DNA of 64,000 nucleotides from Variovorax gracilis (GTDB taxonomy: Bacteria; Pseudomonadota; Gammaproteobacteria; Burkholderiales; Burkholderiaceae_C). The notes below the pieces were generated by a model. That model was not told the DNA's origin and ran no database searches. It saw only the letters and a list, made by a program, of their open reading frames with translations. The stretch is taken from the NCBI RefSeq assembly GCF_030317115.1, contig NZ_JASZYF010000004.1:310001-374000 (forward strand). Reading direction: 5' to 3'. Below, piece by piece: positions 1-64,000 of this stretch. The position numbers were made by a program, and so were the translations under genes. Numbering within the stretch: position 1 is the stretch's first letter; each line of letters starts with the position of its first letter.

Positions 1-41
1 CAGCCCGCCCGCGGCACAGAAGGAGCGGCGTGCGGCGTCCA

Positions 42-911
42 TCAGAAGTCGACCTTCTGGCCCGGCTCGGGCACCAGCACCCGCGTCGTGGAAGTGCCGA
101 GCGCCGATGTGAACTCGGCCGGCGTGCCGCGCAGCAGCGGGAATGTGCCGTAGTGCATCGGGATCGCGTAGCGCGGCTTGATCATGTCGCGCACGGCGGT
201 GGCGGCATCCTGCGGGCCCATGGTGAAGTGGCCGCCGATCGGGATCAGCACGAGGTCGGGCTTGTAGGTTTCGCCGATCAGCTTCATGTCACCGTACAGG
301 CCGGTATCGCCCATGTGCCAGATCTTGAAGCCGTTCTCCAGCTCGATGATGTAGCCCACCGGCTCGCCGCCGAAGTGCGTTTCTTCCTTGTCGGTGCCGG
401 GGTTCTTCCACACCAGTTCGGAAGAGTGTTCGGCATGGACAGCCGTGATCTTCACGCCGCCCGCCCCGAAGGGCGCGACGGTGCCGCTCTTGCCGAAGCG
501 CTGCACTTGCGCCGTCGGCAGGATGCCCAGGCTCACGATGGCAGGGCCCATGCCGCCGCCGTTGTAGACCGGCGCATTGTTCATCTTCGCGAGTGCTGGC
601 GCATCGTTGAAGTGGTCGTAGTGCGCGTGCGTCACCAGGATCAGATCGACCTTGCCCAGCGCATTGAGCTGCTTGAAGGCGGCCGGTGTCTTCGGGTTGG
701 TCGTGAGCCACGGGTCGATCACGATGACCTTGCCGCCCGGCGTGGTGATGCGCATGGTGGCCTGCCCGAGCCAGAGCACTTCGGCCTTGCCCGTGGCAAT
801 GGCCCCGGGTTGCGCCGGCTGCAGTGCCGGCGCTTGCACGGCGGTGACGGCGCACCCGGCGAGGGCAGCGGCGAGGGTGGCGGTGGAAAGCAGGAAACCA
901 ATTTTCTTCAT
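42..911 (-). CDS. Metallo-beta-lactamase-fold hydrolase, predicted lipoprotein
   Basis: Predicted 289-residue zinc-dependent hydrolase of the UlaG/UPF0173-like metallo-beta-lactamase fold. The N-terminus has a short basic stretch, a hydrophobic segment and a lipobox (LAGC, Cys20), so it is probably an envelope lipoprotein. The metal motif H95-A-H97-Y-D99-H100 is intact, and further His/Asp residues in the second half (HAEHSS, HMGDTG, PMHYG) fit the fold. The ATG at 911 is chosen because it begins the signal peptide; a reading frame continues upstream to 1136, but that part looks like shadow sequence of the neighbouring esterase. It is the last gene of a leftward set of five, 43 bases behind the esterase. 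The substrate is unknown. A lactonase or phosphoester-type role is possible, but nothing in the sequence decides it. Confidence 0.85.
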   Translation of the reverse strand: MKKIGFLLSTATLAAALAGCAVTAVQAPALQPAQPGAIATGKAEVLWLGQATMRITTPGGKVIVIDPWLTTNPKTPAAFKQLNALGKVDLILVTHAHYDHFNDAPALAKMNNAPVYNGGGMGPAIVSLGILPTAQVQRFGKSGTVAPFGAGGVKITAVHAEHSSELVWKNPGTDKEETHFGGEPVGYIIELENGFKIWHMGDTGLYGDMKLIGETYKPDLVLIPIGGHFTMGPQDAATAVRDMIKPRYAIPMHYGTFPLLRGTPAEFTSALGTSTTRVLVPEPGQKVDF

Positions 912-954
912 GCGCTTCTTTCTCTTGTTGTTGAAAAAATGAACTGGCGGAAGT

Positions 955-2616
955 TCACTGGCGGTCCAAGCCGTAGAACCTGATCTGGTAGTCGTGGAAC
1001 AGCGCGTTGCGGTTCTCGGCGCTCGTGCCGTGGTACGGCGAGCCGTTGGTCGAGCCCGTCGACTTCTCGCCGATCCACAGGTAGCTGCCGTTGCTCGCCC
1101 GATCGCTCTGGGGCCAGGTCGGCAGGCCGTCTCCATTGGGGTCGCCCGTCTTGACGAAATTGGCCCAGAACGATGACGCCTGGTCCGCGAGCTCGAAGTC
1201 GGAGGGGCTCCACGGGCGCTGGCCGGGCTCGTTGCGAAGGGAGTTGAGCACGTACCAGAGGTCCGACGAGTGCCAGGAGCCGTAGTACTCGCGGTCGCGC
1301 CCGGGCGTGGGATGGTCGAAGTAGAAGACGTAGACCTTGCTGCCGGGGTTCTGCGTCTTCAGGAGCGTGCCCGCGATCCGGTTCTGCTCCAGCGCCATGT
1401 CGGCCTGGGCCTTGAGATGCTGGCGGTAGGCATCGGTCTTCGTCGATGCCGGGTACAACTTCTCGAAGCGGTACTTCGTGTACAGCTCGTCACCCAGCAG
1501 CTTCTTCCAGTACGCCTGGAAATCGGCGACTTCCATCTGCTTTTCCGGCGCGCCATCCAGCGCCGTGCGCTCGTCGGCCACGGTGCCGACCATGACGTCC
1601 ACGCCGTTGAGTGCCCCGGGACGGAGCAGGTCGACCGAATCTTTCGTCAGGACGGCGCCGTCGATGACGGCGTACTTTCCGCTCGTCACGGCAAACATCT
1701 GCTCCGCCCGTGCATCGTCCTTGTAGAAGTCTTCCGCCGGAACGTTTCTCAAGTCATCGAGGGTCTTGCCCGGATAGAGCTTCTCGAACACCGGCGCGGC
1801 CGCGGCCGCCTTGTCGTCGAGCGTCACGAAGTTCGCCTTGTTCGGCTGCGCCATGACGGTGGGGCTGCTGTGCATGATGGCCCGCTGGAAAAGCCCCTTC
1901 GACAGGGGCGTCGACATCAGCGTGCGCACGTTGCGCGAGCCGGCCGACTGGCCGGCGATCGTCACCTTGCCGGGATCGCCGCCGAAGACGCGGATGTTCT
2001 TCTGGACCCATTTCAGCGACTCCACGCCGTCGAGGATGGCGAAGTTGCCCGCGCCGTAGTCCTTCGCGCCGGGCAGGGCCAGGAAGCCCATGATGTTCAG
2101 CCGGTAGGCCGGCATCACGACGATGATGCCCTTGGCCGCCAGCTTGGCGGCGTTGAACTCGACCTCTGAGATGTTGCCGTGCCGGTTCCCGCCGCCATGG
2201 AAGAACACCATCACCGGGAGCGATCCGCTGGCGGGCCTCTGCGGCGCCCAGACGTTCAGGTAGAGGCAGTCTTCGCTGTCCTTCGGATCCTTCGACGGAT
2301 CCCAGTAGAACTCGTTGAAATAGAAGGTGCCGGGCAGATTGGCGCTGGCGAGCTGATAGGCCCGGTTGGGCCACGCTCCGCCGTCCCGCACGCCCGGCCA
2401 CGGCACCACCGGCTGCGGCGCCTTCCAGCGACTGGGGCCCACGGGCGGCGCTGCGAAGGGCACGGCCTTGTAGAGCGTGACCCCCGCGACGTCGGTGGTC
2501 ACACCCCGGATCCTTCCGCCTTCCACCGACACGATCGTGTCGGCGGTCTGGGCCGACGCGCCCGAGGCGGCGAACCCCATGAGAAGCAGAACAAGGAACA
2601 TCGCTCTGGATTTCAT
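955..2616 (-). CDS. Secreted type B carboxylesterase
   Basis: A 553-residue alpha/beta hydrolase of the carboxylesterase type B family, which hydrolyses carboxylic esters. A cleavable signal peptide covers about residues 1-22 (ends ASAQ), so it is probably periplasmic. The family signature EDCLYLNVW is near 116-123, the oxyanion HGGG at 140-143, and the nucleophile Ser224 sits in GQSAG. The probable acid is Glu349 (ADER) and the base His449 (SWHSSD), so the triad is complete and the length is normal. The start has a GGAGAC ribosome site. It lies between an MmgE/PrpD gene and a metallo-hydrolase in one leftward set, which suggests it releases an acid from an ester before uptake by the Bug-type system; that role is inferred. 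Confidence 0.92.
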   Translation of the reverse strand: MKSRAMFLVLLLMGFAASGASAQTADTIVSVEGGRIRGVTTDVAGVTLYKAVPFAAPPVGPSRWKAPQPVVPWPGVRDGGAWPNRAYQLASANLPGTFYFNEFYWDPSKDPKDSEDCLYLNVWAPQRPASGSLPVMVFFHGGGNRHGNISEVEFNAAKLAAKGIIVVMPAYRLNIMGFLALPGAKDYGAGNFAILDGVESLKWVQKNIRVFGGDPGKVTIAGQSAGSRNVRTLMSTPLSKGLFQRAIMHSSPTVMAQPNKANFVTLDDKAAAAAPVFEKLYPGKTLDDLRNVPAEDFYKDDARAEQMFAVTSGKYAVIDGAVLTKDSVDLLRPGALNGVDVMVGTVADERTALDGAPEKQMEVADFQAYWKKLLGDELYTKYRFEKLYPASTKTDAYRQHLKAQADMALEQNRIAGTLLKTQNPGSKVYVFYFDHPTPGRDREYYGSWHSSDLWYVLNSLRNEPGQRPWSPSDFELADQASSFWANFVKTGDPNGDGLPTWPQSDRASNGSYLWIGEKSTGSTNGSPYHGTSAENRNALFHDYQIRFYGLDRQ

Positions 2617-2683
2617 CGACTTGTCTCCGGAATGAAGTGATGCCGCCGCGAATCGCCGAGCGGGCCCGGTCTGCGCGAGCCGC

Positions 2684-4054
2684 TCAGGGGCGCGCGAGGC
2701 TGGTCAACGCGCGAACGTCCGAAGCCTTGCCGAGTGACCAGCACGCAGCCAGCAGGTCGGAGGTCCGTTGCGCGCCGAGGATGCCGTCGGACAAGCCGTG
2801 GAACTTGCGCTCCAGGTCGGCGTCGCTCATGGGCCGCTGCAGCGAGCCGATCGCGTGTTCGATGAACACGTGCTCGCGGCGGCCGTCGATGAGCACCGCG
2901 GTCACGTCGGCGCTGGCTTCGTCGATGCTGTCGTCCACGGTCGCCACGACCTTTCGGCGCAGCGCGACGACGTCCGGGCGGTTCACGATGTCGTCGGCGA
3001 ATTCCTCTTCGGCCGCGCGGCCGAACACCAGGCCGGCCGCACAGCCGTGGTACACGCTGAACTTGCCTTGCAGGCCGTCGGCGGGTTCCTTCTTGCCGGT
3101 GAGTTCGAGAACCAGCGAGTGCACCTTGAGTTCGATGCGCTCGACCTGTTCCGGCTTGACGCCGCGCTCGCGCAGTTGCACGCAGGCGTCGATGCTCGGA
3201 TGAATCACGATGCCGCAGGCAAAGGGCTTGTAGCTGTTGAAGGAGATCTCGAAGCGCTCGCCCAGCTCGTCGGTGACTTCGTTCCACGCGTACTTGGTGG
3301 ACACCACCTGTGCCCAGCCGCGTGGCGCCTCGATCGCCTTCGGGCTCGCGGTGTAGCCGTGCTTCGCCATCAGCGCGGCCATCAGGCCTGCACGTGCCGC
3401 GCCGCCGGGATGGAAGGGCTTGGTCATGGTGCCGAACTGCTCGCGCAATCCGACCGGCTGCGATGCGGCGATGCCGAGCGCCATGGCGGTGCGGTCCGCA
3501 TCCAGGCCCAGCAGGCGCGCGCAGGCCGCGGCTGCGCCGAGCATGCCGGTGGTGCCCGTGATGTGCCAGCCGCGGTCGTAGTGGTCGGGATAGACCGTGT
3601 TGCCCAGGCGGCAGGCCACGTCGATGCCGAGCACCAGCGCGTCGAGCACCGCACGTCCGCTCGCACCGGTGTGCTCGGCGAGCGCGAGCACGGCCGAAGC
3701 CACCGGGCCGGCCGGATGGATGATCGTCTTCAGGTGCGTGTCGTCGAAGTCGAAGGTGTGCGAGCTGATGCCGTTGAGCATTGCCGCGTTCGCGATGTCG
3801 ACCTTCTCGGCGCGGCCGAGCACGGCAGCCTGCGGCGCGGGCTGCAACTCCTGAACGGCGGCCAGCGCGGCTTCCACGGCTTCGTGGCGTGCCGCACCGA
3901 CGGCGCAGCCCAGCCAGTTGAGGAAGGTGCGATGGGCTTCGTGGTCCACCGCGTCGCTCCAGCCGCGCGAGGCGTGGCCGGCCACGTACTCGGCCAGGAT
4001 GCGGGTGATGGGAGGGGCGTTGTGGTCTGCTGCGACCTGGGTATTGCGTGCCAT
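2684..4054 (-). CDS. MmgE/PrpD family protein
   Basis: A 456-residue member of the MmgE/PrpD family, which includes 2-methylcitrate dehydratase, cis-aconitate decarboxylase and iminodisuccinate epimerase. The length and overall layout fit the family: an all-helical N-terminal part with the segment HTFDFDDTHLKTIIHPAGP near 98-116, then a C-terminal lid domain. No signal peptide, so it is cytoplasmic. It follows the Bug-protein gene by 48 bases in the leftward set led by a GntR regulator. No methylcitrate synthase or PrpB is present nearby, so ordinary propionate metabolism is unlikely. A dehydratase or isomerase acting on the imported di- or tricarboxylic acid is the best guess. Confidence 0.9.
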   Translation of the reverse strand: MARNTQVAADHNAPPITRILAEYVAGHASRGWSDAVDHEAHRTFLNWLGCAVGAARHEAVEAALAAVQELQPAPQAAVLGRAEKVDIANAAMLNGISSHTFDFDDTHLKTIIHPAGPVASAVLALAEHTGASGRAVLDALVLGIDVACRLGNTVYPDHYDRGWHITGTTGMLGAAAACARLLGLDADRTAMALGIAASQPVGLREQFGTMTKPFHPGGAARAGLMAALMAKHGYTASPKAIEAPRGWAQVVSTKYAWNEVTDELGERFEISFNSYKPFACGIVIHPSIDACVQLRERGVKPEQVERIELKVHSLVLELTGKKEPADGLQGKFSVYHGCAAGLVFGRAAEEEFADDIVNRPDVVALRRKVVATVDDSIDEASADVTAVLIDGRREHVFIEHAIGSLQRPMSDADLERKFHGLSDGILGAQRTSDLLAACWSLGKASDVRALTSLARP

Positions 4055-4102
4055 GTGAAAGCTCTAGCTGGAAGGTTGAAAGGAAAAAGAAGGCGCGGCG
4101 GG

Positions 4103-5074
4103 CTAGCTGTCGAGTTCGATCTTGCGGTCGCGTGCGAGCTTGGTCCATCGCGCGATGTCGGCGCGGATGTAGTCGGAAAACTGCTGGGGGCTCATCGGCA
4201 TGGGCTCGACGGCCTCGACCGACAGCTTCTCGCGCAGGTCCGGCGCCTTGAGCACCGTGTTCAGCGATTCGTTGAGCTGGCGCACGACGTCGGCGGGCAT
4301 GTTGGCCGGGCCGACCACGCCGTACCACTGCATGGCGTCGAAGCCCTTGAGACCCAGCTCTTCGAGCGTCGGCACGTCCGGCGCCGCGGGATGCCGCGTG
4401 AGGCCCGTGACGGCCAGCGCACGCACGCGCCCCGACTTGAGGTGCGGCATCGCTGCGGCAAGGCCCGGGAACATCACCTGCGTCTGCCCGCCCACGAGAT
4501 CGGTGAACGCGGGCGCGATGCCGCGATAGGGCACATGCACCATGAACACCCCGACCTGCTGCTTGAACAGTTCCATCGTCAGGTGCGTGAGCGAGCCCGC
4601 GCCCGAAGAGCCGTAGCTGACCTTGCTCGGATTGGCCTTCACGTAGGCGACGAATTGCTTGAAGTCCTTGGCCGGCACATCGGCGTTGACCACCAGCACA
4701 TTGGGCGTGCCGCCGATCATGCCGATGGCCGTGAAGTCCTTGACCGCGTCATAGGGCAGGCGCCGCGTGGCCGGGGCGGTGCCGTGGGTGGCGACGTAGC
4801 CTTGCATCAGCGTGTAGCCATCCGCAGGAGCGCGCGCGGTGTTCTGCGACGCGATCACGCCGCCGCCGCCGGCCTGGTTGTCCACGACGAAGGTCTGGTT
4901 CAGCACCTTGCCCCAGCGCTCGGTCACGGTGCGGCCAATCATGTCGCTGCCACCGCCGGCGGATACCGGCACGATGTAGCGGATGGGCTTGTTCGGGTAG
5001 CCCTGGGCGTGGGCCAGTCCGTGCAGCCCGGCGAGCGTCGGGGGCAGCGCGAGGACGAAGGCGCGTCGTTTCAT
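4103..5074 (-). CDS. Bug/TctC family tripartite tricarboxylate transporter binding protein
   Basis: A 323-residue periplasmic solute-binding protein of the Bug/TctC family. Signal peptide about residues 1-23 (ends AHAQ), then the family start GYPNKPIRYIVP and the ligand-loop pattern SAGGGSDMIGR. These proteins usually bind carboxylates and deliver them to a TctAB permease, although Bordetella and its relatives encode many orphan members. No TctAB lies in this operon; the only TctBA pair in the window is at 32786-34802. It sits 39 bases behind the GntR gene, and the ligand is probably the substrate of the MmgE/PrpD and CoA-transferase enzymes (inferred). Confidence 0.95.
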   Translation of the reverse strand: MKRRAFVLALPPTLAGLHGLAHAQGYPNKPIRYIVPVSAGGGSDMIGRTVTERWGKVLNQTFVVDNQAGGGGVIASQNTARAPADGYTLMQGYVATHGTAPATRRLPYDAVKDFTAIGMIGGTPNVLVVNADVPAKDFKQFVAYVKANPSKVSYGSSGAGSLTHLTMELFKQQVGVFMVHVPYRGIAPAFTDLVGGQTQVMFPGLAAAMPHLKSGRVRALAVTGLTRHPAAPDVPTLEELGLKGFDAMQWYGVVGPANMPADVVRQLNESLNTVLKAPDLREKLSVEAVEPMPMSPQQFSDYIRADIARWTKLARDRKIELDS

Positions 5075-5113
5075 GGTCTTGTCTCCTGGTTGTCTTGAAG
5101 GTGGGGCCGGTGG

Positions 5114-5830
5114 TCAGCCCGTCAGGCCCGAAAGCCGGATGTAGGCATCGCCGACATGGCGTGCCATGAGCCTTTCGCAGCGGGCGACATCGCCGTCGCG
5201 AAGCGCGCGGGCGATCGCCACGTGCTCGGCGATCGAGGCGCGCATGCCCATGTCCTGCGAAAGATTCTTCAGTCGCGAGAGGTGCAGCTTCTGCACTACT
5301 CCGCGGTAGGTGTCCGCCAGCGCGTGGTTGCCGGCGGCTTCGACGATGGCCCAGTGGAAGTTCAGGTTCTCGCGGTAGTAGCGCTGCACGTCGTGCGCGG
5401 CGAAGGCGGCGTTCATGTCGGCGATGGAGGCATCGAGCGCATCGGCCAGCGCGATGCGTGCCTCGTCGCCCAACCGTGCCGCGCGGCGGCCGGCAAAGCC
5501 GTCGAGCAGCCCGCGCATTTCGTAGAGGTCCCGCAGCTCTTCGGCATCCGGCTCGCGCACGAACACGCCGGCGTGCTTGCGGGCCACGACCAGGCCCGTG
5601 CTCTCCAGTTCTCGCAGCGCTTCGCGCACCGGCACCCGTGAGACCCCCAGGCGCGCGGCGATGTCCGGCTCGTTGATGCGCTGGCCCGTCGGCAGGTCGC
5701 CGCGCAGGATCATGGCCAGCATGTCGTCGCGGACCAGCTTGGCGAGGGGAATGTCGCGCACGGTCGAGAGCTGATCGGAGGGGAGGTCGGAGAGCCAGGG
5801 CAGCATGTGGAAGTCCGTTGTGGTCGGCAT
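5114..5830 (-). CDS. GntR family regulator, FadR/FCD type
   Basis: A 238-residue transcription factor: winged helix-turn-helix at about residues 25-90 (motif RLGVSRVPVREAL), then an all-helical FCD ligand-binding domain with conserved His and Asp/Asn positions typical of metal-dependent acid sensors. It is the first gene of the leftward set and divergent from the CoA-transferase gene. A perfect palindrome, TCGTATACGA at 5832-5841, touches its start codon, so autoregulation is likely. An in-frame ATG at 5806 (residue 9) is an alternative start that would leave the palindrome 26-35 bases upstream; neither start has a strong ribosome site. Confidence 0.93.
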   Translation of the reverse strand: MPTTTDFHMLPWLSDLPSDQLSTVRDIPLAKLVRDDMLAMILRGDLPTGQRINEPDIAARLGVSRVPVREALRELESTGLVVARKHAGVFVREPDAEELRDLYEMRGLLDGFAGRRAARLGDEARIALADALDASIADMNAAFAAHDVQRYYRENLNFHWAIVEAAGNHALADTYRGVVQKLHLSRLKNLSQDMGMRASIAEHVAIARALRDGDVARCERLMARHVGDAYIRLSGLTG

Positions 5831-5831
5831 A

Positions 5832-5841
5832 TCGTATACGA
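5832..5841. promoter_or_regulatory. Probable GntR operator, perfect palindrome
   Basis: TCGTATACGA is a perfect 10-bp palindrome directly upstream of the GntR start codon. FadR-type GntR regulators commonly bind short palindromes with a GT-N-AC core, and this fits (seen: palindrome; known: family preference; inferred: this regulator binds here). Confidence 0.6.
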
Positions 5842-5871
5842 CAGGCTCACAAAATGTCCACGCTTTTCATA

Positions 5872-5887
5872 AAAGTGTTGACACTTT
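5872..5887. promoter_or_regulatory. Inverted repeat over the -35 element of the CoA-transferase promoter
   Basis: AAAGTGT and ACACTTT form a perfect 7-bp inverted repeat with a 2-base spacer. The repeat contains TTGACA, the likely -35 box of the rightward promoter, so a bound protein would block RNA polymerase. It differs in sequence from the palindrome at 5832-5841 and may serve the second GntR regulator encoded at 9976. Confidence 0.55.
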
Positions 5888-5906
5888 GTTGATGGGTGCA
5901 AACAAT
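5878..5906 (+). promoter_or_regulatory. Probable sigma70 promoter for the rightward catabolic operon
   Basis: A consensus TTGACA at 5878-5883 is followed 17 bases later by AACAAT at 5901-5906 (4 of 6 matches to TATAAT). Transcription would start near 5913, about 29 bases before the CoA-transferase ATG at 5942. Confidence 0.55.
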
Positions 5907-5941
5907 CTAGCCCATCCAAAGGCCCTCCGAGTTCATCCCGA

Positions 5942-7132
5942 ATGCCCCATCTGCCTGCCTCATCCGCCCTGCAACGCTTCCGCGTGGTCGACCTGACCCA
6001 GGTCCGTGCCGGCCCGACCGCTTGCCGCCAACTCGCTGACTGGGGTGCCGACGTCATCCAGGTTCAAATGCCCGAACACATGCGCGGCGACGACACCCTG
6101 GGCGGACAGGACGGCTCCGACTACCAGTACACGCATCGCAACAAGCGCTCGATCACGCTCAACCTCAAGGAAGACGAAGGCATTGCCACCTTGAAGCGCC
6201 TGATCGCCGGCGCCGACGTGGTGGTCGAGAACTTCCGGCCGGACGTGAAGTTCCGCCTGGGAATCGACTACGAGACCTTGGCAGCGGACAACCCGCGGCT
6301 GGTCTACGCCAGCATCTCCGGCTTCGGCCAGTCCGGTCCGCTCGCCACGCGCCCCGGCTTCGATCAGATCGCGCAGGGCATGGGCGGCCTGATGTCCGTC
6401 ACCGGCCTGCCGGGCGACGGCCCGGTGCGCGTCGGCATTCCGATCGCCGACCTGTGCGCCGGCATCTTCGCGGCGCAAGGCATCCTCGTCGCCCTCCTGG
6501 AGCGTGAAGCGTCCGGCAAGGGCCAGTGGCTGCACACGTCGTTGCTGGAGTCGATGGTCTACATGATGGATTTCCAGACCTCCCGCTACCTGATCGACGG
6601 CGAAGTCGGGCACCAGGCGGGAAACTTCCACCCGACCAGCATCCCGACCGGTGTCTACAAGGCCCGCGACGGCTACCTGAACATCGCGGTATTCGGCTCC
6701 AAGATCTGGGAGCGCTTCTGCAACATCCTCGGCGCGCCAGAATGGATCACGGACGAGCGCTACCACGACAAGCCCTCGCGCTCGGTCAACCGCGATGCGC
6801 TCAACGCCGAGATCAACCGGCGTCTCGCCGAGCACGACCGCAGTCACTGGATCGAGCAGTTCAACGCCGGCGGCGTGGCCTGCGGCCTCATCAGCGACAT
6901 GCGCGAAGTCTTCGCGGAGCCGCAGATCGAGCACCTCGGCATGGTCAAGGACGTCGTGTCGGCCCGCCTGGGCCCGCAACGGCTGGTCGGCCAGCCGATG
7001 CAACTGGAGCGCACGCCCAGCACCATTGCCCGCGCGGCCCCGCGCCGTGGCGAACACACGGAGGAAGTCCTGCTCGAACTGGGCATCGGCGCGGACGACC
7101 TCGACCGCATGAAAGCGACCGGAGTTTTTTGA
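5942..7132 (+). CDS. CaiB/BaiF family (class III) CoA-transferase
   Basis: A 396-residue cytoplasmic enzyme of the family III CoA-transferases, which move CoA between carboxylic acids. Family features are the N-terminal VVDLTQVRAGP (the CaiB DLT/RAGP-type start), HRNKRSITLNLK near 65-76, VVENFRP near 94-100 and the presumed catalytic Asp170 in IADLCAG. Length is normal. It is the first gene of the rightward operon, 1 base ahead of the crotonase-like gene. It most likely activates the imported acid, using succinyl-CoA, acetyl-CoA or a product thioester as donor; the donor and acceptor cannot be read from the sequence. Confidence 0.95.
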   Translation: MPHLPASSALQRFRVVDLTQVRAGPTACRQLADWGADVIQVQMPEHMRGDDTLGGQDGSDYQYTHRNKRSITLNLKEDEGIATLKRLIAGADVVVENFRPDVKFRLGIDYETLAADNPRLVYASISGFGQSGPLATRPGFDQIAQGMGGLMSVTGLPGDGPVRVGIPIADLCAGIFAAQGILVALLEREASGKGQWLHTSLLESMVYMMDFQTSRYLIDGEVGHQAGNFHPTSIPTGVYKARDGYLNIAVFGSKIWERFCNILGAPEWITDERYHDKPSRSVNRDALNAEINRRLAEHDRSHWIEQFNAGGVACGLISDMREVFAEPQIEHLGMVKDVVSARLGPQRLVGQPMQLERTPSTIARAAPRRGEHTEEVLLELGIGADDLDRMKATGVF

Positions 7133-7133
7133 C

Positions 7134-7943
7134 ATGTCGAATCCCACCTACGAATCCACCACGGAGCGGGTCCAGACCTGGCTCGACGGCAGCACGCTGC
7201 ACATCCGTTTCAACAATCCGGCAAGGCACAACGCGCTGTCGGTCGACATGTGGGAAGCGGTGCCGCCGCTGCTGCACGTCGCGCAGGGCGACGACCGGGT
7301 GCGCCTCGTCGTGTTCTCGGGCGCCGGCGAGAAGGCTTTCGTCTCGGGCGCCGATATCTCGCAGTTCGAGGACATGCGCGCCGCGCGCGAGGCCGTGACC
7401 CGCTACGAGGCAATGGCCGAGGAAGCGCTGATGAGCATTCACGACTTCCCCAAGCCGACGCTCGCCTGCATTCGCGGCTACTGCATCGGCGGAGGCGTGA
7501 ACGTGGCGATCAGTTGCGACATCCGCATTGCATCCGACGACTCGGTGTTCTCGATTCCGGCCGCTCGCTTGGGGCTGGGCTACCGCTATTCCGCGATGAA
7601 GAACCTGGTCGACCTGATCGGGCCCGGCGCAGCCAAGGACCTCTTCTTCACCGCCCGCCGCATCGACGCCGCGGAGGCGAAGGCGCTGGGCCTCGTCACG
7701 CGCGTCTCCACGGTGGCGGGGCTCGACGCGCTGCTGGCCGAGTACACGAACGCGCTGGCAGACAACGCCCCACTGACCGTGGCGGCGGGCAAGGCCATCA
7801 CCCGCGAAATCCTCAAGCCCTCGCCGGAGCTGGACCAGGCCCTGTGCGCGTCCCTGATCCGCGGCTGCTTCGAGAGCGCCGACTACACCGAAGGCCGGAC
7901 CGCCTTCATGCAGAAGCGCAAGCCGGTCTTCACGGGCCGATAG
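7134..7943 (+). CDS. Crotonase superfamily protein, enoyl-CoA hydratase-like, lacking the two usual glutamates
   Basis: A 269-residue protein with the crotonase fold: CoA-binding and oxyanion segments SGADISQF (71-78) and CIRGYCIGGGVNVAISCD (112-129). In classical hydratases a Glu follows the GGGC segment and a second Glu lies in the FGQPE segment. Here these sites read GGGVNV (Asn123) and FSIPAARLGLG (Ala), so both catalytic glutamates appear absent. A simple hydratase reaction is therefore doubtful; isomerase, decarboxylase, thioesterase or ring-cleavage chemistry is possible. It starts 1 base after the CoA-transferase stop and is clearly co-transcribed, so its substrate is probably the CoA ester made by that enzyme. 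Confidence 0.92.
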   Translation: MSNPTYESTTERVQTWLDGSTLHIRFNNPARHNALSVDMWEAVPPLLHVAQGDDRVRLVVFSGAGEKAFVSGADISQFEDMRAAREAVTRYEAMAEEALMSIHDFPKPTLACIRGYCIGGGVNVAISCDIRIASDDSVFSIPAARLGLGYRYSAMKNLVDLIGPGAAKDLFFTARRIDAAEAKALGLVTRVSTVAGLDALLAEYTNALADNAPLTVAAGKAITREILKPSPELDQALCASLIRGCFESADYTEGRTAFMQKRKPVFTGR

Positions 7944-7966
7944 CGATGGAACAACGAGGAGATCGA

Positions 7967-8956
7967 ATGATGCAGTCGTACTGGATGCAGATGACCGACG
8001 AGTCGACCGTGCTGGAGATGCGCGAGACGGCACCGCCGCAGCCCGGCCCGCAGCAGTTGCTGTTGCGCATGCACGCCGCGTCGCTCAATCGCGGCGAATT
8101 CGTGGCGGGGCATGGCCTGCACGGCCAGCCCGGCAGTTGGAAGGCGATTGGCGGAGAGGGTGCCGGCGAGGTCGTTGCAGTCGGGGCCGGGGTCACGCGC
8201 TTCAAGGCGGGCGACCTGGTCATGGGGCGGTGCTCCGGCGCCTTCTCCGAATACGCGCTGATGGAGGAGATCGAGGCGATGGCCAAGCCCGCCGGTCTGT
8301 CGTGGGAAGAGGCCGCCAGCGTCGCGCTGACCTTCCTCGTGTCGTACGACATGCTGGTGCTGCAGGGGCGGCTCCGGCCCGGCGAGTGGGTGCTGATCAA
8401 CGGCGTGTCGTCCGGCGTGGGCGTCGCATCGCTCCAGTTGGCGAAGGTGCTCGGCGCCAAGGTGATCGGCACCTCGGGTTCGGCCGACAAGCTGGCGCGG
8501 CTGAACACCCTGGGCCTGGATCTCGCCATCTGCACGCGCGCTGCGGACTTCGGCGATGCGGTGATGCGGGCGACGGACCAGCACGGTGCCGACCTCGTCA
8601 TCAACACGGTCGGAGGAACGGTGTTCGCGGAAGACATCCGTGCGATGGCTTTCGAAGGCCGGCTCGCCACGGTGGGCTACGTCGACGGCGTGGTGCATGC
8701 CGAGCTGGACCTCGCGGCCCTGCACGCCAAGCGGCTCACCGTGTTCGGCGTGTCGAACAAGCTGCGCAGCAAGGCACAGCGCGCGGCAGCGATTCCGGGT
8801 TTCGTGGCGGACGTGTTGCCGCACATCGCGGCCGGCCGCATCCGGCCGCAGATCGACAGGGTCTACGACTTTGCGCAACTGAAGGAAGCCAAGGCGACCA
8901 TGGAAAGCGGCGGCCATGTCGGAAAGATCGTGCTGCGCATGCCGGCCGCGGCCTGA
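7967..8956 (+). CDS. Zinc-free medium-chain dehydrogenase, NAD(P)H:quinone oxidoreductase type
   Basis: A 329-residue MDR-superfamily oxidoreductase with an N-terminal GroES-like domain and a Rossmann domain carrying the nucleotide-binding stretch INGVSSGVGVASLQLAK near 140-156. It lacks the structural zinc cysteine cluster and resembles the quinone oxidoreductase or enoyl reductase branch. The ATG at 7967 is preferred because GAGGAG at 7956-7961 is ideally spaced before it; an ATG at 7946 is in frame but lacks such a site. It lies 23 bases behind the crotonase gene and 25 bases before a Bug gene. It probably reduces an unsaturated acyl or ketone intermediate in the same pathway (inferred). 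Confidence 0.9.
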   Translation: MMQSYWMQMTDESTVLEMRETAPPQPGPQQLLLRMHAASLNRGEFVAGHGLHGQPGSWKAIGGEGAGEVVAVGAGVTRFKAGDLVMGRCSGAFSEYALMEEIEAMAKPAGLSWEEAASVALTFLVSYDMLVLQGRLRPGEWVLINGVSSGVGVASLQLAKVLGAKVIGTSGSADKLARLNTLGLDLAICTRAADFGDAVMRATDQHGADLVINTVGGTVFAEDIRAMAFEGRLATVGYVDGVVHAELDLAALHAKRLTVFGVSNKLRSKAQRAAAIPGFVADVLPHIAAGRIRPQIDRVYDFAQLKEAKATMESGGHVGKIVLRMPAAA

Positions 8957-8981
8957 TCCCAAGAACAACAGGAGACAAGAC

Positions 8982-9953
8982 ATGAACATCAACAAGATCG
9001 TCCTCGCAGTGGGCCTGTGCGCGCTCGGAAGCGTTGCGTGGTCGCAGCCCGGGGACTATCCGAGCAAGCCGATTCGCCTCGTTATCGGCTTTGCGCCGGG
9101 TGGCGCGGCCGACTACGTGGCACGCGCCATGAGCGAAGCCTTCGGCAAGGCGCTCGGGCAGCCGGTAGTGGTCGACAACAAGCCGGGCAACGGGTCGAGC
9201 ATCGCGGCGGAACTGGTCGCCAAGGCGCCGGCCGATGGCTACACGCTGCTGATCGCGAGTCCGAGCAGCATCTCCGTCAACCCGGCGCTCAATCCCAAGC
9301 TCTCGTACACGGCGCGCGACCTCGCGCCCGTGACGAAGATGACGACTTCGCCGCTGGTGCTGGCAGTCAACCCTTCCACCGGCATCCGCTCGGTCGCCGA
9401 CCTCATCGCGGCGGCGAAGAAGGACCCCGGCAAGCTCAACTACTCGACCTCGGGCAATGGCTCGGCCCCGCACCTGGGTGCCGCGCTGTTCAGCCAGGTC
9501 ACCGGCGCGGAGATGACGCACATCCCCTATCGCGGCGGCAGCCTGGCGATCCAGTCGGTGATGGCGGGCGATACCCAGCTCACCTTCGGCACCTCGCCCT
9601 CGGTGCTGCCCATGGCCAGCGGCGGGCGCCTGCTCGCGCTGGCCGTGAGCACGCGGGAGCGTTCGCCGCTGGTGCCCAACCTGCCGGGCATGAAGGAGGC
9701 GGGGCTGCCCGACTACAACCTCGAGTTCTGGTACGGCATGTTCGTGCCCGCCGGCACGCCGCCGGCCATCGTCCAGAAGATCTACAACGCGACGGTCGCC
9801 GCGATGCAGCAGCCTTCGGTCAAGGCCTCGCTGGCGCGCGATGGGACCGAGGTGTCCATCTCGTCATCGCCCGAGCAGTTCAGCAGCTTCCTGGCCGAGG
9901 ACGGAAAATTCTGGGTCAAGCTGGTGAAGAGCGCGAACGTCAAGGTCGAGTGA
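8982..9953 (+). CDS. Bug/TctC family solute-binding protein (second of the island)
   Basis: A 323-residue periplasmic binding protein. The signal peptide ends near residue 21 (AWSQ) and is followed by DYPSKPIRLVIGFAPGGAADYVAR, the typical Bug start. AGGAGACA precedes the ATG at 8982 and fixes the start. The same island carries another Bug protein at 4103-5074 on the opposite strand, so two receptors may serve one pathway, either for different substrates or for different affinities. No TctAB permease gene is adjacent. Confidence 0.95.
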   Translation: MNINKIVLAVGLCALGSVAWSQPGDYPSKPIRLVIGFAPGGAADYVARAMSEAFGKALGQPVVVDNKPGNGSSIAAELVAKAPADGYTLLIASPSSISVNPALNPKLSYTARDLAPVTKMTTSPLVLAVNPSTGIRSVADLIAAAKKDPGKLNYSTSGNGSAPHLGAALFSQVTGAEMTHIPYRGGSLAIQSVMAGDTQLTFGTSPSVLPMASGGRLLALAVSTRERSPLVPNLPGMKEAGLPDYNLEFWYGMFVPAGTPPAIVQKIYNATVAAMQQPSVKASLARDGTEVSISSSPEQFSSFLAEDGKFWVKLVKSANVKVE

Positions 9954-9975
9954 GGGTCTGAAGTTAGGATTGCGC

Positions 9976-10659
9976 ATGCCTCCTCCTTCTTCCAGCACCC
10001 GTGGTTCCGCCCTGTCGGAGGGCATCGTCAGCGAGCTCAAGCAACTCATCTACACCGGCGAGTTCAAGCCGGGCGAGCGGCTCAACGAAGCGGCCCTGGC
10101 CCTGCGCATGGGCACCAGCCGTGGTCCGATCCGTGAGGCGATCAAGGTGCTGGCGGGGCTCGGCATCGTCACGGCTGTCGCCAATCGCGGCGTGTATGTG
10201 CGGCAGTTGTCGCTTCGCGAGATGGTCGAGATCTACGAGTTGCGCGCGCTCATGTTCGGCTATGCGGCAGAGCGCGCCTGCGAGCACCTGACCGAAGAGA
10301 CCAAGAAGCAGATGGAAGACCTGCTGTCCGCGATGGACGCCGCCTGCGAAGCGGAAGACGGCACGCTCTACTACGAGCTGAACCTGCAGTTCCACGCCCT
10401 GATCCTCACGCTCTCGAACAATCGCCGCGCCCACCAGGCCTACGACGATTACGTGAAGGAGTTGCACCTGGTGCGGCGCAAGTACTTCAACGCGCCGGGC
10501 AACATGCGCCGATCGAACGTGGAGCATCGTGCGATCTTCGATGCGATCGCGGCATCGAACCGCGCTCGTGCGCGCGCGGCAGCCGAGCGCCATGTGCTGG
10601 CCGGCCGAGAGCGGCTGCTGGCGAACTTCGGCGACCCGCTCTCGCTGCAGGGCGCCTGA
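9976..10659 (+). CDS. GntR family regulator, FCD type (second of the island)
   Basis: A 227-residue regulator with an N-terminal winged helix (RMGTSRGPIREAI near 44-56) and a C-terminal helical FCD sensor domain. The ATG at 9976 is chosen because AGGA at 9966-9969 is 6 bases upstream; the in-frame TTG at 9970 is too close to that site. It is the last gene of the rightward operon, 22 bases after the Bug gene, so its own expression follows the pathway genes. It probably regulates the promoter at 5878-5906, possibly through the 5872-5887 repeat, which differs from the site beside the first GntR gene. Confidence 0.92.
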   Translation: MPPPSSSTRGSALSEGIVSELKQLIYTGEFKPGERLNEAALALRMGTSRGPIREAIKVLAGLGIVTAVANRGVYVRQLSLREMVEIYELRALMFGYAAERACEHLTEETKKQMEDLLSAMDAACEAEDGTLYYELNLQFHALILTLSNNRRAHQAYDDYVKELHLVRRKYFNAPGNMRRSNVEHRAIFDAIAASNRARARAAAERHVLAGRERLLANFGDPLSLQGA

Positions 10660-10714
10660 CGCGCAGCCAAGCCCAGCGCACTGTCGAAGGCAGGGCGAGC
10701 CTGGGGGCGAGCTT

Positions 10715-11497
10715 TCAGGCCCTTCGCTTGAACATGGCCGAGCCACCGCTGGCCAGGGCGACGTCATAGGCGGTCGCAAGCAGGGCAGGGGCGAGTGCGA
10801 GCATGCGTTCCTCCGTCAGCCGCACCGATGGACCTGCAATGGTGATCACGCCGATGGCCGCGCCGTTGCCGCTGCGCACCGGCGCGGCCATCGCCGCCAT
10901 GGCGGGCGCAAACACCTCGTTGATCATGCTGAAGCCGCGCTTGCGTGCCGCCCGGATGTAGGCCAGCAGGGCCTTGACCGTGGTCGGCGCCTTGGGGCCG
11001 AAGTCTTCCGGTTTGCCGAAGCCCTGCTTGGCGACCAGCTCCAGGGCTTGTTCGTCCGTCATGGTCGAGAACCACGCATGGCCCGCGGAGCTGCATGACA
11101 GGTTGACGGAAAGGCCCATGTCCGGGTCGTAGCGCAAGCCGTGCGTCGCGCCCTGCGCCTTGGCGACGAAGGTCAGCTCGTCGCCGTCCACGACCGCCAG
11201 CCGCACGAGTTCGCCCGACTCGGCGGCCAGCCGGTCGAGCAGCGGCTGCGCGACATCGACGATGCCGCTGTTGCTCAGGAAGCTGAGTCCCAGCGACACC
11301 AGCTTCATGGTCAGGGTGTAGTCGCCGTGGCGCTGGTCCTGCCGGACATAGCCGTTGCGCACCAGCTCGGCCAGAAGCCGATGGGTGGCGCTCAGTGGCA
11401 TTTCGAGGTCGGCGGCCAAGGCCGACAGTGCACTCCCGCCAGGGTGCCGTGCCAGGTGCTCCATCAGTTTGAAGCTGCGTTCGAGTATTGAGCTCAT
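10715..11497 (-). CDS. IclR family transcriptional regulator
   Basis: A 260-residue regulator: N-terminal winged helix-turn-helix (about 1-65, LSATHRLLAELVRNGYV) and a C-terminal IclR effector domain with the CSSAGHAWFSTM segment and a GPSVRLT end. The ATG at 11497 is preferred over one at 11527 because it begins directly with the family start MSSILERSFKLMEHL. It is divergent from the TRAP transporter operon and very likely controls it, since an IclR-type operator lies between them (11604-11618). The effector is probably the aromatic or alicyclic acid taken up by the transporter. The 55-base gap to the convergent GntR gene at 10659 shows no clear terminator. Confidence 0.93.
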   Translation of the reverse strand: MSSILERSFKLMEHLARHPGGSALSALAADLEMPLSATHRLLAELVRNGYVRQDQRHGDYTLTMKLVSLGLSFLSNSGIVDVAQPLLDRLAAESGELVRLAVVDGDELTFVAKAQGATHGLRYDPDMGLSVNLSCSSAGHAWFSTMTDEQALELVAKQGFGKPEDFGPKAPTTVKALLAYIRAARKRGFSMINEVFAPAMAAMAAPVRSGNGAAIGVITIAGPSVRLTEERMLALAPALLATAYDVALASGGSAMFKRRA

Positions 11498-11575
11498 GGA
11501 ATCTCTTGGGGACCGGTGGACCGGCATGCGTCGCGACGACGTTGCCGGATCGGAGCATGACCCTAATCCGGTTCG

Positions 11576-11604
11576 TTGGCATTTTGTAAAGTGTTTTCAC
11601 TAAT
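11576..11604 (+). promoter_or_regulatory. Probable promoter of the TRAP transporter operon
   Basis: TTGGCA at 11576-11581 and ACTAAT at 11599-11604 are 17 bases apart and match sigma70 boxes at 5 of 6 and 4 of 6 positions. The start point would fall near 11611, inside the IclR-type palindrome, and leave a leader of about 110 bases before the first gene. Confidence 0.45.
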
Positions 11605-11618
11605 GGAAAGTTTTTCCA
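11604..11618. promoter_or_regulatory. IclR-type operator
   Basis: TGGAAAGTTTTTCCA has perfect 6-bp arms (TGGAAA/TTTCCA) and a 3-base spacer. This agrees with the TGGAAA-N3-TTTCCA pattern described for IclR of enteric bacteria. It lies between the IclR gene and the TRAP operon, overlapping the likely transcription start. A related half-pattern, GTGTTTTCACTAA, lies just upstream at 11591-11603. Confidence 0.65.
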
Positions 11619-11719
11619 CTAAACGAATATCATCGCGCCGTTTTCCGGCGGCTCGTCCTTTCTCTTCTTCGTCCGAGGACGTGCTGCTGTTTGTCGACCT
11701 TCCACATATGGAGACTGTC

Positions 11720-12724
11720 TTGAGACTTCTTTTCCGCACCCTCGCAGTGGCCGGCCTGACCCTCGCCATGGCCGCACCGGTCCTCGCACAGGAGCACGAG
11801 CGCGTCATCCGTTTCGGCCACCTCAACAACGCCGACCACCCGGTGAGCTTCGGCGTCAAGCGCTTCGCCGAGCTGCTGGCGGCCAAGAGCGGCGGCAAGA
11901 TGAAGGTGCAGGAATTCCCGGCCTCCCAGCTCGGCAACGAGATGCAGCAGCAGTCCGCGCTGCAGGGCGGCGTGCAGCAGATGTCCGCGCCGGCCACGAC
12001 CTCGCTGGCCGGTATCGTCAAGGAGTTCGGCCTGGTCGACTTCCCCTTTGCCGTCGCCAACTTCGCGCAGGCGGATGCGCTGCTCGACGGCCCGCTCGGC
12101 CAGACGCTGATCTCCAAGCTGCCTGAAAAGGGCCTGGTCGCGCTGGGTTACTGGGACCTCGGATTCCGCAACGTCACGAACAGCAAGCGGCCGATCGGCA
12201 AGCCCGAGGACCTGGAGGGCCTCAAGATCCGTGTGATCCCGAACCCTGTGTTCCTCGAGACTTTCAAGGCCTTCAAGGCCAACCCGGTGCCGATGCCTTT
12301 CGCGGAGCTCTACGGTGCGCTCGAGGCAAAGGCCGTGGACGGCCAGGAAAACCCGTTCTCGGTGATCCTGTCGAACAAGTTCTTCGAAGTGCAGAAGTAC
12401 CTGAGCGCGACCAACCACGTCTATGCGGCCAACATCGTGCTCGTCAGCAAGAAGTTCTGGGACGGTCTCTCGCCCACCGAGCAGAAGTGGATGCGCGAGG
12501 CCGCCGATGAAGCGCGTGGCTACCAGCGCCAGGTGAGCCGTGCGGCGGCGCAGCGTGCCGTGGGCGACCTGCAGGCCAAGGGCATGCAGTTCAACGAAGT
12601 CACGCCGGCCGAGCAGGCCCGCATGCGCCAGATCGCGAAGCCCGTCATCGACAAGTTCGCGGCCAGCTACGACCCGGCGGTCGTCAAGCTCTACAACGAC
12701 GAGCTGGCCCGCATCCGCAAGTAA
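11720..12724 (+). CDS. TRAP transporter substrate-binding protein, DctP family (first copy)
   Basis: A 334-residue periplasmic receptor with signal peptide 1-24 (ends VLAQ) and the DctP fold; conserved segments include YWDLGFRNVTNSKRP and KAVDGQENP. A TTG start at 11720 is preferred: GGAGAC lies 4 bases upstream, and the resulting protein is the same length (334) as its paralogue at 15150, with the same 24-residue signal peptide. An in-frame ATG at 11708 has no ribosome site. It is the first gene of the operon facing the IclR regulator. Two complete receptors flanking one permease pair is unusual. Confidence 0.93.
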   Translation: MRLLFRTLAVAGLTLAMAAPVLAQEHERVIRFGHLNNADHPVSFGVKRFAELLAAKSGGKMKVQEFPASQLGNEMQQQSALQGGVQQMSAPATTSLAGIVKEFGLVDFPFAVANFAQADALLDGPLGQTLISKLPEKGLVALGYWDLGFRNVTNSKRPIGKPEDLEGLKIRVIPNPVFLETFKAFKANPVPMPFAELYGALEAKAVDGQENPFSVILSNKFFEVQKYLSATNHVYAANIVLVSKKFWDGLSPTEQKWMREAADEARGYQRQVSRAAAQRAVGDLQAKGMQFNEVTPAEQARMRQIAKPVIDKFAASYDPAVVKLYNDELARIRK

Positions 12725-12747
12725 AGAGCCGCACCGGCAAGCACCCC

Positions 12748-13191
12748 ATGAAGATCCTCGTATTGCACGGCCCCAACCTGAACCTGTTCGGGCGCCGGGA
12801 GCCCCACATCTACGGCAAGACCACTCTGGCCGAGATCAACGCGCGCCTCGAAAAGCTGGCGCTTGACCTCAACGTGACGCTGGAGATCATCCAGTCGAAC
12901 CACGAGGGAGACCTCATTGACTTCCTGCACAAGAACATCGACGAGGCGCAGGGTGCGCTGGTCAACCCGGCGGGATTGACGCAACATGGCGTCCCGCTGC
13001 ACGACGCGATCAAGGCCATGCCCTTCCCGACGCTGGAAGTCCACATGTCCAACATCGCGGCGCGCGAAACGTGGCGTGCGCACTCGATCATCTCGCCGGC
13101 CGTGAAGGGCACCATCCAGGGCCTGGGACCGCAGTCCTACCTGGCTGCGCTCCGCGCGCTGGTCGAGATCCAGCGCGACGCCGGAGCCTGA
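12748..13191 (+). CDS. aroQ: Type II 3-dehydroquinate dehydratase, divergent
   Basis: A 147-residue protein of the type II dehydroquinase family, which interconverts 3-dehydroquinate and 3-dehydroshikimate. Key residues are present: Asn10 (GPNLN), Arg17 in GRREP, Tyr22 in YGKT, Asn73 in NPAGL, Glu97 and His99 in EVHMSN, and Arg110. The usual THTS substrate loop is changed to TQHG (78-81). It lies inside a TRAP transporter operon, 23 bases after the first receptor gene, which points to catabolism of imported quinate, dehydroquinate or a related acid rather than biosynthesis. The altered loop leaves open a different substrate. Confidence 0.88.
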   Translation: MKILVLHGPNLNLFGRREPHIYGKTTLAEINARLEKLALDLNVTLEIIQSNHEGDLIDFLHKNIDEAQGALVNPAGLTQHGVPLHDAIKAMPFPTLEVHMSNIAARETWRAHSIISPAVKGTIQGLGPQSYLAALRALVEIQRDAGA

Positions 13192-13246
13192 TGCGCCCGC
13201 AAGCGGTCTGAGCTCGTGGCCCGGGATTCACAGAGAGACAAACAAC

Positions 13247-13837
13247 ATGAATCGATGGATTGACCGATGCTGCACCGGCATCGAAGCAGTGATCGCCTTC
13301 TTCCTCGCGGTGATGGTGGTGCTGGTGTTCGGCAACGTGGTGCTGCGCTACGGCTTCAACTCGGGCATCACCGTGTCCGAGGAAGTCTCGCGCTGGCTCT
13401 TCATCTGGGTGACCTTCCTTGGCGCCGTCGTGGCCCTCAAGGAGCACGGCCACCTCGGAGTCGACATGGTGGTGCAGAGGCTGCCTCCCGCGGGCAAGAA
13501 GATCTGTCTTGCGCTCGGCCACCTCGTCATGCTGTACATCGTCTGGCTGCTCTTCCAGGGTAGCGTGGCCCAGGCCCGCATCAACTGGGATGTCACGGCG
13601 CCCGTCACCGGGGCGTCGATGGCGGTGGTCTATTCGTCGGGCATCGTCTTCTCGGTGCTGGCCGCGTTCATCCTGGCGCTCGACCTCTACCGGCTGCTGA
13701 CCGGGCAGATTGCCGAGAAGGACCTCGTCATGGTCCAGGAGTCGGAAGAGGCCGTGCAACTGCAGCAGATCCTCGGCTCGGCATCGGAGCCCGAGAAAGC
13801 GTCCGCCCCTGAATTCGCGCACGGGAGCAAGAAATGA
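13247..13837 (+). CDS. TRAP transporter small permease subunit, DctQ type
   Basis: A 196-residue membrane protein with four predicted helices (about 10-32, 50-66, 85-107, 128-150) and the family pattern EEVSRWLFIWVTFLGAVVALKEHGHLGVD near 44-72. The C-terminal 40 residues are a charged tail. The last codons overlap the large permease start by the ATGA at 13834-13837, so translation is coupled. It forms the membrane complex with the DctM subunit. Confidence 0.94.
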   Translation: MNRWIDRCCTGIEAVIAFFLAVMVVLVFGNVVLRYGFNSGITVSEEVSRWLFIWVTFLGAVVALKEHGHLGVDMVVQRLPPAGKKICLALGHLVMLYIVWLLFQGSVAQARINWDVTAPVTGASMAVVYSSGIVFSVLAAFILALDLYRLLTGQIAEKDLVMVQESEEAVQLQQILGSASEPEKASAPEFAHGSKK

Positions 13838-15114
13838 CCATCCTTGTCTTCGTGGGCTCCCTGCTCCTCGCCATGGCGATGGGCATTCCGATCGCTTTCT
13901 CGCTGCTGGCGAGCGGCGTGGCGCTGATGTGGCATCTGGACTTGTTCGATGCACAGATCCTTGCGCAGAACGTCATCGGCGGTGCCGACAGCTTCCCGCT
14001 GCTGGCCGTTCCCTTCTTCATGCTGGCCGGCGAGATCATGAACGTCGGCGGGCTGTCCAAGCGCATCGTCGATTTCGCGCTGGCACTGGTCGGCCACGTG
14101 AAGGGCGGGCTGGGCTACGTCACCATCCTGGCCGGATGCCTGCTGTCGGCGTTGTCGGGCTCGGCGGTTGCCGACGCGGCTGCGCTCACCGCCTTGCTGC
14201 TGCCCATGATGGTCAAGGCCGGGCACGACAAGGCGCGTGCCGGCGGGCTGATCGCGGCGACCGGCGTCATCGGCCCCGTCATTCCCCCGAGCATCGGCCT
14301 CGTGATCTTCGGCGTCGCGGCCAACGTCTCGATCTCCAAGCTCTTCCTCGCCGCGATCGTGCCGGGCCTGCTGATCGGTGCCGCGCTGTGGCTCACCTGG
14401 GCGTGGCTCGTTCGTCGCGAAAAGATCATTCCGCCGCCGCGCAAGTCGCCGGCCGAGATCCTGACCGCGTTCCGTCGCGCCCTGTGGGCACTGATGCTGC
14501 CGCTGATCATCCTGGTGGGCCTGCGCATGGGCGTCTTCACGCCCACCGAGGCGGCCGTGGTGGCTGCGGTGTACGCGCTGTTCGTGTCGACCGTGATCTA
14601 CCGTGAGCTGACCTGGAAGGATCTGCACAGCATCTTCGTCGGCGCGGCGAAGACCAGCGCCATCGTCATGTTCCTGATCGCCGCCGCGATGGTGAGCGCC
14701 TGGCTCATCACCGTGGCCGACCTGCCGTCGAAGGTGGTCGGGCTGCTGCAGCCCTTCATGGGCAACAAGATCCTGCTGATGTTCGCGATCATGGTGCTCG
14801 TGATGATCGTGGGCACGGCCATGGACATGACGCCGACCATCCTGATCCTCACGCCCGTGCTGATGCCGATCGTGAAGGCCGCAGGCATCGACCCGGTGTA
14901 CTTCGGCGTGTTGTTCATCATCAACAACTCCATCGGCCTCGTCACGCCGCCCGTGGGCACCGTGCTCAACGTGGTGGCCGGCGTAGGGAAGATATCGATG
15001 GACGACGTCACGCGCGGTGTGGTGCCATTCATGATCGCGGAGTTCGTGATCATGTTCATCATGGTTCTGTTCCCGTGGTTGGTCATATGGCCGGCGAAGC
15101 TGTTCGGCGGTTGA
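13834..15114 (+). CDS. TRAP transporter large permease subunit, DctM type
   Basis: A 426-residue integral membrane protein with about 12 predicted helices. DctM features include PFFMLAGEIMNVGGLSKRIVDFA near 63-85, LSGSAVADAAAL near 108-119, VIPPSIGLVIFG near 149-160 and NNSIGLVTPPVGTVLNV near 365-381. It catalyses sodium-driven uptake of the ligand delivered by the two DctP proteins. Length is normal and the start overlaps the DctQ stop. Confidence 0.96.
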   Translation: MTILVFVGSLLLAMAMGIPIAFSLLASGVALMWHLDLFDAQILAQNVIGGADSFPLLAVPFFMLAGEIMNVGGLSKRIVDFALALVGHVKGGLGYVTILAGCLLSALSGSAVADAAALTALLLPMMVKAGHDKARAGGLIAATGVIGPVIPPSIGLVIFGVAANVSISKLFLAAIVPGLLIGAALWLTWAWLVRREKIIPPPRKSPAEILTAFRRALWALMLPLIILVGLRMGVFTPTEAAVVAAVYALFVSTVIYRELTWKDLHSIFVGAAKTSAIVMFLIAAAMVSAWLITVADLPSKVVGLLQPFMGNKILLMFAIMVLVMIVGTAMDMTPTILILTPVLMPIVKAAGIDPVYFGVLFIINNSIGLVTPPVGTVLNVVAGVGKISMDDVTRGVVPFMIAEFVIMFIMVLFPWLVIWPAKLFGG

Positions 15115-15149
15115 GCTGATTTCCCAAAAACTCTAGAGGAGACTCGTCC

Positions 15150-16154
15150 ATGTCCCGTTTCATCCAGAAGACGCTGTTGGCAGCCGTCGCCGTGCTCGCG
15201 ATGACCACCGCTGGCGCCCAGGTCAAGGAGCGCACGCTGAAGTTCGCGTTCCAGAACCAGACCGGCCATCCCCAGGCGCAAGGTGCGCAGAAGTTCGCAG
15301 ACCTGGTGGCCGAGAAGTCGGGCAAGAAGATCACGGTCAAGCTCTTCCCCGGCGGCTCGCTGGGCGGGGACTTGCAGACGGTCTCCGCGCTGCAGGGCGG
15401 CACCGTCGAGATGACGGTCCTCAACGCCGGCATCCTGACCGCGCAGGTGAAGGAGTTCGCCGCGTACGACTTCCCCTTCCTCTTCAACAACGGACAGGAA
15501 GCGGATGCGGTCACCGATGGCCCCTTCGGCCAGAAGCTGATGGCGAAGCTCGAGGAGAAGGGCCTGCACGGTCTCGGCTACTGGGACCTGGGCTTCCGCA
15601 ACCTGACGAACAGCAAGCGCCCGATCGCGAAGGCCGACGACATCGCCGGGCTGAAGATCCGCGTGATCCAGTCGCCGATCTACATCGACCTCTTCAATAC
15701 GCTGGGCGCCAACGCAACGCCGCTGCCTTTCCCCGAGCTGTACTCGGCGCTGGACCAGAAGGCGGTGGATGGGCAGGAGAACCCCAACACCGTGATCCTG
15801 TCTTCCAAGTTCGCCGAGGTGCAGAAGCACCTCACGCAGACGCGCCACATCTACAACCCGCAGGCGCTGATCGTCAGCAAGAAGACCTGGGACGGCATGA
15901 GCGCCGAGGAGAAGAAGATCATCAGCGACGCCGCGACCGAAGCGACGACCTTCCAGCGCCAGGTGTCCCGCGGCGCTGCCGACAGCGCGCTCGAAGCCCT
16001 CAAGACGGCCGGCATGACCGTCACCGAGCTGCCCCCGGCCGAGATGGCCAAGCTGCGCGAGAAGGTGAAGCCGGTGATCGAGAAGTACACGGCTTCCGTC
16101 GGCGACGCCACCGTCAAGGAACTGATGGCCGAGATCGCCAAGGTCCGCAAGTAG
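15150..16154 (+). CDS. TRAP transporter substrate-binding protein, DctP family (second copy)
   Basis: A 334-residue periplasmic receptor, signal peptide 1-24 (ends AGAQ). It aligns without gaps over its whole length with the receptor at 11720, with roughly half of residues identical by eye, including YWDLGFRNLTNSKRP and QKAVDGQENPNTVILS. AGAGGAGAC precedes the ATG. The many differences in the central binding region suggest a ligand that is related but not the same. It lies 35 bases behind the large permease and closes the transporter part of the operon. Confidence 0.95.
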   Translation: MSRFIQKTLLAAVAVLAMTTAGAQVKERTLKFAFQNQTGHPQAQGAQKFADLVAEKSGKKITVKLFPGGSLGGDLQTVSALQGGTVEMTVLNAGILTAQVKEFAAYDFPFLFNNGQEADAVTDGPFGQKLMAKLEEKGLHGLGYWDLGFRNLTNSKRPIAKADDIAGLKIRVIQSPIYIDLFNTLGANATPLPFPELYSALDQKAVDGQENPNTVILSSKFAEVQKHLTQTRHIYNPQALIVSKKTWDGMSAEEKKIISDAATEATTFQRQVSRGAADSALEALKTAGMTVTELPPAEMAKLREKVKPVIEKYTASVGDATVKELMAEIAKVRK

Positions 16155-16250
16155 GAAGCCGCTTTCGTTCGCCTTGGCATCCAGCGCCGGTGACGGCAGA
16201 CTCGGGGACGTCGGAAATGCGTTTCCCTTGGCAAGCCCTGGAGGTCATCG

Positions 16251-17714
16251 ATGTATGCCTGCGAATCCATGGCGGACGGTTCGGCGGTCAGCCGTGCCAT
16301 CTGCCTTTGTCATCGGCCCGAGGTCGGGAGGCTGACCCGGCTCATCAACGCGGACCTGTCGAGGCGCGGCTTCGTCGCCGGCGTGGCTGCCTCGGTCGCG
16401 GCGCTGGGGCTTCCGTTCGGCGCCGGCGCGCAACCCGCGCAGGCCACCCAAGCACGGCCCATCGTCCTGACCAATTTCCGCCTCTTCGACGGCAAGGGTG
16501 CGACGCTGCGCGACGGTCTTCACCTGGTAGTCGAGGGCGACCGGATCAAGTCGGTGGGAAGCGGCGCGCCGCCAGCGCCTGAAGGCGCCCAGACGATCAG
16601 CTGCGGCGGACGCGTCATCATGCCCGGGATGATCGACGCCCACTGGCATTCGCTGTTCGCTGCCTTGCCGCTCCAGGTGCTCCTGCAAGGAAACATGGGG
16701 TTCATCCATGTGGCGGCGAGCGGGGAGGCCCAGCGCACGCTGTTGCGGGGCTTCACGACGGTGCGTGACCTGGGAGGGCCGGCCTTCGCGTTCAAGCTCG
16801 CGATCGACCAGGGCCTGACGCCGGGCCCGCGCATCTATCCTTCGGGCGCGATGATCACGGGCAGCGGCGGGCACGGCGACCTGCGCCCCCTGTCCGATGT
16901 GCCGCGCATCCCGGGCGGCGCCCTGAGCTTCACGGAGCAGACCGGCGCCGCGGCCATCGTCGACAGCCCGGACGAGATCCGGCTGCGCGTGCGTGAGCAG
17001 CTCACGCAGGGCGCGTCGCAGATCAAGCTGGTGGGCGGCGGCGGCGTCTCCTCGCCGCGCAGTCCGCTGGACCTGACGACGCTCTCCGAGGCGGAGTTGC
17101 GCGCAGGCGTGGAGGTCGCGAAGGACTGGAACACCTACGCCACCGTGCATGCCTATGCGCCGCAGACCGTGCAGCGTGCCATCGCCGCGGGTGCCCGCTG
17201 CGTCGAGCATGCGCACCTGATGGACGAGACGACCGCGAAGATGATGGCCGACAAGGGCGTGTGGCTGAGCATCCAGCCCTTCCTGTCGGAGGAGGACACG
17301 GGGCAATTGACCGGCCCGAACCGCGTGGCCGCGCTCCAGGTGTTCGCGGGAACCGACAACGCCTACAGGCTGGCCAGGAAATACAAGATCAGGACCGCGT
17401 GGGGATCGGACATGCTGTTCAACCCGGCCTTGGCCCTCCGCCAGGGCACGATGCTGACGCACCTGACGAAGTGGTACTCGAACGCCGAGATCCTCACCAT
17501 GGCCACGTCGACCAATGCGGAGCTGCTGGCCCTTTCAGGGCCGCGCAATCCCTATCCGGGCAGACTCGGCGTCATCGAGGAAGGCGCGTATGCGGATCTG
17601 TTGCTGGTCGACGGCAATCCCCTCGAGAACATCGCGCTGCTTGCGAATCCCGACAGCAGCCTCCTGATCGTCATGAAGGACGGCAGGATCCACAAGAACG
17701 CGCTGAAGTCCTGA
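16251..17714 (+). CDS. Amidohydrolase family protein with a Tat signal
   Basis: A 487-residue metal-dependent hydrolase of the imidazolonepropionase/organophosphate-hydrolase-like amidohydrolases. Metal ligands: H131-W-H133 in the strand 1 motif DAHWH, a probable carboxylated Lys in QIKLVGGGG, His in TVHAYAP and VEHAHL, and Asp in WGSDML. A twin-arginine motif SRRGFV at 37-42 precedes a hydrophobic stretch and AGAQ, so export through Tat is likely. GGAGGT stands 5 bases before the ATG, although this gives an unusually long 36-residue stretch ahead of the arginines; an ATG at 16269 is the alternative. It follows the second receptor gene by 96 bases and probably processes the imported compound or a conjugate of it in the periplasm. 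Confidence 0.9.
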   Translation: MYACESMADGSAVSRAICLCHRPEVGRLTRLINADLSRRGFVAGVAASVAALGLPFGAGAQPAQATQARPIVLTNFRLFDGKGATLRDGLHLVVEGDRIKSVGSGAPPAPEGAQTISCGGRVIMPGMIDAHWHSLFAALPLQVLLQGNMGFIHVAASGEAQRTLLRGFTTVRDLGGPAFAFKLAIDQGLTPGPRIYPSGAMITGSGGHGDLRPLSDVPRIPGGALSFTEQTGAAAIVDSPDEIRLRVREQLTQGASQIKLVGGGGVSSPRSPLDLTTLSEAELRAGVEVAKDWNTYATVHAYAPQTVQRAIAAGARCVEHAHLMDETTAKMMADKGVWLSIQPFLSEEDTGQLTGPNRVAALQVFAGTDNAYRLARKYKIRTAWGSDMLFNPALALRQGTMLTHLTKWYSNAEILTMATSTNAELLALSGPRNPYPGRLGVIEEGAYADLLLVDGNPLENIALLANPDSSLLIVMKDGRIHKNALKS

Positions 17715-17730
17715 GCCGCAAGCGCGGCTC
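17713..17730. terminator. Bidirectional hairpin between convergent genes
   Basis: GAGCCGC (17713-17719) and GCGGCTC (17724-17730) form a perfect 7-bp stem with an AAGC loop. It overlaps the stop codons of the amidohydrolase and the convergent decarboxylase. The pyrimidine-rich stretch after it on the plus strand is only partly a T-run, so termination may be weak. Confidence 0.45.
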
Positions 17731-19373
17731 TACTTCTTGCCTTTCTTTGCGGACTTTGGCTTGCCGCTGCCGGACGCGCCGCGGCTGTCCAGTCCCTGCT
17801 GCTGGAAGCGCTCGAAATACTCGGAGGCCATGCCGCGGATGGACTTGCCGATGTTGGCGTAGTCGTACTCGTTGAGGTTGGCCAGCGACACGCGCCCCGA
17901 CGCATGCTCGCTGCCGAAGCCCCGGCCGGGCAGCAGCACGACGCCGGTGTCCTGCGCCAGCCGGAAGAGTGCCTCGTTCGGCCTGAGCTGGGTGAGCAGC
18001 CATTTCGCGAAGTCCGCACCATGCATCTGCGTCGCGATGTCCTCCATGTCCAGCAGATGGTAGTAGCGCACGGAGTTGGGATCGAACACCATCGGGATGC
18101 CCAGCTCCCGATAGAGCGCCTGCTTGCGGCGCAGCACGATGCGCTTCATCGCCGCCTTGTAGGCCTGCGGCTCGTCCATCAGCGAGAAGAGCGAGAACAT
18201 CACCATTTGCGCCTGGACCGGCGTCGACAGACCCGCCGTATGGTTCAGCGCGACGGTACGGCTGTCGGCCACCAGCCGGTCGATGAACTTGAGGGCGCGG
18301 GGCTCGGTGGTGATGGAGCAGTAGCGCTCGTCGAGTTCCTTCTTCTGCGCCTCGGACAGGGCGGCGATCCTCTGGTCGAGGATGTTGCTCTCGTGCGTGG
18401 CGACGACGCCCATGCGCCAGCCGGTCGCGCCGAAGTACTTGGAGAAGGAATACACGAGGATCGTGTTCTGCGGGCACATGGCGAACAGCGATATGAAGTT
18501 GTCGGCGAAGGTGCCGTACACGTCATCCGTGAGGATGATGAGGTCCGGGCGCTTCCGGACGATCTCCACGATGCTGGCGAGCACCTCGTCGCTCATCTTC
18601 ACCGAGGGCGGGTTGCTCGGGTTGCACAGGAAGAAGGCCTTGACCTTCGGATCCAGCAGTTTCTGCAACTCCTTCGTGGTGTACTGCCAGTTGTTCTCCG
18701 GCTCCGCCTCGATGTTCAGCTCGACGAGCCGGTAGTCGTTGAGATGGGGGATCTCGATGTACGGCGTGAAGATCGGCATGCCCAGCGCGATGGTGTCGCC
18801 GGCTTCGATCAAGTGGTTCTCGCGCAGGCTGTTGAACAGGTAGGTCATTGCAGCCGTGCCGCCTTCGACCGCATACATGTCGAACTTGCCCACGAAGGGG
18901 TGCGTTCCGATCATCTCGCGGTGGATGTACTGGCCCACGATGATTTCGCTCAGGCGCAGCATTCGGTCCGGCACTGGGTAGTTGCAGCCCAGGATGGCCT
19001 CGCACATCTCGTAGATGAAGTCGCCGGCCGACAGCCCGAGTTGGTCGCGCACGTAGGAGACCGCGGCCTCGATGAAGCGCACGCCCGGCCGCGAGCGGTG
19101 GGTCTGAGTGAAGATCTCGAAGCGCGCCTCGATGCCCTCGCGTTGCGGGAAGCCGCCCACGTCCTCCATGTAGACGTACGAGCGCTCGGACTCGGTCATG
19201 GCGAAAAGGCCGAACTGGAAGAAGCCGTGGCGCGGAGTGGTCGCCAGGAAATTCGGGTTGCCGCGGCCGGCGTTCAGCATGAGCCGGTCGCCTTCCGATG
19301 CGACCTTGATCAATGCATCCTTGAGTTCGAAGGGGCTCAGGCTGCCCAGTTTCTCGACGTCGCTGAAGTCCAT
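17730..19373 (-). CDS. asdA: Aspartate 4-decarboxylase (bifunctional aspartate aminotransferase)
   Basis: A 547-residue PLP enzyme that converts L-aspartate to L-alanine and CO2. It belongs to the large aspartate beta-decarboxylase family related to class I aminotransferases. The N-terminal part LNAGRGNPNFLATTPRHGFF (33-52) is typical. NPSNPPS is at 251-257, the PLP-contacting DDVYG at 283-287 and the PLP lysine K312 in SFSKYFGATGWRMG. The ATG at 19373 has AGGAGC upstream; a frame continuing to 19418 overlaps the aspT stop and is not needed. The tail (about 530-547) is Lys/Gly-rich. It is the third gene of a leftward set with two AspT exchangers, the arrangement known to generate proton motive force from aspartate decarboxylation. 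Confidence 0.95.
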   Translation of the reverse strand: MDFSDVEKLGSLSPFELKDALIKVASEGDRLMLNAGRGNPNFLATTPRHGFFQFGLFAMTESERSYVYMEDVGGFPQREGIEARFEIFTQTHRSRPGVRFIEAAVSYVRDQLGLSAGDFIYEMCEAILGCNYPVPDRMLRLSEIIVGQYIHREMIGTHPFVGKFDMYAVEGGTAAMTYLFNSLRENHLIEAGDTIALGMPIFTPYIEIPHLNDYRLVELNIEAEPENNWQYTTKELQKLLDPKVKAFFLCNPSNPPSVKMSDEVLASIVEIVRKRPDLIILTDDVYGTFADNFISLFAMCPQNTILVYSFSKYFGATGWRMGVVATHESNILDQRIAALSEAQKKELDERYCSITTEPRALKFIDRLVADSRTVALNHTAGLSTPVQAQMVMFSLFSLMDEPQAYKAAMKRIVLRRKQALYRELGIPMVFDPNSVRYYHLLDMEDIATQMHGADFAKWLLTQLRPNEALFRLAQDTGVVLLPGRGFGSEHASGRVSLANLNEYDYANIGKSIRGMASEYFERFQQQGLDSRGASGSGKPKSAKKGKK

Positions 19374-19414
19374 GGCTTGCTCCTGGTTTCGGGAAAGAAG
19401 AGGGGTGCGTGCGC

Positions 19415-21103
19415 TCACGCCAAGGCGACGATCAACGGACCGAGCAGGGTCAGGAATACGTTGGCGAGCGCGTAGGTGATTGCGAAGGGCACGGTCGGCA
19501 TGGAGTTCTCGGCCTTGTCGAGCACCTCGCCGAAGGCCGGGTTGGCGCTGCGCGAGCCCGACAGCGCGCCCGCGAAGGTCGCCACGTTGTCGTAGCGCAG
19601 CACGTAGCGGCCGAACAGCATGGTGATGATCATGGGCACGATGGTCACCACCACGCCTACGCCGAAGATCGTCAGTCCGTGCTGCTTGATCGTCTCGACC
19701 GCCTGCAGGCCGGACGACAAGCCCACGACCACCACGAACCCGGCGAGCCCGAGATCCTTGAGAAGTTGCACCGCGCCCGCCGGCAGTGCGCCGAAGGTCT
19801 GGCGCTTGGCCCGATACCAGCCGAACAGCAGGCCCGAGAGCAGCGCGCCGCCGCCGCTGCCGAGCGTCAGCGGGATGTCGCCGAGCTTCACGCTCACCAG
19901 GCCGATCAGCAGGCCCACCACGAGCCCGGCGCCCAGGTAGACGAAGTCGGTCTTCGTGCCCTGCACGATGATCTCGCCGATGCGCGCCGACACGCGCTTC
20001 ACGTCCTGCTCGGCGCCGAAGATCGAGACCAGGTCGCCGACCTGCACTACCGTGTCGGGCTTCATCGGCAAGTCCTTGCCCATGCGGCTGATGTTGACCA
20101 CGAAGATGCCGTGCCGCGCGCCGCCCGCGGTCTCCACGGTGATCTGCCCGACCGTCTTCTTGTCGAAGCTCTTGTTGGTCAGCACGATCTCGCGCTTCTG
20201 CATGGTGAGTTCCATGCCATCGACGTCGTAGAGCTCCCTGCCCATCAGCGGTGCGCTGGCGACCACCGCCTCGCGCCGGCCGACGACCAGCACCACGTCG
20301 CCTTTCTGCAGGCGCAGGTCGGGGCCGACCTCGATGAACTTGCCGGCGCGCTTGACTCTCTCGATGGTGATGGCGGTGGTCGGCGTCGCGTACTCAATCT
20401 CCGCCACCGTGCGCTTCGGATCGGCGGTGAGTTCATAGATGCGCCCCACCAGCGAGGGCGCCGCCGCCTGCTGGTCCGGCCCCAGTGCAGCCACGCCGGC
20501 CTGCATTGCGGTTTCAGCCGCGATCGCGTCGTCGCGGATGGAGCGGCCCATGAACTTCGGCAGGATGTTGACGCACACGATGATGGCGCCGAAGGAGCCG
20601 AACACGTAGGTCACCGCGTAGCCGATCGCGACGTTGCCCTGCAGCCGCGTCGTCTCGTCCGCGGAGAGGCCCAGCTTCGCGATCGCGTCGCCGGCCGTGC
20701 CGATGATGGCCGATTGCGTGAGTCCGCCGGCCGCGACGCCCGCCGCAAGGCCCTTGTCCAGGCCGCACAGCTTGGCCATGACGATCACCGTCGCAAGGCC
20801 GGTGATGGCCAGCACCGCCGCGAGCACGATCTCCTTGAGCGAGCGCTTGCCCAGCGAACTGAAGAACTGCGGGCCGCTCTCGAAGCCGACTGCATAGATG
20901 AACAGCGCGAAGAGCACCGCCTTCACCCCGTCGTCGACCTTCACGCCGACCTGGCTCACGACCACCGCGACCAGCAGCGAACCGGCCACGCCGCCCAACT
21001 GGAACTTCCCGAACTTCAGCTTGCCGATGTAGTAGCCGACCGCCAGGGAGAAGAAGAGCGCCATTTCAGGCGAGCGCTTGAAGAGGTCATTCAGCCATTC
21101 CAT
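19415..21103 (-). CDS. aspT: Aspartate:alanine exchanger, AspT family (proximal copy)
   Basis: A 562-residue membrane protein with the AspT/YidE duplication: an N-terminal block of about five helices, a large cytoplasmic loop of two TrkA-C domains (about 205-370), and a C-terminal helix block. The paired family motifs are visible: GGLTQSAIIGTAGDAIAKLGL near 125-145 and SGSRSANPAFGEVLDKA near 517-533. It exchanges external aspartate for internal alanine. It lies 41 bases ahead of the decarboxylase gene and 33 bases behind a paralogue, all one leftward unit. Confidence 0.92.
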   Translation of the reverse strand: MEWLNDLFKRSPEMALFFSLAVGYYIGKLKFGKFQLGGVAGSLLVAVVVSQVGVKVDDGVKAVLFALFIYAVGFESGPQFFSSLGKRSLKEIVLAAVLAITGLATVIVMAKLCGLDKGLAAGVAAGGLTQSAIIGTAGDAIAKLGLSADETTRLQGNVAIGYAVTYVFGSFGAIIVCVNILPKFMGRSIRDDAIAAETAMQAGVAALGPDQQAAAPSLVGRIYELTADPKRTVAEIEYATPTTAITIERVKRAGKFIEVGPDLRLQKGDVVLVVGRREAVVASAPLMGRELYDVDGMELTMQKREIVLTNKSFDKKTVGQITVETAGGARHGIFVVNISRMGKDLPMKPDTVVQVGDLVSIFGAEQDVKRVSARIGEIIVQGTKTDFVYLGAGLVVGLLIGLVSVKLGDIPLTLGSGGGALLSGLLFGWYRAKRQTFGALPAGAVQLLKDLGLAGFVVVVGLSSGLQAVETIKQHGLTIFGVGVVVTIVPMIITMLFGRYVLRYDNVATFAGALSGSRSANPAFGEVLDKAENSMPTVPFAITYALANVFLTLLGPLIVALA

Positions 21104-21136
21104 ATGCCGGTTCCTTTCGGGTCGGGGTGTGGCGAT

Positions 21137-22849
21137 TCACTTCATCTGCAAGGCACCCACGATGCCGACGATCAGTGGTCCCATCAAGGGCAGGATCACA
21201 TTGGAGATCGCATAGGTGATCGTGTAGCCCAGCAGCGGCGTCGTGTTGCCGGCCACGTTCTGCACGGCGCTCAGCGCCGGCGTGCTGCACTGCTGGCCGG
21301 CGATGGCGCCCAGCAGCACGGGCGTCTCGATCTTGAGCACGCGGCGGCCGACGAAGAGAGAGAGGGTTGCCGGCACGATCGCGATCGCGATGCCCAGCAG
21401 AGGCAACGCGACGCCGAACTTGCGGATCAGCGTCAGTGCCTGCGGGCCGGACGCCAGTCCCACGCAGGCAATGAAGGTGGCGAGCCCGATGTCCTTCATC
21501 AGCGCCAGCGCGTCTTCCGGAATGCTCAGGCGGTGCGGATTGCGGGCCTGGTACCAGCCGAAGGCCAGGCCGGTGAGCAGCGCGCCGCCGCCGGTCCCGA
21601 GCGAGAAGGGAATGCCGCCCAGCTTGATGCTGAAGCCGCCGATGAACACGCCGAGCAGGATGCCCGCCGCCATGTAGCTGATGTTGCTGCGCACGGAATG
21701 GACGACGCGCACGCCGAAGAGAGGCACCACCTTCGCCATGTCGGCGGCCGGCCCGTAGAGCTTGAGCACGTCGCGCCGCTGGAGCTTGAGTTCGGGCAGC
21801 AGCGGCATCGCGTGGCCGTCGCGCACGACGCCGACCACATGCACGTTCTGCGGCAGGCGCGGAAGCGGGCCGAGCGCGCCGGTGCGGTCCGCCTTCAGGT
21901 CGCGCAGCTCGCGGCCGATCCAATCGCGCTGGGTGAGCATCGCCTCGACGTTCTCGACCACCACGTCGAAGGACGTGGTGTCGGCGAACTCCCGGCCCAG
22001 CAGGCCGGCAATGTCGACCATGGCGCCGCGCTGGCCGATCACCAGCACCTGGTCCCCGGCTTCGAGGCGCAGCGACGAGGTCACGTCCGGTAGCGTGTCG
22101 CCGCGCTTCACGCGCTCGATGCCGGCACGGCGCTTGAACGGGTCCATCAGCTCCGCCACCGTGCGCCCCTGGGCTGTCGTCACCTCGAACACGCGCCCCA
22201 CCATGTCGGGCGCGGCAGGCAAGGCGCCGTCGTCGTCGCCGCCGCCCATCGCGCGCCAGAGCTTGTCGGCCTCCTCGCGCAAGTTGACGCGCAGCAGCAG
22301 CGGAAAGACCTGGCTCGTGGCGACGACGATCGCGATCAGCCCGAATACGTAGGTGATCGAATAGGCCGTCACCACGTTGGCCTGCAACTGGCGGATCTCG
22401 TCAGGCGGCAGGGCCAGCTTGGAGATGGCGTCGGTCGCGGTGCCCACCACTGCCGATTCGGTTGCGGCGCCGGCCATCAGCCCGGCGGCGGTGCCCTGGT
22501 CGAAGCCGAACAGGATGGTCGCCCCGACCACGAGTCCGATCACCACGACGACCTCGATGAGGCAGAGCAGGCCCATGCGGAGGCCCTTGGCGTCGAGGTT
22601 GGCGAAGAACTGCGGGCCGCCCGCATAACCGAGCGCGAAGATGAAGAGCATGAAGAAGGTGTTCTTCACGCTGTCCGCCAGCGTGATGCCCAACTGGCCT
22701 ACGAGCAGCGCGACGATCAGCGTGCCGCAGACGCCGCCCAGCTGGATCGGACCGAATCGGATCTGGCCGAAGGCGTAGCCCAGGGCGAGGACCGCGAAAA
22801 GCGCGATTTCCGGATGCGTTCGCAGGATGTCGACGAGGTCACTGAACAC
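21137..22849 (-). CDS. AspT family exchanger (distal copy)
   Basis: A 570-residue paralogue of the adjacent exchanger, with the same helix block, two TrkA-C domains, helix block layout. Motifs are AGAATESAVVGTATDAISKLAL in the first half and GQQCSTPALSAVQNVAGN in the second. The GTG at 22849 is preferred, because it makes the N-terminus line up with that of the paralogue and has AGGGGAA 9 bases upstream; an ATG at 22909 adds 20 poorly conserved residues. It is the first gene of the aspartate module. Substrate specificity may differ from the proximal copy, or the two may assemble together. Confidence 0.9.
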   Translation of the reverse strand: MFSDLVDILRTHPEIALFAVLALGYAFGQIRFGPIQLGGVCGTLIVALLVGQLGITLADSVKNTFFMLFIFALGYAGGPQFFANLDAKGLRMGLLCLIEVVVVIGLVVGATILFGFDQGTAAGLMAGAATESAVVGTATDAISKLALPPDEIRQLQANVVTAYSITYVFGLIAIVVATSQVFPLLLRVNLREEADKLWRAMGGGDDDGALPAAPDMVGRVFEVTTAQGRTVAELMDPFKRRAGIERVKRGDTLPDVTSSLRLEAGDQVLVIGQRGAMVDIAGLLGREFADTTSFDVVVENVEAMLTQRDWIGRELRDLKADRTGALGPLPRLPQNVHVVGVVRDGHAMPLLPELKLQRRDVLKLYGPAADMAKVVPLFGVRVVHSVRSNISYMAAGILLGVFIGGFSIKLGGIPFSLGTGGGALLTGLAFGWYQARNPHRLSIPEDALALMKDIGLATFIACVGLASGPQALTLIRKFGVALPLLGIAIAIVPATLSLFVGRRVLKIETPVLLGAIAGQQCSTPALSAVQNVAGNTTPLLGYTITYAISNVILPLMGPLIVGIVGALQMK

Positions 22850-22900
22850 GAATACTGATTCCCCTGCCTCCGCCGCCGTGTCGCGGCCATGGCTCCCTTG

Positions 22901-22921
22901 CCTCGGCATGGACTGCCGAGG
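22901..22921. promoter_or_regulatory. Perfect inverted repeat upstream of the aspartate module
   Basis: CCTCGGCA (22901-22908) and TGCCGAGG (22914-22921) form a perfect 8-bp inverted repeat with a 5-base spacer, about 52 bases upstream of the GTG of the first AspT gene. It could be an operator or an mRNA leader hairpin. No convincing promoter boxes were found next to it. Confidence 0.4.
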
Positions 22922-23004
22922 CGATGGAATTATTGCGGGGGGATCGCGCGATGCCTACCTGCTCAAGGGGCAGCCGTCGCTGCACCAAAGTGCAATGGCG
23001 ATCG

Positions 23005-24045
23005 CTAGAGGATGCGGTTGAACCAGAGCAGCGACAGCCCGGCCGAGAGCAGCGCCAGAGCGGCGGCGCCCATGGCGAAGAGGGCGGAGATCTCGGTTTC
23101 CTTCTTCTCGACCGTCAGGCGCGAGCTCAGCGTGTTGTAGACCTTCTTCAGGTCGTTCGCGGTGCCTGCATAGAAGTATTCCGCCTGCGTCTTGTTGGCG
23201 ATGGCCTTGAGCGTTTCCTCGTCGAGCCGCACGCGCATCGACCAGCCCTCGAAGCCGATGGTCTCGCCGTCGACCGTGCCGATGCCCACGGTGTAGACAC
23301 GTACGCCCCGCTCCGCGGCCACCTTGGCGGCATCGAGCGGATCGACGCCGGTGGTGCGCTGGCCGTCGGTCAGCATGATGATCGCGGCCGACGTGTAGGA
23401 ACCCGGCGGTACCGGGGTGAATTCCTTTGGAGGCGCCTTGCCCGCGCGATCGATGGGTACACCGCGCTCCCGGCTTTGCGGACCGAAGTCCGAGATGTCG
23501 ATGCCGGCGTCGGGGAACAGCGTCGCGAGCGAGACGACGATGGCGTTGCCGGTCGCTGTCGCGCGCTGCAACTGGAACGAGTCGATCGCGGTGACAAGGT
23601 CCTCGCGGTTGGTGGTCGGCAGCTGCGCGACCTGCGCGCTGCCCGCGAACGCGACGATGCCGACCTTCACGGTGCGCGGCAGTTCCTTGATGAAGCTCTT
23701 GGCAGCCTCTTGCGCCGCGACGAGGCGGTTGGGCAACACGTCGGCCGCGCGCATGCTGCCGGACACGTCCATCGCCAGGATGATGGTCTGCTGGTTCGAC
23801 GGCAGCACGACCACCGCCATGGGCCGCGCAGCAGCGATCAGCATCGCGACCAGCGCGAGCAAGAAGAGGAGGGGCGGGATGTGCCGACGCACGGCCTGGC
23901 CGGCGCCCATCGCCTCGCGCACGATCGACAGGCTCGCGTAGCGCAGCGCCAGCTTCTTCTTGCGGCGCATCAGCCAGACATACAGCAACACCAGCAGCGG
24001 TATCGCCGCCAGCAGCCAGAGGAATTGAGGCCAGAGAAAAGTCAT
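23005..24045 (-). CDS. VWA domain membrane protein, BatA-like
   Basis: A 346-residue protein anchored by helices at about 7-26, 57-76 and near the C-terminus (320-342). A von Willebrand A domain lies between them, with an intact MIDAS start D93-V-S95-G-S97 and a later TDG segment (MLTDGQRTTG). The ATG at 24045 has GGAGGT in front. In the MoxR/DUF58/VWA family of operons these proteins are thought to act as metal-dependent partners of the MoxR ATPase in envelope stress tolerance or in maturation of other proteins. It is the last gene of the unit. The common second VWA-TPR gene and the Bat oxygen-tolerance genes are absent. Confidence 0.92.
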   Translation of the reverse strand: MTFLWPQFLWLLAAIPLLVLLYVWLMRRKKKLALRYASLSIVREAMGAGQAVRRHIPPLLFLLALVAMLIAAARPMAVVVLPSNQQTIILAMDVSGSMRAADVLPNRLVAAQEAAKSFIKELPRTVKVGIVAFAGSAQVAQLPTTNREDLVTAIDSFQLQRATATGNAIVVSLATLFPDAGIDISDFGPQSRERGVPIDRAGKAPPKEFTPVPPGSYTSAAIIMLTDGQRTTGVDPLDAAKVAAERGVRVYTVGIGTVDGETIGFEGWSMRVRLDEETLKAIANKTQAEYFYAGTANDLKKVYNTLSSRLTVEKKETEISALFAMGAAALALLSAGLSLLWFNRIL

Positions 24046-24110
24046 TCGGAAACCTCCGCGCTTCGCGCCGCGGCGCGAGCCTGCCTGGAGCGGTCCGGCG
24101 CGGCGCTCAT
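24042..24110 (-). CDS. 22-codon micro-ORF linking DUF58 and VWA genes
   Basis: An ATG at 24108-24110 overlaps the DUF58 stop (ATGA), runs for 22 codons and stops at 24042-24044, overlapping the VWA start in a second ATGA. The ribosome site of the VWA gene lies inside it. The peptide is Ala/Arg/Ser-rich with no recognisable domain. It may act as a translational coupling device or be what remains of the DUF4381-type gene that often stands at this place in related operons. Whether it makes a stable product is unknown. Confidence 0.35.
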   Translation of the reverse strand: MSAAPDRSRQARAAARSAEVSE

Positions 24111-25099
24111 GCTGCCACCGCCTTGGGATTGACCGGCCCGGCGCGCACGCGGCGCTTGCGCATGTCGGCAAAGCGCACGATGGCCTCCACCAGGTCGTCG
24201 TCTGTCGAAAGTTCGAGTGCGTCGACGCCGACCTTGGCCAGCGTGTTGCGCAGAGTGGCTTCGTGCTCCGCGGCGATGCGTGCGAAGCGCTTGCGGAATC
24301 CCGCGTCATGCGTGTCGACCCAGAGCTGCTCGCCGGTTTCGGCGTCGCGCAGGGGAACCAGCCCCAGATCGGGGAGTTCGAGTTCGAGCGGGTCGAAGAG
24401 GCGGACCGCCACCACGTCGTGTCTCTGCACGAGGTGTGCAAGCGGGCGCTCCCAGCCGGGCTCGCTCATGAAGTCGGACACCACGAAAACGGTCGAGCGG
24501 CGCGGCATCAGCATTGCGGCCGACTTGAGCAGGTCGGCGAGCCGGGTCATGCCCTTCTGGTTGGGCGCGACCTTGTCCGCGCGGCGCTCCATCGCGTGCA
24601 ACAGGTGCAGCACATGCCGCCGGCCGCTGCGTGGCGGAATCACGGCTTCCACGTCGTTGCCGTAGACCATTGCGCCGACCCGGTTGCCGTGCCGCGTCAG
24701 GAGACGGGCGATGACGCCGACGAAGCCGGCCGAGATCTCCCGCTTGGCCCGGGTGCCCGAGCCGAAATCGACCGAGCGGCTGAGATCGAGCACGAACCAC
24801 GCGGCCATCTCGCGGTCTTCCGTGAACACGCGCACGTGCGGGGTCTGCAGGCGCGCAGTGACGTTCCAGTCGATGTGGCGAACGTCGTCATGGTGCTGGT
24901 ATTCGCGCAGGTCGGCCAGGTCGAGGCCGGTGCCGCGCATGAGGGTCCGGTAGTCGCCTTGCAGGAGACCGTCGAGGCGGCGGATCACCGTCCACTCGAG
25001 GCGACGCAAGGCACGCTCGACACCACTTGCCGCAGCTTCTGCCGCGGCGAGCTGTTCGTCGTTCGCTGCCTTTGCGCGTCTAGGCCACCAGCTTTTCAT
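24107..25099 (-). CDS. DUF58 domain protein
   Basis: A 330-residue soluble protein of the DUF58 family. The signature segment DLADLREYQHHDDVRHIDWNVTAR lies near 60-83 and the VWA-like strand AAWFVLDLSRSVDFGSG near 98-114. The ATG at 25099 is the family start (MKSWWPRR) and overlaps the end of the MoxR gene by 20 bases, which indicates tight coupling. DUF58 proteins accompany MoxR ATPases almost universally; their function is not established. Confidence 0.93.
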   Translation of the reverse strand: MKSWWPRRAKAANDEQLAAAEAAASGVERALRRLEWTVIRRLDGLLQGDYRTLMRGTGLDLADLREYQHHDDVRHIDWNVTARLQTPHVRVFTEDREMAAWFVLDLSRSVDFGSGTRAKREISAGFVGVIARLLTRHGNRVGAMVYGNDVEAVIPPRSGRRHVLHLLHAMERRADKVAPNQKGMTRLADLLKSAAMLMPRRSTVFVVSDFMSEPGWERPLAHLVQRHDVVAVRLFDPLELELPDLGLVPLRDAETGEQLWVDTHDAGFRKRFARIAAEHEATLRNTLAKVGVDALELSTDDDLVEAIVRFADMRKRRVRAGPVNPKAVAA

Positions 25100-26096
25100 G
25101 TTCGAGCGGTTTGGCTGGAGCGGGAACGGCCCGCATGATCCTGTCGACCAGACTGTCGGGCGTGAGCCCTTCGGAGAGGCCTTCATACGAGAGCGTCACG
25201 CGGTGGCGCAAGACGTCGGGCACCAGCGCGGTCATGTCTTCGGGCAGCGCGTAACTGCGGCCCCGCAGCAGCGCCATCGCGCGCGCGCCTTCGGTCAGGT
25301 TGATGCTGGCGCGCGGGCTGGCGCCGAAGGTGATGAAGCGGCGCATGTCCTTCAGGCCGTGCTTCTCGGGTGTGCGGGTGGCGGAGACGAGCTTCACCGC
25401 GTACTGGATCAGCGACGGGTCGACATAGACGCGGCGCGCCTCGGCCTGCAAGGCCGCGAGCTGATCGGTGGTCGCGACCGGCGCGGCCTCCACCGGCGGG
25501 CCGATGACCCGTTCGACGATGACGAATTCTTCCTCGTCGGTCGGGTAGTCGACCAGCACCTTCATCATGAAGCGGTCCACCTGCGCCTCGGGCAGCGGGT
25601 AGGTGCCCTCGGTCTCGATGGGGTTCTGCGTCGCCATCACGAGGAAGGGGCGCGGCACCTTGTGCGTCTCGCCGGCGATGGTGACCTGCCGCTCCTGCAT
25701 CACTTCCAGCAAGGCGCTCTGCACCTTGGCCGGGGCGCGGTTGATTTCGTCGGCCAGCAGCAGGTTGCAGAACACGGGGCCCAGCGAGGTGCTGAAGTCG
25801 CCTGTCTTCTGGTTGTAGATGCGCGTGCCGACCAGGTCCGCCGGCACCAGGTCGGGCGTGAACTGGATGCGCTTGAACTGCCCGCGCACTGTGTCGGCGA
25901 GCGTTCGCACCGTGAGCGTCTTCGCCAGACCGGGCACGCCTTCGACCAGCAGGTGTCCTCCCGCCAGCATCGCGACCATGACTCTTTCGAGGAAGCGGTC
26001 CTGGCCGACGACGACCCTCTTGACCTGATAGAGGATCTGCTCCATCAGTTCGGCGGTGGCTGTGGCGGCGGCGGGCGATTCGGTCTCTGTGCTCAT
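25080..26096 (-). CDS. MoxR family AAA+ ATPase
   Basis: A 338-residue AAA+ chaperone-like ATPase. Walker A is EGVPGLAKT at 52-60, Walker B LLADEIN at 113-119 (Asp116, Glu117), the sensor 1 region is ATQNPIETEGTYPLPEAQVDRF, and sensor 2 FGASPRA. Length is normal. It is second in a leftward operon: serine protease, MoxR, DUF58, VWA. In characterised systems MoxR proteins remodel or activate client complexes together with the VWA partner; the client here is unknown. Confidence 0.96.
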   Translation of the reverse strand: MSTETESPAAATATAELMEQILYQVKRVVVGQDRFLERVMVAMLAGGHLLVEGVPGLAKTLTVRTLADTVRGQFKRIQFTPDLVPADLVGTRIYNQKTGDFSTSLGPVFCNLLLADEINRAPAKVQSALLEVMQERQVTIAGETHKVPRPFLVMATQNPIETEGTYPLPEAQVDRFMMKVLVDYPTDEEEFVIVERVIGPPVEAAPVATTDQLAALQAEARRVYVDPSLIQYAVKLVSATRTPEKHGLKDMRRFITFGASPRASINLTEGARAMALLRGRSYALPEDMTALVPDVLRHRVTLSYEGLSEGLTPDSLVDRIMRAVPAPAKPLEHEKLVA

Positions 26097-26133
26097 GCGA
26101 AGTGCCTTGGTTGGATCGGGGGAATGGTGGAAG

Positions 26134-27138
26134 TCAGAACGGCGGCGAGCCGGCGGCGGTGGCGGCGTTCTCGATCGGCACGGCGAAGCCGATGCCGATG
26201 AACGTGCGCTGCTGGGTCGGGTTGAGGATGGCGGTCACGATGCCGAGCACTTCGCCATTCATATTGATGAGGGGACCGCCCGAATTGCCGGGATTGGCGG
26301 CGGCATCGAACTGGATCAGGTTGCCGAGCTCCTGCTTGCCCTCCGGCGAGCGGAAGGAGCGCTTGAGGCCCGACACCACGCCGGCCGACACCGAGGGCCC
26401 GATGCCGAAAGGAAAGCCGACTGCCACCACCTGGTCGCCCGGCTGGAGGTCGGCCGTGGAGCGCATGGTCGCGGGGATGAGGTCGTCGGGAAGCTTCTGG
26501 GCCTGGAGCACGGCGAGATCGTTCTCGGGCTGAACGCCGGTGACGATGGCTGGCGCCTCGAGCCCGTCGGCGAAGGTGACCTTGACCGTCTCCGCGCCGG
26601 CGACGACGTGCAGGTTGGTCAGGATGATGCCCTTGTCGACGATCACCACGCCGGTTCCGACGCCGCGCTCCACCTGCTGTCCTCCGGGCGCTACCGATTC
26701 TGGCGGCGCCTCGGGCGGCTTGCCCTTGGCGAGGTTGCGCCCGCGCTTCTCGGTCTTGGCTTCGGGCGTGGTCTTCTCGGTGCCGTAGCCGACCACGCGC
26801 ACGACGGACGGACGGATGATGTCTGCCGCCTTGGCGGCTGGCGAGGGCAGGGTGGCGGTCTGCAATGTGCGCAGGACGGCCGAATCGATGTCCTTCTGGG
26901 TGAGCGTGTGCGTGCCCTGCTTCGGCCACATCACGATGCCGGTGGCGCCCATCGCGAGGACGAGTGCGAGCAGAAGCCCGAAGCTGCGGCGGCCGGGTTG
27001 CCAGCGAGGCGCGGCAACGGCGGCCGGCGCGGCGGGCGTGTCTGGAATGCCGGGCGCATCGGGCGCATCGGGCGCGCCGCGTTCGGCCGCACCCTGCGGC
27101 CCTCGGGGCGAGCGGCTGTAGAAAGCTGGCCTGCGCAT
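26134..27138 (-). CDS. Membrane-anchored trypsin-like serine protease without a PDZ domain
   Basis: A 334-residue S1C (DegP/HtrA-like) protease. A Pro/Ala-rich cytoplasmic stretch (1-50) is followed by one transmembrane helix (about 53-71), so the catalytic domain faces the periplasm. The triad is His177 (TNLHVV), Asp207 (ENDLAV) and Ser286 (GNSGGP). The protein ends shortly after the protease domain, so the PDZ domain of DegS/HtrA is missing. It is the first gene of the MoxR operon, 37 bases upstream of moxR, and may be a regulated client or effector of the MoxR-VWA system. Confidence 0.9.
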   Translation of the reverse strand: MRRPAFYSRSPRGPQGAAERGAPDAPDAPGIPDTPAAPAAVAAPRWQPGRRSFGLLLALVLAMGATGIVMWPKQGTHTLTQKDIDSAVLRTLQTATLPSPAAKAADIIRPSVVRVVGYGTEKTTPEAKTEKRGRNLAKGKPPEAPPESVAPGGQQVERGVGTGVVIVDKGIILTNLHVVAGAETVKVTFADGLEAPAIVTGVQPENDLAVLQAQKLPDDLIPATMRSTADLQPGDQVVAVGFPFGIGPSVSAGVVSGLKRSFRSPEGKQELGNLIQFDAAANPGNSGGPLINMNGEVLGIVTAILNPTQQRTFIGIGFAVPIENAATAAGSPPF

Positions 27139-27224
27139 CGGGCACCTCCGGCAAAAGAGAACGCTTGAGGAGGCACGGTAGCACGCTTTCCGCGCCTGTG
27201 CATCCGTTCGGGCATCATCGGTCG

Positions 27225-28085
27225 ATGGCCGTCTTCGTCGATACCCATTGCCACCTCGATGCGCCCGAATTCGGCGCGGAAATGCCCCGGATACGGGCCC
27301 GTGCGCAGAGTCGGGGCGTGGCGCTTTGCGTCATCCCGGCGGTGGCCGCCTTCAACTTTGCGGCGGTGCGGGAACTCGCGCATCTTCAGGGCGACGCCTA
27401 TGCGCTCGGGATCCATCCGATGTGCACGGGCGATGCACTGGACGAGCACCTCGACTTGCTCGATGCCGAACTTGCCCGCCAGCGCGACGACCCTCGCCTG
27501 GTGGCCGTGGGCGAGATCGGCCTGGATTTCTTCGTCGAAGGACTGGACGCGGACAAGCAGGAACGCTTTTTTCACACTCAGTTGCAACTTGCCCGCAAGC
27601 ACGGCCTGCCGGTGATCATCCATGTGCGCCGTTCGGTCGACAAGGTGCTGAAGCACCTGCGGCAAGTGGCGCCGGGACAGGCGTGGCAAGGCATCGCCCA
27701 TGCCTTCAACGGCAGCGAGCAGCAGGCGCAGGCCTGCATCGACCTCGGCCTCAAGCTGGGCTTCGGCGGCGCGGTGACATTCGAGCGGGCGCTGCAGTTG
27801 CGCCGGCTCGCTGCGAGCCTGCCGCTGGAAGCGATGGTGATGGAAACCGATTCGCCCGACATCCAGCCGCACTGGCTCTACAAGACGCAGGCCCAGCGCG
27901 ATGCGGGCGAGCCGCAGGGGCGCAACGAGCCGGGCGAGCTGCCGCGCATCGCCGATGTGGTTGCCGGCCTGCGCGGAATCGACGCCGCGGCATTGGCGGA
28001 AGCGACCACTCGCAACGCGGTCGCCGCACTGCCTCGTCTGTCTGCGCTGATCGGCGTGTCGGCCGGCAGCCTGCAGTCGGCGTAG
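27225..28085 (+). CDS. TatD family metal-dependent hydrolase
   Basis: A 286-residue TatD-type DNase/hydrolase. The metal ligands are seen in order: THCHLD at the N-terminus, GEIGLD, IIHVR, AHAFNGS and METDSP, all expected for a TIM-barrel two-metal nuclease. The ATG at 27225 starts directly before the first motif; longer frames to 26964 overlap the divergent protease gene and are not credible. It stands alone, divergent from the protease gene across 86 bases. Confidence 0.94.
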   Translation: MAVFVDTHCHLDAPEFGAEMPRIRARAQSRGVALCVIPAVAAFNFAAVRELAHLQGDAYALGIHPMCTGDALDEHLDLLDAELARQRDDPRLVAVGEIGLDFFVEGLDADKQERFFHTQLQLARKHGLPVIIHVRRSVDKVLKHLRQVAPGQAWQGIAHAFNGSEQQAQACIDLGLKLGFGGAVTFERALQLRRLAASLPLEAMVMETDSPDIQPHWLYKTQAQRDAGEPQGRNEPGELPRIADVVAGLRGIDAAALAEATTRNAVAALPRLSALIGVSAGSLQSA

Positions 28086-28209
28086 GCGAATCGCCCGACT
28101 TGGGCGCGCGCCTGTGCCGAAACGGTTTTTGGTGTCATCCTTTGACCTTGTGCAGTCGTTGCATCACAGTGGCGAGCCAGTCACTCCAACTCATACAAGG
28201 AGCTTTCCC

Positions 28210-28554
28210 ATGACCTCATCCAACGTTCGCATCCTGCCGGCCGCCGTGGCCCTGGCCTTCGCCTGCCTGGGCGGGTCGGCACTTGCGCAAAGCACCACCC
28301 AGAAGGTCGAGAATGCCGGCGAGAAAGCCTGGGATGCCACCAAGAGTGGCACCGAAAAGGCCTGGGATGCCACCAAGAGCGGCACCAAGAAGGCCGTGAA
28401 GGCCACCGAGCGCGGTGCCAAGGCGACCGGCAAGGCCGTCGACAACGTGGCGACGGACGCGGCCGATGGCACGCGCAAGGTCGGAGACAAGATCGGCGAG
28501 AAGATCCCGGGCACGGCCCAGAACGAAGCGGTCAAGAAGGGCGCGAAGCCTTGA
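28210..28554 (+). CDS. Small secreted Lys/Ala-rich repeat protein
   Basis: A 114-residue protein with a signal peptide (about 1-27, ends ALAQ) and a mature part made of amphipathic, lysine-rich repeats. The 11-residue unit AWDATKSGTEK is present twice in tandem (DNA 28327-28359 and 28360-28392), followed by decayed copies such as AVKATERGAK. The ATG at 28210 has AAGGAG upstream. No enzyme family fits. The composition recalls small periplasmic stress or LEA-like proteins of betaproteobacteria, but the function is unknown. It is monocistronic, with its own strong terminator. Confidence 0.8.
   Translation: MTSSNVRILPAAVALAFACLGGSALAQSTTQKVENAGEKAWDATKSGTEKAWDATKSGTKKAVKATERGAKATGKAVDNVATDAADGTRKVGDKIGEKIPGTAQNEAVKKGAKP
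28327..28392 (+). repeat. Tandem 33-bp repeat, two copies
   Basis: Two adjacent 33-bp units (28327-28359 and 28360-28392) differ at only a few bases and encode AWDATKSGTEK and AWDATKSGTKK. The repeat is in frame, so copy-number change would lengthen or shorten the protein by 11 residues. Confidence 0.85.
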
Positions 28555-28577
28555 TCCTGGCTCGTCGCCGAAACAGG

Positions 28578-28600
28578 AAACCCGCCACGGCGGGTTTTTT
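28578..28600 (+). terminator. Rho-independent terminator after the repeat-protein gene
   Basis: AAACCCGCC and GGCGGGTTT form a GC-rich stem that ends in TTTTTT, 23 bases after the stop at 28554. The A-run on the left arm allows use from the opposite strand for the convergent channel gene as well. Confidence 0.85.
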
Positions 28601-28617
28601 CTTTTCCTCTTCGGTCC

Positions 28618-29445
28618 CTACGCGGTTGCCGGCCCGACGGCCCGGCGGACGAGCGGCGTTTCAGGCGTCGGGTAGCCCGCCGCGCCGAAGGTCTTCACGA
28701 CCGCTCGATGGGTGTCGAAGTACACCTGCCAGTAGTGGTCCGTGTGCGCGTAGGGCCGCACGGCGAGCAGGGGCCCTTCCGGCGTGAACTGGAGAATCTC
28801 GATGTCGGGAGGCTGCTCGGTCGAGACGTTGGGGATCTTGCTCACCTCGGCCCTGAGCAGTTCGATGGCCTGGTTCACGTCGACGCCATTGGCCACCTTC
28901 GCGGTGGTGTCGACCCGGCGCCATGGCAGATGGCTGAAGTTCTGGATCGTTTCCGACAGCACCTTGTTGTTGCCGACCGTGGCGATGACGTTGTCCGGCG
29001 TGACCAGCGTCGTTCCGAACAGGCCGAGTTCCTTGACGGTGCCATTCACGCCGCCGCCCACGGTCACGTAGTCGCCGACCTTGTACGGCCGCAGCACCTG
29101 CAGGAAAACGCCCGCCGCGAAGTGCGTGAGCAGCCCGCCCCAAGCCGTGCCGATCGCCAGGCCTGCGCCAGCAAGCAAGACCGCGAAGGACGTCGTGCGG
29201 ACGCCGAACATGTCGAGGATCGCGAGGATCAGGACGATGTTGAGCACCACGCCGAGGATCGAAACGAGGTAGTTGCTTAGCGTCGGGTCCATGCGCTTGC
29301 CGCGTTCGAGCGCCTTGCCCACGAGCCGCTGCGCGAGGCCGATGAGCCATCGGCCGATGCCCCAGGCGATCAGGGCTCCGATCACTTTCAGGCCAAAATC
29401 CACCCCTTGCGTCGTCAGGAAAATCCAGATCGCTTCCGTATTCAT
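28618..29445 (-). CDS. MscS family small-conductance mechanosensitive channel
   Basis: A 275-residue channel protein with about three N-terminal helices. The pore-lining segment is rich in Gly/Ala (LLAGAGLAIGTAWGGLLTHFAAGV, split here as GLAIGTAWGG at about 107-116), and the beta domain motif VLRPYKVGDYVTVGG follows. The ATG at 29445 has GGAGA in front. It protects cells from osmotic downshock by releasing solutes. It is convergent with the repeat-protein gene and divergent from the glycosylase gene across 47 bases. Confidence 0.94.
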   Translation of the reverse strand: MNTEAIWIFLTTQGVDFGLKVIGALIAWGIGRWLIGLAQRLVGKALERGKRMDPTLSNYLVSILGVVLNIVLILAILDMFGVRTTSFAVLLAGAGLAIGTAWGGLLTHFAAGVFLQVLRPYKVGDYVTVGGGVNGTVKELGLFGTTLVTPDNVIATVGNNKVLSETIQNFSHLPWRRVDTTAKVANGVDVNQAIELLRAEVSKIPNVSTEQPPDIEILQFTPEGPLLAVRPYAHTDHYWQVYFDTHRAVVKTFGAAGYPTPETPLVRRAVGPATA

Positions 29446-29492
29446 GATCTTCTCCTCACAGGTGCCGGCACTTCTTCGAACCGGCAAGCGTT

Positions 29493-30026
29493 ATGGATAA
29501 GCCAGCTTTGCGCCCAGGCGACGCGAAGGCTGTGCTCACGGGGCTTGCGCCGATCGTTTCTGGCAACACCGCCTTGTTGATACTCGGCAGCTTTCCAGGA
29601 GCCCGGTCGATCGCGCAGCAGCAGTATTATGCGCACCCGCAGAATCACTTCTGGAAAATTTTGCAAGCCCTGTGGCCCGGAAACCCGCTTCCAGTGGGCC
29701 AGGATAGCTATCAAAAGCGTAGCAAGTGGTTGCTGGACCGCGGTGTGGGCGTGTGGGACGTGTATGCCAGTTGCGAGCGCGAGGGCAGTCTCGATTCCGC
29801 GATCCGCGACGCAGTGGTCAACGACATCGCGAGTCTTCATCTGCCGAAGCTGGCGGCGGTTGCCCACAACGGCGGCGAAAGTTTCCGGCATGCGCGGCAC
29901 ACGCGCACCCTGGGTGTGCCGGTCCATCGCTTGCCTTCGTCGAGCCCGGCCAACGCGTCGTGGAGCTTCGAGCGCAAGGTCGAGGCCTGGCGCGAGGTGT
30001 TTGAAAGGTATCTGGTCATTCCATGA
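29493..30026 (+). CDS. DNA-deoxyinosine glycosylase, MUG-like uracil glycosylase superfamily
   Basis: A 177-residue DNA repair enzyme. The first motif GSFPGARSIAQQQYYAHPQN (about 32-51) and the C-terminal SSSPAN motif (about 149-154) are characteristic of the hypoxanthine-DNA glycosylase branch, which removes deaminated adenine. Length is normal and no signal peptide is present. The stop overlaps the next start (ATGA at 30023), so it is co-translated with the methyltransferase-like gene downstream, although no functional link between the two is known. Confidence 0.9.
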   Translation: MDKPALRPGDAKAVLTGLAPIVSGNTALLILGSFPGARSIAQQQYYAHPQNHFWKILQALWPGNPLPVGQDSYQKRSKWLLDRGVGVWDVYASCEREGSLDSAIRDAVVNDIASLHLPKLAAVAHNGGESFRHARHTRTLGVPVHRLPSSSPANASWSFERKVEAWREVFERYLVIP

Positions 30027-30766
30027 AGGTCTTCCTTCCCGAGGTCAATTTCTCCGATTGGGGAGACGTTCGCTATCTCCACCTGGGCACCGAGTGGGTG
30101 CAGGGTTCGATGAAGCTCGACGCCCCCTTCGAGATCGAGCTCGAATACGTCCAGCGCATGATGGCGTGGCTGCTCTTCGTCGATGCCGCGAGCGTGCCCA
30201 AGCGCCACGCAATGCAACTGGGCCTGGGCGCGGCGAGCCTCACCAAGTTCTGCCGCAAGACGCTGCGCATGCGCACGACGGCGATCGAGCTCAATCCACA
30301 GGTGGTCGCTGCTTGCCGGGGCTGGTTCAAGCTGCCGGCGGATGACGGAAAGCTCCAGGTGGTGGTGGCCGATGCGGCCGCCGAGATTCGCAAGCCGCAG
30401 TGGCTGGGAACGGTCGATGCGCTGCAGGTCGACCTGTACGACCACGAGGCCGCCGCGCCGGTGCTCGACAGCGAGGACTTCTATGCCGACTGCCGCTCCT
30501 TGCTGACCGAGGACGGCTGCATGACGGTGAACCTGTTCGGCCGGTCGTCCAGCTACGAGCGCAGCGTGGAGAAGATCTCCGCCGCGTTCGGCGAGGAAGC
30601 GGTCTGGGCCTTCAGGCCGACGCGCGAGGGCAACACCGTGGTGGTCGGCCAGCGCACCGCCAGCCGCCCCAAGCGTCCGGCGCTTGCCGACCGCGCTCAA
30701 ACCATCCAGACTCGCTGGGGCCTCCCTGCACCCAAGTGGTTGCGAGTGTTCAAGCCGCATGCATGA
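30023..30766 (+). CDS. Spermidine synthase-like protein
   Basis: A 247-residue Rossmann-fold protein of the spermine/spermidine synthase superfamily. A LGLGAASLTKFCRK glycine loop near 67-80, TAIELNPQVVAACR near 86-99 and the acidic VDLYDHEA near 138-145 can be seen. The classical aminopropyltransferase gate residues are not obvious, and related proteins in proteobacteria are mostly annotated spermidine synthase-like without proof. It overlaps the glycosylase stop and lies 33 bases ahead of the ATPase gene. Confidence 0.82.
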   Translation: MKVFLPEVNFSDWGDVRYLHLGTEWVQGSMKLDAPFEIELEYVQRMMAWLLFVDAASVPKRHAMQLGLGAASLTKFCRKTLRMRTTAIELNPQVVAACRGWFKLPADDGKLQVVVADAAAEIRKPQWLGTVDALQVDLYDHEAAAPVLDSEDFYADCRSLLTEDGCMTVNLFGRSSSYERSVEKISAAFGEEAVWAFRPTREGNTVVVGQRTASRPKRPALADRAQTIQTRWGLPAPKWLRVFKPHA

Positions 30767-30799
30767 GCACACCGAACACCAGTCCAACGTTGTCTTGAT

Positions 30800-32584
30800 A
30801 TGAATGCTGCCGTGTCGCTACCTGCTACCTCGAGCCACGAAGGCCCGCTTGACTTGCGCCATCTGATCGAGTGGCTGGCCAAGGATGGCGTGATCTCGCC
30901 GGCGGAGGCCAAGCGGACGTTCGCGCGCTGCGCGCAGGCGGAAAGCCGTCAGGCGCCGCTGGTGCGTTTGGCGAACGTCGCAATGTCGCGTGAGAGCGAC
31001 GGCAAGCCGCTCGATCTCGAGATGCTGACGCAGTGGCTCGCCGGACGCGCAGGGCTGAGCTACCTGCGCATCGATCCCCTCAAGGTCGATGTGGGCAAGG
31101 TGGCCGACACCATGAGCGCAGCCTACGCCGAGCGGCACAAGGTGCTGCCGGTACAGGTGACCGCGAGCGAAGTCGTGGTCGCAACCGCCGAGCCCTTTCT
31201 CACCGACTGGATCGCCGAGGTCGAACGCCAGGCGCGCCGTTCGGTGCGGCGCGTGGTCGCAAGCCCGACGGACATCCAGCGCTACACGGCCGAATTCTTC
31301 GCTTTGGCCAAGTCGGTGCGCGCCGTGCAAAAGATCGGCGGCAACACGGGTGGCGCCAGCTTCGAGCAACTCGTCGAACTCGGCAAGAGCAACAAGCAAC
31401 TCGACGCCAACGACCAAAGCGTGGTGCAAGTGGTCGACTGGCTCTGGCAATACGCCTTCGACCAGCGCGCGAGCGACATCCATCTGGAGCCGCGCCGCGA
31501 CCAGGGCGTGATCCGCTTTCGCATCGACGGGGTTCTGCATCCCGCCTACCAGATGCCGATGGGCGTGATGAACGCGATGGTGGCGCGCATCAAGCTGCTC
31601 GGCCGCATGGACGTGGTCGAAAAGCGCAGGCCCCTCGACGGCCGCATCAAGACCCGCAACATGCGCGGCGACGAAGTCGAAATGCGCTTGTCGACATTGC
31701 CGACGGCCTTCGGCGAGAAAATGGTCATGCGGATCTTCGACCCCGACACGGCCGTGAAGGACCTTGACGCGCTCGGCTTCGCGCAGCACGACGCGCGGCG
31801 ATGGGAGCAACTGGTGACGCGGCCGCACGGAATCATCCTGGTGACCGGCCCTACGGGCTCGGGGAAGACCACCACTTTGTATTCGACGCTGAAGCGGGTC
31901 GCCACCGAAGAGGTCAACGTCAGCACGATCGAGGACCCGATCGAAATGATCGAGCCCGCCTTCAACCAGACGCAGGTGCAGCCTCAACTCGACTTCGGGT
32001 TCACAGAGGGCCTGCGCGCGCTGATGCGGCAGGACCCGGACATCATCATGGTGGGCGAAATCCGCGACCTCGCGACCGCCGAGATGGCCGTGCAGTCTGC
32101 CCTGACCGGGCACCTGGTGTTCAGCACGCTTCACACGAACGATGCCCCCAGCGCGATCACGCGGCTGATGGAACTTGGCGTGCCGTCCTATCTGATCAAC
32201 GCGGTGATGTTGGGCGTGCTCGCGCAGCGACTTGTGCGGACGCTGTGCCCGAATTGCAAGGAACCCGACGAAGCTGTGACCCGCGAGAAGCTCGCGGAGT
32301 TGGTGAAGCCTTGGCAGATCAACGGTTCCGTACGCGCGTACAAGCCGGTGGGTTGCGTCGACTGCCGCATGACCGGCTACCGGGGCCGAATGGGCCTGTA
32401 TGAGTTGCTGAGTGTCACCGAGGCGTTCAAGGGCGAGATCACCAAGGAGCCGAGCATGTCCTCCTTGAGGCGACAGGCCGTCGCCGACGGCATGCGGCCG
32501 TTGCGGCTGGCCGGCGCCCTGCGCGTCGCAGAAGGCGTCACGACGATCGAAGAGGTCCTGAGCGCGACGCCCCCTCTGGAGTAG
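30800..32584 (+). CDS. GspE/PilB-type secretion or pilus assembly ATPase (orphan)
   Basis: A 594-residue type II secretion/type IV pilus ATPase. It has an N1E-type N-terminal domain (about 15-190), then a catalytic core with Walker A GPTGSGKT at 350-357, Asp box and Walker B DPDIIMVGEIRD from 412, and a His box near HTNDAPSA. A zinc-binding tetracysteine follows: C483, C486, C519 and C522. All catalytic parts are intact. No other secretion, pilin or platform genes are nearby, so it must act with components encoded elsewhere. The ribosome site before the ATG is weak. Confidence 0.92.
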   Translation: MNAAVSLPATSSHEGPLDLRHLIEWLAKDGVISPAEAKRTFARCAQAESRQAPLVRLANVAMSRESDGKPLDLEMLTQWLAGRAGLSYLRIDPLKVDVGKVADTMSAAYAERHKVLPVQVTASEVVVATAEPFLTDWIAEVERQARRSVRRVVASPTDIQRYTAEFFALAKSVRAVQKIGGNTGGASFEQLVELGKSNKQLDANDQSVVQVVDWLWQYAFDQRASDIHLEPRRDQGVIRFRIDGVLHPAYQMPMGVMNAMVARIKLLGRMDVVEKRRPLDGRIKTRNMRGDEVEMRLSTLPTAFGEKMVMRIFDPDTAVKDLDALGFAQHDARRWEQLVTRPHGIILVTGPTGSGKTTTLYSTLKRVATEEVNVSTIEDPIEMIEPAFNQTQVQPQLDFGFTEGLRALMRQDPDIIMVGEIRDLATAEMAVQSALTGHLVFSTLHTNDAPSAITRLMELGVPSYLINAVMLGVLAQRLVRTLCPNCKEPDEAVTREKLAELVKPWQINGSVRAYKPVGCVDCRMTGYRGRMGLYELLSVTEAFKGEITKEPSMSSLRRQAVADGMRPLRLAGALRVAEGVTTIEEVLSATPPLE

Positions 32585-32785
32585 CGTCGGCACAACCAGG
32601 CCCGAAGTACCGCGAAACCGGCTTGGCCGGGGGCCATCGCCGGGGAGGGTGGCCGCCTCAAGCGGTGCGCGCGGCTTGGTGGCGAGACAGGGATTACCCT
32701 GAATTCACGGTTAGTGGAATCCACATCCACCTGACTTCTGGCTGACCACACAATCTCCGATCGAATTCATTCGTGGAGACCATTC

Positions 32786-33274
32786 GTGAAAATCAAGAGT
32801 CAGAAAGACTTCTTCTCGGGGGTGATGTTCACCGTCGTCGGAGTCGCGTTCGCATGGGGCGCGACGACGTACAACGTGGGCAACGGCGCCCGCATGGGGC
32901 CGGGATACTTCCCGCTCATGCTCGGCGTCCTGATGGCCATCATCGGCCTCGCCATCATGTTCACCGGCCTCACGGTCGAGACCGAGGACGGCGAGCCGAT
33001 CGGCAAGTGGGCCTGGAAGCAGGTGGTCTACATCATCGGCGCCAACCTCGCCTTCGGCTTGCTGCTCGGCGGCCTGCCGAGCGTCGGCGTGCCGGCCATG
33101 GGCATGATCATCGCCATCTATGCGCTGGTGATCATCTCCAGCCTGGCGGGCAGCGAGTTCAACCTGCGCAACGTGCTGATTCTTGCCACGGTTCTGGCTG
33201 TCGGCAGCTACATCGCCTTCATCTGGGCGCTGAAGTTGCAGATCCAGGTGTGGCCTACCTTCATCACGGGCTGA
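32786..33274 (+). CDS. TctB family tripartite tricarboxylate transporter subunit
   Basis: A 162-residue small membrane subunit with four predicted helices (about 12-30, 40-60, 75-110, 125-145). The GTG start has GGAGAC five bases upstream. The pattern NGARMGPGYFPLMLG near 33-47 is typical of TctB. It lies 10 bases ahead of tctA. The 200-base gap upstream contains a small perfect palindrome, GTGGAATCCAC (32715-32725), and otherwise nothing recognised. Confidence 0.93.
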   Translation: MKIKSQKDFFSGVMFTVVGVAFAWGATTYNVGNGARMGPGYFPLMLGVLMAIIGLAIMFTGLTVETEDGEPIGKWAWKQVVYIIGANLAFGLLLGGLPSVGVPAMGMIIAIYALVIISSLAGSEFNLRNVLILATVLAVGSYIAFIWALKLQIQVWPTFITG

Positions 33275-33284
33275 GGACGACACC

Positions 33285-34802
33285 ATGGATCTCATTAACA
33301 ATCTCTCGCTGGGTTTTGGCGTCGCCTTCACCTTCACCAACCTCTTGTACTGCCTGGTCGGTTGTATTCTGGGCACGCTGATCGGCGTGCTGCCGGGCAT
33401 CGGGCCGGTCGCGACCATCGCGATGCTGCTGCCCGCCACCTACGCGCTGCCCCCCGTGTCGGCGCTGATCATGCTGGCCGGCATCTACTACGGCGCGCAG
33501 TACGGCGGTTCCACCACCGCCATCCTGGTCAACCTGCCCGGTGAATCATCGTCCGTGGTGACCGTCATCGACGGCTACCAGATGGCGCGCAAAGGACGAG
33601 CTGGCCCTGCGCTCGCTGCGGCCGGCCTGGGTTCGTTCTTTGCAGGTTGCATCGGCACGCTGATCCTGGCGGCCTTCGCACCGCCGCTGACCGAGCTGGC
33701 CTTCAAGTTCGGCCCGGCCGAATACTTCTCGCTGATGATCCTGGGCCTGATCGGTGCCGTGGTGCTGGCTTCGGGCTCGCTGCTCAAGGCCATCGCGATG
33801 ATCGTGCTGGGCCTGCTGATGGGGCTGGTCGGCACCGACGTCAACTCGGGTGTCGCGCGCTTCAGCTTCGACATCCCGGAGCTCACCGACGGTATCGGCT
33901 TCGTGACGATCGCGATGGGCGTGTTCGGCTACGGCGAAATCATTGCCAACCTGTCGCGCCCCGAGCACGAGCGCGAAGTGTTCACTGCCAAGGTGTCCGG
34001 CCTGTTCCCGACCAAGGAAGACTTCAAACGCATGCTGCCTGCCGTGCTGCGCGGTACCTCCCTCGGCGCGGCGCTCGGCATCCTGCCCGGCGGCGGTGCG
34101 CTGCTGGCTGCCTTCGCGGCCTACACCATCGAGAAGAAGACCAAGCTGCACCCGGGCGAAGTGCCCTTCGGCAAGGGCAACATCCGTGGCGTCGCGGCGC
34201 CCGAGTCGGCCAACAACGCTGGTGCGCAGACTTCCTTCATCCCGCTGCTGACCCTGGGCATTCCGCCCAATGCCGTGATGGCGCTGATGGTGGGTGCGAT
34301 GACCATCCACAACATCCAGCCCGGCCCGCAGGTGATGACCAGCAACCCCGAACTCTTCTGGGGCCTGATCGCCTCGATGTGGATCGGCAACGCGATGCTG
34401 ATCATCCTGAACCTGCCGCTGATCGGCATGTGGATCAAGCTGCTGTCGGTGCCCTACAAGTTCCTGTTCCCGGCCATCGTGCTGTTCTGCGCGATCGGGG
34501 TGTACTCGACCAACAACAACACCTTCGACATCTGGATGGTGGCGATCTTCGGTTTCATCGGCTACAGCTTCTTCAAGCTGGGATGCGAGCCTGCGCCGCT
34601 GCTGCTGGGCTTCATCCTGGGGCCGATGATGGAAGAGAACCTGCGTCGCGCGCTGCTGCTGTCGCGTGGCGACTGGATCGTGTTCGTCACGCGTCCGATC
34701 TCGGCGGGCCTGCTGGCTGCGGCGTTGCTGCTCCTGGTGATCGTGCTGCTGCCGGCCGTGAAGTCCAAGCGCGAGGAAGCCTTCCACGAGGAAGAGGCCT
34801 GA
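33285..34802 (+). CDS. TctA family tripartite tricarboxylate transporter subunit
   Basis: A 505-residue membrane protein with about 12 helices. TctA hallmarks: GVLPGIGPVATIAMLLP near 39-55, YYGAQYGGSTTAILVNLPGE near 68-87, and the second-repeat GILPGGGALLAAFAAY near 265-280 with PESANNAGAQTSFIPLLTLGIP. It transports carboxylates delivered by Bug/TctC proteins. No receptor gene is in this operon; three orphan receptors lie at 4103, 8982 and 35893, and the last is the nearest. A strong terminator follows. Confidence 0.96.
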   Translation: MDLINNLSLGFGVAFTFTNLLYCLVGCILGTLIGVLPGIGPVATIAMLLPATYALPPVSALIMLAGIYYGAQYGGSTTAILVNLPGESSSVVTVIDGYQMARKGRAGPALAAAGLGSFFAGCIGTLILAAFAPPLTELAFKFGPAEYFSLMILGLIGAVVLASGSLLKAIAMIVLGLLMGLVGTDVNSGVARFSFDIPELTDGIGFVTIAMGVFGYGEIIANLSRPEHEREVFTAKVSGLFPTKEDFKRMLPAVLRGTSLGAALGILPGGGALLAAFAAYTIEKKTKLHPGEVPFGKGNIRGVAAPESANNAGAQTSFIPLLTLGIPPNAVMALMVGAMTIHNIQPGPQVMTSNPELFWGLIASMWIGNAMLIILNLPLIGMWIKLLSVPYKFLFPAIVLFCAIGVYSTNNNTFDIWMVAIFGFIGYSFFKLGCEPAPLLLGFILGPMMEENLRRALLLSRGDWIVFVTRPISAGLLAAALLLLVIVLLPAVKSKREEAFHEEEA

Positions 34803-34828
34803 TCGTCAGGCGTATCCTTCGCTCTCTC

Positions 34829-34857
34829 AACGGCACCTTCGGGTGCCGTTTCTGTTT
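34829..34857 (+). terminator. Rho-independent terminator with TTCG loop after tctA
   Basis: AACGGCACC (34829-34837), a TTCG tetraloop, GGTGCCGTT (34842-34850), then TTCTGTTT. The stem is perfect and the tetraloop is very stable, so it ends the tctBA transcript 27 bases after the stop. Confidence 0.85.
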
Positions 34858-34881
34858 CACCCCCCCGTAGAGGGGAAGAGC

Positions 34882-35796
34882 CTATTTCCGTGGTTTCATG
34901 TACTGCCGGGCCATGGTGAGAAACGCCATCGCCGCAGGATTGAGCGGATGCTTCGCCAGCCGCACGGCAACCACCGGGTATTCGAGCGTGGGTCGCGTCA
35001 CCGCCACCGCGCGCAGGTTGCCGGGCATCAGCACTTCCACGTAACGCGGCAGCAGCGCAACGCCCGCACCGGACTGGATGAGCCCGAAGGCCGTGGACAG
35101 CATCGACACATGGTGCACGACACGCGGATAGACATTGGCGACGCTAGACAACTGGCGGCTGACGGACCGCCAGATGTTCGCATCGGGATTGACGTGGATG
35201 AAGGGCAGCGCGTCGAGGTGCTTCGCATCGATCACCACCCGCTGCGCCAGCGGATGGTCGTCGCGCACGAAGAGGCTCATCCGTTCGGTGAAGAGCGGCT
35301 CGGTCGCGAGTTCTGAATGCTTCTGCCCGATGTCCGATCCGAAGCCCAGGTCGGCCTCCTGCGAAAGGATCCGCGAGATCATCTGTTCGGCGGTGCTGTC
35401 GAGCAGGGAGGTCGCCAGGGAAGGGTGCTGCTGCGAAAAGCGGCCCAGCAACGGCGGCAGGAGCGCGCCAGCGGTGAGATGGCCGACCGCCAGCACCACG
35501 CGTCCCTCCCGAAGCTGCGACTGCGAACGGCAGGCATCGACCGATTCATCGATCAGCCTGAGTGCGCGCACGGCCGTGTCGACCATCATCTCGCCTGCAT
35601 TGGTCATGCGGATGCGGCGTCCGCGCACGACCAGGGGCTGGCCGAGTTCGTGCTCCATGCGCTTGATCAGATGGCTGATCGCGGGCTGCGTCAGTTGCAG
35701 GCTCTCTGCCGCCAAGGTGAAGCTGCCCGATTCGGCCACCGCCGCCAGAGCCCGGAGCTGCTGCAGGGAGATCTCTTCGTTGCCAGTCTTCGACAT
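34882..35796 (-). CDS. LysR family transcriptional regulator
   Basis: A 304-residue regulator with the N-terminal helix-turn-helix (about 10-68, ESLQLTQPAISHLIKRME) and a C-terminal periplasmic-binding-like effector domain. It is divergent from a Bug-protein gene across 96 bases, where a LysR-type site is present. It most likely activates the Bug and gamma-glutamyltransferase-like genes in response to an imported acid. Confidence 0.95.
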   Translation of the reverse strand: MSKTGNEEISLQQLRALAAVAESGSFTLAAESLQLTQPAISHLIKRMEHELGQPLVVRGRRIRMTNAGEMMVDTAVRALRLIDESVDACRSQSQLREGRVVLAVGHLTAGALLPPLLGRFSQQHPSLATSLLDSTAEQMISRILSQEADLGFGSDIGQKHSELATEPLFTERMSLFVRDDHPLAQRVVIDAKHLDALPFIHVNPDANIWRSVSRQLSSVANVYPRVVHHVSMLSTAFGLIQSGAGVALLPRYVEVLMPGNLRAVAVTRPTLEYPVVAVRLAKHPLNPAAMAFLTMARQYMKPRK

Positions 35797-35807
35797 AAGA
35801 AATGCTC

Positions 35808-35829
35808 ATAGTTCGATAAGCTGAATTAT
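35808..35829. promoter_or_regulatory. Probable LysR-type operator
   Basis: ATAGTTC-N8-GAATTAT is an inverted repeat with one mismatch, and it contains the T-N11-A pattern (T35813, A35825) typical of LysR family sites. It lies between the divergent LysR and Bug genes. Confidence 0.55.
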
Positions 35830-35892
35830 CTGGCTTGATGTCGGAGCCCTGCATAGCATTCGAACTCCTCCACAGGGACAAAATCCAGCACC

Positions 35893-36864
35893 ATGAAACG
35901 AATCCAGTTCCTACAGGTCATCGCCGCCACGCTCTGCGTGGCCGCGGCGCCCGCCAGCCTGGCGCAAGGCTATCCAACCAAGCCGATCCGGTTGATCGTG
36001 CCTTTCCCGGCCGGCGGCGCTACGGACCTGTTCGCGCGCACGCTGTCGCAAAAGATGGGCGAGAAGCTCGGCACCACGCTGGTCATCGACAACAAGCCCG
36101 GCGCCGGCGGCGCGATCGGTTCCGACATGGCGGCCAAGGCCGTGCCCGACGGCTACACGCTGCTTCTGGCGACCACGAGCACGCATTCGATCGGCCCCTG
36201 GATCAATCCCAAGCTGCCCTACGACACGGTGCACGACTTCACGCCGATCGCCCACGTCGGCGATGCGCCGAGCATCATGCTGGTGCCCAACAGCTCGCCG
36301 GCCAAGACGGTGCGCGAATGGATCGACTACGCGAAGAAGAATCCCGGCAAGCTCAACTACGCCTCGAGCGGCAACGGCACCATCGTCCAGCTGACGGCGG
36401 AGCTCTTCAAGTCGCAGGCCGGCGTCTTCGTCACGCACATTCCTTACAAGGGCACGGCGCTCGCGATTCCCGACCTGATCAGCGGCAAGGTCGACGTGCT
36501 GTTCGACTCGTTGCCCACTGGCATGCCGCACGTGCGCGACGGCCGGTTGCGCGCACTGGGCGTGACCTCGCTCAAGCGCAGTCCGCTGGCACCCGAACTG
36601 CCGCCGATCGCCGACACGCTGCCGGGCTTCGAGTCCAATACGTGGTTCGGCCTCTACGGTCCCAAGGGACTTCCGGCCGAGATGGTGACCCGCATCAACA
36701 CGGCAGCCAACCAGGCACTCGCCGACCCGGAAGTGCGCGACAAGCTCGCGCGGCTGGGCATCTCGCCCACCCAGAGCACGCCGGCACAACTCGCTGCCAT
36801 GGTGGCTGAAGACGCTGCCAAGTGGAAAAAAATCATCACCGAACGCAAGATCACCGGAGACTAG
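35893..36864 (+). CDS. Bug/TctC family solute-binding protein (third in window)
   Basis: A 323-residue periplasmic receptor with signal peptide 1-25 (ends LAQ), then GYPTKPIRLIVPFPAGGATDLFAR, the most canonical Bug N-terminus of the three in the window. It is divergent from the LysR regulator and 128 bases upstream of the gamma-glutamyltransferase-like gene. The close position to the TctBA genes (about 1.1 kb) suggests it may be their receptor, although a terminator and the regulator separate them. Confidence 0.95.
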   Translation: MKRIQFLQVIAATLCVAAAPASLAQGYPTKPIRLIVPFPAGGATDLFARTLSQKMGEKLGTTLVIDNKPGAGGAIGSDMAAKAVPDGYTLLLATTSTHSIGPWINPKLPYDTVHDFTPIAHVGDAPSIMLVPNSSPAKTVREWIDYAKKNPGKLNYASSGNGTIVQLTAELFKSQAGVFVTHIPYKGTALAIPDLISGKVDVLFDSLPTGMPHVRDGRLRALGVTSLKRSPLAPELPPIADTLPGFESNTWFGLYGPKGLPAEMVTRINTAANQALADPEVRDKLARLGISPTQSTPAQLAAMVAEDAAKWKKIITERKITGD

Positions 36865-36906
36865 GCCCGCCCCCGGGCTGCGCGCACTTCCTGTCGCAAC
36901 GCCCAC

Positions 36907-36956
36907 CCCCCTGCCGGGGGCAACACCGGCGGCCCGGCGAAGCCGGTTCCGGTGTT
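36907..36956 (+). other. Two stem-loops between the Bug and gamma-glutamyltransferase genes
   Basis: CCCCC/GGGGG (36907-36920) makes a short hairpin. Then AACACCGG (36922-36929) pairs with CCGGTGTT (36949-36956), enclosing an inner CCGGC-GAA-GCCGG hairpin (36934-36946). There is no long T-run, so this could be mRNA processing or partial attenuation. Alternatively it is a dispersed intergenic repeat of the kind common in this family of bacteria. Confidence 0.5.
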
Positions 36957-36992
36957 TCAGGAAGGACAGACCTGTCTGAATTGGAAGCACTC

Positions 36993-38606
36993 ATGAAATT
37001 CGATTACGCCAATCCCTACACCTCGACCCGCATTCCGGTCTTTGCGCGCAATGTCGTGTCGACCTCGCATCCGCAGGCCGCGCAGGCGGGCCTGCGCACC
37101 CTGTACCAGGGTGGCAATGCCGTCGACGCCGCGATCGCGACGGCGGCAGCCATGACCGTGCTCGAGCCGGTCAGCAACGGCCTGGGCAGCGATGCCTTCT
37201 GCATCCTGTGGGACGGAAAGAAACTGCACGGCCTGAACGGCTCCGGCCCTGCGCCGCAGGCCTGGACGCCCGACTACTTCAGCCGCAAGTACGGCGCCGA
37301 TGCGCGGACGCCGCCGCAGCGCGGCATCGATTCGGTCACCGTGCCGGGTGCCGTCGGCACCTGGGTCGCGTTGTCCGAGCGCTTCGGCAAGCTGCCTTTC
37401 GCGGACCTCATGGCGCCGGCGATCGAGATCGCCGAGCGCGGCTACCTGATGCCGCCGGTGGTGCAGCAGAAATGGGCAGCAGCGACGCCCATCCTGCAAT
37501 CGCAGCCGGGCTTTGCACAGGGCTTCCTGCCGTGGGGACGCGCGCCCGAGGTCGGTGAACTCTTCCGCTTCCAGGCCGCGGCGCGGGCGCTGAAGGCCAT
37601 CGCCGCGACCAAGGGCGATGCGTTCTACAGCGGCGAGATCGCCGAAGCGCTCGAGAAATTCTCCGCCGCCAACGGCGGCAGCCTCAAGGTGCGCGACCTC
37701 GCTGACTGGAAGCCCGAGTGGGTCGAGCCGATCGCGCAGAAGTACCGCGACCACACACTGCACGAGATCCCGCCGAACGGCCAGGGCATCGCCGCGCTGA
37801 TCGCGCTGGGCATCCTCGAGCATTTCGACATCGGCTCGATCCCGGTCGATTCCGTCGCCTCGCAGCATCTGCAGATCGAGGCCATGAAGCTTGCCTTCGC
37901 CGACACCTACCGCTACGTGTCCGACCCATCGTCGATGGAGGTGACGCCCCTGCAAATGCTCGATGGCGCCTATCTCGCATCGCGTGCCAAACTCATCGAT
38001 GTGAACAAGGCGCAGGATTTCAAGGCGGGCAACCCGGTCAAGGGCGGCACCATCTATCTCACCGCGGCCGACGAGAGCGGCATGATGGTGAGCTTCATCC
38101 AGAGCAACTACATGGGCTTCGGCTCGGGTTGCGTGGAACCCGACTTCGGCATCAGCCTGCAGAACCGCGGCCACGGCTTCAGCCTCGACGCCAAGAGCCC
38201 GAACGTGGTGGCGCCGGGCAAACGCCCGTTCCACACCATCATCCCGGCCTTCCTCACGAAGGACGGCGCGCCGGTGATGAGCTTCGGCGTGATGGGCGGC
38301 AACATGCAGCCTCAAGGCCACATGCAGACGCTGGTGCGCATGCTCGACTACAAGCAGAACCCGCAGGCCGCGTGCGACGCGCCGCGCTGGCGCTTCAACT
38401 CGGGCCTCGAGATCAACGTCGAGGCGGCCATGGATCCGAAGACCGTCCGGGGCCTGACCGAGCTCGGCCACAAGGTCGACGTCATCAACGACTCCTACCA
38501 GGACTTCGGTGCGGGCCAGTTCATCTGGCGCGCCGGCGATCCGGCGGTCGAGGGCTACGTGGCCGCGAGCGACGCGCGCCGCGATGGACTCGCGGCCGGG
38601 TTCTGA
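36993..38606 (+). CDS. Gamma-glutamyltransferase family protein
   Basis: A 537-residue Ntn-hydrolase proenzyme of the gamma-glutamyltransferase/acylase family. The N-terminal NVVSTSHPQAAQAGLRTLYQGGNAVDAA matches the family. The presumed autocleavage nucleophile is Thr353, in the GGTIYLTAAD segment, followed by SFIQSNYMGFGSG. No signal peptide is visible, so it is probably cytoplasmic, like the YwrD-type members. The ATG at 36993 begins the conserved part. It may hydrolyse a gamma-glutamyl or other amide substrate imported by the Bug protein upstream (inferred). Confidence 0.92.
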   Translation: MKFDYANPYTSTRIPVFARNVVSTSHPQAAQAGLRTLYQGGNAVDAAIATAAAMTVLEPVSNGLGSDAFCILWDGKKLHGLNGSGPAPQAWTPDYFSRKYGADARTPPQRGIDSVTVPGAVGTWVALSERFGKLPFADLMAPAIEIAERGYLMPPVVQQKWAAATPILQSQPGFAQGFLPWGRAPEVGELFRFQAAARALKAIAATKGDAFYSGEIAEALEKFSAANGGSLKVRDLADWKPEWVEPIAQKYRDHTLHEIPPNGQGIAALIALGILEHFDIGSIPVDSVASQHLQIEAMKLAFADTYRYVSDPSSMEVTPLQMLDGAYLASRAKLIDVNKAQDFKAGNPVKGGTIYLTAADESGMMVSFIQSNYMGFGSGCVEPDFGISLQNRGHGFSLDAKSPNVVAPGKRPFHTIIPAFLTKDGAPVMSFGVMGGNMQPQGHMQTLVRMLDYKQNPQAACDAPRWRFNSGLEINVEAAMDPKTVRGLTELGHKVDVINDSYQDFGAGQFIWRAGDPAVEGYVAASDARRDGLAAGF

Positions 38607-38614
38607 TTCTCACG

Positions 38615-39535
38615 ATGCAATTGCAGGCCACGTCGGAGCACTCCGTCCACAAGAGTCTCGCGCCGGGCCTCGTTCTCGCGACACTGGGCGCCATCGCGTT
38701 CAGCGGCAAGGCGATCATCGTCAAGCTGGCCTATCGCCATGGCGTGGACGCGGTCACGCTCATCATGCTGCGCATGTTGTTCGCGTTGCCGCTGTTCGCG
38801 CTCATGGCCTGGTGGGCCGGGCGTGGCAAGCCGGCCCTCACGCGGCGTGACTGGATGGGCGTCGTCGGGCTCGGGTTTTCGGGCTACTACCTGTCGAGTT
38901 TTCTCGACTTTGCGGGGCTGGCCTACATCACGGCCAGCCTGGAGCGGCTGATCCTGTATCTCAACCCGACGCTGGTCCTCCTGTTCGGCTGGATCGTCTA
39001 TCGACGGCGCATCACCCGCTGGCAGCTTGCGGGCATGAGCATCAGCTACGCGGGCGTGCTGCTGGTGTTCGGCCATGAAGTGCAGCTGGGACAGAGCGCT
39101 TCGGCCGCCTGGGGCGCGCTGCTGGTTTTCCTGAGCGCGGTGAGCTATGCCATCTATCTCGTCGCGAGCGGCGAGTTCGTCAAGCGGCTGGGATCGCTGC
39201 GCCTCGTTGGGCTGGCGACCAGCGTCGCCTGCGTGCTGTGCATCGTGCAGTTCATGCTGCTGCGGCCGATGAGCGCGGCCTTCGACGTGGCGCCGCAGGT
39301 GATCTGGCTGTCGATCCTCAACGCCACGCTGTGCACGGCGGTGCCCGTCCTTGCCGTCATGATGGCAATCGAACGCATCGGGCCCGCCATGGCGGCGCAA
39401 ACGGGTATGGTCGGGCCGATCTCGACCATCCTCATGGGTGTGGTGATCCTCGGCGAACCCTTCACCGCGTGGATCGCGGCCGGGACGGCGCTGGTGATCG
39501 CCGGCATCTTCGTATTCACACGCATGGGGCGCTGA
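38615..39535 (+). CDS. DMT superfamily transporter, EamA type
   Basis: A 306-residue membrane protein with ten predicted helices in two EamA repeats of five. Typical segments are FSGKAIIVKLAYRHGVDAVTLIMLRM in the first repeat and TALVIAGIFVFTRMG at the end. It starts 8 bases after the gamma-glutamyltransferase-like gene and is probably in the same operon. It exports or imports a small metabolite, possibly a product of that enzyme. Confidence 0.93.
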   Translation: MQLQATSEHSVHKSLAPGLVLATLGAIAFSGKAIIVKLAYRHGVDAVTLIMLRMLFALPLFALMAWWAGRGKPALTRRDWMGVVGLGFSGYYLSSFLDFAGLAYITASLERLILYLNPTLVLLFGWIVYRRRITRWQLAGMSISYAGVLLVFGHEVQLGQSASAAWGALLVFLSAVSYAIYLVASGEFVKRLGSLRLVGLATSVACVLCIVQFMLLRPMSAAFDVAPQVIWLSILNATLCTAVPVLAVMMAIERIGPAMAAQTGMVGPISTILMGVVILGEPFTAWIAAGTALVIAGIFVFTRMGR

Positions 39536-39553
39536 CCCCGCGAAGGAAAGAAC

Positions 39554-40354
39554 ATGGATTTTGGAATTGCAGGCAAGACCGCGCTGGTGTGCGGCGCTAG
39601 CAAGGGCCTGGGCTACGGCTGTGCGGAAGCGCTGGTGCGTGAAGGCGTGAACGTGGTGATCGTCGCTCGCGGCGCCGAGGCGCTGGAGGCCGCGGCGAAG
39701 GCCTTGGAGGCCGAGGCGGCCAGCGTGAGCGGCACCAAGCCTTTCGTGAAGCACCTGGCGGCCGACATCACGACGGCCGAAGGCCGCGCCGCCGCCTTCG
39801 CGCTGCACAAGGATTTCGACATCGTGGTCACCAACGCCGGCGGGCCGCCTCCCGGCGACTTCCGCGACTGGGACCGCGAGGCCTGGATCAAGGCGGTCGA
39901 CGCGAACATGCTCACGCCGATCGAACTGATCAAGGCGACGGTCGACGGCATGGCCGCGCGCGGATTCGGCCGCGTCGTCAACATCACGTCCAGCTCGGTG
40001 AAAGCGCCGATCGGCATCCTGGGCCTGAGCAATGGGGCGCGCAGCGGCCTGACCGGCTTCGTTGCCGGCGTGGCCCGCTCGGAGATTGCCGGCAAGGGCG
40101 TCACGATCAACAACCTGCTGCCCGGCTCCTTCGACACCGACCGGCTCAAGGGCACGATGGCAGGCGCAGCCAAGAAGTCGGGACAGGACGTCAACACCGT
40201 CCGGGCCGCGCGCGAGAAGAGCATTCCCGCGGGCCGCTTCGGTACGGCGGCCGAGTTCGGCGCGATCTGCGCATTCCTCTGCAGCATGCAGGCGGGGTAC
40301 CTGACGGGGCAGAACGTGCTGGCCGACGGCGGGGCCTATCCGGGGACGTATTGA
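39554..40354 (+). CDS. Atypical short-chain dehydrogenase/reductase without the YxxxK pair
   Basis: A 266-residue SDR-fold protein with nucleotide loop GASKGLG at 14-20, NAGG at 94-97, the Ser stretch 146-148, and a C-terminal GQNVLADGGAYPG. At the catalytic position the usual Tyr-x3-Lys is replaced by S159-N-G-A-R163. It therefore probably uses a different mechanism or has lost dehydrogenase activity, although this branch is widespread in proteobacteria. It lies 18 bases after the DMT gene and 12 bases before the GNAT gene. Confidence 0.88.
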   Translation: MDFGIAGKTALVCGASKGLGYGCAEALVREGVNVVIVARGAEALEAAAKALEAEAASVSGTKPFVKHLAADITTAEGRAAAFALHKDFDIVVTNAGGPPPGDFRDWDREAWIKAVDANMLTPIELIKATVDGMAARGFGRVVNITSSSVKAPIGILGLSNGARSGLTGFVAGVARSEIAGKGVTINNLLPGSFDTDRLKGTMAGAAKKSGQDVNTVRAAREKSIPAGRFGTAAEFGAICAFLCSMQAGYLTGQNVLADGGAYPGTY

Positions 40355-40366
40355 GGTGACGCGCCG

Positions 40367-40861
40367 ATGGTGATTCGGGACGCGACACCAGCGGATCTCC
40401 CTCGCATTCTCGAACTCAACGAGGCATGGGTGCACTTCCTGGCCCCGCTCGGGCGGGATCGGCTGGAGCGCCTGCATGCCGAAGCTGCGTACCACCGGGT
40501 CGTGGAATGCGAGGGAACGGTCGCTGCCTTCCTGCTTGCGTTCACCGAAGGAGCGGCCTACGACAGCCCCAACTACCGTTGGTTCGCCGCGAACTGCGAG
40601 CGCTTCGTCTACATCGACCGCATCGTGGTGGCCGCTGATTGCCGAGGACGGGGCATCGGGGAGTTGCTTTACCAGGATCTGTTCGCATTCGCGGCGCGCA
40701 ACCGGGCCGTGCAGGTGACCTGCGAATTCGACGTCGATCCGCCCAACGATGCTTCGCGCCGCTTTCACGAGCGCTTCGGCTTCCGGGAGATCGGCACCCA
40801 GCGGGTCGGCGCCAGCGAGAAGCTGGTGTCCCTGCAGGCGGTGGCGCTGTCGGGCAGCTGA
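40367..40861 (+). CDS. GNAT family N-acetyltransferase
   Basis: A 164-residue acetyltransferase. The acetyl-CoA loop is in the segment VAADCRGRGIGELLYQDL (about 89-106), and the C-terminal half has the typical FHERFGFREIG strand. The substrate is unknown; the lack of a signal peptide indicates a cytoplasmic small-molecule acetylase. It is the last gene of the rightward run starting with the Bug gene, convergent with a DMT gene 5 bases away. Confidence 0.9.
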   Translation: MVIRDATPADLPRILELNEAWVHFLAPLGRDRLERLHAEAAYHRVVECEGTVAAFLLAFTEGAAYDSPNYRWFAANCERFVYIDRIVVAADCRGRGIGELLYQDLFAFAARNRAVQVTCEFDVDPPNDASRRFHERFGFREIGTQRVGASEKLVSLQAVALSGS

Positions 40862-40865
40862 CGCG

Positions 40866-41765
40866 CTATGGCCGCGAGGACACCCAGATCCCCCCGACGA
40901 TCAACACGAACGCCGCACCGTGGTACCACTGCGGCAATTCGCCGAGAAACGCCGCTGACAGCAGCGCGGCAAACAAGGGCGTCAGATTGGTGAAGAACCC
41001 GGCGGTCTGCGGGCCGGCCCGTTGCACGCCGGCTCCCCAGCACCGATACGCTAGAAGCGCAGGCCCGAGCGTGATGAAGACGAGCGCCGCAGCCAGTGGC
41101 CAGCCCCAGTCCACGTGCGCATCGGTCAACGTCCACTCGCCGGCGGCGAACACGCCGGACCACGCGAGCCCGAACACCAGCTGCGCCATCAGCAGTGATG
41201 CCCAGTCTCGCCTGACCTCGGAAGGTTCATGGGTGCGCGAGAGCATCCAGCTATAGAACGCCCACGAGATGGTCGCGAGCATCATGTAGAGATCCCCGGC
41301 CACCAGCCGCAGCGCGAGAAGCTGTCCCCACTGACCACGGCTGAGCACCAGCAGCACGCCGACCATCGAGAGCGCCGCGCCGAGCAGCGCGCGACCGGTG
41401 ATCTTCGCGCCGAAGAACAACGCGCCGGTCGCCAGCATCCACAGCGGCATGCTGGAGCCCACAAGCGTGACGTTGATCGGTGTCGAGGTCTGCAGCGCCA
41501 GGTACTGGAACGCGTTGTAGCAGCCGATGCCGAGCAGCCCGAGCACGGCAAAACGCTTCCAGTGCATCCACAACGGACTCTCGCGGCGCAGCACGGACAT
41601 CGCGAAGGGAAGCAGCACGATGAAGGCCAGAAGCCAGCGGATGAAGTTCAACGACATGGGCGAGACGAGATCGCGCACCACGCGGCCGACGACAGCATTG
41701 CCGGCCCACAGCAGGGGAGGCACCGTGAGAAGAAGGGCGGTGCCCGGAGTGAGACGCTGCTGCAT
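40866..41765 (-). CDS. DMT superfamily transporter, EamA type (second)
   Basis: A 299-residue protein with ten predicted helices in two EamA repeats (WAGNAVVGRVVRDLVSPMSLNFIRW and the C-terminal LTPLFAALLSAAFLGELP). The ATG at 41765 is selected because the region upstream to 41870 is not conserved and overlaps the intergenic space. It is divergent from the quinone oxidoreductase gene across 127 bases. Substrate unknown; members export amino acids, nucleosides or drugs. Confidence 0.92.
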   Translation of the reverse strand: MQQRLTPGTALLLTVPPLLWAGNAVVGRVVRDLVSPMSLNFIRWLLAFIVLLPFAMSVLRRESPLWMHWKRFAVLGLLGIGCYNAFQYLALQTSTPINVTLVGSSMPLWMLATGALFFGAKITGRALLGAALSMVGVLLVLSRGQWGQLLALRLVAGDLYMMLATISWAFYSWMLSRTHEPSEVRRDWASLLMAQLVFGLAWSGVFAAGEWTLTDAHVDWGWPLAAALVFITLGPALLAYRCWGAGVQRAGPQTAGFFTNLTPLFAALLSAAFLGELPQWYHGAAFVLIVGGIWVSSRP

Positions 41766-41892
41766 GGGGCTGGACTTTACCGGGCCGCGAGCCGCATTCC
41801 TCCGTGCGCGCCTTGAATCCCAGTCCGTGGCAGCATAGGCGCCTCGTTTCGATCCAGCCGAATCGCACATTCAACACTAGGAGCCACGATTC

Positions 41893-42876
41893 ATGAGCAA
41901 AGCCGTCCGCATCGACCGCCACGGTGGTCCCGAGGAACTGAAGATCGTCGACGTCGAAGTCGGCGATCCAGGTCCCGGGGAGATCCGCATTCGCCACAAG
42001 GCGGTGGGTCTCAACTTCATCGACACCTACCAGCGCAGCGGGCTGTACCCGTTCCCCATGCCGCTGCAGCTCGGCATGGAGGCCTCCGGCGTCATCGAGG
42101 CGGTGGGCGAGGGCGTCTCGCACCTCCAGGTTGGCGACCGCGCGGCCTATGCCAGCCAGCCGCCCGGCGCCTACAGCGAGGTGCGCGTGATGCCGGCCAA
42201 GTGCGTCTGCAAACTGCCGGACGCGATCTCGTTCGAGACCGGTGCGGCCATGATGCTCAAGGGCCTGACCGCCCAGTACCTACTGAAGAAGACCTTGCCG
42301 GCCGAAGGCCTGCAGCCCGGTGATTTCATCCTGTTCCATGCCGCGGCGGGTGGCGTCGGCCTGATCGCATGCCAGTGGGCCAAGGCTTTGGGGCTCCAAC
42401 TCATCGGCACTGCGGGCACCGATGCCAAGTGCAAGATCGCGCTGGACCATGGCGCGGCCCACGCCATCAACTACAGCACCGAGAACTTCGCCGAACGCGT
42501 CAAGGAAATCACCGGCGGAAAGGGCGTGAAGGTGGCCTACGACTCGGTGGGCAAGGACACCTTCGAAGGCTCGCTGGCGAGCCTGCGGCCCTTCGGCCTG
42601 CTCGCGGTCTTCGGCAATGGTTCGGGGCCGGTGGCCGCCTTCAACCTCGGCACCTTGGCCAAGGGCTCGTACTACGTGACCCGGCCCACCTTGTTCTCGC
42701 ACATTTCGACCCGCGAGAGCACGCAGGCGATGGCGGACGACCTGTTCGCGGTCGTGGAGAGCGGCGCGGTGAAGATCCCGATCGACCAGCGCTATGCACT
42801 GGCCGACGTGCAACAGGCGCACCGGGACCTCGAAGCGCGAAAGACCACCGGCTGCACCATCCTGACCCTGGACTAG
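41893..42876 (+). CDS. NADPH:quinone oxidoreductase, MDR superfamily
   Basis: A 327-residue soluble enzyme of the QOR family. The N-terminal part IRHKAVGLNFIDTYQRSGLYP near 34-54 and the Rossmann segment LFHAAAGGVGLIACQWAKALGLQ near 147-169 are canonical for quinone reductase 1. No zinc ligands, normal length, AGGAGC before the ATG. Reduces quinones, usually by one electron, using NADPH. Monocistronic by position. Confidence 0.94.
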   Translation: MSKAVRIDRHGGPEELKIVDVEVGDPGPGEIRIRHKAVGLNFIDTYQRSGLYPFPMPLQLGMEASGVIEAVGEGVSHLQVGDRAAYASQPPGAYSEVRVMPAKCVCKLPDAISFETGAAMMLKGLTAQYLLKKTLPAEGLQPGDFILFHAAAGGVGLIACQWAKALGLQLIGTAGTDAKCKIALDHGAAHAINYSTENFAERVKEITGGKGVKVAYDSVGKDTFEGSLASLRPFGLLAVFGNGSGPVAAFNLGTLAKGSYYVTRPTLFSHISTRESTQAMADDLFAVVESGAVKIPIDQRYALADVQQAHRDLEARKTTGCTILTLD

Positions 42877-42881
42877 GCGAG

Positions 42882-44540
42882 CTACTGCAACGCGCCGAGT
42901 CGTGATTCGCGCATCCGGGTGGGCGCCAGGGCTCCGGCCGATTCCAGGATCGGATACGCGATCGAGCAGATGTGCGAGTTGATGCGCTTGAGCTCGGAGA
43001 TCAGGTCGATGTGCAGCGAACTGGTCTCGATGCTCAGCGTGGTCTGGTCCGACAGGCGCCCGAGGTGGGTCGTCGCGTAGGCCCGCTCCAAGTCGCGGAA
43101 GCGCGCCTTCTCCTCCAGCAGCTTCTGCGCGTCGCGCACGTTGCCGTTCAGGAACACGCTCATGCTCAGCCGCAGGTTTGCGACCAGCCGCTCGTGCAGC
43201 TCGACGATCTCCCGCATGCCGGCCTCGGAGAAGTTGCGCTGCGGCTTGATCTTCTTGTCCTCGATGTCGATGATCACCCGCTCGATGATGTCGCCGATCT
43301 GCTCCATGTTGATGGTGAAGCTGATGATGTCGGTCCAGCGGCGGCTCTCTTCCTCGCCCAGTGCCTCGCGCGAGATCTTGGTCAGGTAGTACTTGATGGC
43401 GGAGTACAGCTCGTCGACCGTGTCGTCGAGATTCCGCAGTTCCTGCGCGAGCCGAAGGTCATTGTTCCGGATCACGTTGAGCATGCCGATCAGCATCGTC
43501 TCGACGACGTCCGCCTGGTGCAGTGCCTCGCGCGCGGCGTTCGAGATGGCGAGTGTGGGCGTCGACAGCGCCGACGGATCCAGATGCTGGGGCCGTCGCG
43601 TTGCGGCGGGCTCTTCAGGCTCGGGCAGCAGCTTCATGACGAGCCGGGCCACCGAACTGGTGAGGCCGATGAAGCCGACGCTCACGATCACGTTGAAGGC
43701 CAGGTGATAGAGCACGACCAGTTGCGTGGCGTCCGAGATGTAGGGCTTGACCTCGCGCAGCCACAGGCCGACGAAGGGCGCTGCGATGGCCACGCCGAGC
43801 AGCTTGAAGACGAGGTTGCCCAAGGTCACCTGGCGAACCGCGACGGACGACTTCGCGGTGGTCAGCACCGCGAGCAGGCCGCTGCCGAGATTGGCGCCGA
43901 GCACCAGGCCCAGCGCCACGTCGAGCGGCACCACGTTGGAACTCGCCATGGCGGCAACCAGCAGCACGACGGCGAGACTGGAATAGGCCAGGATGGCGAG
44001 CCCTGCGCCGATGGTGATTTCCAGCAGGACATCGCTGTTGATCGAGCTCAGGACCGCACGCATCGCGGGACTGTCGAACAGCGGGCCGGTGGCCTCGACC
44101 ACGAGCTGGAGGGCGAGAAGCATCAGCCCGAGGCCGATCAACACCCGCCCGACACGGCCGGCCGCGCTGGACGGCCGCGTGATGAACAGCACGACCCCCA
44201 CGAAGATGAACAATGGCGACAGCCATGAAAGATCCGCCGAGAACAGCACCGACATCAGCGCGGTGCCGATGTCCGCCCCGCGCATCACCGCGAGCGCCGC
44301 CGGCAGGGTCACCAGGCCCTGGCCGACGAAGGAAGAAGTCATCAGCGAGGTCGCCGTGCTCGACTGCACCAGCGCAGTCACGCCGATGCCCGACAGGGCC
44401 GCCGTGAACCGGTTGCGCATGCTGTGCACGAGAATTCTGCGCAGGTTCGCGCCGAAGACGCGCAAGACGCCTGTGCGAACGAGATGGGTACCCCACACCA
44501 GCAGCGCGATGGCTGCGAGCAGATTCAACAAGTGCTTCAT
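42882..44540 (-). CDS. Na/Pi cotransporter family protein with PhoU-like domain
   Basis: A 552-residue membrane protein. The N-terminal half (about 1-310) has the repeated QSSTATS-type motif (VTALVQSSTATSLMTSSFVGQG near 54-75) and a second, degenerate copy near AYSSLAVVLLVAAMASSNVV. The C-terminal half is a PhoU-like helical domain (about 340-540). It probably imports or exports phosphate coupled to sodium. The gene stands 47 bases behind lspA on the same strand, so it may be read through from the ribF-ileS-lspA unit. Confidence 0.93.
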   Translation of the reverse strand: MKHLLNLLAAIALLVWGTHLVRTGVLRVFGANLRRILVHSMRNRFTAALSGIGVTALVQSSTATSLMTSSFVGQGLVTLPAALAVMRGADIGTALMSVLFSADLSWLSPLFIFVGVVLFITRPSSAAGRVGRVLIGLGLMLLALQLVVEATGPLFDSPAMRAVLSSINSDVLLEITIGAGLAILAYSSLAVVLLVAAMASSNVVPLDVALGLVLGANLGSGLLAVLTTAKSSVAVRQVTLGNLVFKLLGVAIAAPFVGLWLREVKPYISDATQLVVLYHLAFNVIVSVGFIGLTSSVARLVMKLLPEPEEPAATRRPQHLDPSALSTPTLAISNAAREALHQADVVETMLIGMLNVIRNNDLRLAQELRNLDDTVDELYSAIKYYLTKISREALGEEESRRWTDIISFTINMEQIGDIIERVIIDIEDKKIKPQRNFSEAGMREIVELHERLVANLRLSMSVFLNGNVRDAQKLLEEKARFRDLERAYATTHLGRLSDQTTLSIETSSLHIDLISELKRINSHICSIAYPILESAGALAPTRMRESRLGALQ

Positions 44541-44587
44541 GGAAGAGAAGCACTATATAGCCATAGGCCTCCCACGACGCTGGGGGC

Positions 44588-45085
44588 TTACTTGCCTCGC
44601 TTGACTCGCCTCAGTTCATCGAGGATCAGGCAGATCGCGCCGATCGTGATGGCGCTGTCGGCCACGTTGAAGGCCGGGAAGTGCCGCCCGGCCAGGTGGA
44701 AGTCCAGGAAGTCCACCACGTAGCCATGCATCATCCGGTCGATGACATTGCCGATGGCGCCGCCGAGGATGGCGGCCATCGAGAAGCTGAACAGCTTCTG
44801 CCCCGCGTGGGACTTGAGCATCCAGATGATGAAGATCGCCGCCGCGATGCCGATGCCCATGAAGAACCAGCGCTGCCACCCCGCCGCGTCGGCGAGGAAG
44901 GAGAAGGCCGCCCCGGTGTTGTGGGCCCGCACGACGTTGAAGAAGCTCGTGACGTAGGTCGCATCGCCGAGCTTGTAGTAGCCGAGGATCAGCGTCTTGG
45001 TGAACTGGTCGATGATGACGATCACGAGCGCGAGGCCGAGCCAGGGCCAGATCCCGAGGCCCGAGGCGGAGGAACGGCGCGCCAT
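44588..45085 (-). CDS. lspA: Lipoprotein signal peptidase
   Basis: A 165-residue inner membrane aspartic protease that removes signal peptides from diacylglyceryl-modified prolipoproteins. Four helices are predicted. The catalytic aspartates are D116 (GNVIDR) and D143 (FNVADS), with NTGAAFS near 56-62. The ATG at 45085 overlaps the ileS stop by one base (TGATG), which shows coupling. The order ribF-ileS-lspA is conserved across proteobacteria. Confidence 0.97.
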
Positions 45086-47928
45086 CAGGCGACCGTCCTC
45101 GCTTCGCCCGCACCGTAGAGGTTGCTGGTGCAGCGTCCGCAGATGGCCGGATGCGCAGGGTCGTGTCCCACGTCGTCGCGCCAATGCCAGCAGCGCTCGC
45201 ACTTCGTCGCCGCGCTCGCCGTCACGGTTGCAGACAGCGCCTCGCCGGCGACCAGTTTCACTGCCGACGTAATGAAGACGAACTTGAGGTCGTCACCCAG
45301 CGATGCGAGGAGCGCGTGGTCCTCGGCGGGAGCGCCGAGGGTCACATTGGCCTGCAGCGACGAGCCGACCTGGCCGGCCGCGCGCACGGTCTCGATCTCC
45401 TTGTTGACCGCGTCGCGGATCTCGCGGATGCGGGTCCACTTGCCGAGCAGCGCTTCGTCGGGCGTGCCGAGATCGCTGTAGGTCTGGACGAAGATCGACT
45501 GGCCGTCGCCGCAGAACTTCCACGCCTCCTCGGCCGTGAAGCTCAGGAACGGCGCCATCCAGCGCAGCATCGCCTGCGTGATGTGCCAGAGCGCCGTCTG
45601 CGCACTTCGGCGCGCATGCGAACCGGGCGCGGTCGTGTAGAGCCGGTCCTTCAGCACGTCGAGGTAGAAGGCGCCCAGGTCTTCCGAGCAATACACCTGG
45701 AGCTTGGCCACGACCGGGTGGAACTCGTAGACCTTGTAGTGTGCGAGCACCTCGGCCTGGAATTGCGCGGCACGGCTCAGTGCGTAGCGGTCGATCTCGA
45801 GCAACTGGTCGAGCGGCACCGCGTCCTTCGCGATGTCGAAGTCGCTGGTGTTGGCCAGCAGGAAGCGCAGCGTGTTGCGGATGCGGCGATACGCGTCCAC
45901 CACGCGGGCGAGGATCTTGTCGTCGCCGGCGATGTCGCCCGAGTAGTCGCTCGCGGCCACCCACAGGCGGGTGATCTCGGCGCCGAGCTTCTTGTTCACG
46001 TCCTGCGGGTCGATGCCGTTGCCGAGCGACTTGCTCATCTTGCGGCCCTGGCTGTCGACCGTGAAGCCGTGCGTGAGCAGGCCGCGGTAGGGCGCGCGGC
46101 CTTCGAGTGCGGAGGCGATCAGCAGGGACGAATGGAACCACCCGCGGTGCTGGTCATGGCCTTCGAGGTAAAGGTCGGCCTCGGGCCCGGTCTCGTGGTG
46201 GACGTTGGGGTGCGTGCCGCGCAGGACGTGGAAGAAGGTCGAGCCGGAATCGAACCACACCTCGAGGATGTCGGTGCTCTTCGTGTAGTGGGGCGCGTCG
46301 GCGGCGCCGAGGATCTCCTCGGCCGTCACTCGGCTCCACGCCTCGATGCCGCCCTTCTCGACGATGTCGGCGGCCTGGTCGAGGATCTCCATCGTGCGGG
46401 GATGCAACTCGCCCGAATCCTTGTGCAGGAAGAAGGGGATCGGCACGCCCCAACTCCGCTGGCGGCTGATGCACCAGTCGGGCCGGTTGGCGATCATGTC
46501 GTGCAGGCGCGCCTTGCCGTTCTCCGGATAGAAGCTCGTCTGCTCGATGGCCTGCAGCGCGGTCTGGCGAAGCGTCTGTGGCGCCTTGTCCTTGGTGAAC
46601 ACGCCTTCGCCCTCGTCCATGCGGATGAACCACTGCGCCGCCGCGCGGTAGATCACCGGCGTCTTGTGGCGCCAGCAATGCGGGTAGCTGTGGGTGATGG
46701 TCTCGGTCGTCATCAGCCGCCCGGCGTCGCGCAGCGCCTGGATGATGACCGGCACGGCCTTCCAGATGTTCTGGCCGCCGAAGAGCGGAAAGTCCGGGGC
46801 GTACGAGCCATTGCCCTGCACCGGGTTCAGGATGTCGTCGTAGGACAGCCCGTGCGCTATGCAGGAGTTGAAGTCATCCACGCCGTAGGCGGGCGAGGAG
46901 TGGACGAGGCCGGTGCCGTCGTCGGCCGTGGCGTAGTCGGCCAGGTAGATGGGCGACAGGCGGCGATAGCCGGCATCGACGTCATACAGCGGGTGCTCGA
47001 ACTCGAGGCCGCCCAGCTTCTCGCCCTTGACGGTGGCGAGCACCTTGCCGTCGAGCGCATAGCGGTTCATGCACATCTCGACCAGCGAGGCGGCCAGAAC
47101 GAGCAGCCCGCGTTCGGTGTCGACCAGCGCGTAGTCGAGCTCCGGGTTCAGGTTGATCGCCTGGTTGGCGGGGATGGTCCACGCGGTGGTCGTCCAGATG
47201 ACCGCGAAGGCATCCTTGCCGAGCGCGGGCAGGCCGAAGGCGGCCGCGAGCTTCGCCGGGTCGTGCGCCTTGAAGGCAACGTCGAGCGTTTGCGACTTCT
47301 TGTCGGCGTACTCGATCTCGAATTCGGCGAGCGAGGAACCGCAGTCGAAGCACCAGTACACCGGCTTCAGGCCGCGGTAGACAAAGCCGCGCTCGATCAC
47401 GCGCTTGAAGGCGCGGATTTCGCCGGCCTCATTGGCGAAATCCATCGTCTTGTAGGGGTGGTCCCATTCGCCCAGCACGCCCAGGCGCTGGAAGTCGCTC
47501 ATCTGCTGGGCGATCTGCTCGGTCGCGTAGGCGCGGCTCTTGGCCTGCATCTCGTCGCGGCCGAGGTTGCGGCCGTACTTCTTCTCGATCGCGTTCTCGA
47601 TCGGCAGGCCGTGGCAGTCCCAGCCGGGCACGTAGAGCGCGTCGAAGCCTTCGAGCTGACGCGCCTTGGTGATCATGTCCTTCAGGATCTTGTTGACCGC
47701 GTGTCCCATGTGGATCTGCCCGTTGGCATAGGGCGGGCCATCGTGCAGGATGAACTTGGGTGCGCCGTGGCGCGCGTCGCGAAGGCGGTGGTAGAGGCCT
47801 TCGTCGTTCCATTCCTTGACCCAGCCCGGCTCGCGCTTGGGCAGGTCGCCCCGCATGGGGAAGGGGGTGTCGGGCAGGTTCAGCGTGGCGCGGTAGTCGG
47901 TACCGCTGTCAGTCTTGTTGTCGGCCAT
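45085..47928 (-). CDS. ileS: Isoleucyl-tRNA synthetase
   Basis: A 947-residue class I aminoacyl-tRNA synthetase that charges tRNA-Ile and edits valine. HIGH motif H73-M-G-H76, KMSKS at 630-634, an editing domain between them, and a C-terminal zinc site with the CERCWHW and CGRC pairs near the end. The ATG at 47928 is the conserved start. It lies 109 bases behind ribF and overlaps lspA. Essential housekeeping gene of normal length. Confidence 0.98.
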
Positions 47929-48037
47929 GGAAGGTTCCAGAAATCTGCGCTGCCTGGCAACGCTCGAGGGATCGATGGGGCGTGCGGCCCTTGCAGGCAA
48001 GGTGCGGCCGGACGCGGCGGAAAGCGAAGGTTCCGCT

Positions 48038-49075
48038 CTAAATTCGGTCGCGCGTGGTCTGGCGATGGGTCTCGGCGTGGGTGGAGGCAAAGAACGCACG
48101 CGCGTCGCGGCCATCCTTCGCGATGCCCGCAGTCAGGGCTTCGAGGCTGGTGTAGCGCAATTCGTCGTGCAGTTTGTGCAGCAGTTCCACGCGGACGATT
48201 TTACCGTAGGCACCTTCGGCACCGAGGTGGGCGGGCCAATCGAGGCAATGAGTCTCCAGGAGCACCCGGCCGGCGTTGACGTCGTTGGCGTCCAGCGATG
48301 GCCGCACGCCCAGGTTGGCGACCCCATGCAGCGGGGCTTCGGTCAAGCCGTGCACGAGCACCGCGAAGATGCCGCTCGCGGCGGGTTTCCAATGCTTGAA
48401 GCGCAGGTTGAGCGTGCGGAAGCCGTCGTCCTGGCCGGGGGACGAGGCGCCCAGCGCGCGGCCGAGCTTGCGCCCGTGCACCACGTGGCCCGAAATGGCG
48501 TAGGGCCGGCCGAGAAGGGCGTGCACGTCGTTCATCCGGCCTTCGGCCAGCGCCTCGCGCACTGCGGAGCTGGACACGCGCAGCCCGTGGACCTCGTAGC
48601 TGTTCATCCGCGCGACATCGAACCCGTTCTCGTCGCCGGCGCGGTCGAGCATCGCGTAGTCGCCGGCGCGCTTGGCGCCGAAACGGAAGTCGTCGCCAAC
48701 CAGCACATAGCGGGCGCCCAGGCCTTCGATCAGCACGTGCTGGATGAATTCATCCGGCGTCTGCGAGGCGAGCCGGCCGTCGAAAGGAAGGACGATGGTC
48801 TGCGCCACGCCACCCGCCGCAAGTTCGGTGAGCTTGTCGCGCAGCGTGCCGATGCGGGCAGGCGCCAGTTCCGGGCGCTTGGTGAGCGCCGCGAAGTAAT
48901 CGCGCGGATGCGGCTCGAAGGTCAGCACGCAACTGGGCAGGCCGCGCAGGCGCGCCTCGGTGTTGAGCAGGCCCAGCATGGCCTGGTGGCCGCGGTGCAC
49001 ACCGTCGAAGTTGCCAATGGTCAGGGCGCAGGCGGGAGCCACGCCCGGATGCCGAAATCCCCGAAAGACCTGCAT
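48038..49075 (-). CDS. ribF: Bifunctional riboflavin kinase/FAD synthetase
   Basis: A 345-residue enzyme that makes FMN and FAD. The N-terminal FAD synthetase domain shows [14 protein letters not shown] near 22-35 and the SSSAVREAL segment. The C-terminal flavokinase domain has [13 protein letters not shown] and [10 protein letters not shown]. The ATG at 49075 is the family start (MQVFRG); the frame to 49123 passes through a palindrome and is not used. First gene of ribF-ileS-lspA. Confidence 0.97.
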
Positions 49076-49102
49076 GGGTTGGTATCTTTTTGATAGCACT
49101 TC

Positions 49103-49121
49103 GTGCCCATGGAATGGGCAC
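49103..49121. promoter_or_regulatory. Perfect inverted repeat upstream of ribF
   Basis: GTGCCCAT (49103-49110), GGA, ATGGGCAC (49114-49121): a perfect 8-bp inverted repeat with a 3-base spacer, 28 bases upstream of the ribF ATG. It may be an operator or leader hairpin. No FMN riboswitch features were recognised. Confidence 0.45.
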
Positions 49122-49135
49122 ATCAGGGGCGTTTT

Positions 49136-49159
49136 GTCACAAAGCCGGTATATTGTGAC
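49136..49159. promoter_or_regulatory. Inverted repeat upstream of the HNH gene
   Basis: GTCACAA (49136-49142) and TTGTGAC (49153-49159) form a perfect 7-bp inverted repeat with a 10-base spacer containing TATAT. The half-site orientation is opposite to that of a CRP site. Possible operator for the divergent ribF/HNH region. Confidence 0.4.
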
Positions 49160-49240
49160 TCAGTGCGTCGTGTGCAAGCCCTTCGGGCGCGCATCATGTC
49201 CTGGTCTTTCCGTGGTTCTCTTTTCTCGAGGAGGCGTGTG

Positions 49241-49798
49241 GTGAAGGTCTTGAAGCTGTCGGCCCAAGGGCTGCCCCAATCGTGGATTTCGCTCGAACAA
49301 GCGGTGATCCACTATGCCTCCGACGAGGTTCGCTGGGAGGTGGGCGCGCAGGTCGCGGTGTTCAGGGGCGGTCACAACGCCGTCACCGGCCAGCAGTCGC
49401 AGATTGCCATCAACAGCATCATCGGCACCAAGGGCGTGCCGCGCATCAATCCCTTCACCCAGCGGCCCGGGCTCACCAACAGCAAGCTGTTTGCGCGCGA
49501 CCGGAATGTCTGCGCCTATTGCGGCGGCCATTTCCACGAGGAAGAACTGACGCGCGAGCACATCATCCCGTTCGCGCAGAAGGGCATCGACACCTGGATG
49601 AACGTGGTCACGGCCTGCCGGCCCTGCAACCACCGCAAGAGCAGCCGCACTCCCGAGCAAGCCGGCATGTCCCTGCTGTACGCCCCCTACGTGCCCAGCC
49701 TGTGGGAGGACTTCATCTTGCGCAACCGCCGGATCCTGGCAGACCAGATGGAGTTCTTGATGGCCCACCTGCCGCAGAGTTCGCGGCTGCACGGGTAG
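49241..49798 (+). CDS. HNH endonuclease domain protein
   Basis: A 185-residue protein with an HNH/McrA-type nuclease fold. Two zinc cysteine pairs, C91-C94 and C126-C129, flank the EEELTREHIIPFAQKG core with its His and the NVVTAC strand (Asn). The GTG at 49241 is selected because GAGGAGG lies 6 bases upstream; longer frames with ATG at 49196 or 49103 lack this. Such stand-alone HNH genes are conserved in beta- and gammaproteobacteria with unknown role; no restriction methylase is adjacent. Confidence 0.88.
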   Translation: MKVLKLSAQGLPQSWISLEQAVIHYASDEVRWEVGAQVAVFRGGHNAVTGQQSQIAINSIIGTKGVPRINPFTQRPGLTNSKLFARDRNVCAYCGGHFHEEELTREHIIPFAQKGIDTWMNVVTACRPCNHRKSSRTPEQAGMSLLYAPYVPSLWEDFILRNRRILADQMEFLMAHLPQSSRLHG

Positions 49799-49805
49799 TC
49801 GCGGC

Positions 49806-51185
49806 TCAGTAGGTCAGTTCCAGCACGCTGACTTCGCCTTGCGTGGCGGGCCAGGCCTGACCGGTCACGCGCTCCCCGTTGAATTCGGACTCCACGGCGC
49901 GGGGCGCGTCGCTCGGGAGCTTGATCTTCGAGCTCGAGACGCCCGATCCCTTGGGCGGGACGCCCGGCAAAGCGGTCTGACCGTCGAAGCGCATGGTGTC
50001 GCGTTCGGCGTCGAAGTAGCCGCGAGGCCGGGTGAGGATCACCAGCGCGCGGGCATCGCGATCCGCCTCGGCAATGCGCTCGGGCCGAAGCTGGACCACG
50101 CCGCTGGAGCGTGGAAAGGGGCTGCGATAGATATGCGTGGTGGCGTAGCCAGGCGCGCTCAGGACGAATTCGTAGGACGTGTTCGATTGCGCCGCGAACG
50201 GCCCCCAGTGCCCGTCCTGTGCAATGGTCTGCTCCCAAGCCGGCGGGCCGCGCCGCGTCCCGGTCGCGGTGTCCACGGCGAAGACTGCCAGGCGACCTCC
50301 GGTCAGCGGCAGGTTGTTGACGAACGCGCCGCTGGCCTGATCGAGTGAATCGAGGCCGAGGCCGGTGACCTTGCCCGACAGGACGATCTGCGATTCGGGC
50401 GCCGGTTGGAGCGTGCGCGGGGCTTCGCCGGTCAGGAAGCGCCAGGTGGCATCGAAGGCGGCTGGCGAGAAAGAGGTCTCGCGGTGGTCGACACGCGGCA
50501 GCACCACATTGGTCGCGCCCTTGAGCGCCGGCCCGTCGAAGCCGATGTGGGTCGCCGTGCCCTTGGCGCCGATCCAGATGCCGTCAGGCTGCGCGTACTT
50601 GTCGTTGTTGTCCGAGCGAAGGGTCAGCCACTTCACGCCGGGCGTGACCTCGTCTCCATTGCCGTTCTTGGGCGCATTGAGTTGCTGCATGAACGGGCTC
50701 AGCCCCGAGAACTCGCTGCGCTCGCGCAGGCCTTTTACCGCCCAGATGCCATGCGCGGGGTTCCCGCCCAGCACCACGTGGCTCACGACCTGGTCGCCGC
50801 CACCGTTCTGCACGTAGTTGCGGATGGTGTTGCCGCCACGCGAATTGCCGATCAGGATGACCTTGCTCGCACCGGTGGACTTGAGCACGTGGTCGACTTG
50901 CACTTTCAGGAAAGCCATCGATTCGGCGGTCGAACTGCGTCCCGGCTGGGCGACCGTGTCGTCGTCGCGAGCCAGTGGAAAGGGCTGGTCGACCGCGAAG
51001 AGCCGCTCACGCGGCCAGCCGTTGGACTCGAAGCGCCAGATCGTCGTCTGCCACAGCGCTGCCGAATCGCCGTTCCCATGCATGAACACGATCGGGGGAC
51101 GCTCCTGGGTCAGGGGTGCTGTGGTGCAGGCTGCGAGCATGGTGGTGGCGAGGCCAATGGCAATCAAATGGCGGCGAGTGTGCAT
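49806..51185 (-). CDS. Alpha/beta hydrolase lipoprotein, lipase-like, with C-terminal beta domains
   Basis: A 459-residue predicted outer-envelope lipoprotein (lipobox LAAC, Cys20). The N-terminal half is an alpha/beta hydrolase with oxyanion region VFMHGNGDS near 33-41 and nucleophile Ser in GNSRGG near 112-117; a catalytic His is likely in RVDHRET. The C-terminal half (about 260-459) looks like two beta-sandwich domains. It resembles triacylglycerol lipases or polyester depolymerases of Comamonadaceae, but the substrate is not certain. It lies behind a terminator, so it has its own promoter. Confidence 0.85.
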   Translation of the reverse strand: MHTRRHLIAIGLATTMLAACTTAPLTQERPPIVFMHGNGDSAALWQTTIWRFESNGWPRERLFAVDQPFPLARDDDTVAQPGRSSTAESMAFLKVQVDHVLKSTGASKVILIGNSRGGNTIRNYVQNGGGDQVVSHVVLGGNPAHGIWAVKGLRERSEFSGLSPFMQQLNAPKNGNGDEVTPGVKWLTLRSDNNDKYAQPDGIWIGAKGTATHIGFDGPALKGATNVVLPRVDHRETSFSPAAFDATWRFLTGEAPRTLQPAPESQIVLSGKVTGLGLDSLDQASGAFVNNLPLTGGRLAVFAVDTATGTRRGPPAWEQTIAQDGHWGPFAAQSNTSYEFVLSAPGYATTHIYRSPFPRSSGVVQLRPERIAEADRDARALVILTRPRGYFDAERDTMRFDGQTALPGVPPKGSGVSSSKIKLPSDAPRAVESEFNGERVTGQAWPATQGEVSVLELTY

Positions 51186-51197
51186 TGCAAATTCCGT

Positions 51198-51237
51198 CTA
51201 AAGAGAAACGCCCGTCAGCTTGAGGCCGACGGGCGTT
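51198..51237 (-). terminator. Rho-independent terminator of the acyl-CoA dehydrogenase operon
   Basis: AACGCCCGTC (51207-51216) pairs perfectly with GACGGGCGTT (51228-51237) around an 11-base loop. On the minus strand the stem is followed by TTTCTCTTT, so it ends leftward transcription from the acyl-CoA dehydrogenase genes before the hydrolase gene. Confidence 0.75.
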
Positions 51238-51268
51238 GCGTGCTATCGGAAGCGACTGCGGGTCGACG

Positions 51269-52384
51269 TCAGGCGAAGACCCCAGCGGTGTCCTGCATGC
51301 GCGCCGACACCTCGCCCAGGTGGTGCAGGGTGTCGCCGAAGGTCATTTCCAGTTGCGTCAGCTTCTTGAAGTAGTGACTCACGATGTACTCGTCGGTCAC
51401 GCCGATGCCGCCGTGCAGTTGCACGGCCTGCTGCCCGACGAAGCGCATCGAGACGCCCAACTGGTACTTCGCGCGGGCCAGCGCCTGGCGACGCTCCGCG
51501 GCCGGTGCGTTGAGCTTCAGGCTCGCGTAGTAGCTCATCGAACGCGCGAGTTCGAGCTGCATCTTCATGTCGGCGACGCGGTGGCGCAGCGCCTGGAAGG
51601 TCGCGATAGCCACGCCGAACTGCTTGCGTGTGTTCATGTACTCGACGGTGATCGCGAGCGTCTTGTCCATCACGCCCACGGCTTCCGCGCAGGTCGCGGC
51701 GATGCCGATGTCGACGGCATGTTCGAGTGCCGGGAGTCCATCGAGGCTGACGAGCGTGGCGGCCGCCTTGTCGAAAACCACTTCGGCCGCGCGGCTGCCG
51801 TCCTGCGTGCCGTAGCCGCGAGCGGCGACGCCGTCGGCGGCGCGCTCCACGAGGAAGAGGGCGATCTTGCCGTCCACCTGCGCGGGAACGATGAAGGCAT
51901 CCGCCTCGTCACCGGCTGGGACGAGGCTCTTGGTGCCGCTCAACGCCCAGCCGTCGCCGGCCTTCGCCGCGCTGGCTTCGCACACGTCGAGGCGGTAGCG
52001 CGCCTTGCGTTCCTGGTAGGCGAGCACCACCATCGCCTGTCCGCCGGCGATGCGCGGCAGCCAGTTGTCCTTGGTGTCCTCGTCGGCATGGCCGGCCAGC
52101 ACCGCGCCCGCGATGAAGGATTGCGCAAGCGGCTCGAGCACGATGCCGCGGCCGAGCTCTTCCATCACGACCATGCCTTCGACGGGTCCCATGCCCAGAC
52201 CGCCCTCGTCTTCCGGGATGTACAGGCCGCCCAGGCCGAGTTCGGCCAGTTCGTCCCAAGCTTCACGGGAGAAGCCGCCTGCCGCCTCGGTAGCCTGGCG
52301 GCGCTCGAAGCCGTAGCCCTTTTCGACCCATTTGGCGACCGCGTCGCGAAGTTGTTGCTGGTCGTCGCTGAAATTGAAGTCCAT
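51269..52384 (-). CDS. Acyl-CoA dehydrogenase, PimD-like small subunit
   Basis: A 371-residue flavoprotein of the acyl-CoA dehydrogenase family. N-terminal helices (MDFNFSDDQQQLRDAV), a less conserved flavin region, and the C-terminal LHGGIGVTDEYIVSHYFK segment. Segments such as RKQFGVAIATFQALRHRVADM are canonical. Its size and divergent middle domain resemble pimeloyl-CoA dehydrogenase small subunits, which pair with a larger subunit. It lies 24 bases behind such a gene, so the two probably form a heteromer that oxidises a dicarboxylic or branched acyl-CoA. Confidence 0.92.
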   Translation of the reverse strand: MDFNFSDDQQQLRDAVAKWVEKGYGFERRQATEAAGGFSREAWDELAELGLGGLYIPEDEGGLGMGPVEGMVVMEELGRGIVLEPLAQSFIAGAVLAGHADEDTKDNWLPRIAGGQAMVVLAYQERKARYRLDVCEASAAKAGDGWALSGTKSLVPAGDEADAFIVPAQVDGKIALFLVERAADGVAARGYGTQDGSRAAEVVFDKAAATLVSLDGLPALEHAVDIGIAATCAEAVGVMDKTLAITVEYMNTRKQFGVAIATFQALRHRVADMKMQLELARSMSYYASLKLNAPAAERRQALARAKYQLGVSMRFVGQQAVQLHGGIGVTDEYIVSHYFKKLTQLEMTFGDTLHHLGEVSARMQDTAGVFA

Positions 52385-52408
52385 TGCTTGATCCTTGTTT
52401 GCCTGCGC

Positions 52409-53590
52409 TCAGCCCAAGACCGTCTGGGCGACGATGTTGCGTTGGACTTCGTTGCTGCCGCCGTAGATGGTGGTCTTGCGCATGTTGAAGTAGGTGGACG
52501 ACAGCGGAGCCAGTTGCGGATGACCGCCCGGGAAGTTGCCTTGCCAGCCTGCTTCCATCGCCTCGCGGACCAGCGGCAGGGAGTAGGGGCCGCCGGCGAG
52601 CATCATGAGTTCTGAATAGCGCTGCTGGATCTCGCTGCCCTTGATTTTCAGCAGGCCGGCGATATCGAGCGAGTTCTTGCCCGAGGTGGCGGCGGAGAGC
52701 ACGCGCAGCACCAGCATCTCGAGCGCGACAACGTCGATCTCCAGCTTGGCGATCTCGTCGCGGAAGCGCTGGTCTTCCCAGACGCCTTCGCTCTTCGCGA
52801 GGCGCTTGAGACGCTCCAGCTCGCGCTTGGCGCGGTTCACGTCGGCGATGTTGGTCCGTTCGTGAGAGAGCAGGTGCTTCGCGTAGGTCCAGCCCTTGTT
52901 CTCTTCGCCGATGAGGTTCTCGGCGGGCACTTCGACGTTGTCGAACCAGACTTCGTTGACTTCGTGGCCGCCGTCGAGCAGCTTGATCGGACGCACGGTG
53001 ACGCCGGGTGATTTCATGTCGATCAGCAGAAAGCTGATGCCTGTCTGGGGCTTGCCTTCATTGCTGGTGCGCACCAGGCAGAAAATCCATTCGCCGTACT
53101 GGCCGAGTGTGGTCCAGGTCTTCTGACCGTTGACGATGAACTTGTCGCCCTTGCGCTCGGCTTTGGTCTTGACCGAGGCCAGGTCGGAACCGGAGCCCGG
53201 TTCGCTGTAGCCCTGGCTCCACCAGACTTCGCCGCTGGCGATCCCGGGGAGGAAGCGCTTCTGCTGCTCGGCGTTGCCGTAGGCCATGATGACCGGGGCG
53301 ACCATTACCGGGCCAAAGGGGATGATCCGTGGTGCGCCGGCCAGTGCAGCTTCTTCCTCGAACAGGTGCTTTTCGACCGCCGTCCAGCCGGGGCCGCCGA
53401 ATTCCTTGGGCCAGCCGTAGCCCAACCAGCCCTTCTTGCCCAGGATCTTGGCCCAGCGCTGCAGATCGTCGCGCGTGAGTTCGAGTGCGTTGTGCACCTT
53501 GTGGGAAATTTCTGCGGGAAGGTTCTCTTTGACCCAGGCGCGAATCTCTTCGCGGAACTTCTGTTCTTCGGGCGTGAAGCTCAAATCCAT
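52409..53590 (-). CDS. Acyl-CoA dehydrogenase, PimC-like large subunit
   Basis: A 393-residue acyl-CoA dehydrogenase with the flavin-binding segment YSEPGSGSDLASVKTKA (about 128-144), WTTLGQYGEW and the C-terminal IYGGSNEVQRNIVAQTVLG. It resembles pimeloyl-CoA dehydrogenase large subunits. It is the first gene of a two-gene leftward operon with a TetR-style palindrome 62 bases upstream. Electrons would pass to ETF, which is not encoded here. Confidence 0.94.
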   Translation of the reverse strand: MDLSFTPEEQKFREEIRAWVKENLPAEISHKVHNALELTRDDLQRWAKILGKKGWLGYGWPKEFGGPGWTAVEKHLFEEEAALAGAPRIIPFGPVMVAPVIMAYGNAEQQKRFLPGIASGEVWWSQGYSEPGSGSDLASVKTKAERKGDKFIVNGQKTWTTLGQYGEWIFCLVRTSNEGKPQTGISFLLIDMKSPGVTVRPIKLLDGGHEVNEVWFDNVEVPAENLIGEENKGWTYAKHLLSHERTNIADVNRAKRELERLKRLAKSEGVWEDQRFRDEIAKLEIDVVALEMLVLRVLSAATSGKNSLDIAGLLKIKGSEIQQRYSELMMLAGGPYSLPLVREAMEAGWQGNFPGGHPQLAPLSSTYFNMRKTTIYGGSNEVQRNIVAQTVLG

Positions 53591-53651
53591 GCGTGCCTCG
53601 CTGTGTTGATCGACTGTCGCGGTTGCGGCCTGTCTTCGGAATGGGCAGTTT

Positions 53652-53667
53652 TAGCACGGTCGTGCTA
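53652..53667. promoter_or_regulatory. TetR-style operator, perfect 7-2-7 palindrome
   Basis: TAGCACG-GT-CGTGCTA is a perfect 16-bp inverted repeat between the acyl-CoA dehydrogenase operon and purN. Its size and symmetry suit TetR family regulators of acyl-CoA metabolism; no such regulator gene is in the window. It is 62 bases from the dehydrogenase start and 67 from purN. Confidence 0.6.
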
Positions 53668-53733
53668 GTTCAAGGTGTCCGCGCGGCGACAAACCCGGCC
53701 TCGGGGAAACGAGCACAGATAATCCCGCGTCCC

Positions 53734-54318
53734 ATGAAAAACATTGTGATCCTGATCTCCGGCAGCGGCTCGAACATGGCTGCCATCGTCCGGGCTGCCG
53801 ACAAAGAGCGATGGGCTGCGCGCTTCGGTGCGCACGTCGCAGCGGTCATCAGCAACAAGGCGGACGCACAGGGGCTGGCGATCGCACGCGAGCACGGCAT
53901 CGCGACCGCAGTGGTCTCGCACAAGGACTTTTCGACGCGAGAAGACTTTGATGCGGCGTTGGCCCACGCCATCGACGCGTATTCGCCGACGCTGGTGGTG
54001 CTCGCGGGATTCATGCGGATCCTGACGCCCGGCTTCGTGAAGCGCTATGAGCGTCGGCTTCTCAACATTCATCCTTCACTCCTGCCTGCCTTTCCGGGGC
54101 TGAACACCCATCGGCGCGCCATCGAGGCGGGTTGCCGCGTGGCCGGAGTGACCGTGCACGAGGTCACCGTCGAACTCGACCACGGGCCCATCCTTGCGCA
54201 AGCGGCCGTGCCCGTCATGGCCGATGACACTGAAGAACGCCTCGCAGCGCGCGTTTTGGCGCAGGAACATAGGGTTTACCCGCAAGCCATTGCTGCATGG
54301 CTCTTGGAAACAAACTGA
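53734..54318 (+). CDS. purN: Phosphoribosylglycinamide formyltransferase
   Basis: A 194-residue enzyme of purine synthesis that transfers a formyl group from 10-formyltetrahydrofolate to GAR. The phosphate loop SGSGSN is near 9-14, the catalytic Asn-His is in NIHPSLLPAFPG and the Asp in VELDHGPIL. The ATG at 53734 is the family start (MKNIVILISG). Divergent from the acyl-CoA dehydrogenases; a convergent DUF1653 gene follows 22 bases later. Confidence 0.97.
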   Translation: MKNIVILISGSGSNMAAIVRAADKERWAARFGAHVAAVISNKADAQGLAIAREHGIATAVVSHKDFSTREDFDAALAHAIDAYSPTLVVLAGFMRILTPGFVKRYERRLLNIHPSLLPAFPGLNTHRRAIEAGCRVAGVTVHEVTVELDHGPILAQAAVPVMADDTEERLAARVLAQEHRVYPQAIAAWLLETN

Positions 54319-54340
54319 CACAATCTGCGCTTCGATACTT

Positions 54341-54595
54341 CTAGTCGAGTTTGACGAAGCGCAACTGTGACGAGCCTCCCACCTCCACGGTCTCCCCGAA
54401 CATCGCCGCGGGTCTTACCCACAACCCGCCCTGGCCGTAGAGCGCCCGGTAGAGGGTCATCGGCTCGAGCGTTTCGCTATGGCGCACCGTGCCGAGCACT
54501 TCGTACTCGCCGCCCTTGTAGTGGCGGTAGCGGCCGGGCGGCGTTTCGATCAGGGGCGGAAGGTCGTCGTCTGTCACTTTGGGTTTTTCCTTCAT
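54341..54595 (-). CDS. DUF1653 domain protein
   Basis: An 84-residue small cytoplasmic protein of the DUF1653 family. Its core PPGRYRHYKGGEYEVLGTVRHSETLEPMTLY is split across about 18-48, followed by LWVRPAAMF. The family is conserved but of unknown function, with an SH3-like fold suspected. The ATG at 54595 is the conserved start, although no clear ribosome site is seen. It is divergent from the M48 protease across only 17 bases, too short for two ordinary promoters, so the two genes' control regions overlap coding sequence. Confidence 0.85.
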   Translation of the reverse strand: MKEKPKVTDDDLPPLIETPPGRYRHYKGGEYEVLGTVRHSETLEPMTLYRALYGQGGLWVRPAAMFGETVEVGGSSQLRFVKLD

Positions 54596-54612
54596 TAGGG
54601 TGAAAGGTCGGG

Positions 54613-56472
54613 ATGGATCGCGCGGACTTTGTTCATCTCGTGCGGCTGAGCGAGCATGCCAGTGCGGACGACAGCACAGGCTACCGGCGCGGAGTGGCCG
54701 CCTTTGCCGCATTGGGCTATCTGTGGGTGATCGCTTGCCTGGCGTTGGCGGTCGGCATCATCGCCTGGGTCGTGGTCTCGCTGGGACAGGGAACTCGATT
54801 CAGCGTGGCACGGGGCTGGCTCCTGCTTTTTGCGCTTGGCCTGCTGTGGGCCACGCTGCGTGCGCTCTGGGTTCGCTTCGACGAACCCGAAGGGGTCGCG
54901 CTGGAGCGCGAGGACGCGCCCGCGCTGTTCGAGGCACTTGACCGGATCCGCGCCAAGATCGACGGGCCGCCAGTCCACCGCGTCTATCTCGACAGCGATT
55001 TCAACGCCAGCATCCGCCAGTTGCCGCGCTTCGGCCTTTTCGGCGGAGCGGTCAACCACCTCAGCGTGGGGCTTCCGCTTCTCATGGCACTCGACCGGCG
55101 CCGCCTGCTGTCGGTGCTGGCGCACGAGTACGGCCATCTGCGGGGCAACCACGGAAAGCTGAGTGCCTGGATCTACCGAACCCGTCTTTCATGGCTCAAG
55201 TTGGATGCGAGCTTCCAGCGCGACGACGGTGTGATGGCGTTCGCATCGCAAGCCTTTTTTCGCTGGTACTTTCCGCGCTTTGCCGCCAAGACCTTCGCGC
55301 TCGCGCGGCAGGATGAGTACGAGGCTGATCGGGTCGCCGCGCGTCTTCTCGGCACGCGCGTCGTTGCCGGCGCGCTGACCGAGATCGCGGTCAAGGGCTC
55401 CTGGTACGCGGAGGAATTCTGGCCGTCCCACTGGTCGCGCGCCGTCGATGAGCCGTTGCCCATCGGGCCCTTCACGGCCATGGCGCAGAGACTCTGTGCT
55501 CCTGTCGATGTCGACTTTGCGCGCACCGCACTGCGCAGTGCGCTGCGCAGCGTCAGCGACGTCGATGACACTCACCCCGTGCTGCGCGACCGGCTGGAAG
55601 CGCTCGAGGAAAAGGCGGCATTGCCCTCATGGTCGGAGAAATCGGCGCTCGCCCTTCTGGCGGATGCGCCGAAGTGGACGGCCCATTTCGATGCGGAATG
55701 GCGCCGGGCCCATGCGAATGACTGGAAGCAGCATCACGCGTACCTTGTGCGCGTACGCGAACGGGTCGGTGCGCTGGCGGCCAGTGCCGGGCGCAACAAC
55801 GCCGACGAAATGGTCGAGTGGGCCGATTGTTCGCGCCGCGTCGATGCGGCGGCGGACGTGCGCGGCATCTACGAACGCGCATTGGAGATGACCGCGAATC
55901 ACCCCGGCGCATTGCGAGGTCTCGCACAGATGCTGCCGGCCAAGGATCGGACGGCGCGCATTGAGGTGCTGGAGAAACTGCACGAATCGAGCACGGCCAG
56001 CCGCTGGTGGGCCGCCAAGACCGCGGTCTCGCTGCTCGAGGACCCAGATACCGGCGCGCACGACGAGCGAGCGCTCAGGCTCTGGCGCGAACGGGCGAAA
56101 ACGGCGGAAGAGGCCGAGCAGCGCGCGTGGGAGGAAATCACCGCGACGCCCTACTTCAGCCAGATCGCCCGCCATGACCTCAGCGAGTTCGAGTTGGGCG
56201 AACTGCGCGCGGACCTGGTGCGCTGCAGCGCGATTTCCCGGGCGTGGGTGGTTCGCAAGAACCTGCGCGAATTCCCGTGGCGGCGCGCCTACGTGGTGTT
56301 CCTGGAGTTGCCCATGCTTGCCGATGAGGAGCGCTGGAATCTTTGCCGGCAACTGGAGCACACCCTGAGCCTTCCCGGCGCCGTGCTGGTGCTTTGGGCG
56401 GGGCATTCGCCCACGCTCGCCGAAATCGAGCGCCAGGCCTTCGAGCCGATCTGGACGCGCACCGCCATCTAG
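54613..56472 (+). CDS. M48 family metalloprotease, membrane-bound
   Basis: A 619-residue protein with two N-terminal helices (about 28-56 and 68-86), then an M48 zinc protease domain: H171-E-Y-G-H175, with the third ligand Glu237 (DEYEADRVA). The C-terminal 300 residues are helical, probably TPR-like, and contain many charged residues (RALRLWRERAKTAEEAEQRAWEE). It resembles large HtpX/Ste24-like proteins of betaproteobacteria. Probable role: quality control of membrane proteins. It is followed 28 bases later by the RNA methyltransferase gene. Confidence 0.9.
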   Translation: MDRADFVHLVRLSEHASADDSTGYRRGVAAFAALGYLWVIACLALAVGIIAWVVVSLGQGTRFSVARGWLLLFALGLLWATLRALWVRFDEPEGVALEREDAPALFEALDRIRAKIDGPPVHRVYLDSDFNASIRQLPRFGLFGGAVNHLSVGLPLLMALDRRRLLSVLAHEYGHLRGNHGKLSAWIYRTRLSWLKLDASFQRDDGVMAFASQAFFRWYFPRFAAKTFALARQDEYEADRVAARLLGTRVVAGALTEIAVKGSWYAEEFWPSHWSRAVDEPLPIGPFTAMAQRLCAPVDVDFARTALRSALRSVSDVDDTHPVLRDRLEALEEKAALPSWSEKSALALLADAPKWTAHFDAEWRRAHANDWKQHHAYLVRVRERVGALAASAGRNNADEMVEWADCSRRVDAAADVRGIYERALEMTANHPGALRGLAQMLPAKDRTARIEVLEKLHESSTASRWWAAKTAVSLLEDPDTGAHDERALRLWRERAKTAEEAEQRAWEEITATPYFSQIARHDLSEFELGELRADLVRCSAISRAWVVRKNLREFPWRRAYVVFLELPMLADEERWNLCRQLEHTLSLPGAVLVLWAGHSPTLAEIERQAFEPIWTRTAI

Positions 56473-56500
56473 GGTCGGCCGGCGGCTGAGACAATGGGGG

Positions 56501-57772
56501 ATGCACCCCAAAGCCCTTCTCGAGGCCAGCGCCGACCTGGTCGGCCTCGTCCTGAAATTCGATCACCCGGCCGATCAGGTCGTTTCCCGCTTTTTCCGCG
56601 ACCATCGCGAACTGGGGCCGCGCGAGCGCGCCACGCTGGCCGAGACGGTCTACACCGTGTTGCGCAAGAAGCTGCTCTTCGACCATCTTTCCCCGTCGGG
56701 CAGCGGCCCGAAAGAGCGTCGGATGGCGATCCTCGGCTTCCACGGCCCTCGCGACTTCCTGAAGAGTGCGCTCAACGACACCGAAAAGCGCTGGCTCGAC
56801 AACTGCGACGCCGTCAAGCAGGACGATCTGCTCGAACGCCACCGCCACAACCTGCCTGAATGGCTGGTCGCGCCGCTCAAGGCGCAACTGGGCGACCAGT
56901 TCTGGCCGCTGGTGGAAAGCCTGCAGCAGCCGGCGCCGCTTGACCTGCGCGTCAATGCGCTCACCGACAAGCGGCCTGAAGTGCAAAAGGAGTTGGCCCT
57001 GGCCTCCATCAAGGCCGTTCCCACGCCGTTCTCGCCCTGGGGGCTTCGGATTGACGGAAAGCCGGCACTTACCAAGCTCGACGCGTTCGCTCGTGGCGCG
57101 GTCGAGGTGCAGGACGAGGGCTCCCAACTGCTGGCCCTGCTGCTTGACGCCAAGCGTGGCGAGATGGTGGTCGATTTTTGCGCCGGCGCCGGAGGAAAGA
57201 CGCTGGCTATCGGCGCCACGATGCGCAATACCGGCCGTCTCTACGCTTTCGACACCTCGGCGCACCGTCTCGACGCCCTCAAGCCAAGGCTTGCTCGCAG
57301 CAAGTTGTCGAATGTTCACCCCGCGGCCATCGCCCACGAGCGCGACGACCGCATCAAGCGGCTTGCCGGCAAGATCGACCGGGTGCTGGTGGACGCGCCT
57401 TGTTCGGGCCTCGGTACGCTGAGGCGCAATCCCGACCTGAAGTGGCGCCAGTCGTCTCAATCGGTCCTGGAACTCACTGCCAAACAGACCGCAATCCTGC
57501 AGAGTGCCTCTCGCCTGGTGAAATCCGGCGGGCGGTTGGTTTACGCGACCTGCAGCGTGCTGCCGGAGGAAAACGAGGCGATTGCCGAGGCTTTCGGCGC
57601 GGCCAATCCGGATTTCGAGGCAGCGGATGCGGCAGACGTGCTGGAAGGCCTGAAAGTCCCCGGCGCAGAGGCGCTTTGCGCGGGCGGCGAGGGCGGCAGG
57701 CGCTACCTGCGGCTCTGGCCGCATCGCCATGCGACTGACGGCTTCTTTGCTGCGGTATGGAACCGGAAGTAG
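56501..57772 (+). CDS. RsmB/NOP2-type RNA m5C methyltransferase
   Basis: A 423-residue SAM-dependent RNA cytosine-5 methyltransferase. An N-terminal helical domain (about 1-140) resembles a reduced NusB-like region. The catalytic domain has the SAM loop DFCAGAGGKTLA near 225-236, motif IV DAPCSGLG with Cys301 and motif VI YATCSVLPEEN with the nucleophile Cys351. The target is probably 16S rRNA, but the gene is not in the usual fmt-rsmB neighbourhood, so it may be a paralogue with another target. Confidence 0.93.
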   Translation: MHPKALLEASADLVGLVLKFDHPADQVVSRFFRDHRELGPRERATLAETVYTVLRKKLLFDHLSPSGSGPKERRMAILGFHGPRDFLKSALNDTEKRWLDNCDAVKQDDLLERHRHNLPEWLVAPLKAQLGDQFWPLVESLQQPAPLDLRVNALTDKRPEVQKELALASIKAVPTPFSPWGLRIDGKPALTKLDAFARGAVEVQDEGSQLLALLLDAKRGEMVVDFCAGAGGKTLAIGATMRNTGRLYAFDTSAHRLDALKPRLARSKLSNVHPAAIAHERDDRIKRLAGKIDRVLVDAPCSGLGTLRRNPDLKWRQSSQSVLELTAKQTAILQSASRLVKSGGRLVYATCSVLPEENEAIAEAFGAANPDFEAADAADVLEGLKVPGAEALCAGGEGGRRYLRLWPHRHATDGFFAAVWNRK

Positions 57773-57823
57773 GGACGAAGCTCCAAAGAGTTCGAAAACT
57801 TGCGATATATCAAGGATTTAGCC

Positions 57824-57835
57824 CCCTTTTAAGGG
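57824..57835. promoter_or_regulatory. Short palindrome upstream of the desaturase gene
   Basis: CCCTT-TT-AAGGG at 57824-57835 lies in the AT-rich 130-base space between the methyltransferase and desaturase genes. The region also has CCTTTAAAAT nearby and is the probable promoter area; I could not assign -35/-10 boxes with confidence. Confidence 0.3.
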
Positions 57836-57902
57836 TCAAACCTTTAAAATCGCGGATTACCTGAAGGCTGCACCTTCGTGTGGCCATGGAGTACCGAACT
57901 CA

Positions 57903-59117
57903 ATGTTGCTTCCTGACTCTGCCGTCCTGAGCGCGGCCATCGACTGGCTCGGACACGGCTTGTGGGACCTCACGTGGTGGCAAGTCGTGCTGTACACGCT
58001 CGTCACCACGCACATCACGATCGCGGCAGTCACGATCTTCCTGCACCGGACGCAGACGCACCGGGCCATGGATCTGGGCCCGATCCCGTCGCATTTCTTC
58101 CGCTTCTGGCTGTGGCTCGGCACCGGCATGGTGACGAAAGAGTGGGTGGCCATCCACCGCAAGCACCACGCCAAGTGCGAAACCGAGGAAGACCCGCACA
58201 GCCCGCAAGTCAAGGGCATCGACGAAGTCATGTGGCGCGGCGCGGAGCTGTACCGCAAGGAATCGAAAAACAAGGAAACGATGGAGCGTTTCGGCCACGG
58301 CACGCCCAATGACTGGATCGAGCGCAACCTGTATTCGCGCTTCAGCTGGCAAGGCGTTGGCCTGATGCTGATCATCAACGTTGCCCTGTTCGGCGGCTTG
58401 GGCCTGACGGTCTGGGCTGTCCAGATGCTGTGGATTCCGTTCTGGGCCGCCGGCGTCGTCAACGGCATCGGTCACTTCTGGGGCTACCGCAACTTCGAAG
58501 CCACTGACGCCAGCACTAACCTGATTCCCTGGGGGATCATCATTGGTGGTGAAGAGCTGCACAACAACCATCACACCTATCCCACGTCGGCCAAGTTCTC
58601 GGTCAAGAAGTACGAGTTCGACATCGGCTGGGTCTATATCAGCCTGATGCAGAAGATCGGCTGGGCCAAGGTCAAGAAGCTGCCGCCGAAGCTGCAAATG
58701 GGCGATGTGGTGCCTGTCGCCAACGAGAACACGCTCGAGGCCCTGATTGCCAATCGCTACGAAGTGATGGCCGGTTACGCCCGCGAAATGCGCCGTGCCA
58801 CGCGCGATGAACTCGCCCAACTGAAAGCCAAGGGTGCGGACTTGTCGGTTCTCAAGGCTTCCAAGCGCTGGCTGCACCGTGACGACGACAAGGTGCCTGC
58901 TGCTGCGCGTTCGCAGTTGGTGCAGGCACGTGCCGCGCATCCGGTGCTCGACAAGATGGTGACGATGCGCGAAGAGTTGCGCCAGATGTGGCTCAACACC
59001 TCGCAGTCCCGCGAGCAACTGGCTGCCGATCTGGCCGCGTGGTGCCATCGGGCGGAGGCCAGTGGTATCGCAGGCCTGCGCGAGTTCTCGACGCGTCTGC
59101 GCGCGGCTCGCTCCTGA
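57903..59117 (+). CDS. Fatty acid desaturase, acyl-lipid or acyl-CoA delta-9 type
   Basis: A 404-residue membrane di-iron desaturase. The three histidine boxes are intact: H48-R-T-Q-T-H53, H85-R-K-H-H89 and H220-N-N-H-H224. Four helices are predicted around 25-45, 65-80, 150-175 and 178-195, as expected for membrane delta-9 desaturases; it needs O2 and a reductase. The C-terminal 150 residues are charged and extend beyond the usual end. Typical of Burkholderiales, where it introduces cis double bonds to keep membranes fluid. It is followed by two strong terminators. Confidence 0.94.
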   Translation: MLLPDSAVLSAAIDWLGHGLWDLTWWQVVLYTLVTTHITIAAVTIFLHRTQTHRAMDLGPIPSHFFRFWLWLGTGMVTKEWVAIHRKHHAKCETEEDPHSPQVKGIDEVMWRGAELYRKESKNKETMERFGHGTPNDWIERNLYSRFSWQGVGLMLIINVALFGGLGLTVWAVQMLWIPFWAAGVVNGIGHFWGYRNFEATDASTNLIPWGIIIGGEELHNNHHTYPTSAKFSVKKYEFDIGWVYISLMQKIGWAKVKKLPPKLQMGDVVPVANENTLEALIANRYEVMAGYAREMRRATRDELAQLKAKGADLSVLKASKRWLHRDDDKVPAAARSQLVQARAAHPVLDKMVTMREELRQMWLNTSQSREQLAADLAAWCHRAEASGIAGLREFSTRLRAARS

Positions 59118-59146
59118 CGCTTGGGTCCTTCTTTCCCTGGCAACAC

Positions 59147-59175
59147 AAAAAGCCGGCTCATGAGCCGGCTTTTTT
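59147..59175. terminator. Rho-independent terminator, desaturase side
   Basis: A fully palindromic stem: AAAAAGCCGGCTCA (59147-59160) and TGAGCCGGCTTTTT (59161-59174), ending in TTTTTT. It terminates the desaturase transcript 30 bases after the stop and, by symmetry, could stop leftward transcripts. Confidence 0.9.
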
Positions 59176-59210
59176 GCGTCCGCGGCGAGCCTTGCGGAAA
59201 CGCGGGCAAC

Positions 59211-59241
59211 AAAAAACCCGCTGGGTCACAGCGGGTTTTTT
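59211..59241. terminator. Rho-independent terminator, rpmBG side
   Basis: AAAAAACCCGCTG (59211-59223), 5-base loop, CAGCGGGTTTTTT (59229-59241): a perfect 13-bp stem with A/T tails on both sides. On the minus strand it ends the rpmB-rpmG transcript, 25 bases after the rpmG stop. Confidence 0.9.
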
Positions 59242-59265
59242 GGCGTCTTGGAGAACCGGGCCGAA

Positions 59266-59439
59266 TTACTTCAGCTTGATTTCCTTGTATTCGACGTGCT
59301 TGCGTGCCTTGGGGTCGAACTTCATGATCGACATCTTTTCAGGCATCGTCTTCTTGTTCTTGCTGGTCGTGTAGAAGTGGCCGGTACCCGCGGTGGATTC
59401 CAGCTTGATCTTTTCGCGTCCGCCTTTGCTCGTTGCCAT
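59266..59439 (-). CDS. rpmG: 50S ribosomal protein L33
   Basis: A 57-residue ribosomal protein read directly from the minus strand: start ATG at 59439, stop TAA at 59266-59268. The sequence begins [18 protein letters not shown], contains [11 protein letters not shown] and ends [11 protein letters not shown]. It is the zinc-free form, with no cysteines. It follows rpmB by 11 bases, the normal bacterial order. Confidence 0.97.
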
Positions 59440-59450
59440 GATTCAGCTCC

Positions 59451-59684
59451 TTAAGCTTGGCCGCGTGCGCGCAGGTCTGCGAGCACGGCGTCGATGCCGT
59501 TCTTGTCGATCAGGCGCAGGGCAGCGCTCGAAACACGCAGGCGAACCCAACGGTTTTCCGTTTCGACCCAGAAACGACGGTATTGCAGGTTCGGCAGGAA
59601 CCGGCGCTTGGTTTTGTTGTTGGCGTGGGAAACATTGTTTCCGACCATCGGGCCTTTGCCCGTTACTTCGCATACGCGTGCCAT
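59451..59684 (-). CDS. rpmB: 50S ribosomal protein L28
   Basis: A 77-residue ribosomal protein of the large subunit. It starts [20 protein letters not shown] and has [12 protein letters not shown] and the C-terminal [17 protein letters not shown]. The ATG at 59684 is the conserved start. Co-transcribed with rpmG. The single Cys5 is present but no zinc pair. Confidence 0.97.
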
Positions 59685-59861
59685 GGGGACACTCTTTCTT
59701 GAACAGCTGGCACCTGGCGCAATGAGATTGCGGGGTGGTTTGCAGCTTGACCTCGCCAGAAACGGGTGGCGGTACCCCGGCTTGCCGCAGGAACCCGGCT
59801 CCAAGATGGAGGGGTAGATTCGGCAAAGCCTTGGATTATAGCCTTTTCACCGCCTGGCGGT

Positions 59862-61659
<1,798 letters not shown>

Positions 61660-61789
61660 CCATCCGGCCGGGCGCACCGCTGCGCACTGGCCCTTTCATT
61701 GCCGGCCCTGACAACGCGGCTGCGATGTTCTTCGTTGTAGTTTTTCTGGACCACCGGCCCGCTGCTGCGGACCGGTCGTTGTGCCGTTC

Positions 61790-64000
61790 ATGACTTATTC
61801 GCTCAACACCCTTCAATCGTCTTCGTCGAACGAAGCGCCGCCGGTGCGTCTTCGCGCCATGCGCTTCGCGCACGAGATCACCCTGATTGCCGGCTTCGTC
61901 GCCCTGTTGTTCTGGCTGCTTTCGATGCTGAGCTTCACGCCCTCCGATGCCGCCTGGTCGACCTCGGGCACGGGCGGAGAGGTCAAGAACTGGGGCGGCC
62001 GCATCGGCGCCTGGCTTGCGGATGCGAGCTACTTCCTGGCCGGGTACTCGGTCTGGTGGTGCCTGGCGGCCGGTCTTCGCGTCTGGCTTTCGTCGCTGGC
62101 CGGATGGATGCGCGGCGGCGAAGCCAACTCGGCCGAGCAGACCCCCCGCGGGCCGTTCAATCGCAGCCGCCTGGCCTTCTGGTTCGGCTTGATCCTGCTT
62201 CTGTGCGCCAGTGCGATGCTCGAATGGTCGCGTCTCTACCGTCTCGAATTTCGCTTGCCGGGGCACGGCGGCGGAATACTCGGCTATCTCGTCGGACCAG
62301 CCAGCGTTAAATGGATGGGCTTCACCGGATCGGCACTGATTGCCATTGCGGCCGGCGTGATCGGCTCGGCGCTCGTGTTTCGATTTTCATGGGGCCAGAT
62401 CGCCGAGCGCATCGGCTCGCGTCTGTATTCCCTTTTCGAGTCCCGCCGCGAGAAGCGGGAGATCGCTCAGGATATCGCCATGGGCAAGCAGGCCGTGCGC
62501 GAACGCGAAGAACTGGCGTCCACCGACCACGGATCGCTGGAGGCGTCGGACGAGGAACTCCGCATCGTCCCGCGCGCCAAGCGCAAGGCTCCTTCGCCGC
62601 CGGTGCAGATCGAACCTGCCCTCGCCGAAGTGCCGCGCAGCGATCGAGTCGCCAAGGAACGCCAGAAGCCCCTGTTCCGCGAACTGCCCGACAGCAAGCT
62701 GCCGCAAGTCGATCTCCTCGATGCCGCGCAGGCGCGGCAGGAAACCGTCTCGGCCGACACGCTGGAGATGACATCGCGCCTGATCGAGAAAAAGCTGAAG
62801 GACTTCGGCGTCGAGGTGCGTGTCGTGCTTGCTTCGCCGGGCCCGGTGATCACGCGCTACGAGATCGAACCGGCCACGGGCGTGAAGGGCTCGCAGATCG
62901 TCAATCTCGCGAAGGACCTGGCGCGCTCGCTGTCGCTGGTGTCGATCCGCGTGGTCGAGACGATTCCCGGCAAGAATTACATGGCGCTCGAACTGCCGAA
63001 CGCCAAGCGCCAATCGATCAAGCTCAGCGAAATCCTCGGCTCGCAGGTCTATAACGAAGGCAAGTCGATGCTCACGATGGGCCTCGGCAAGGACATCGTC
63101 GGCAATCCGGTGGTGGCCGATCTGGCCAAGATGCCGCACGTGTTGGTGGCCGGCACCACGGGTTCGGGCAAGTCGGTCGGTATCAACGCCATGATCCTGA
63201 GCCTTCTCTACAAGGCTGAGGCGCGCGATGTCCGCCTGCTGATGATCGACCCGAAGATGCTGGAAATGTCGGTCTACGAGGGCATCCCGCACCTGCTGGC
63301 ACCGGTCGTGACCGACATGCGCCAGGCAGCCCACGGCCTCAACTGGTGCGTGGCCGAGATGGAGCGCCGCTACAAGCTCATGAGCAAGCTGGGCGTTCGA
63401 AACCTGGCGGGCTACAACACCAAGATCGACGAAGCGAAGGCACGCGAGGAGTTCATCTACAACCCCTTCAGCCTTACGCCCGACAGCCCCGAGCCGCTGG
63501 CGCGCGAGCCGCACATCGTCGTGGTCATCGACGAACTCGCCGACCTGATGATGGTCGTCGGCAAGAAGATCGAAGAACTGATCGCCCGCCTCGCGCAGAA
63601 GGCGCGCGCGGCCGGCATCCACCTGATCCTGGCGACGCAGCGCCCGAGCGTGGATGTGATCACGGGCCTCATCAAGGCCAACATCCCGACCCGCATTGCC
63701 TTCCAGGTGTCGAGCAAGATCGACTCGCGAACCATCCTGGACCAGATGGGCGCCGAGGCGCTGCTGGGCATGGGTGACATGCTCTACATGCCGAGCGGCA
63801 CCGGCCTGCCGGTCCGCGTGCACGGCGCCTTCGTGAGCGACGAGGAAGTGCACCGCGTGGTGGCCTACCTCAAGTCTCAAGGGGAACCGGACTACATCGA
63901 AGGGGTGCTCGAAGGCGGTACCGTTGACGGTGACGGCGACTTGCTCGGTGAAGGCGGTGGTGATGGTGGTGAAAAGGACCCGATGTACGACCAGGCGGTC
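61790..64000 (+). CDS. ftsK: DNA translocase FtsK, 3' end outside the window
   Basis: At least 737 residues of FtsK, open to the last base of the window. The ATG at 61790 begins a cytoplasmic N-terminus, followed by about four transmembrane helices (30-50, 80-105, 125-150, 165-190), a charged linker (about 205-330) and the motor: Walker A GTTGSGKS at 455-462 and Walker B VVVIDE with Asp581. The start of an acidic, Gly-rich stretch after the motor ([10 protein letters not shown]) suggests the linker to the gamma domain, which is not visible. It pumps chromosome ends to the septum at division. The 130 bases upstream show no clear terminator or promoter. Confidence 0.96.

Follow-up and report, generated by a model that had tools for sequence, protein, structure and literature searches.

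Two adjacent gene modules of Variovorax gracilis that probably serve the import and degradation of an unusual diacid

In this study, we analyzed an island of ten genes from Variovorax gracilis that probably lets the bacterium import and degrade an unusual diacid. In our preferred reading, to which we assign a probability of roughly 0.45, the island consists of two functionally linked modules acting on one substrate class, a C2-substituted 1,4-dicarboxylate with a succinate backbone, and is best read as a variant of the dicarboxylate clusters that combine a CoA-transferase with an MmgE/PrpD protein. It occupies positions 42-10659 of the window, the whole 64,000-nt stretch of DNA that was analyzed (NCBI RefSeq GCF_030317115.1, contig NZ_JASZYF010000004.1, 310,001-374,000, forward strand). 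Profile searches with Pfam and NCBIfam bore out all ten open frames, with the families as first described from the letters of the DNA, and no permease is encoded at 42-10659; the view taken in that sequence-only reading, of a single catabolic system in which a carboxylic acid is taken up via Bug receptors and activated with CoA, is supported here. The genes and predicted operators are the following.

42-911, minus strand: MBL, UPF0173-type metallo-hydrolase with lipoprotein signal (PF12706/PF13483; NCBIfam NF001911 above cut-off); accessory
955-2616, minus strand: EST, type-B carboxylesterase with signal-like N terminus (PF00135); accessory
2684-4054, minus strand: MmgE/PrpD, predicted two-base epimerase of C2-substituted succinate (PF03972/PF19305); module B
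4103-5074, minus strand: Bug1, TctC-type periplasmic receptor (PF03401); module B
5114-5806 (open frame to 5830), minus strand: GntR1, FCD-type regulator (PF00392+PF07729)
5832-5841, no strand: predicted GntR1 operator TCGTATACGA, from pattern and upstream-motif counts
5873-5886, no strand: predicted GntR2 operator AAGTGTTGACACTT, with a TTGACA -35-like box inside it and its end 55 nt upstream of CaiB
5942-7132, plus strand: CaiB, class III CoA-transferase (PF02515); module A
7134-7943, plus strand: Glu-less crotonase of the NF004781/PRK06127 subfamily (NF004781, 397.7 bits against a cut-off of 291); module A
7967-8956, plus strand: MDR oxidoreductase, quinone oxidoreductase-like (PF00107, PF13602, PF08240); module A
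8982-9953, plus strand: Bug2, TctC-type periplasmic receptor (PF03401); module A
9970-10659, plus strand: GntR2, FCD-type regulator (PF00392+PF07729); module A

The island is thus made of two separately regulated modules side by side, module A (CaiB-crotonase-MDR-Bug2 with GntR2) and module B (GntR1-Bug1-MmgE), with the esterase and the metallo-hydrolase as accessory genes that belong to neither. Across 80 named loci, which were fetched by crotonase similarity and of which the nearest are from Variovorax sp. (crotonase 96% identical), the order CaiB-crotonase-MDR-Bug2 recurs in 72, and it is present in 50 of the 52 loci with flanks of 6.5 kb or more on either side. CaiB lies immediately 5' of the crotonase in 75 of the 80 and MDR immediately 3' of it in 79, the run crotonase-MDR-Bug2 is found in 74, and GntR2 occurs in 44, of which 34 have it beside CaiB and in divergent orientation. 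Six of the 80 loci have an isopropylmalate/tartrate-dehydrogenase-like gene no further than 7.5 kb from the crotonase. As for module B, 20 of the named loci have MmgE near the crotonase; Bug1 adjoins MmgE in 18 of them, as it does at 30 of 35 other MmgE loci, and GntR1 relatives are near 13 of these 35 other MmgE genes. On the left, a family-3 solute-binding lipoprotein gene, the sixth of the left arm, abuts the metallo-hydrolase gene at window base 42 from outside the window (L001:13236-14042), so the island may extend past 42; on the right, a TRAP transporter block (DctP, DctQ, DctM, DctP) follows about 1 kb away at 11636-16154, and the same window holds a TctA gene at 33285-34802.

A link between the modules is supported by a one-sided dependence of the crotonase on MmgE. 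Using orthologue thresholds of at least 72% for the crotonase and at least 66% for MmgE, with scoring that covered the top-ranked candidates per genome, we found the crotonase in 11 and MmgE in 25 of 150 family genomes, with MmgE present in all 11 crotonase genomes (p=3e-10, phylogeny ignored) and on another contig than the crotonase in five of them. Order-wide, MmgE occurs in 7/7 crotonase genomes versus 21/399, including 4/4 outside the family; in a third genome set it occurs in 20 of 24 crotonase genomes, in 11 of these not near the crotonase, and is missing in the other four. The two halves, whose complete failure to co-occur would have spoken against the sequence-only reading, are therefore found together repeatedly, if often at a distance. 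It is nevertheless credible, although we consider it unlikely, that the modules serve different, unrelated substrates, recur because Burkholderiales are metabolically rich, and are adjacent by accident. Their receptors (33% identical), regulators (36% identical) and predicted operators are separate, the co-occurrence p-values ignore shared descent, and 14 of the 25 family genomes with MmgE lack a crotonase orthologue, so that module B must also serve with other partners. Against this stand the one-sided dependence, which extends beyond the family, and the proximity of the modules (at most 7.5 kb apart) in 20 of the 80 loci in several arrangements, in which MmgE is divergent from CaiB, precedes it on the same strand, or lies downstream. 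In other lineages, a D-2-hydroxyacid dehydrogenase gene adjoins MmgE in 14 of the 35 other MmgE loci, which hints at a 2-hydroxy acid; a search of 13 crotonase-bearing genomes found no close counterpart in 12 (best match 36-42%; 55% in the remaining genome, G068), which weakens this hint for the island.

The proposed substrate class follows from the MmgE active site. Seven residues (H99, D102, H113, Y159, H164, K212 and K276) are invariant in an alignment of 39/39 sequences, and all seven match both methylsuccinate isomerase and iminodisuccinate (IDS) epimerase, the second-base Tyr included. The residue roles of this two-base succinate isomerase site (His-Glu/Asp-His-Tyr-His-Lys-Lys) were taken from the accessible part of PMC12290011 and mapped via a candidate isomerase of the same genome, with a numbering one above that of the paper; H113 and Y159 would accordingly be the two bases and H99, D102, H164, K212 and K276 the carboxylate-binding residues. 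Since the seven residues are kept, MmgE is best read from its sequence as an epimerase of C2-substituted succinate and not as a dehydratase, and the dehydration proposed earlier for this protein finds no support in a site of the epimerase type as described in that part of PMC12290011. IDS epimerase (2hp3/2hp0) is the best solved match of MmgE (157 bits), shares all its catalytic residues and likewise has Asp where methylsuccinate isomerase has Glu, but its overall similarity is low, and no iminodisuccinate lyase was seen among the island genes.

The crotonase of module A was rightly called "modified": N123, A143 and Y150 are invariant in 86/86 aligned sequences, and the first two replace both catalytic glutamates that define an enoyl-CoA hydratase, which E. 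coli PaaF retains in the same alignment. A structure model (pLDDT 89.8) is closest in fold to 4olq and 4k2n, named just as putative or by family; the uncharacterised crotonases 4olq and 4wcz are likewise without Glu at both hydratase positions and carry the same Tyr. This Tyr brings up a distinctly unlikely alternative, namely, that the crotonase decarboxylates a 2-substituted malonyl-CoA and that module A acts on a malonate derivative instead of a succinate. The crotonase shares its fold with the methylmalonyl-CoA decarboxylase ScpB/YgfG, whose structures come 26th among its solved matches, and Y150, also invariant in 15/15 more distant relatives, aligns with Tyr140 of E. coli ScpB, which is catalytic there together with His66. 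However, the His66 position is Ala in 101/101 sequences, the Glu retained by ScpB at the first of the two hydratase positions is replaced in 101/101 (by Asn in 92), and the MmgE residues of module B bind a 1,4-dicarboxylate, which malonate is not.

We also consider improbable the scheme first put forward for the island, in which a secreted esterase and the metallo-hydrolase free an acid outside the cytoplasm for import, dehydration by MmgE, CoA activation and reduction. Both genes lie behind MmgE in the same direction; the N terminus of the esterase is signal-like, and a lipobox of the metallo-hydrolase was read, together with its start at 911, from the sequence MKKIGFLLSTATLAAALAGC. By sequence, the closest solved relative of the esterase is the fumonisin B1 esterase 8s6d (205.6 bits); fumonisin esterase (FumD) cuts tricarballylate esters. 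Other type-B esterase-like genes (28-29% identical) lie about 3.5 kb from MmgE at one locus (L136) and beside a CaiB-crotonase pair at another (L014). Yet only 2 of the 80 named loci contain the esterase, and 4, all Variovorax, have the metallo-hydrolase in the same position (87-97% identity), which argues against ester hydrolysis as a general first step; the epimerase-type site of MmgE also counts against the scheme. Nor do we share the weight given earlier to "orphan" receptors. The island holds no complete tripartite tricarboxylate transporter, that is, a TctA/TctB permease with its receptor, but this absence means little, because Bug receptors number at least 150 in the genome against 5 TctA matches, a ratio of about thirty to one. 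Tripartite tricarboxylate transporters with receptor expansion are described for Rhodoplanes in the accessible part of PMC5994714, and the large excess of receptors over TctA is common to both genomes; unlike what is reported there, each of the two receptors of the island goes with a different module that has a regulator of its own.

Among known systems, the accessible text of PMC12290011 describes an itaconate/methylsuccinate cluster (ict, ich, mcd, msi, ccl) in Cupriavidus necator and Pseudomonas aeruginosa that shares with the island a class III CoA-transferase and an MmgE/PrpD protein with the same two-base residues. That the island is itself such a cluster is very improbable, as Mcd, Ich and Ccl (methylsuccinyl-CoA dehydrogenase, an acyl-CoA dehydrogenase; itaconyl-CoA hydratase; citramalyl-CoA lyase) are absent at 42-10659 and the genome has a separate five-gene run (G000:C17) with the families expected of such a cluster, namely, HpcH/HpaI lyase, MmgE/PrpD, CoA-transferase III, acyl-CoA dehydrogenase and a weak FAS1-like dehydratase. 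The island CaiB is just 35.1% identical to the candidate Ict of this run and MmgE 33% to its candidate isomerase (146/437 aligned residues), so the methylsuccinate precedent serves as an analogy; the island in turn has the Glu-less crotonase, MDR, two Bug receptors and two GntR regulators that the cluster lacks. The 3,3'-thiodipropionate system of Variovorax paradoxus TBEA6, as far as PMC8102459 was accessible, has the genus, TctC receptors and a CoA-transferase in common with the island, whereas its enzymes differ (Fox, a dioxygenase and a desulfinase), and the words crotonase, enoyl-CoA and MmgE are absent from its main text. Neither the solved structures nor the literature searched yielded a close experimentally studied homologue that would assign the genes to a known pathway, an outcome that would have overturned the initial view; the kinds of parts are known, and their combination is without an assigned pathway.

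Both regulators have a predicted operator in the divergent promoter, 41 bp apart. The pattern TNGTATACNA has its sole match in the window at the predicted GntR1 site (0.03 expected), and for 12 of the 13 GntR1 genes beside MmgE, GTATAC is found in the roughly 130 nt upstream, versus 9 of 509 other genes; at the thirteenth locus (L163) it lies on the opposite side, in the gap from GntR1 to MmgE. Of the start codons read from the sequence, the one at 5806 is the likelier for GntR1, since the operator directly adjoins 5830. Upstream regions of CaiB contain AAGTGTTGACACTT exactly in 33/70 cases and with at most one mismatch in 41/70, compared to 0/1400 shuffles within two mismatches; its occurrence is tied to the presence of GntR2, and it is single copy at up to one mismatch in its own genome. 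In eight genomes scanned, no exact copy was found away from the CaiB promoter, and there is thus no sign of a TctAB regulated via the GntR2 site.

In the mechanism that we infer, including the substrate and the crotonase and MDR reactions, both Bug receptors would pick up the acid in the periplasm for delivery to a TctAB whose genes lie elsewhere. MmgE would racemise or epimerise the free acid at C2 via an enolate, with H113 and Y159 as predicted bases, thereby making both stereoisomers available to a stereoselective CaiB. The latter, whose D170 aligns with D169 of E. coli Frc and with the Asp of the candidate Ict, may charge one stereoisomer from succinyl-CoA, by analogy with methylsuccinate. 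With its oxyanion hole, the Glu-less crotonase could then carry out an enolate reaction other than hydration, e.g., decarboxylation, C-C cleavage or C-X elimination, and MDR, whose nearest solved relatives are the quinone oxidoreductases 4dup and 2oby, may reduce the enoyl or keto product. GntR1 and GntR2 are predicted to act each on its own operator in the shared promoter, and, given that the GntR2 site covers the -35-like box, each probably represses its module until a ligand arrives. In Variovorax, the esterase, the lipoprotein metallo-hydrolase and the family-3 binding protein behind module B may widen the range to esters.

As a long shot, module A might run as a hitherto undescribed closed CoA cycle. 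CaiB would transfer CoA from succinyl-CoA to an X-substituted succinate, the crotonase would eliminate HX, or remove the substituent in some other way, yielding fumaryl-CoA or a substituted enoyl-CoA, and reduction by MDR would regenerate succinyl-CoA, priming the next round. If so, and together with the epimerase, C2 substituents could be stripped from both stereoisomers of diverse succinates with no need for an acyl-CoA dehydrogenase, hydratase or lyase.

In Burkholderiales, many Bug receptors, as well as many CaiB, crotonase and MmgE/PrpD genes, lack an assigned substrate, and the island is a tractable case: it offers a conserved four-gene core, a partner that is kept even when distant, and two exact predicted operators for reporter assays. 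The residue-based prediction of an epimerase of C2-substituted succinate cuts the substrate search to a short list, and the island points to a crotonase subfamily without the hydratase glutamates.

The island at 42-10659 is best read as a dicarboxylate cluster of the type that pairs a class III CoA-transferase (CaiB) with an MmgE/PrpD protein, in which an uncharacterised, glutamate-less crotonase and an MDR enzyme replace the known downstream enzymes. All ten genes were found, in a single divergent layout around a short promoter region, on contig 39 of the Variovorax gracilis genome (7.78 Mb). The sequence-only reading had the genes and their families right; its interpretation holds in outline, with ester hydrolysis as the opening step, dehydration by MmgE and the weight given to an absent permease being wrong or unsupported. 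The left arm extends beyond the window edge, since an orphan lipoprotein abuts the island from base 42; in 13 of 80 loci, a relative of this lipoprotein is found no more than 7.5 kb from the crotonase. In the literature searched, which lay mostly outside subscription journals, no paper combined MmgE, CaiB, tripartite tricarboxylate and enoyl-CoA hydratase, and none brought together tripartite tricarboxylate, CoA-transferase, enoyl-CoA hydratase and Burkholderiales; any three of CaiB, TctC, enoyl-CoA hydratase and GntR were combined in two papers.

Features of the island, its surroundings and the own genome (window coordinates unless stated)
-764 to 42 (13236-14042 of the island's own locus, L001): orphan family-3 solute-binding lipoprotein, directly next to the island and running past the window edge
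911, 5806, 7967 and 8982: likely starts, slightly shifted from the longest frames, of metallo-hydrolase, GntR1, MDR and Bug2, respectively
5832-5841: TCGTATACGA, predicted GntR1 operator, the sole TNGTATACNA in the window
5873-5886: AAGTGTTGACACTT, predicted GntR2 operator
10715-16154: block of IclR regulator, two DctP receptors, class II dehydroquinase and DctQ-DctM TRAP permease, with the TRAP transporter genes from 11636
33285-34802: TctA, same strand as TctC and gamma-glutamyltranspeptidase, one of five genomic TctA places
35893-36864: TctC receptor near this TctA
8617-14129 of locus L130 (own genome G000, contig C17): methylsuccinate-type cluster of lyase, MmgE, CoA-transferase, acyl-CoA dehydrogenase and a weak dehydratase match

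A crotonase scan of 84,980 species genomes gave 230 relatives, the best 80 of which were retained; among these 80, the closest named loci are from Variovorax sp., with a crotonase 96% identical. The exact order CaiB-crotonase-MDR-Bug2 (module A) recurs in 72 of the 80 loci and in 50 of the 52 with both flanks of at least 6.5 kb, the eight exceptions (L035, L038, L042, L044, L051, L052, L060 and L083) showing a contig end or a missing gene. Named hosts include, among others, Variovorax, Hydrogenophaga, Ramlibacter, Polaromonas, Limnohabitans, Advenella and Polynucleobacter. In two records, a metagenome-assembled genome titled Akkermansia muciniphila (L067) and a Pantoea sp. (L041), the island has the form typical of Burkholderiales; these genomes are probably mislabelled. 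Flank genes were called with a home-made codon-usage caller (naive ORF choice in this GC-rich DNA gave mostly shadow frames), leaving out locus duplicates L003-L007 and the distant L012-L015; their labels rest on this caller and BLAST identity, with representatives confirmed by Pfam or NCBIfam.

Most genomes with the crotonase also carry the MmgE of module B (GntR1-Bug1-MmgE). Among 150 genomes of the family, the crotonase (≥72% identity) occurs in 11 and MmgE (≥66%) in 25, with both in all 11 crotonase genomes (Fisher P = 3e-10, phylogeny ignored), in five of them on different contigs. Among 399 genomes of the order, the counts are 7 and 21, with both in 7 of 7 (P = 4e-10, phylogeny ignored), and outside the own family all four crotonase genomes of this set have MmgE; 13 own-family genomes were removed for this count although the list of them names 12, a difference without effect on the result. 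In a third set of 24 crotonase genomes, 20 have MmgE (≥65%), 9 near the crotonase and 11 on another contig or beyond the 10-kb flank, and no such orthologue was found in G545, G551, G552 and G557. Since MmgE without crotonase is common (14 of the 25 family genomes), the dependence between the modules is one-sided.

The three sets partly overlap, the crotonase and MmgE searches were assumed to cover identical genome draws within both the family and order sets, and the identity cutoffs were placed post hoc, at a visible gap in identity. This removed crotonase matches at 44-53% (G069, G090, G098 and second copies) and MmgE matches at 52-55% (G055, G116, G139) from the family set, in which partial MmgE copies in G048, G083 and G109 were retained, and from the order set crotonases below 65% (58 of 65 genomes) and MmgE below 63% (26 of 47). 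Because top candidates alone were scored per genome (17 for crotonase and 11 for MmgE in the family set, 6 and 4 in the order set), absence here means no close match among those scored.

Where the modules are close, the arrangement varies with lineage: MmgE may diverge from CaiB, precede it on the same strand or lie downstream. The distance from MmgE to the crotonase is at most 7.5 kb in 20 of the 80 loci, 18 of which have Bug1 next to MmgE. Elsewhere, among 35 other MmgE orthologue loci, MmgE adjoins Bug1 in 30 and a D-2-hydroxyacid dehydrogenase in 14, with GntR1 nearby in 13; this set left out L146, L147 and L170-L172 (53-59% identity), and the MmgE loci of G040, G048, G083, G109, G360, G484, G509 and G553 fell outside the fetched set. 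Close counterparts of this dehydrogenase are lacking from 12 of the 13 crotonase genomes searched, among them the own genome. Four loci (L160-L162 and L155), from genomes of 1.7-2.3 Mb including Polynucleobacter sinensis, hold a compact Bug1-MmgE-D-2-hydroxyacid dehydrogenase unit; an order-wide search of top-ranked candidates gave no crotonase match in the genomes of L160-L162.

The distribution of the esterase and metallo-hydrolase across the 80 loci rules them out as core parts, and the esterase as first step, as had been proposed, was thus not borne out. A metallo-hydrolase of the island kind occurs within 7.5 kb in six loci, the copies in L017, L029 and L030 being a 64-66% paralogue elsewhere.

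A similar correction applies to transport. At least 150 TctC receptors are encoded in the own genome (of 182 candidates, 150 were scored), against five TctA matches, four strong and one weak. Because the receptors outnumber TctA about 30:1, orphan receptors are the rule in this genome, which rules out the missing permease as a signal and takes away the weight formerly placed on it. The window itself carries TctA, a TctC receptor and gamma-glutamyltranspeptidase, all on one strand, at 33285-38606, and two adjacent aspartate-alanine-exchanger-type permeases with TrkA_C domains, on the same strand, at 19415-22909. The TRAP block, with its onset about 1 kb right of the island, was set aside as an island part, as a related block lies near the crotonase core in only 4 of 80 loci (dehydroquinase called in three of the four; in L040 the block is upstream of CaiB).

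The solved structure closest to the island MmgE is iminodisuccinate epimerase. A study of the itaconate/methylsuccinate cluster (PMC12290011) shows its MmgE/PrpD protein to be an (S)-(R)-methylsuccinate isomerase that feeds a stereoselective CoA-transferase; it proposes that this isomerase and iminodisuccinate epimerase have a two-base mechanism in common, and that every known substrate of the family has a 1,4-dicarboxylate backbone. All seven residues of this mechanism are present in the island MmgE (H99, D102, H113, Y159, H164, K212 and K276) and invariant in 39 of 39 orthologues, one further aligned MmgE (Polynucleobacter, 32%) standing outside the 39, so that the earlier assignment of a dehydration to this enzyme is unsupported. 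At D102, the island protein has the aspartate of iminodisuccinate epimerase, whereas methylsuccinate isomerase has glutamate.

An itaconate/methylsuccinate assignment of the island itself is ruled out by its gene content and by the separate cluster on C17, whose five genes match the itaconate/methylsuccinate cluster in families and order. With its C17 counterpart, the island MmgE shares 33% identity and the island CaiB 35%, so the island is a parallel system and not a copy. As no NCBIfam model scored above cutoff for the C17 genes, the names ccl, msi, ict, mcd and ich are our own, from gene order and Pfam families; the Ccl model NF038242 matched seven times in the own genome, each time below its cutoff.

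In an alignment with E. coli PaaF, N123 and A143 take the place of the two hydratase glutamates in 86 of 86 crotonases, and 15 more distant relatives have glutamate at neither position; on these residues, membership of the hydratases is rejected. Membership of the ScpB-type decarboxylases is likewise rejected on residues: Y150 sits at the position of ScpB Tyr140, but that of ScpB His66 is alanine. The structure model, a confident one (mean pLDDT, 89.8), has as nearest folds 4olq and 4k2n, by title a putative hydratase/isomerase and an enoyl-CoA hydratase/carnithine racemase and thus named as putative or by family only. A paper on arylmalonate decarboxylases (PMC4996985) gave no lead. We cautiously infer an enolate reaction other than hydration.

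GntR1 and GntR2 are predicted to bind TCGTATACGA and AAGTGTTGACACTT, respectively. GntR2 is present in 44 of 80 loci, directly divergent from CaiB in 34. Of 70 CaiB upstream regions, 33 contain AAGTGTTGACACTT exactly and 41 contain it with at most one mismatch, compared with 0 of 1,400 mononucleotide shuffles within two mismatches. The site tracks GntR2, occurring in 38 of 44 loci with GntR2 versus 2 of 25 without (P = 9e-11), the latter two on short contigs. When the whole intergenic region was scanned, four of the six misses had it at ≤1 mismatch, one at two and L039 at three. Across eight whole genomes, exact copies lie solely at the CaiB promoter (five genomes, one each), and G130 has no copy; three copies with one mismatch, which G097 and G110 have outside the island, are at chance level, since the reversed control pattern also gave two matches (one each in G130 and G110). 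For GntR1, 12 of 13 genes beside MmgE have a GTATAC core no more than about 130 nt upstream, versus 9 of 509 other genes; the second TCGTATACGA of the own genome (C18:75605) is inside a called coding frame. TCGTATACGA and AAGTGTTGACACTT are separated by 41 bp, in the window as in each of the six other loci with GntR1 next to CaiB. Another layout, in L022, L029, L030, L032, L034, L036, L044 and L081, places module A behind Bug1-MmgE on one strand, with a LysR gene divergent from Bug1-MmgE; here the GntR2 gene is absent, as is the predicted operator from the upstream regions checked (all but L044, in which CaiB was not found).

Neighbouring genes give a hint about the substrate. Within 7.5 kb of the crotonase, class II aldolase/adducin genes occur in 24 of 80 loci and a further 2-hydroxyacid dehydrogenase group in 20, both counts inflated by close Limnohabitans loci, and an isopropylmalate/tartrate-dehydrogenase-like gene in 6. 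In another family (L096, L098 and L099; crotonase, 65-74%), citrate-lyase-beta-like, dihydrodipicolinate-synthase-like, RraA-like, IlvD-like and Ldh_2 genes lie near CaiB-crotonase pairs. These dehydrogenase, aldolase and lyase-like neighbours of crotonase and MmgE point to hydroxylated or branched dicarboxylates as a substrate class, rather than to any single compound.
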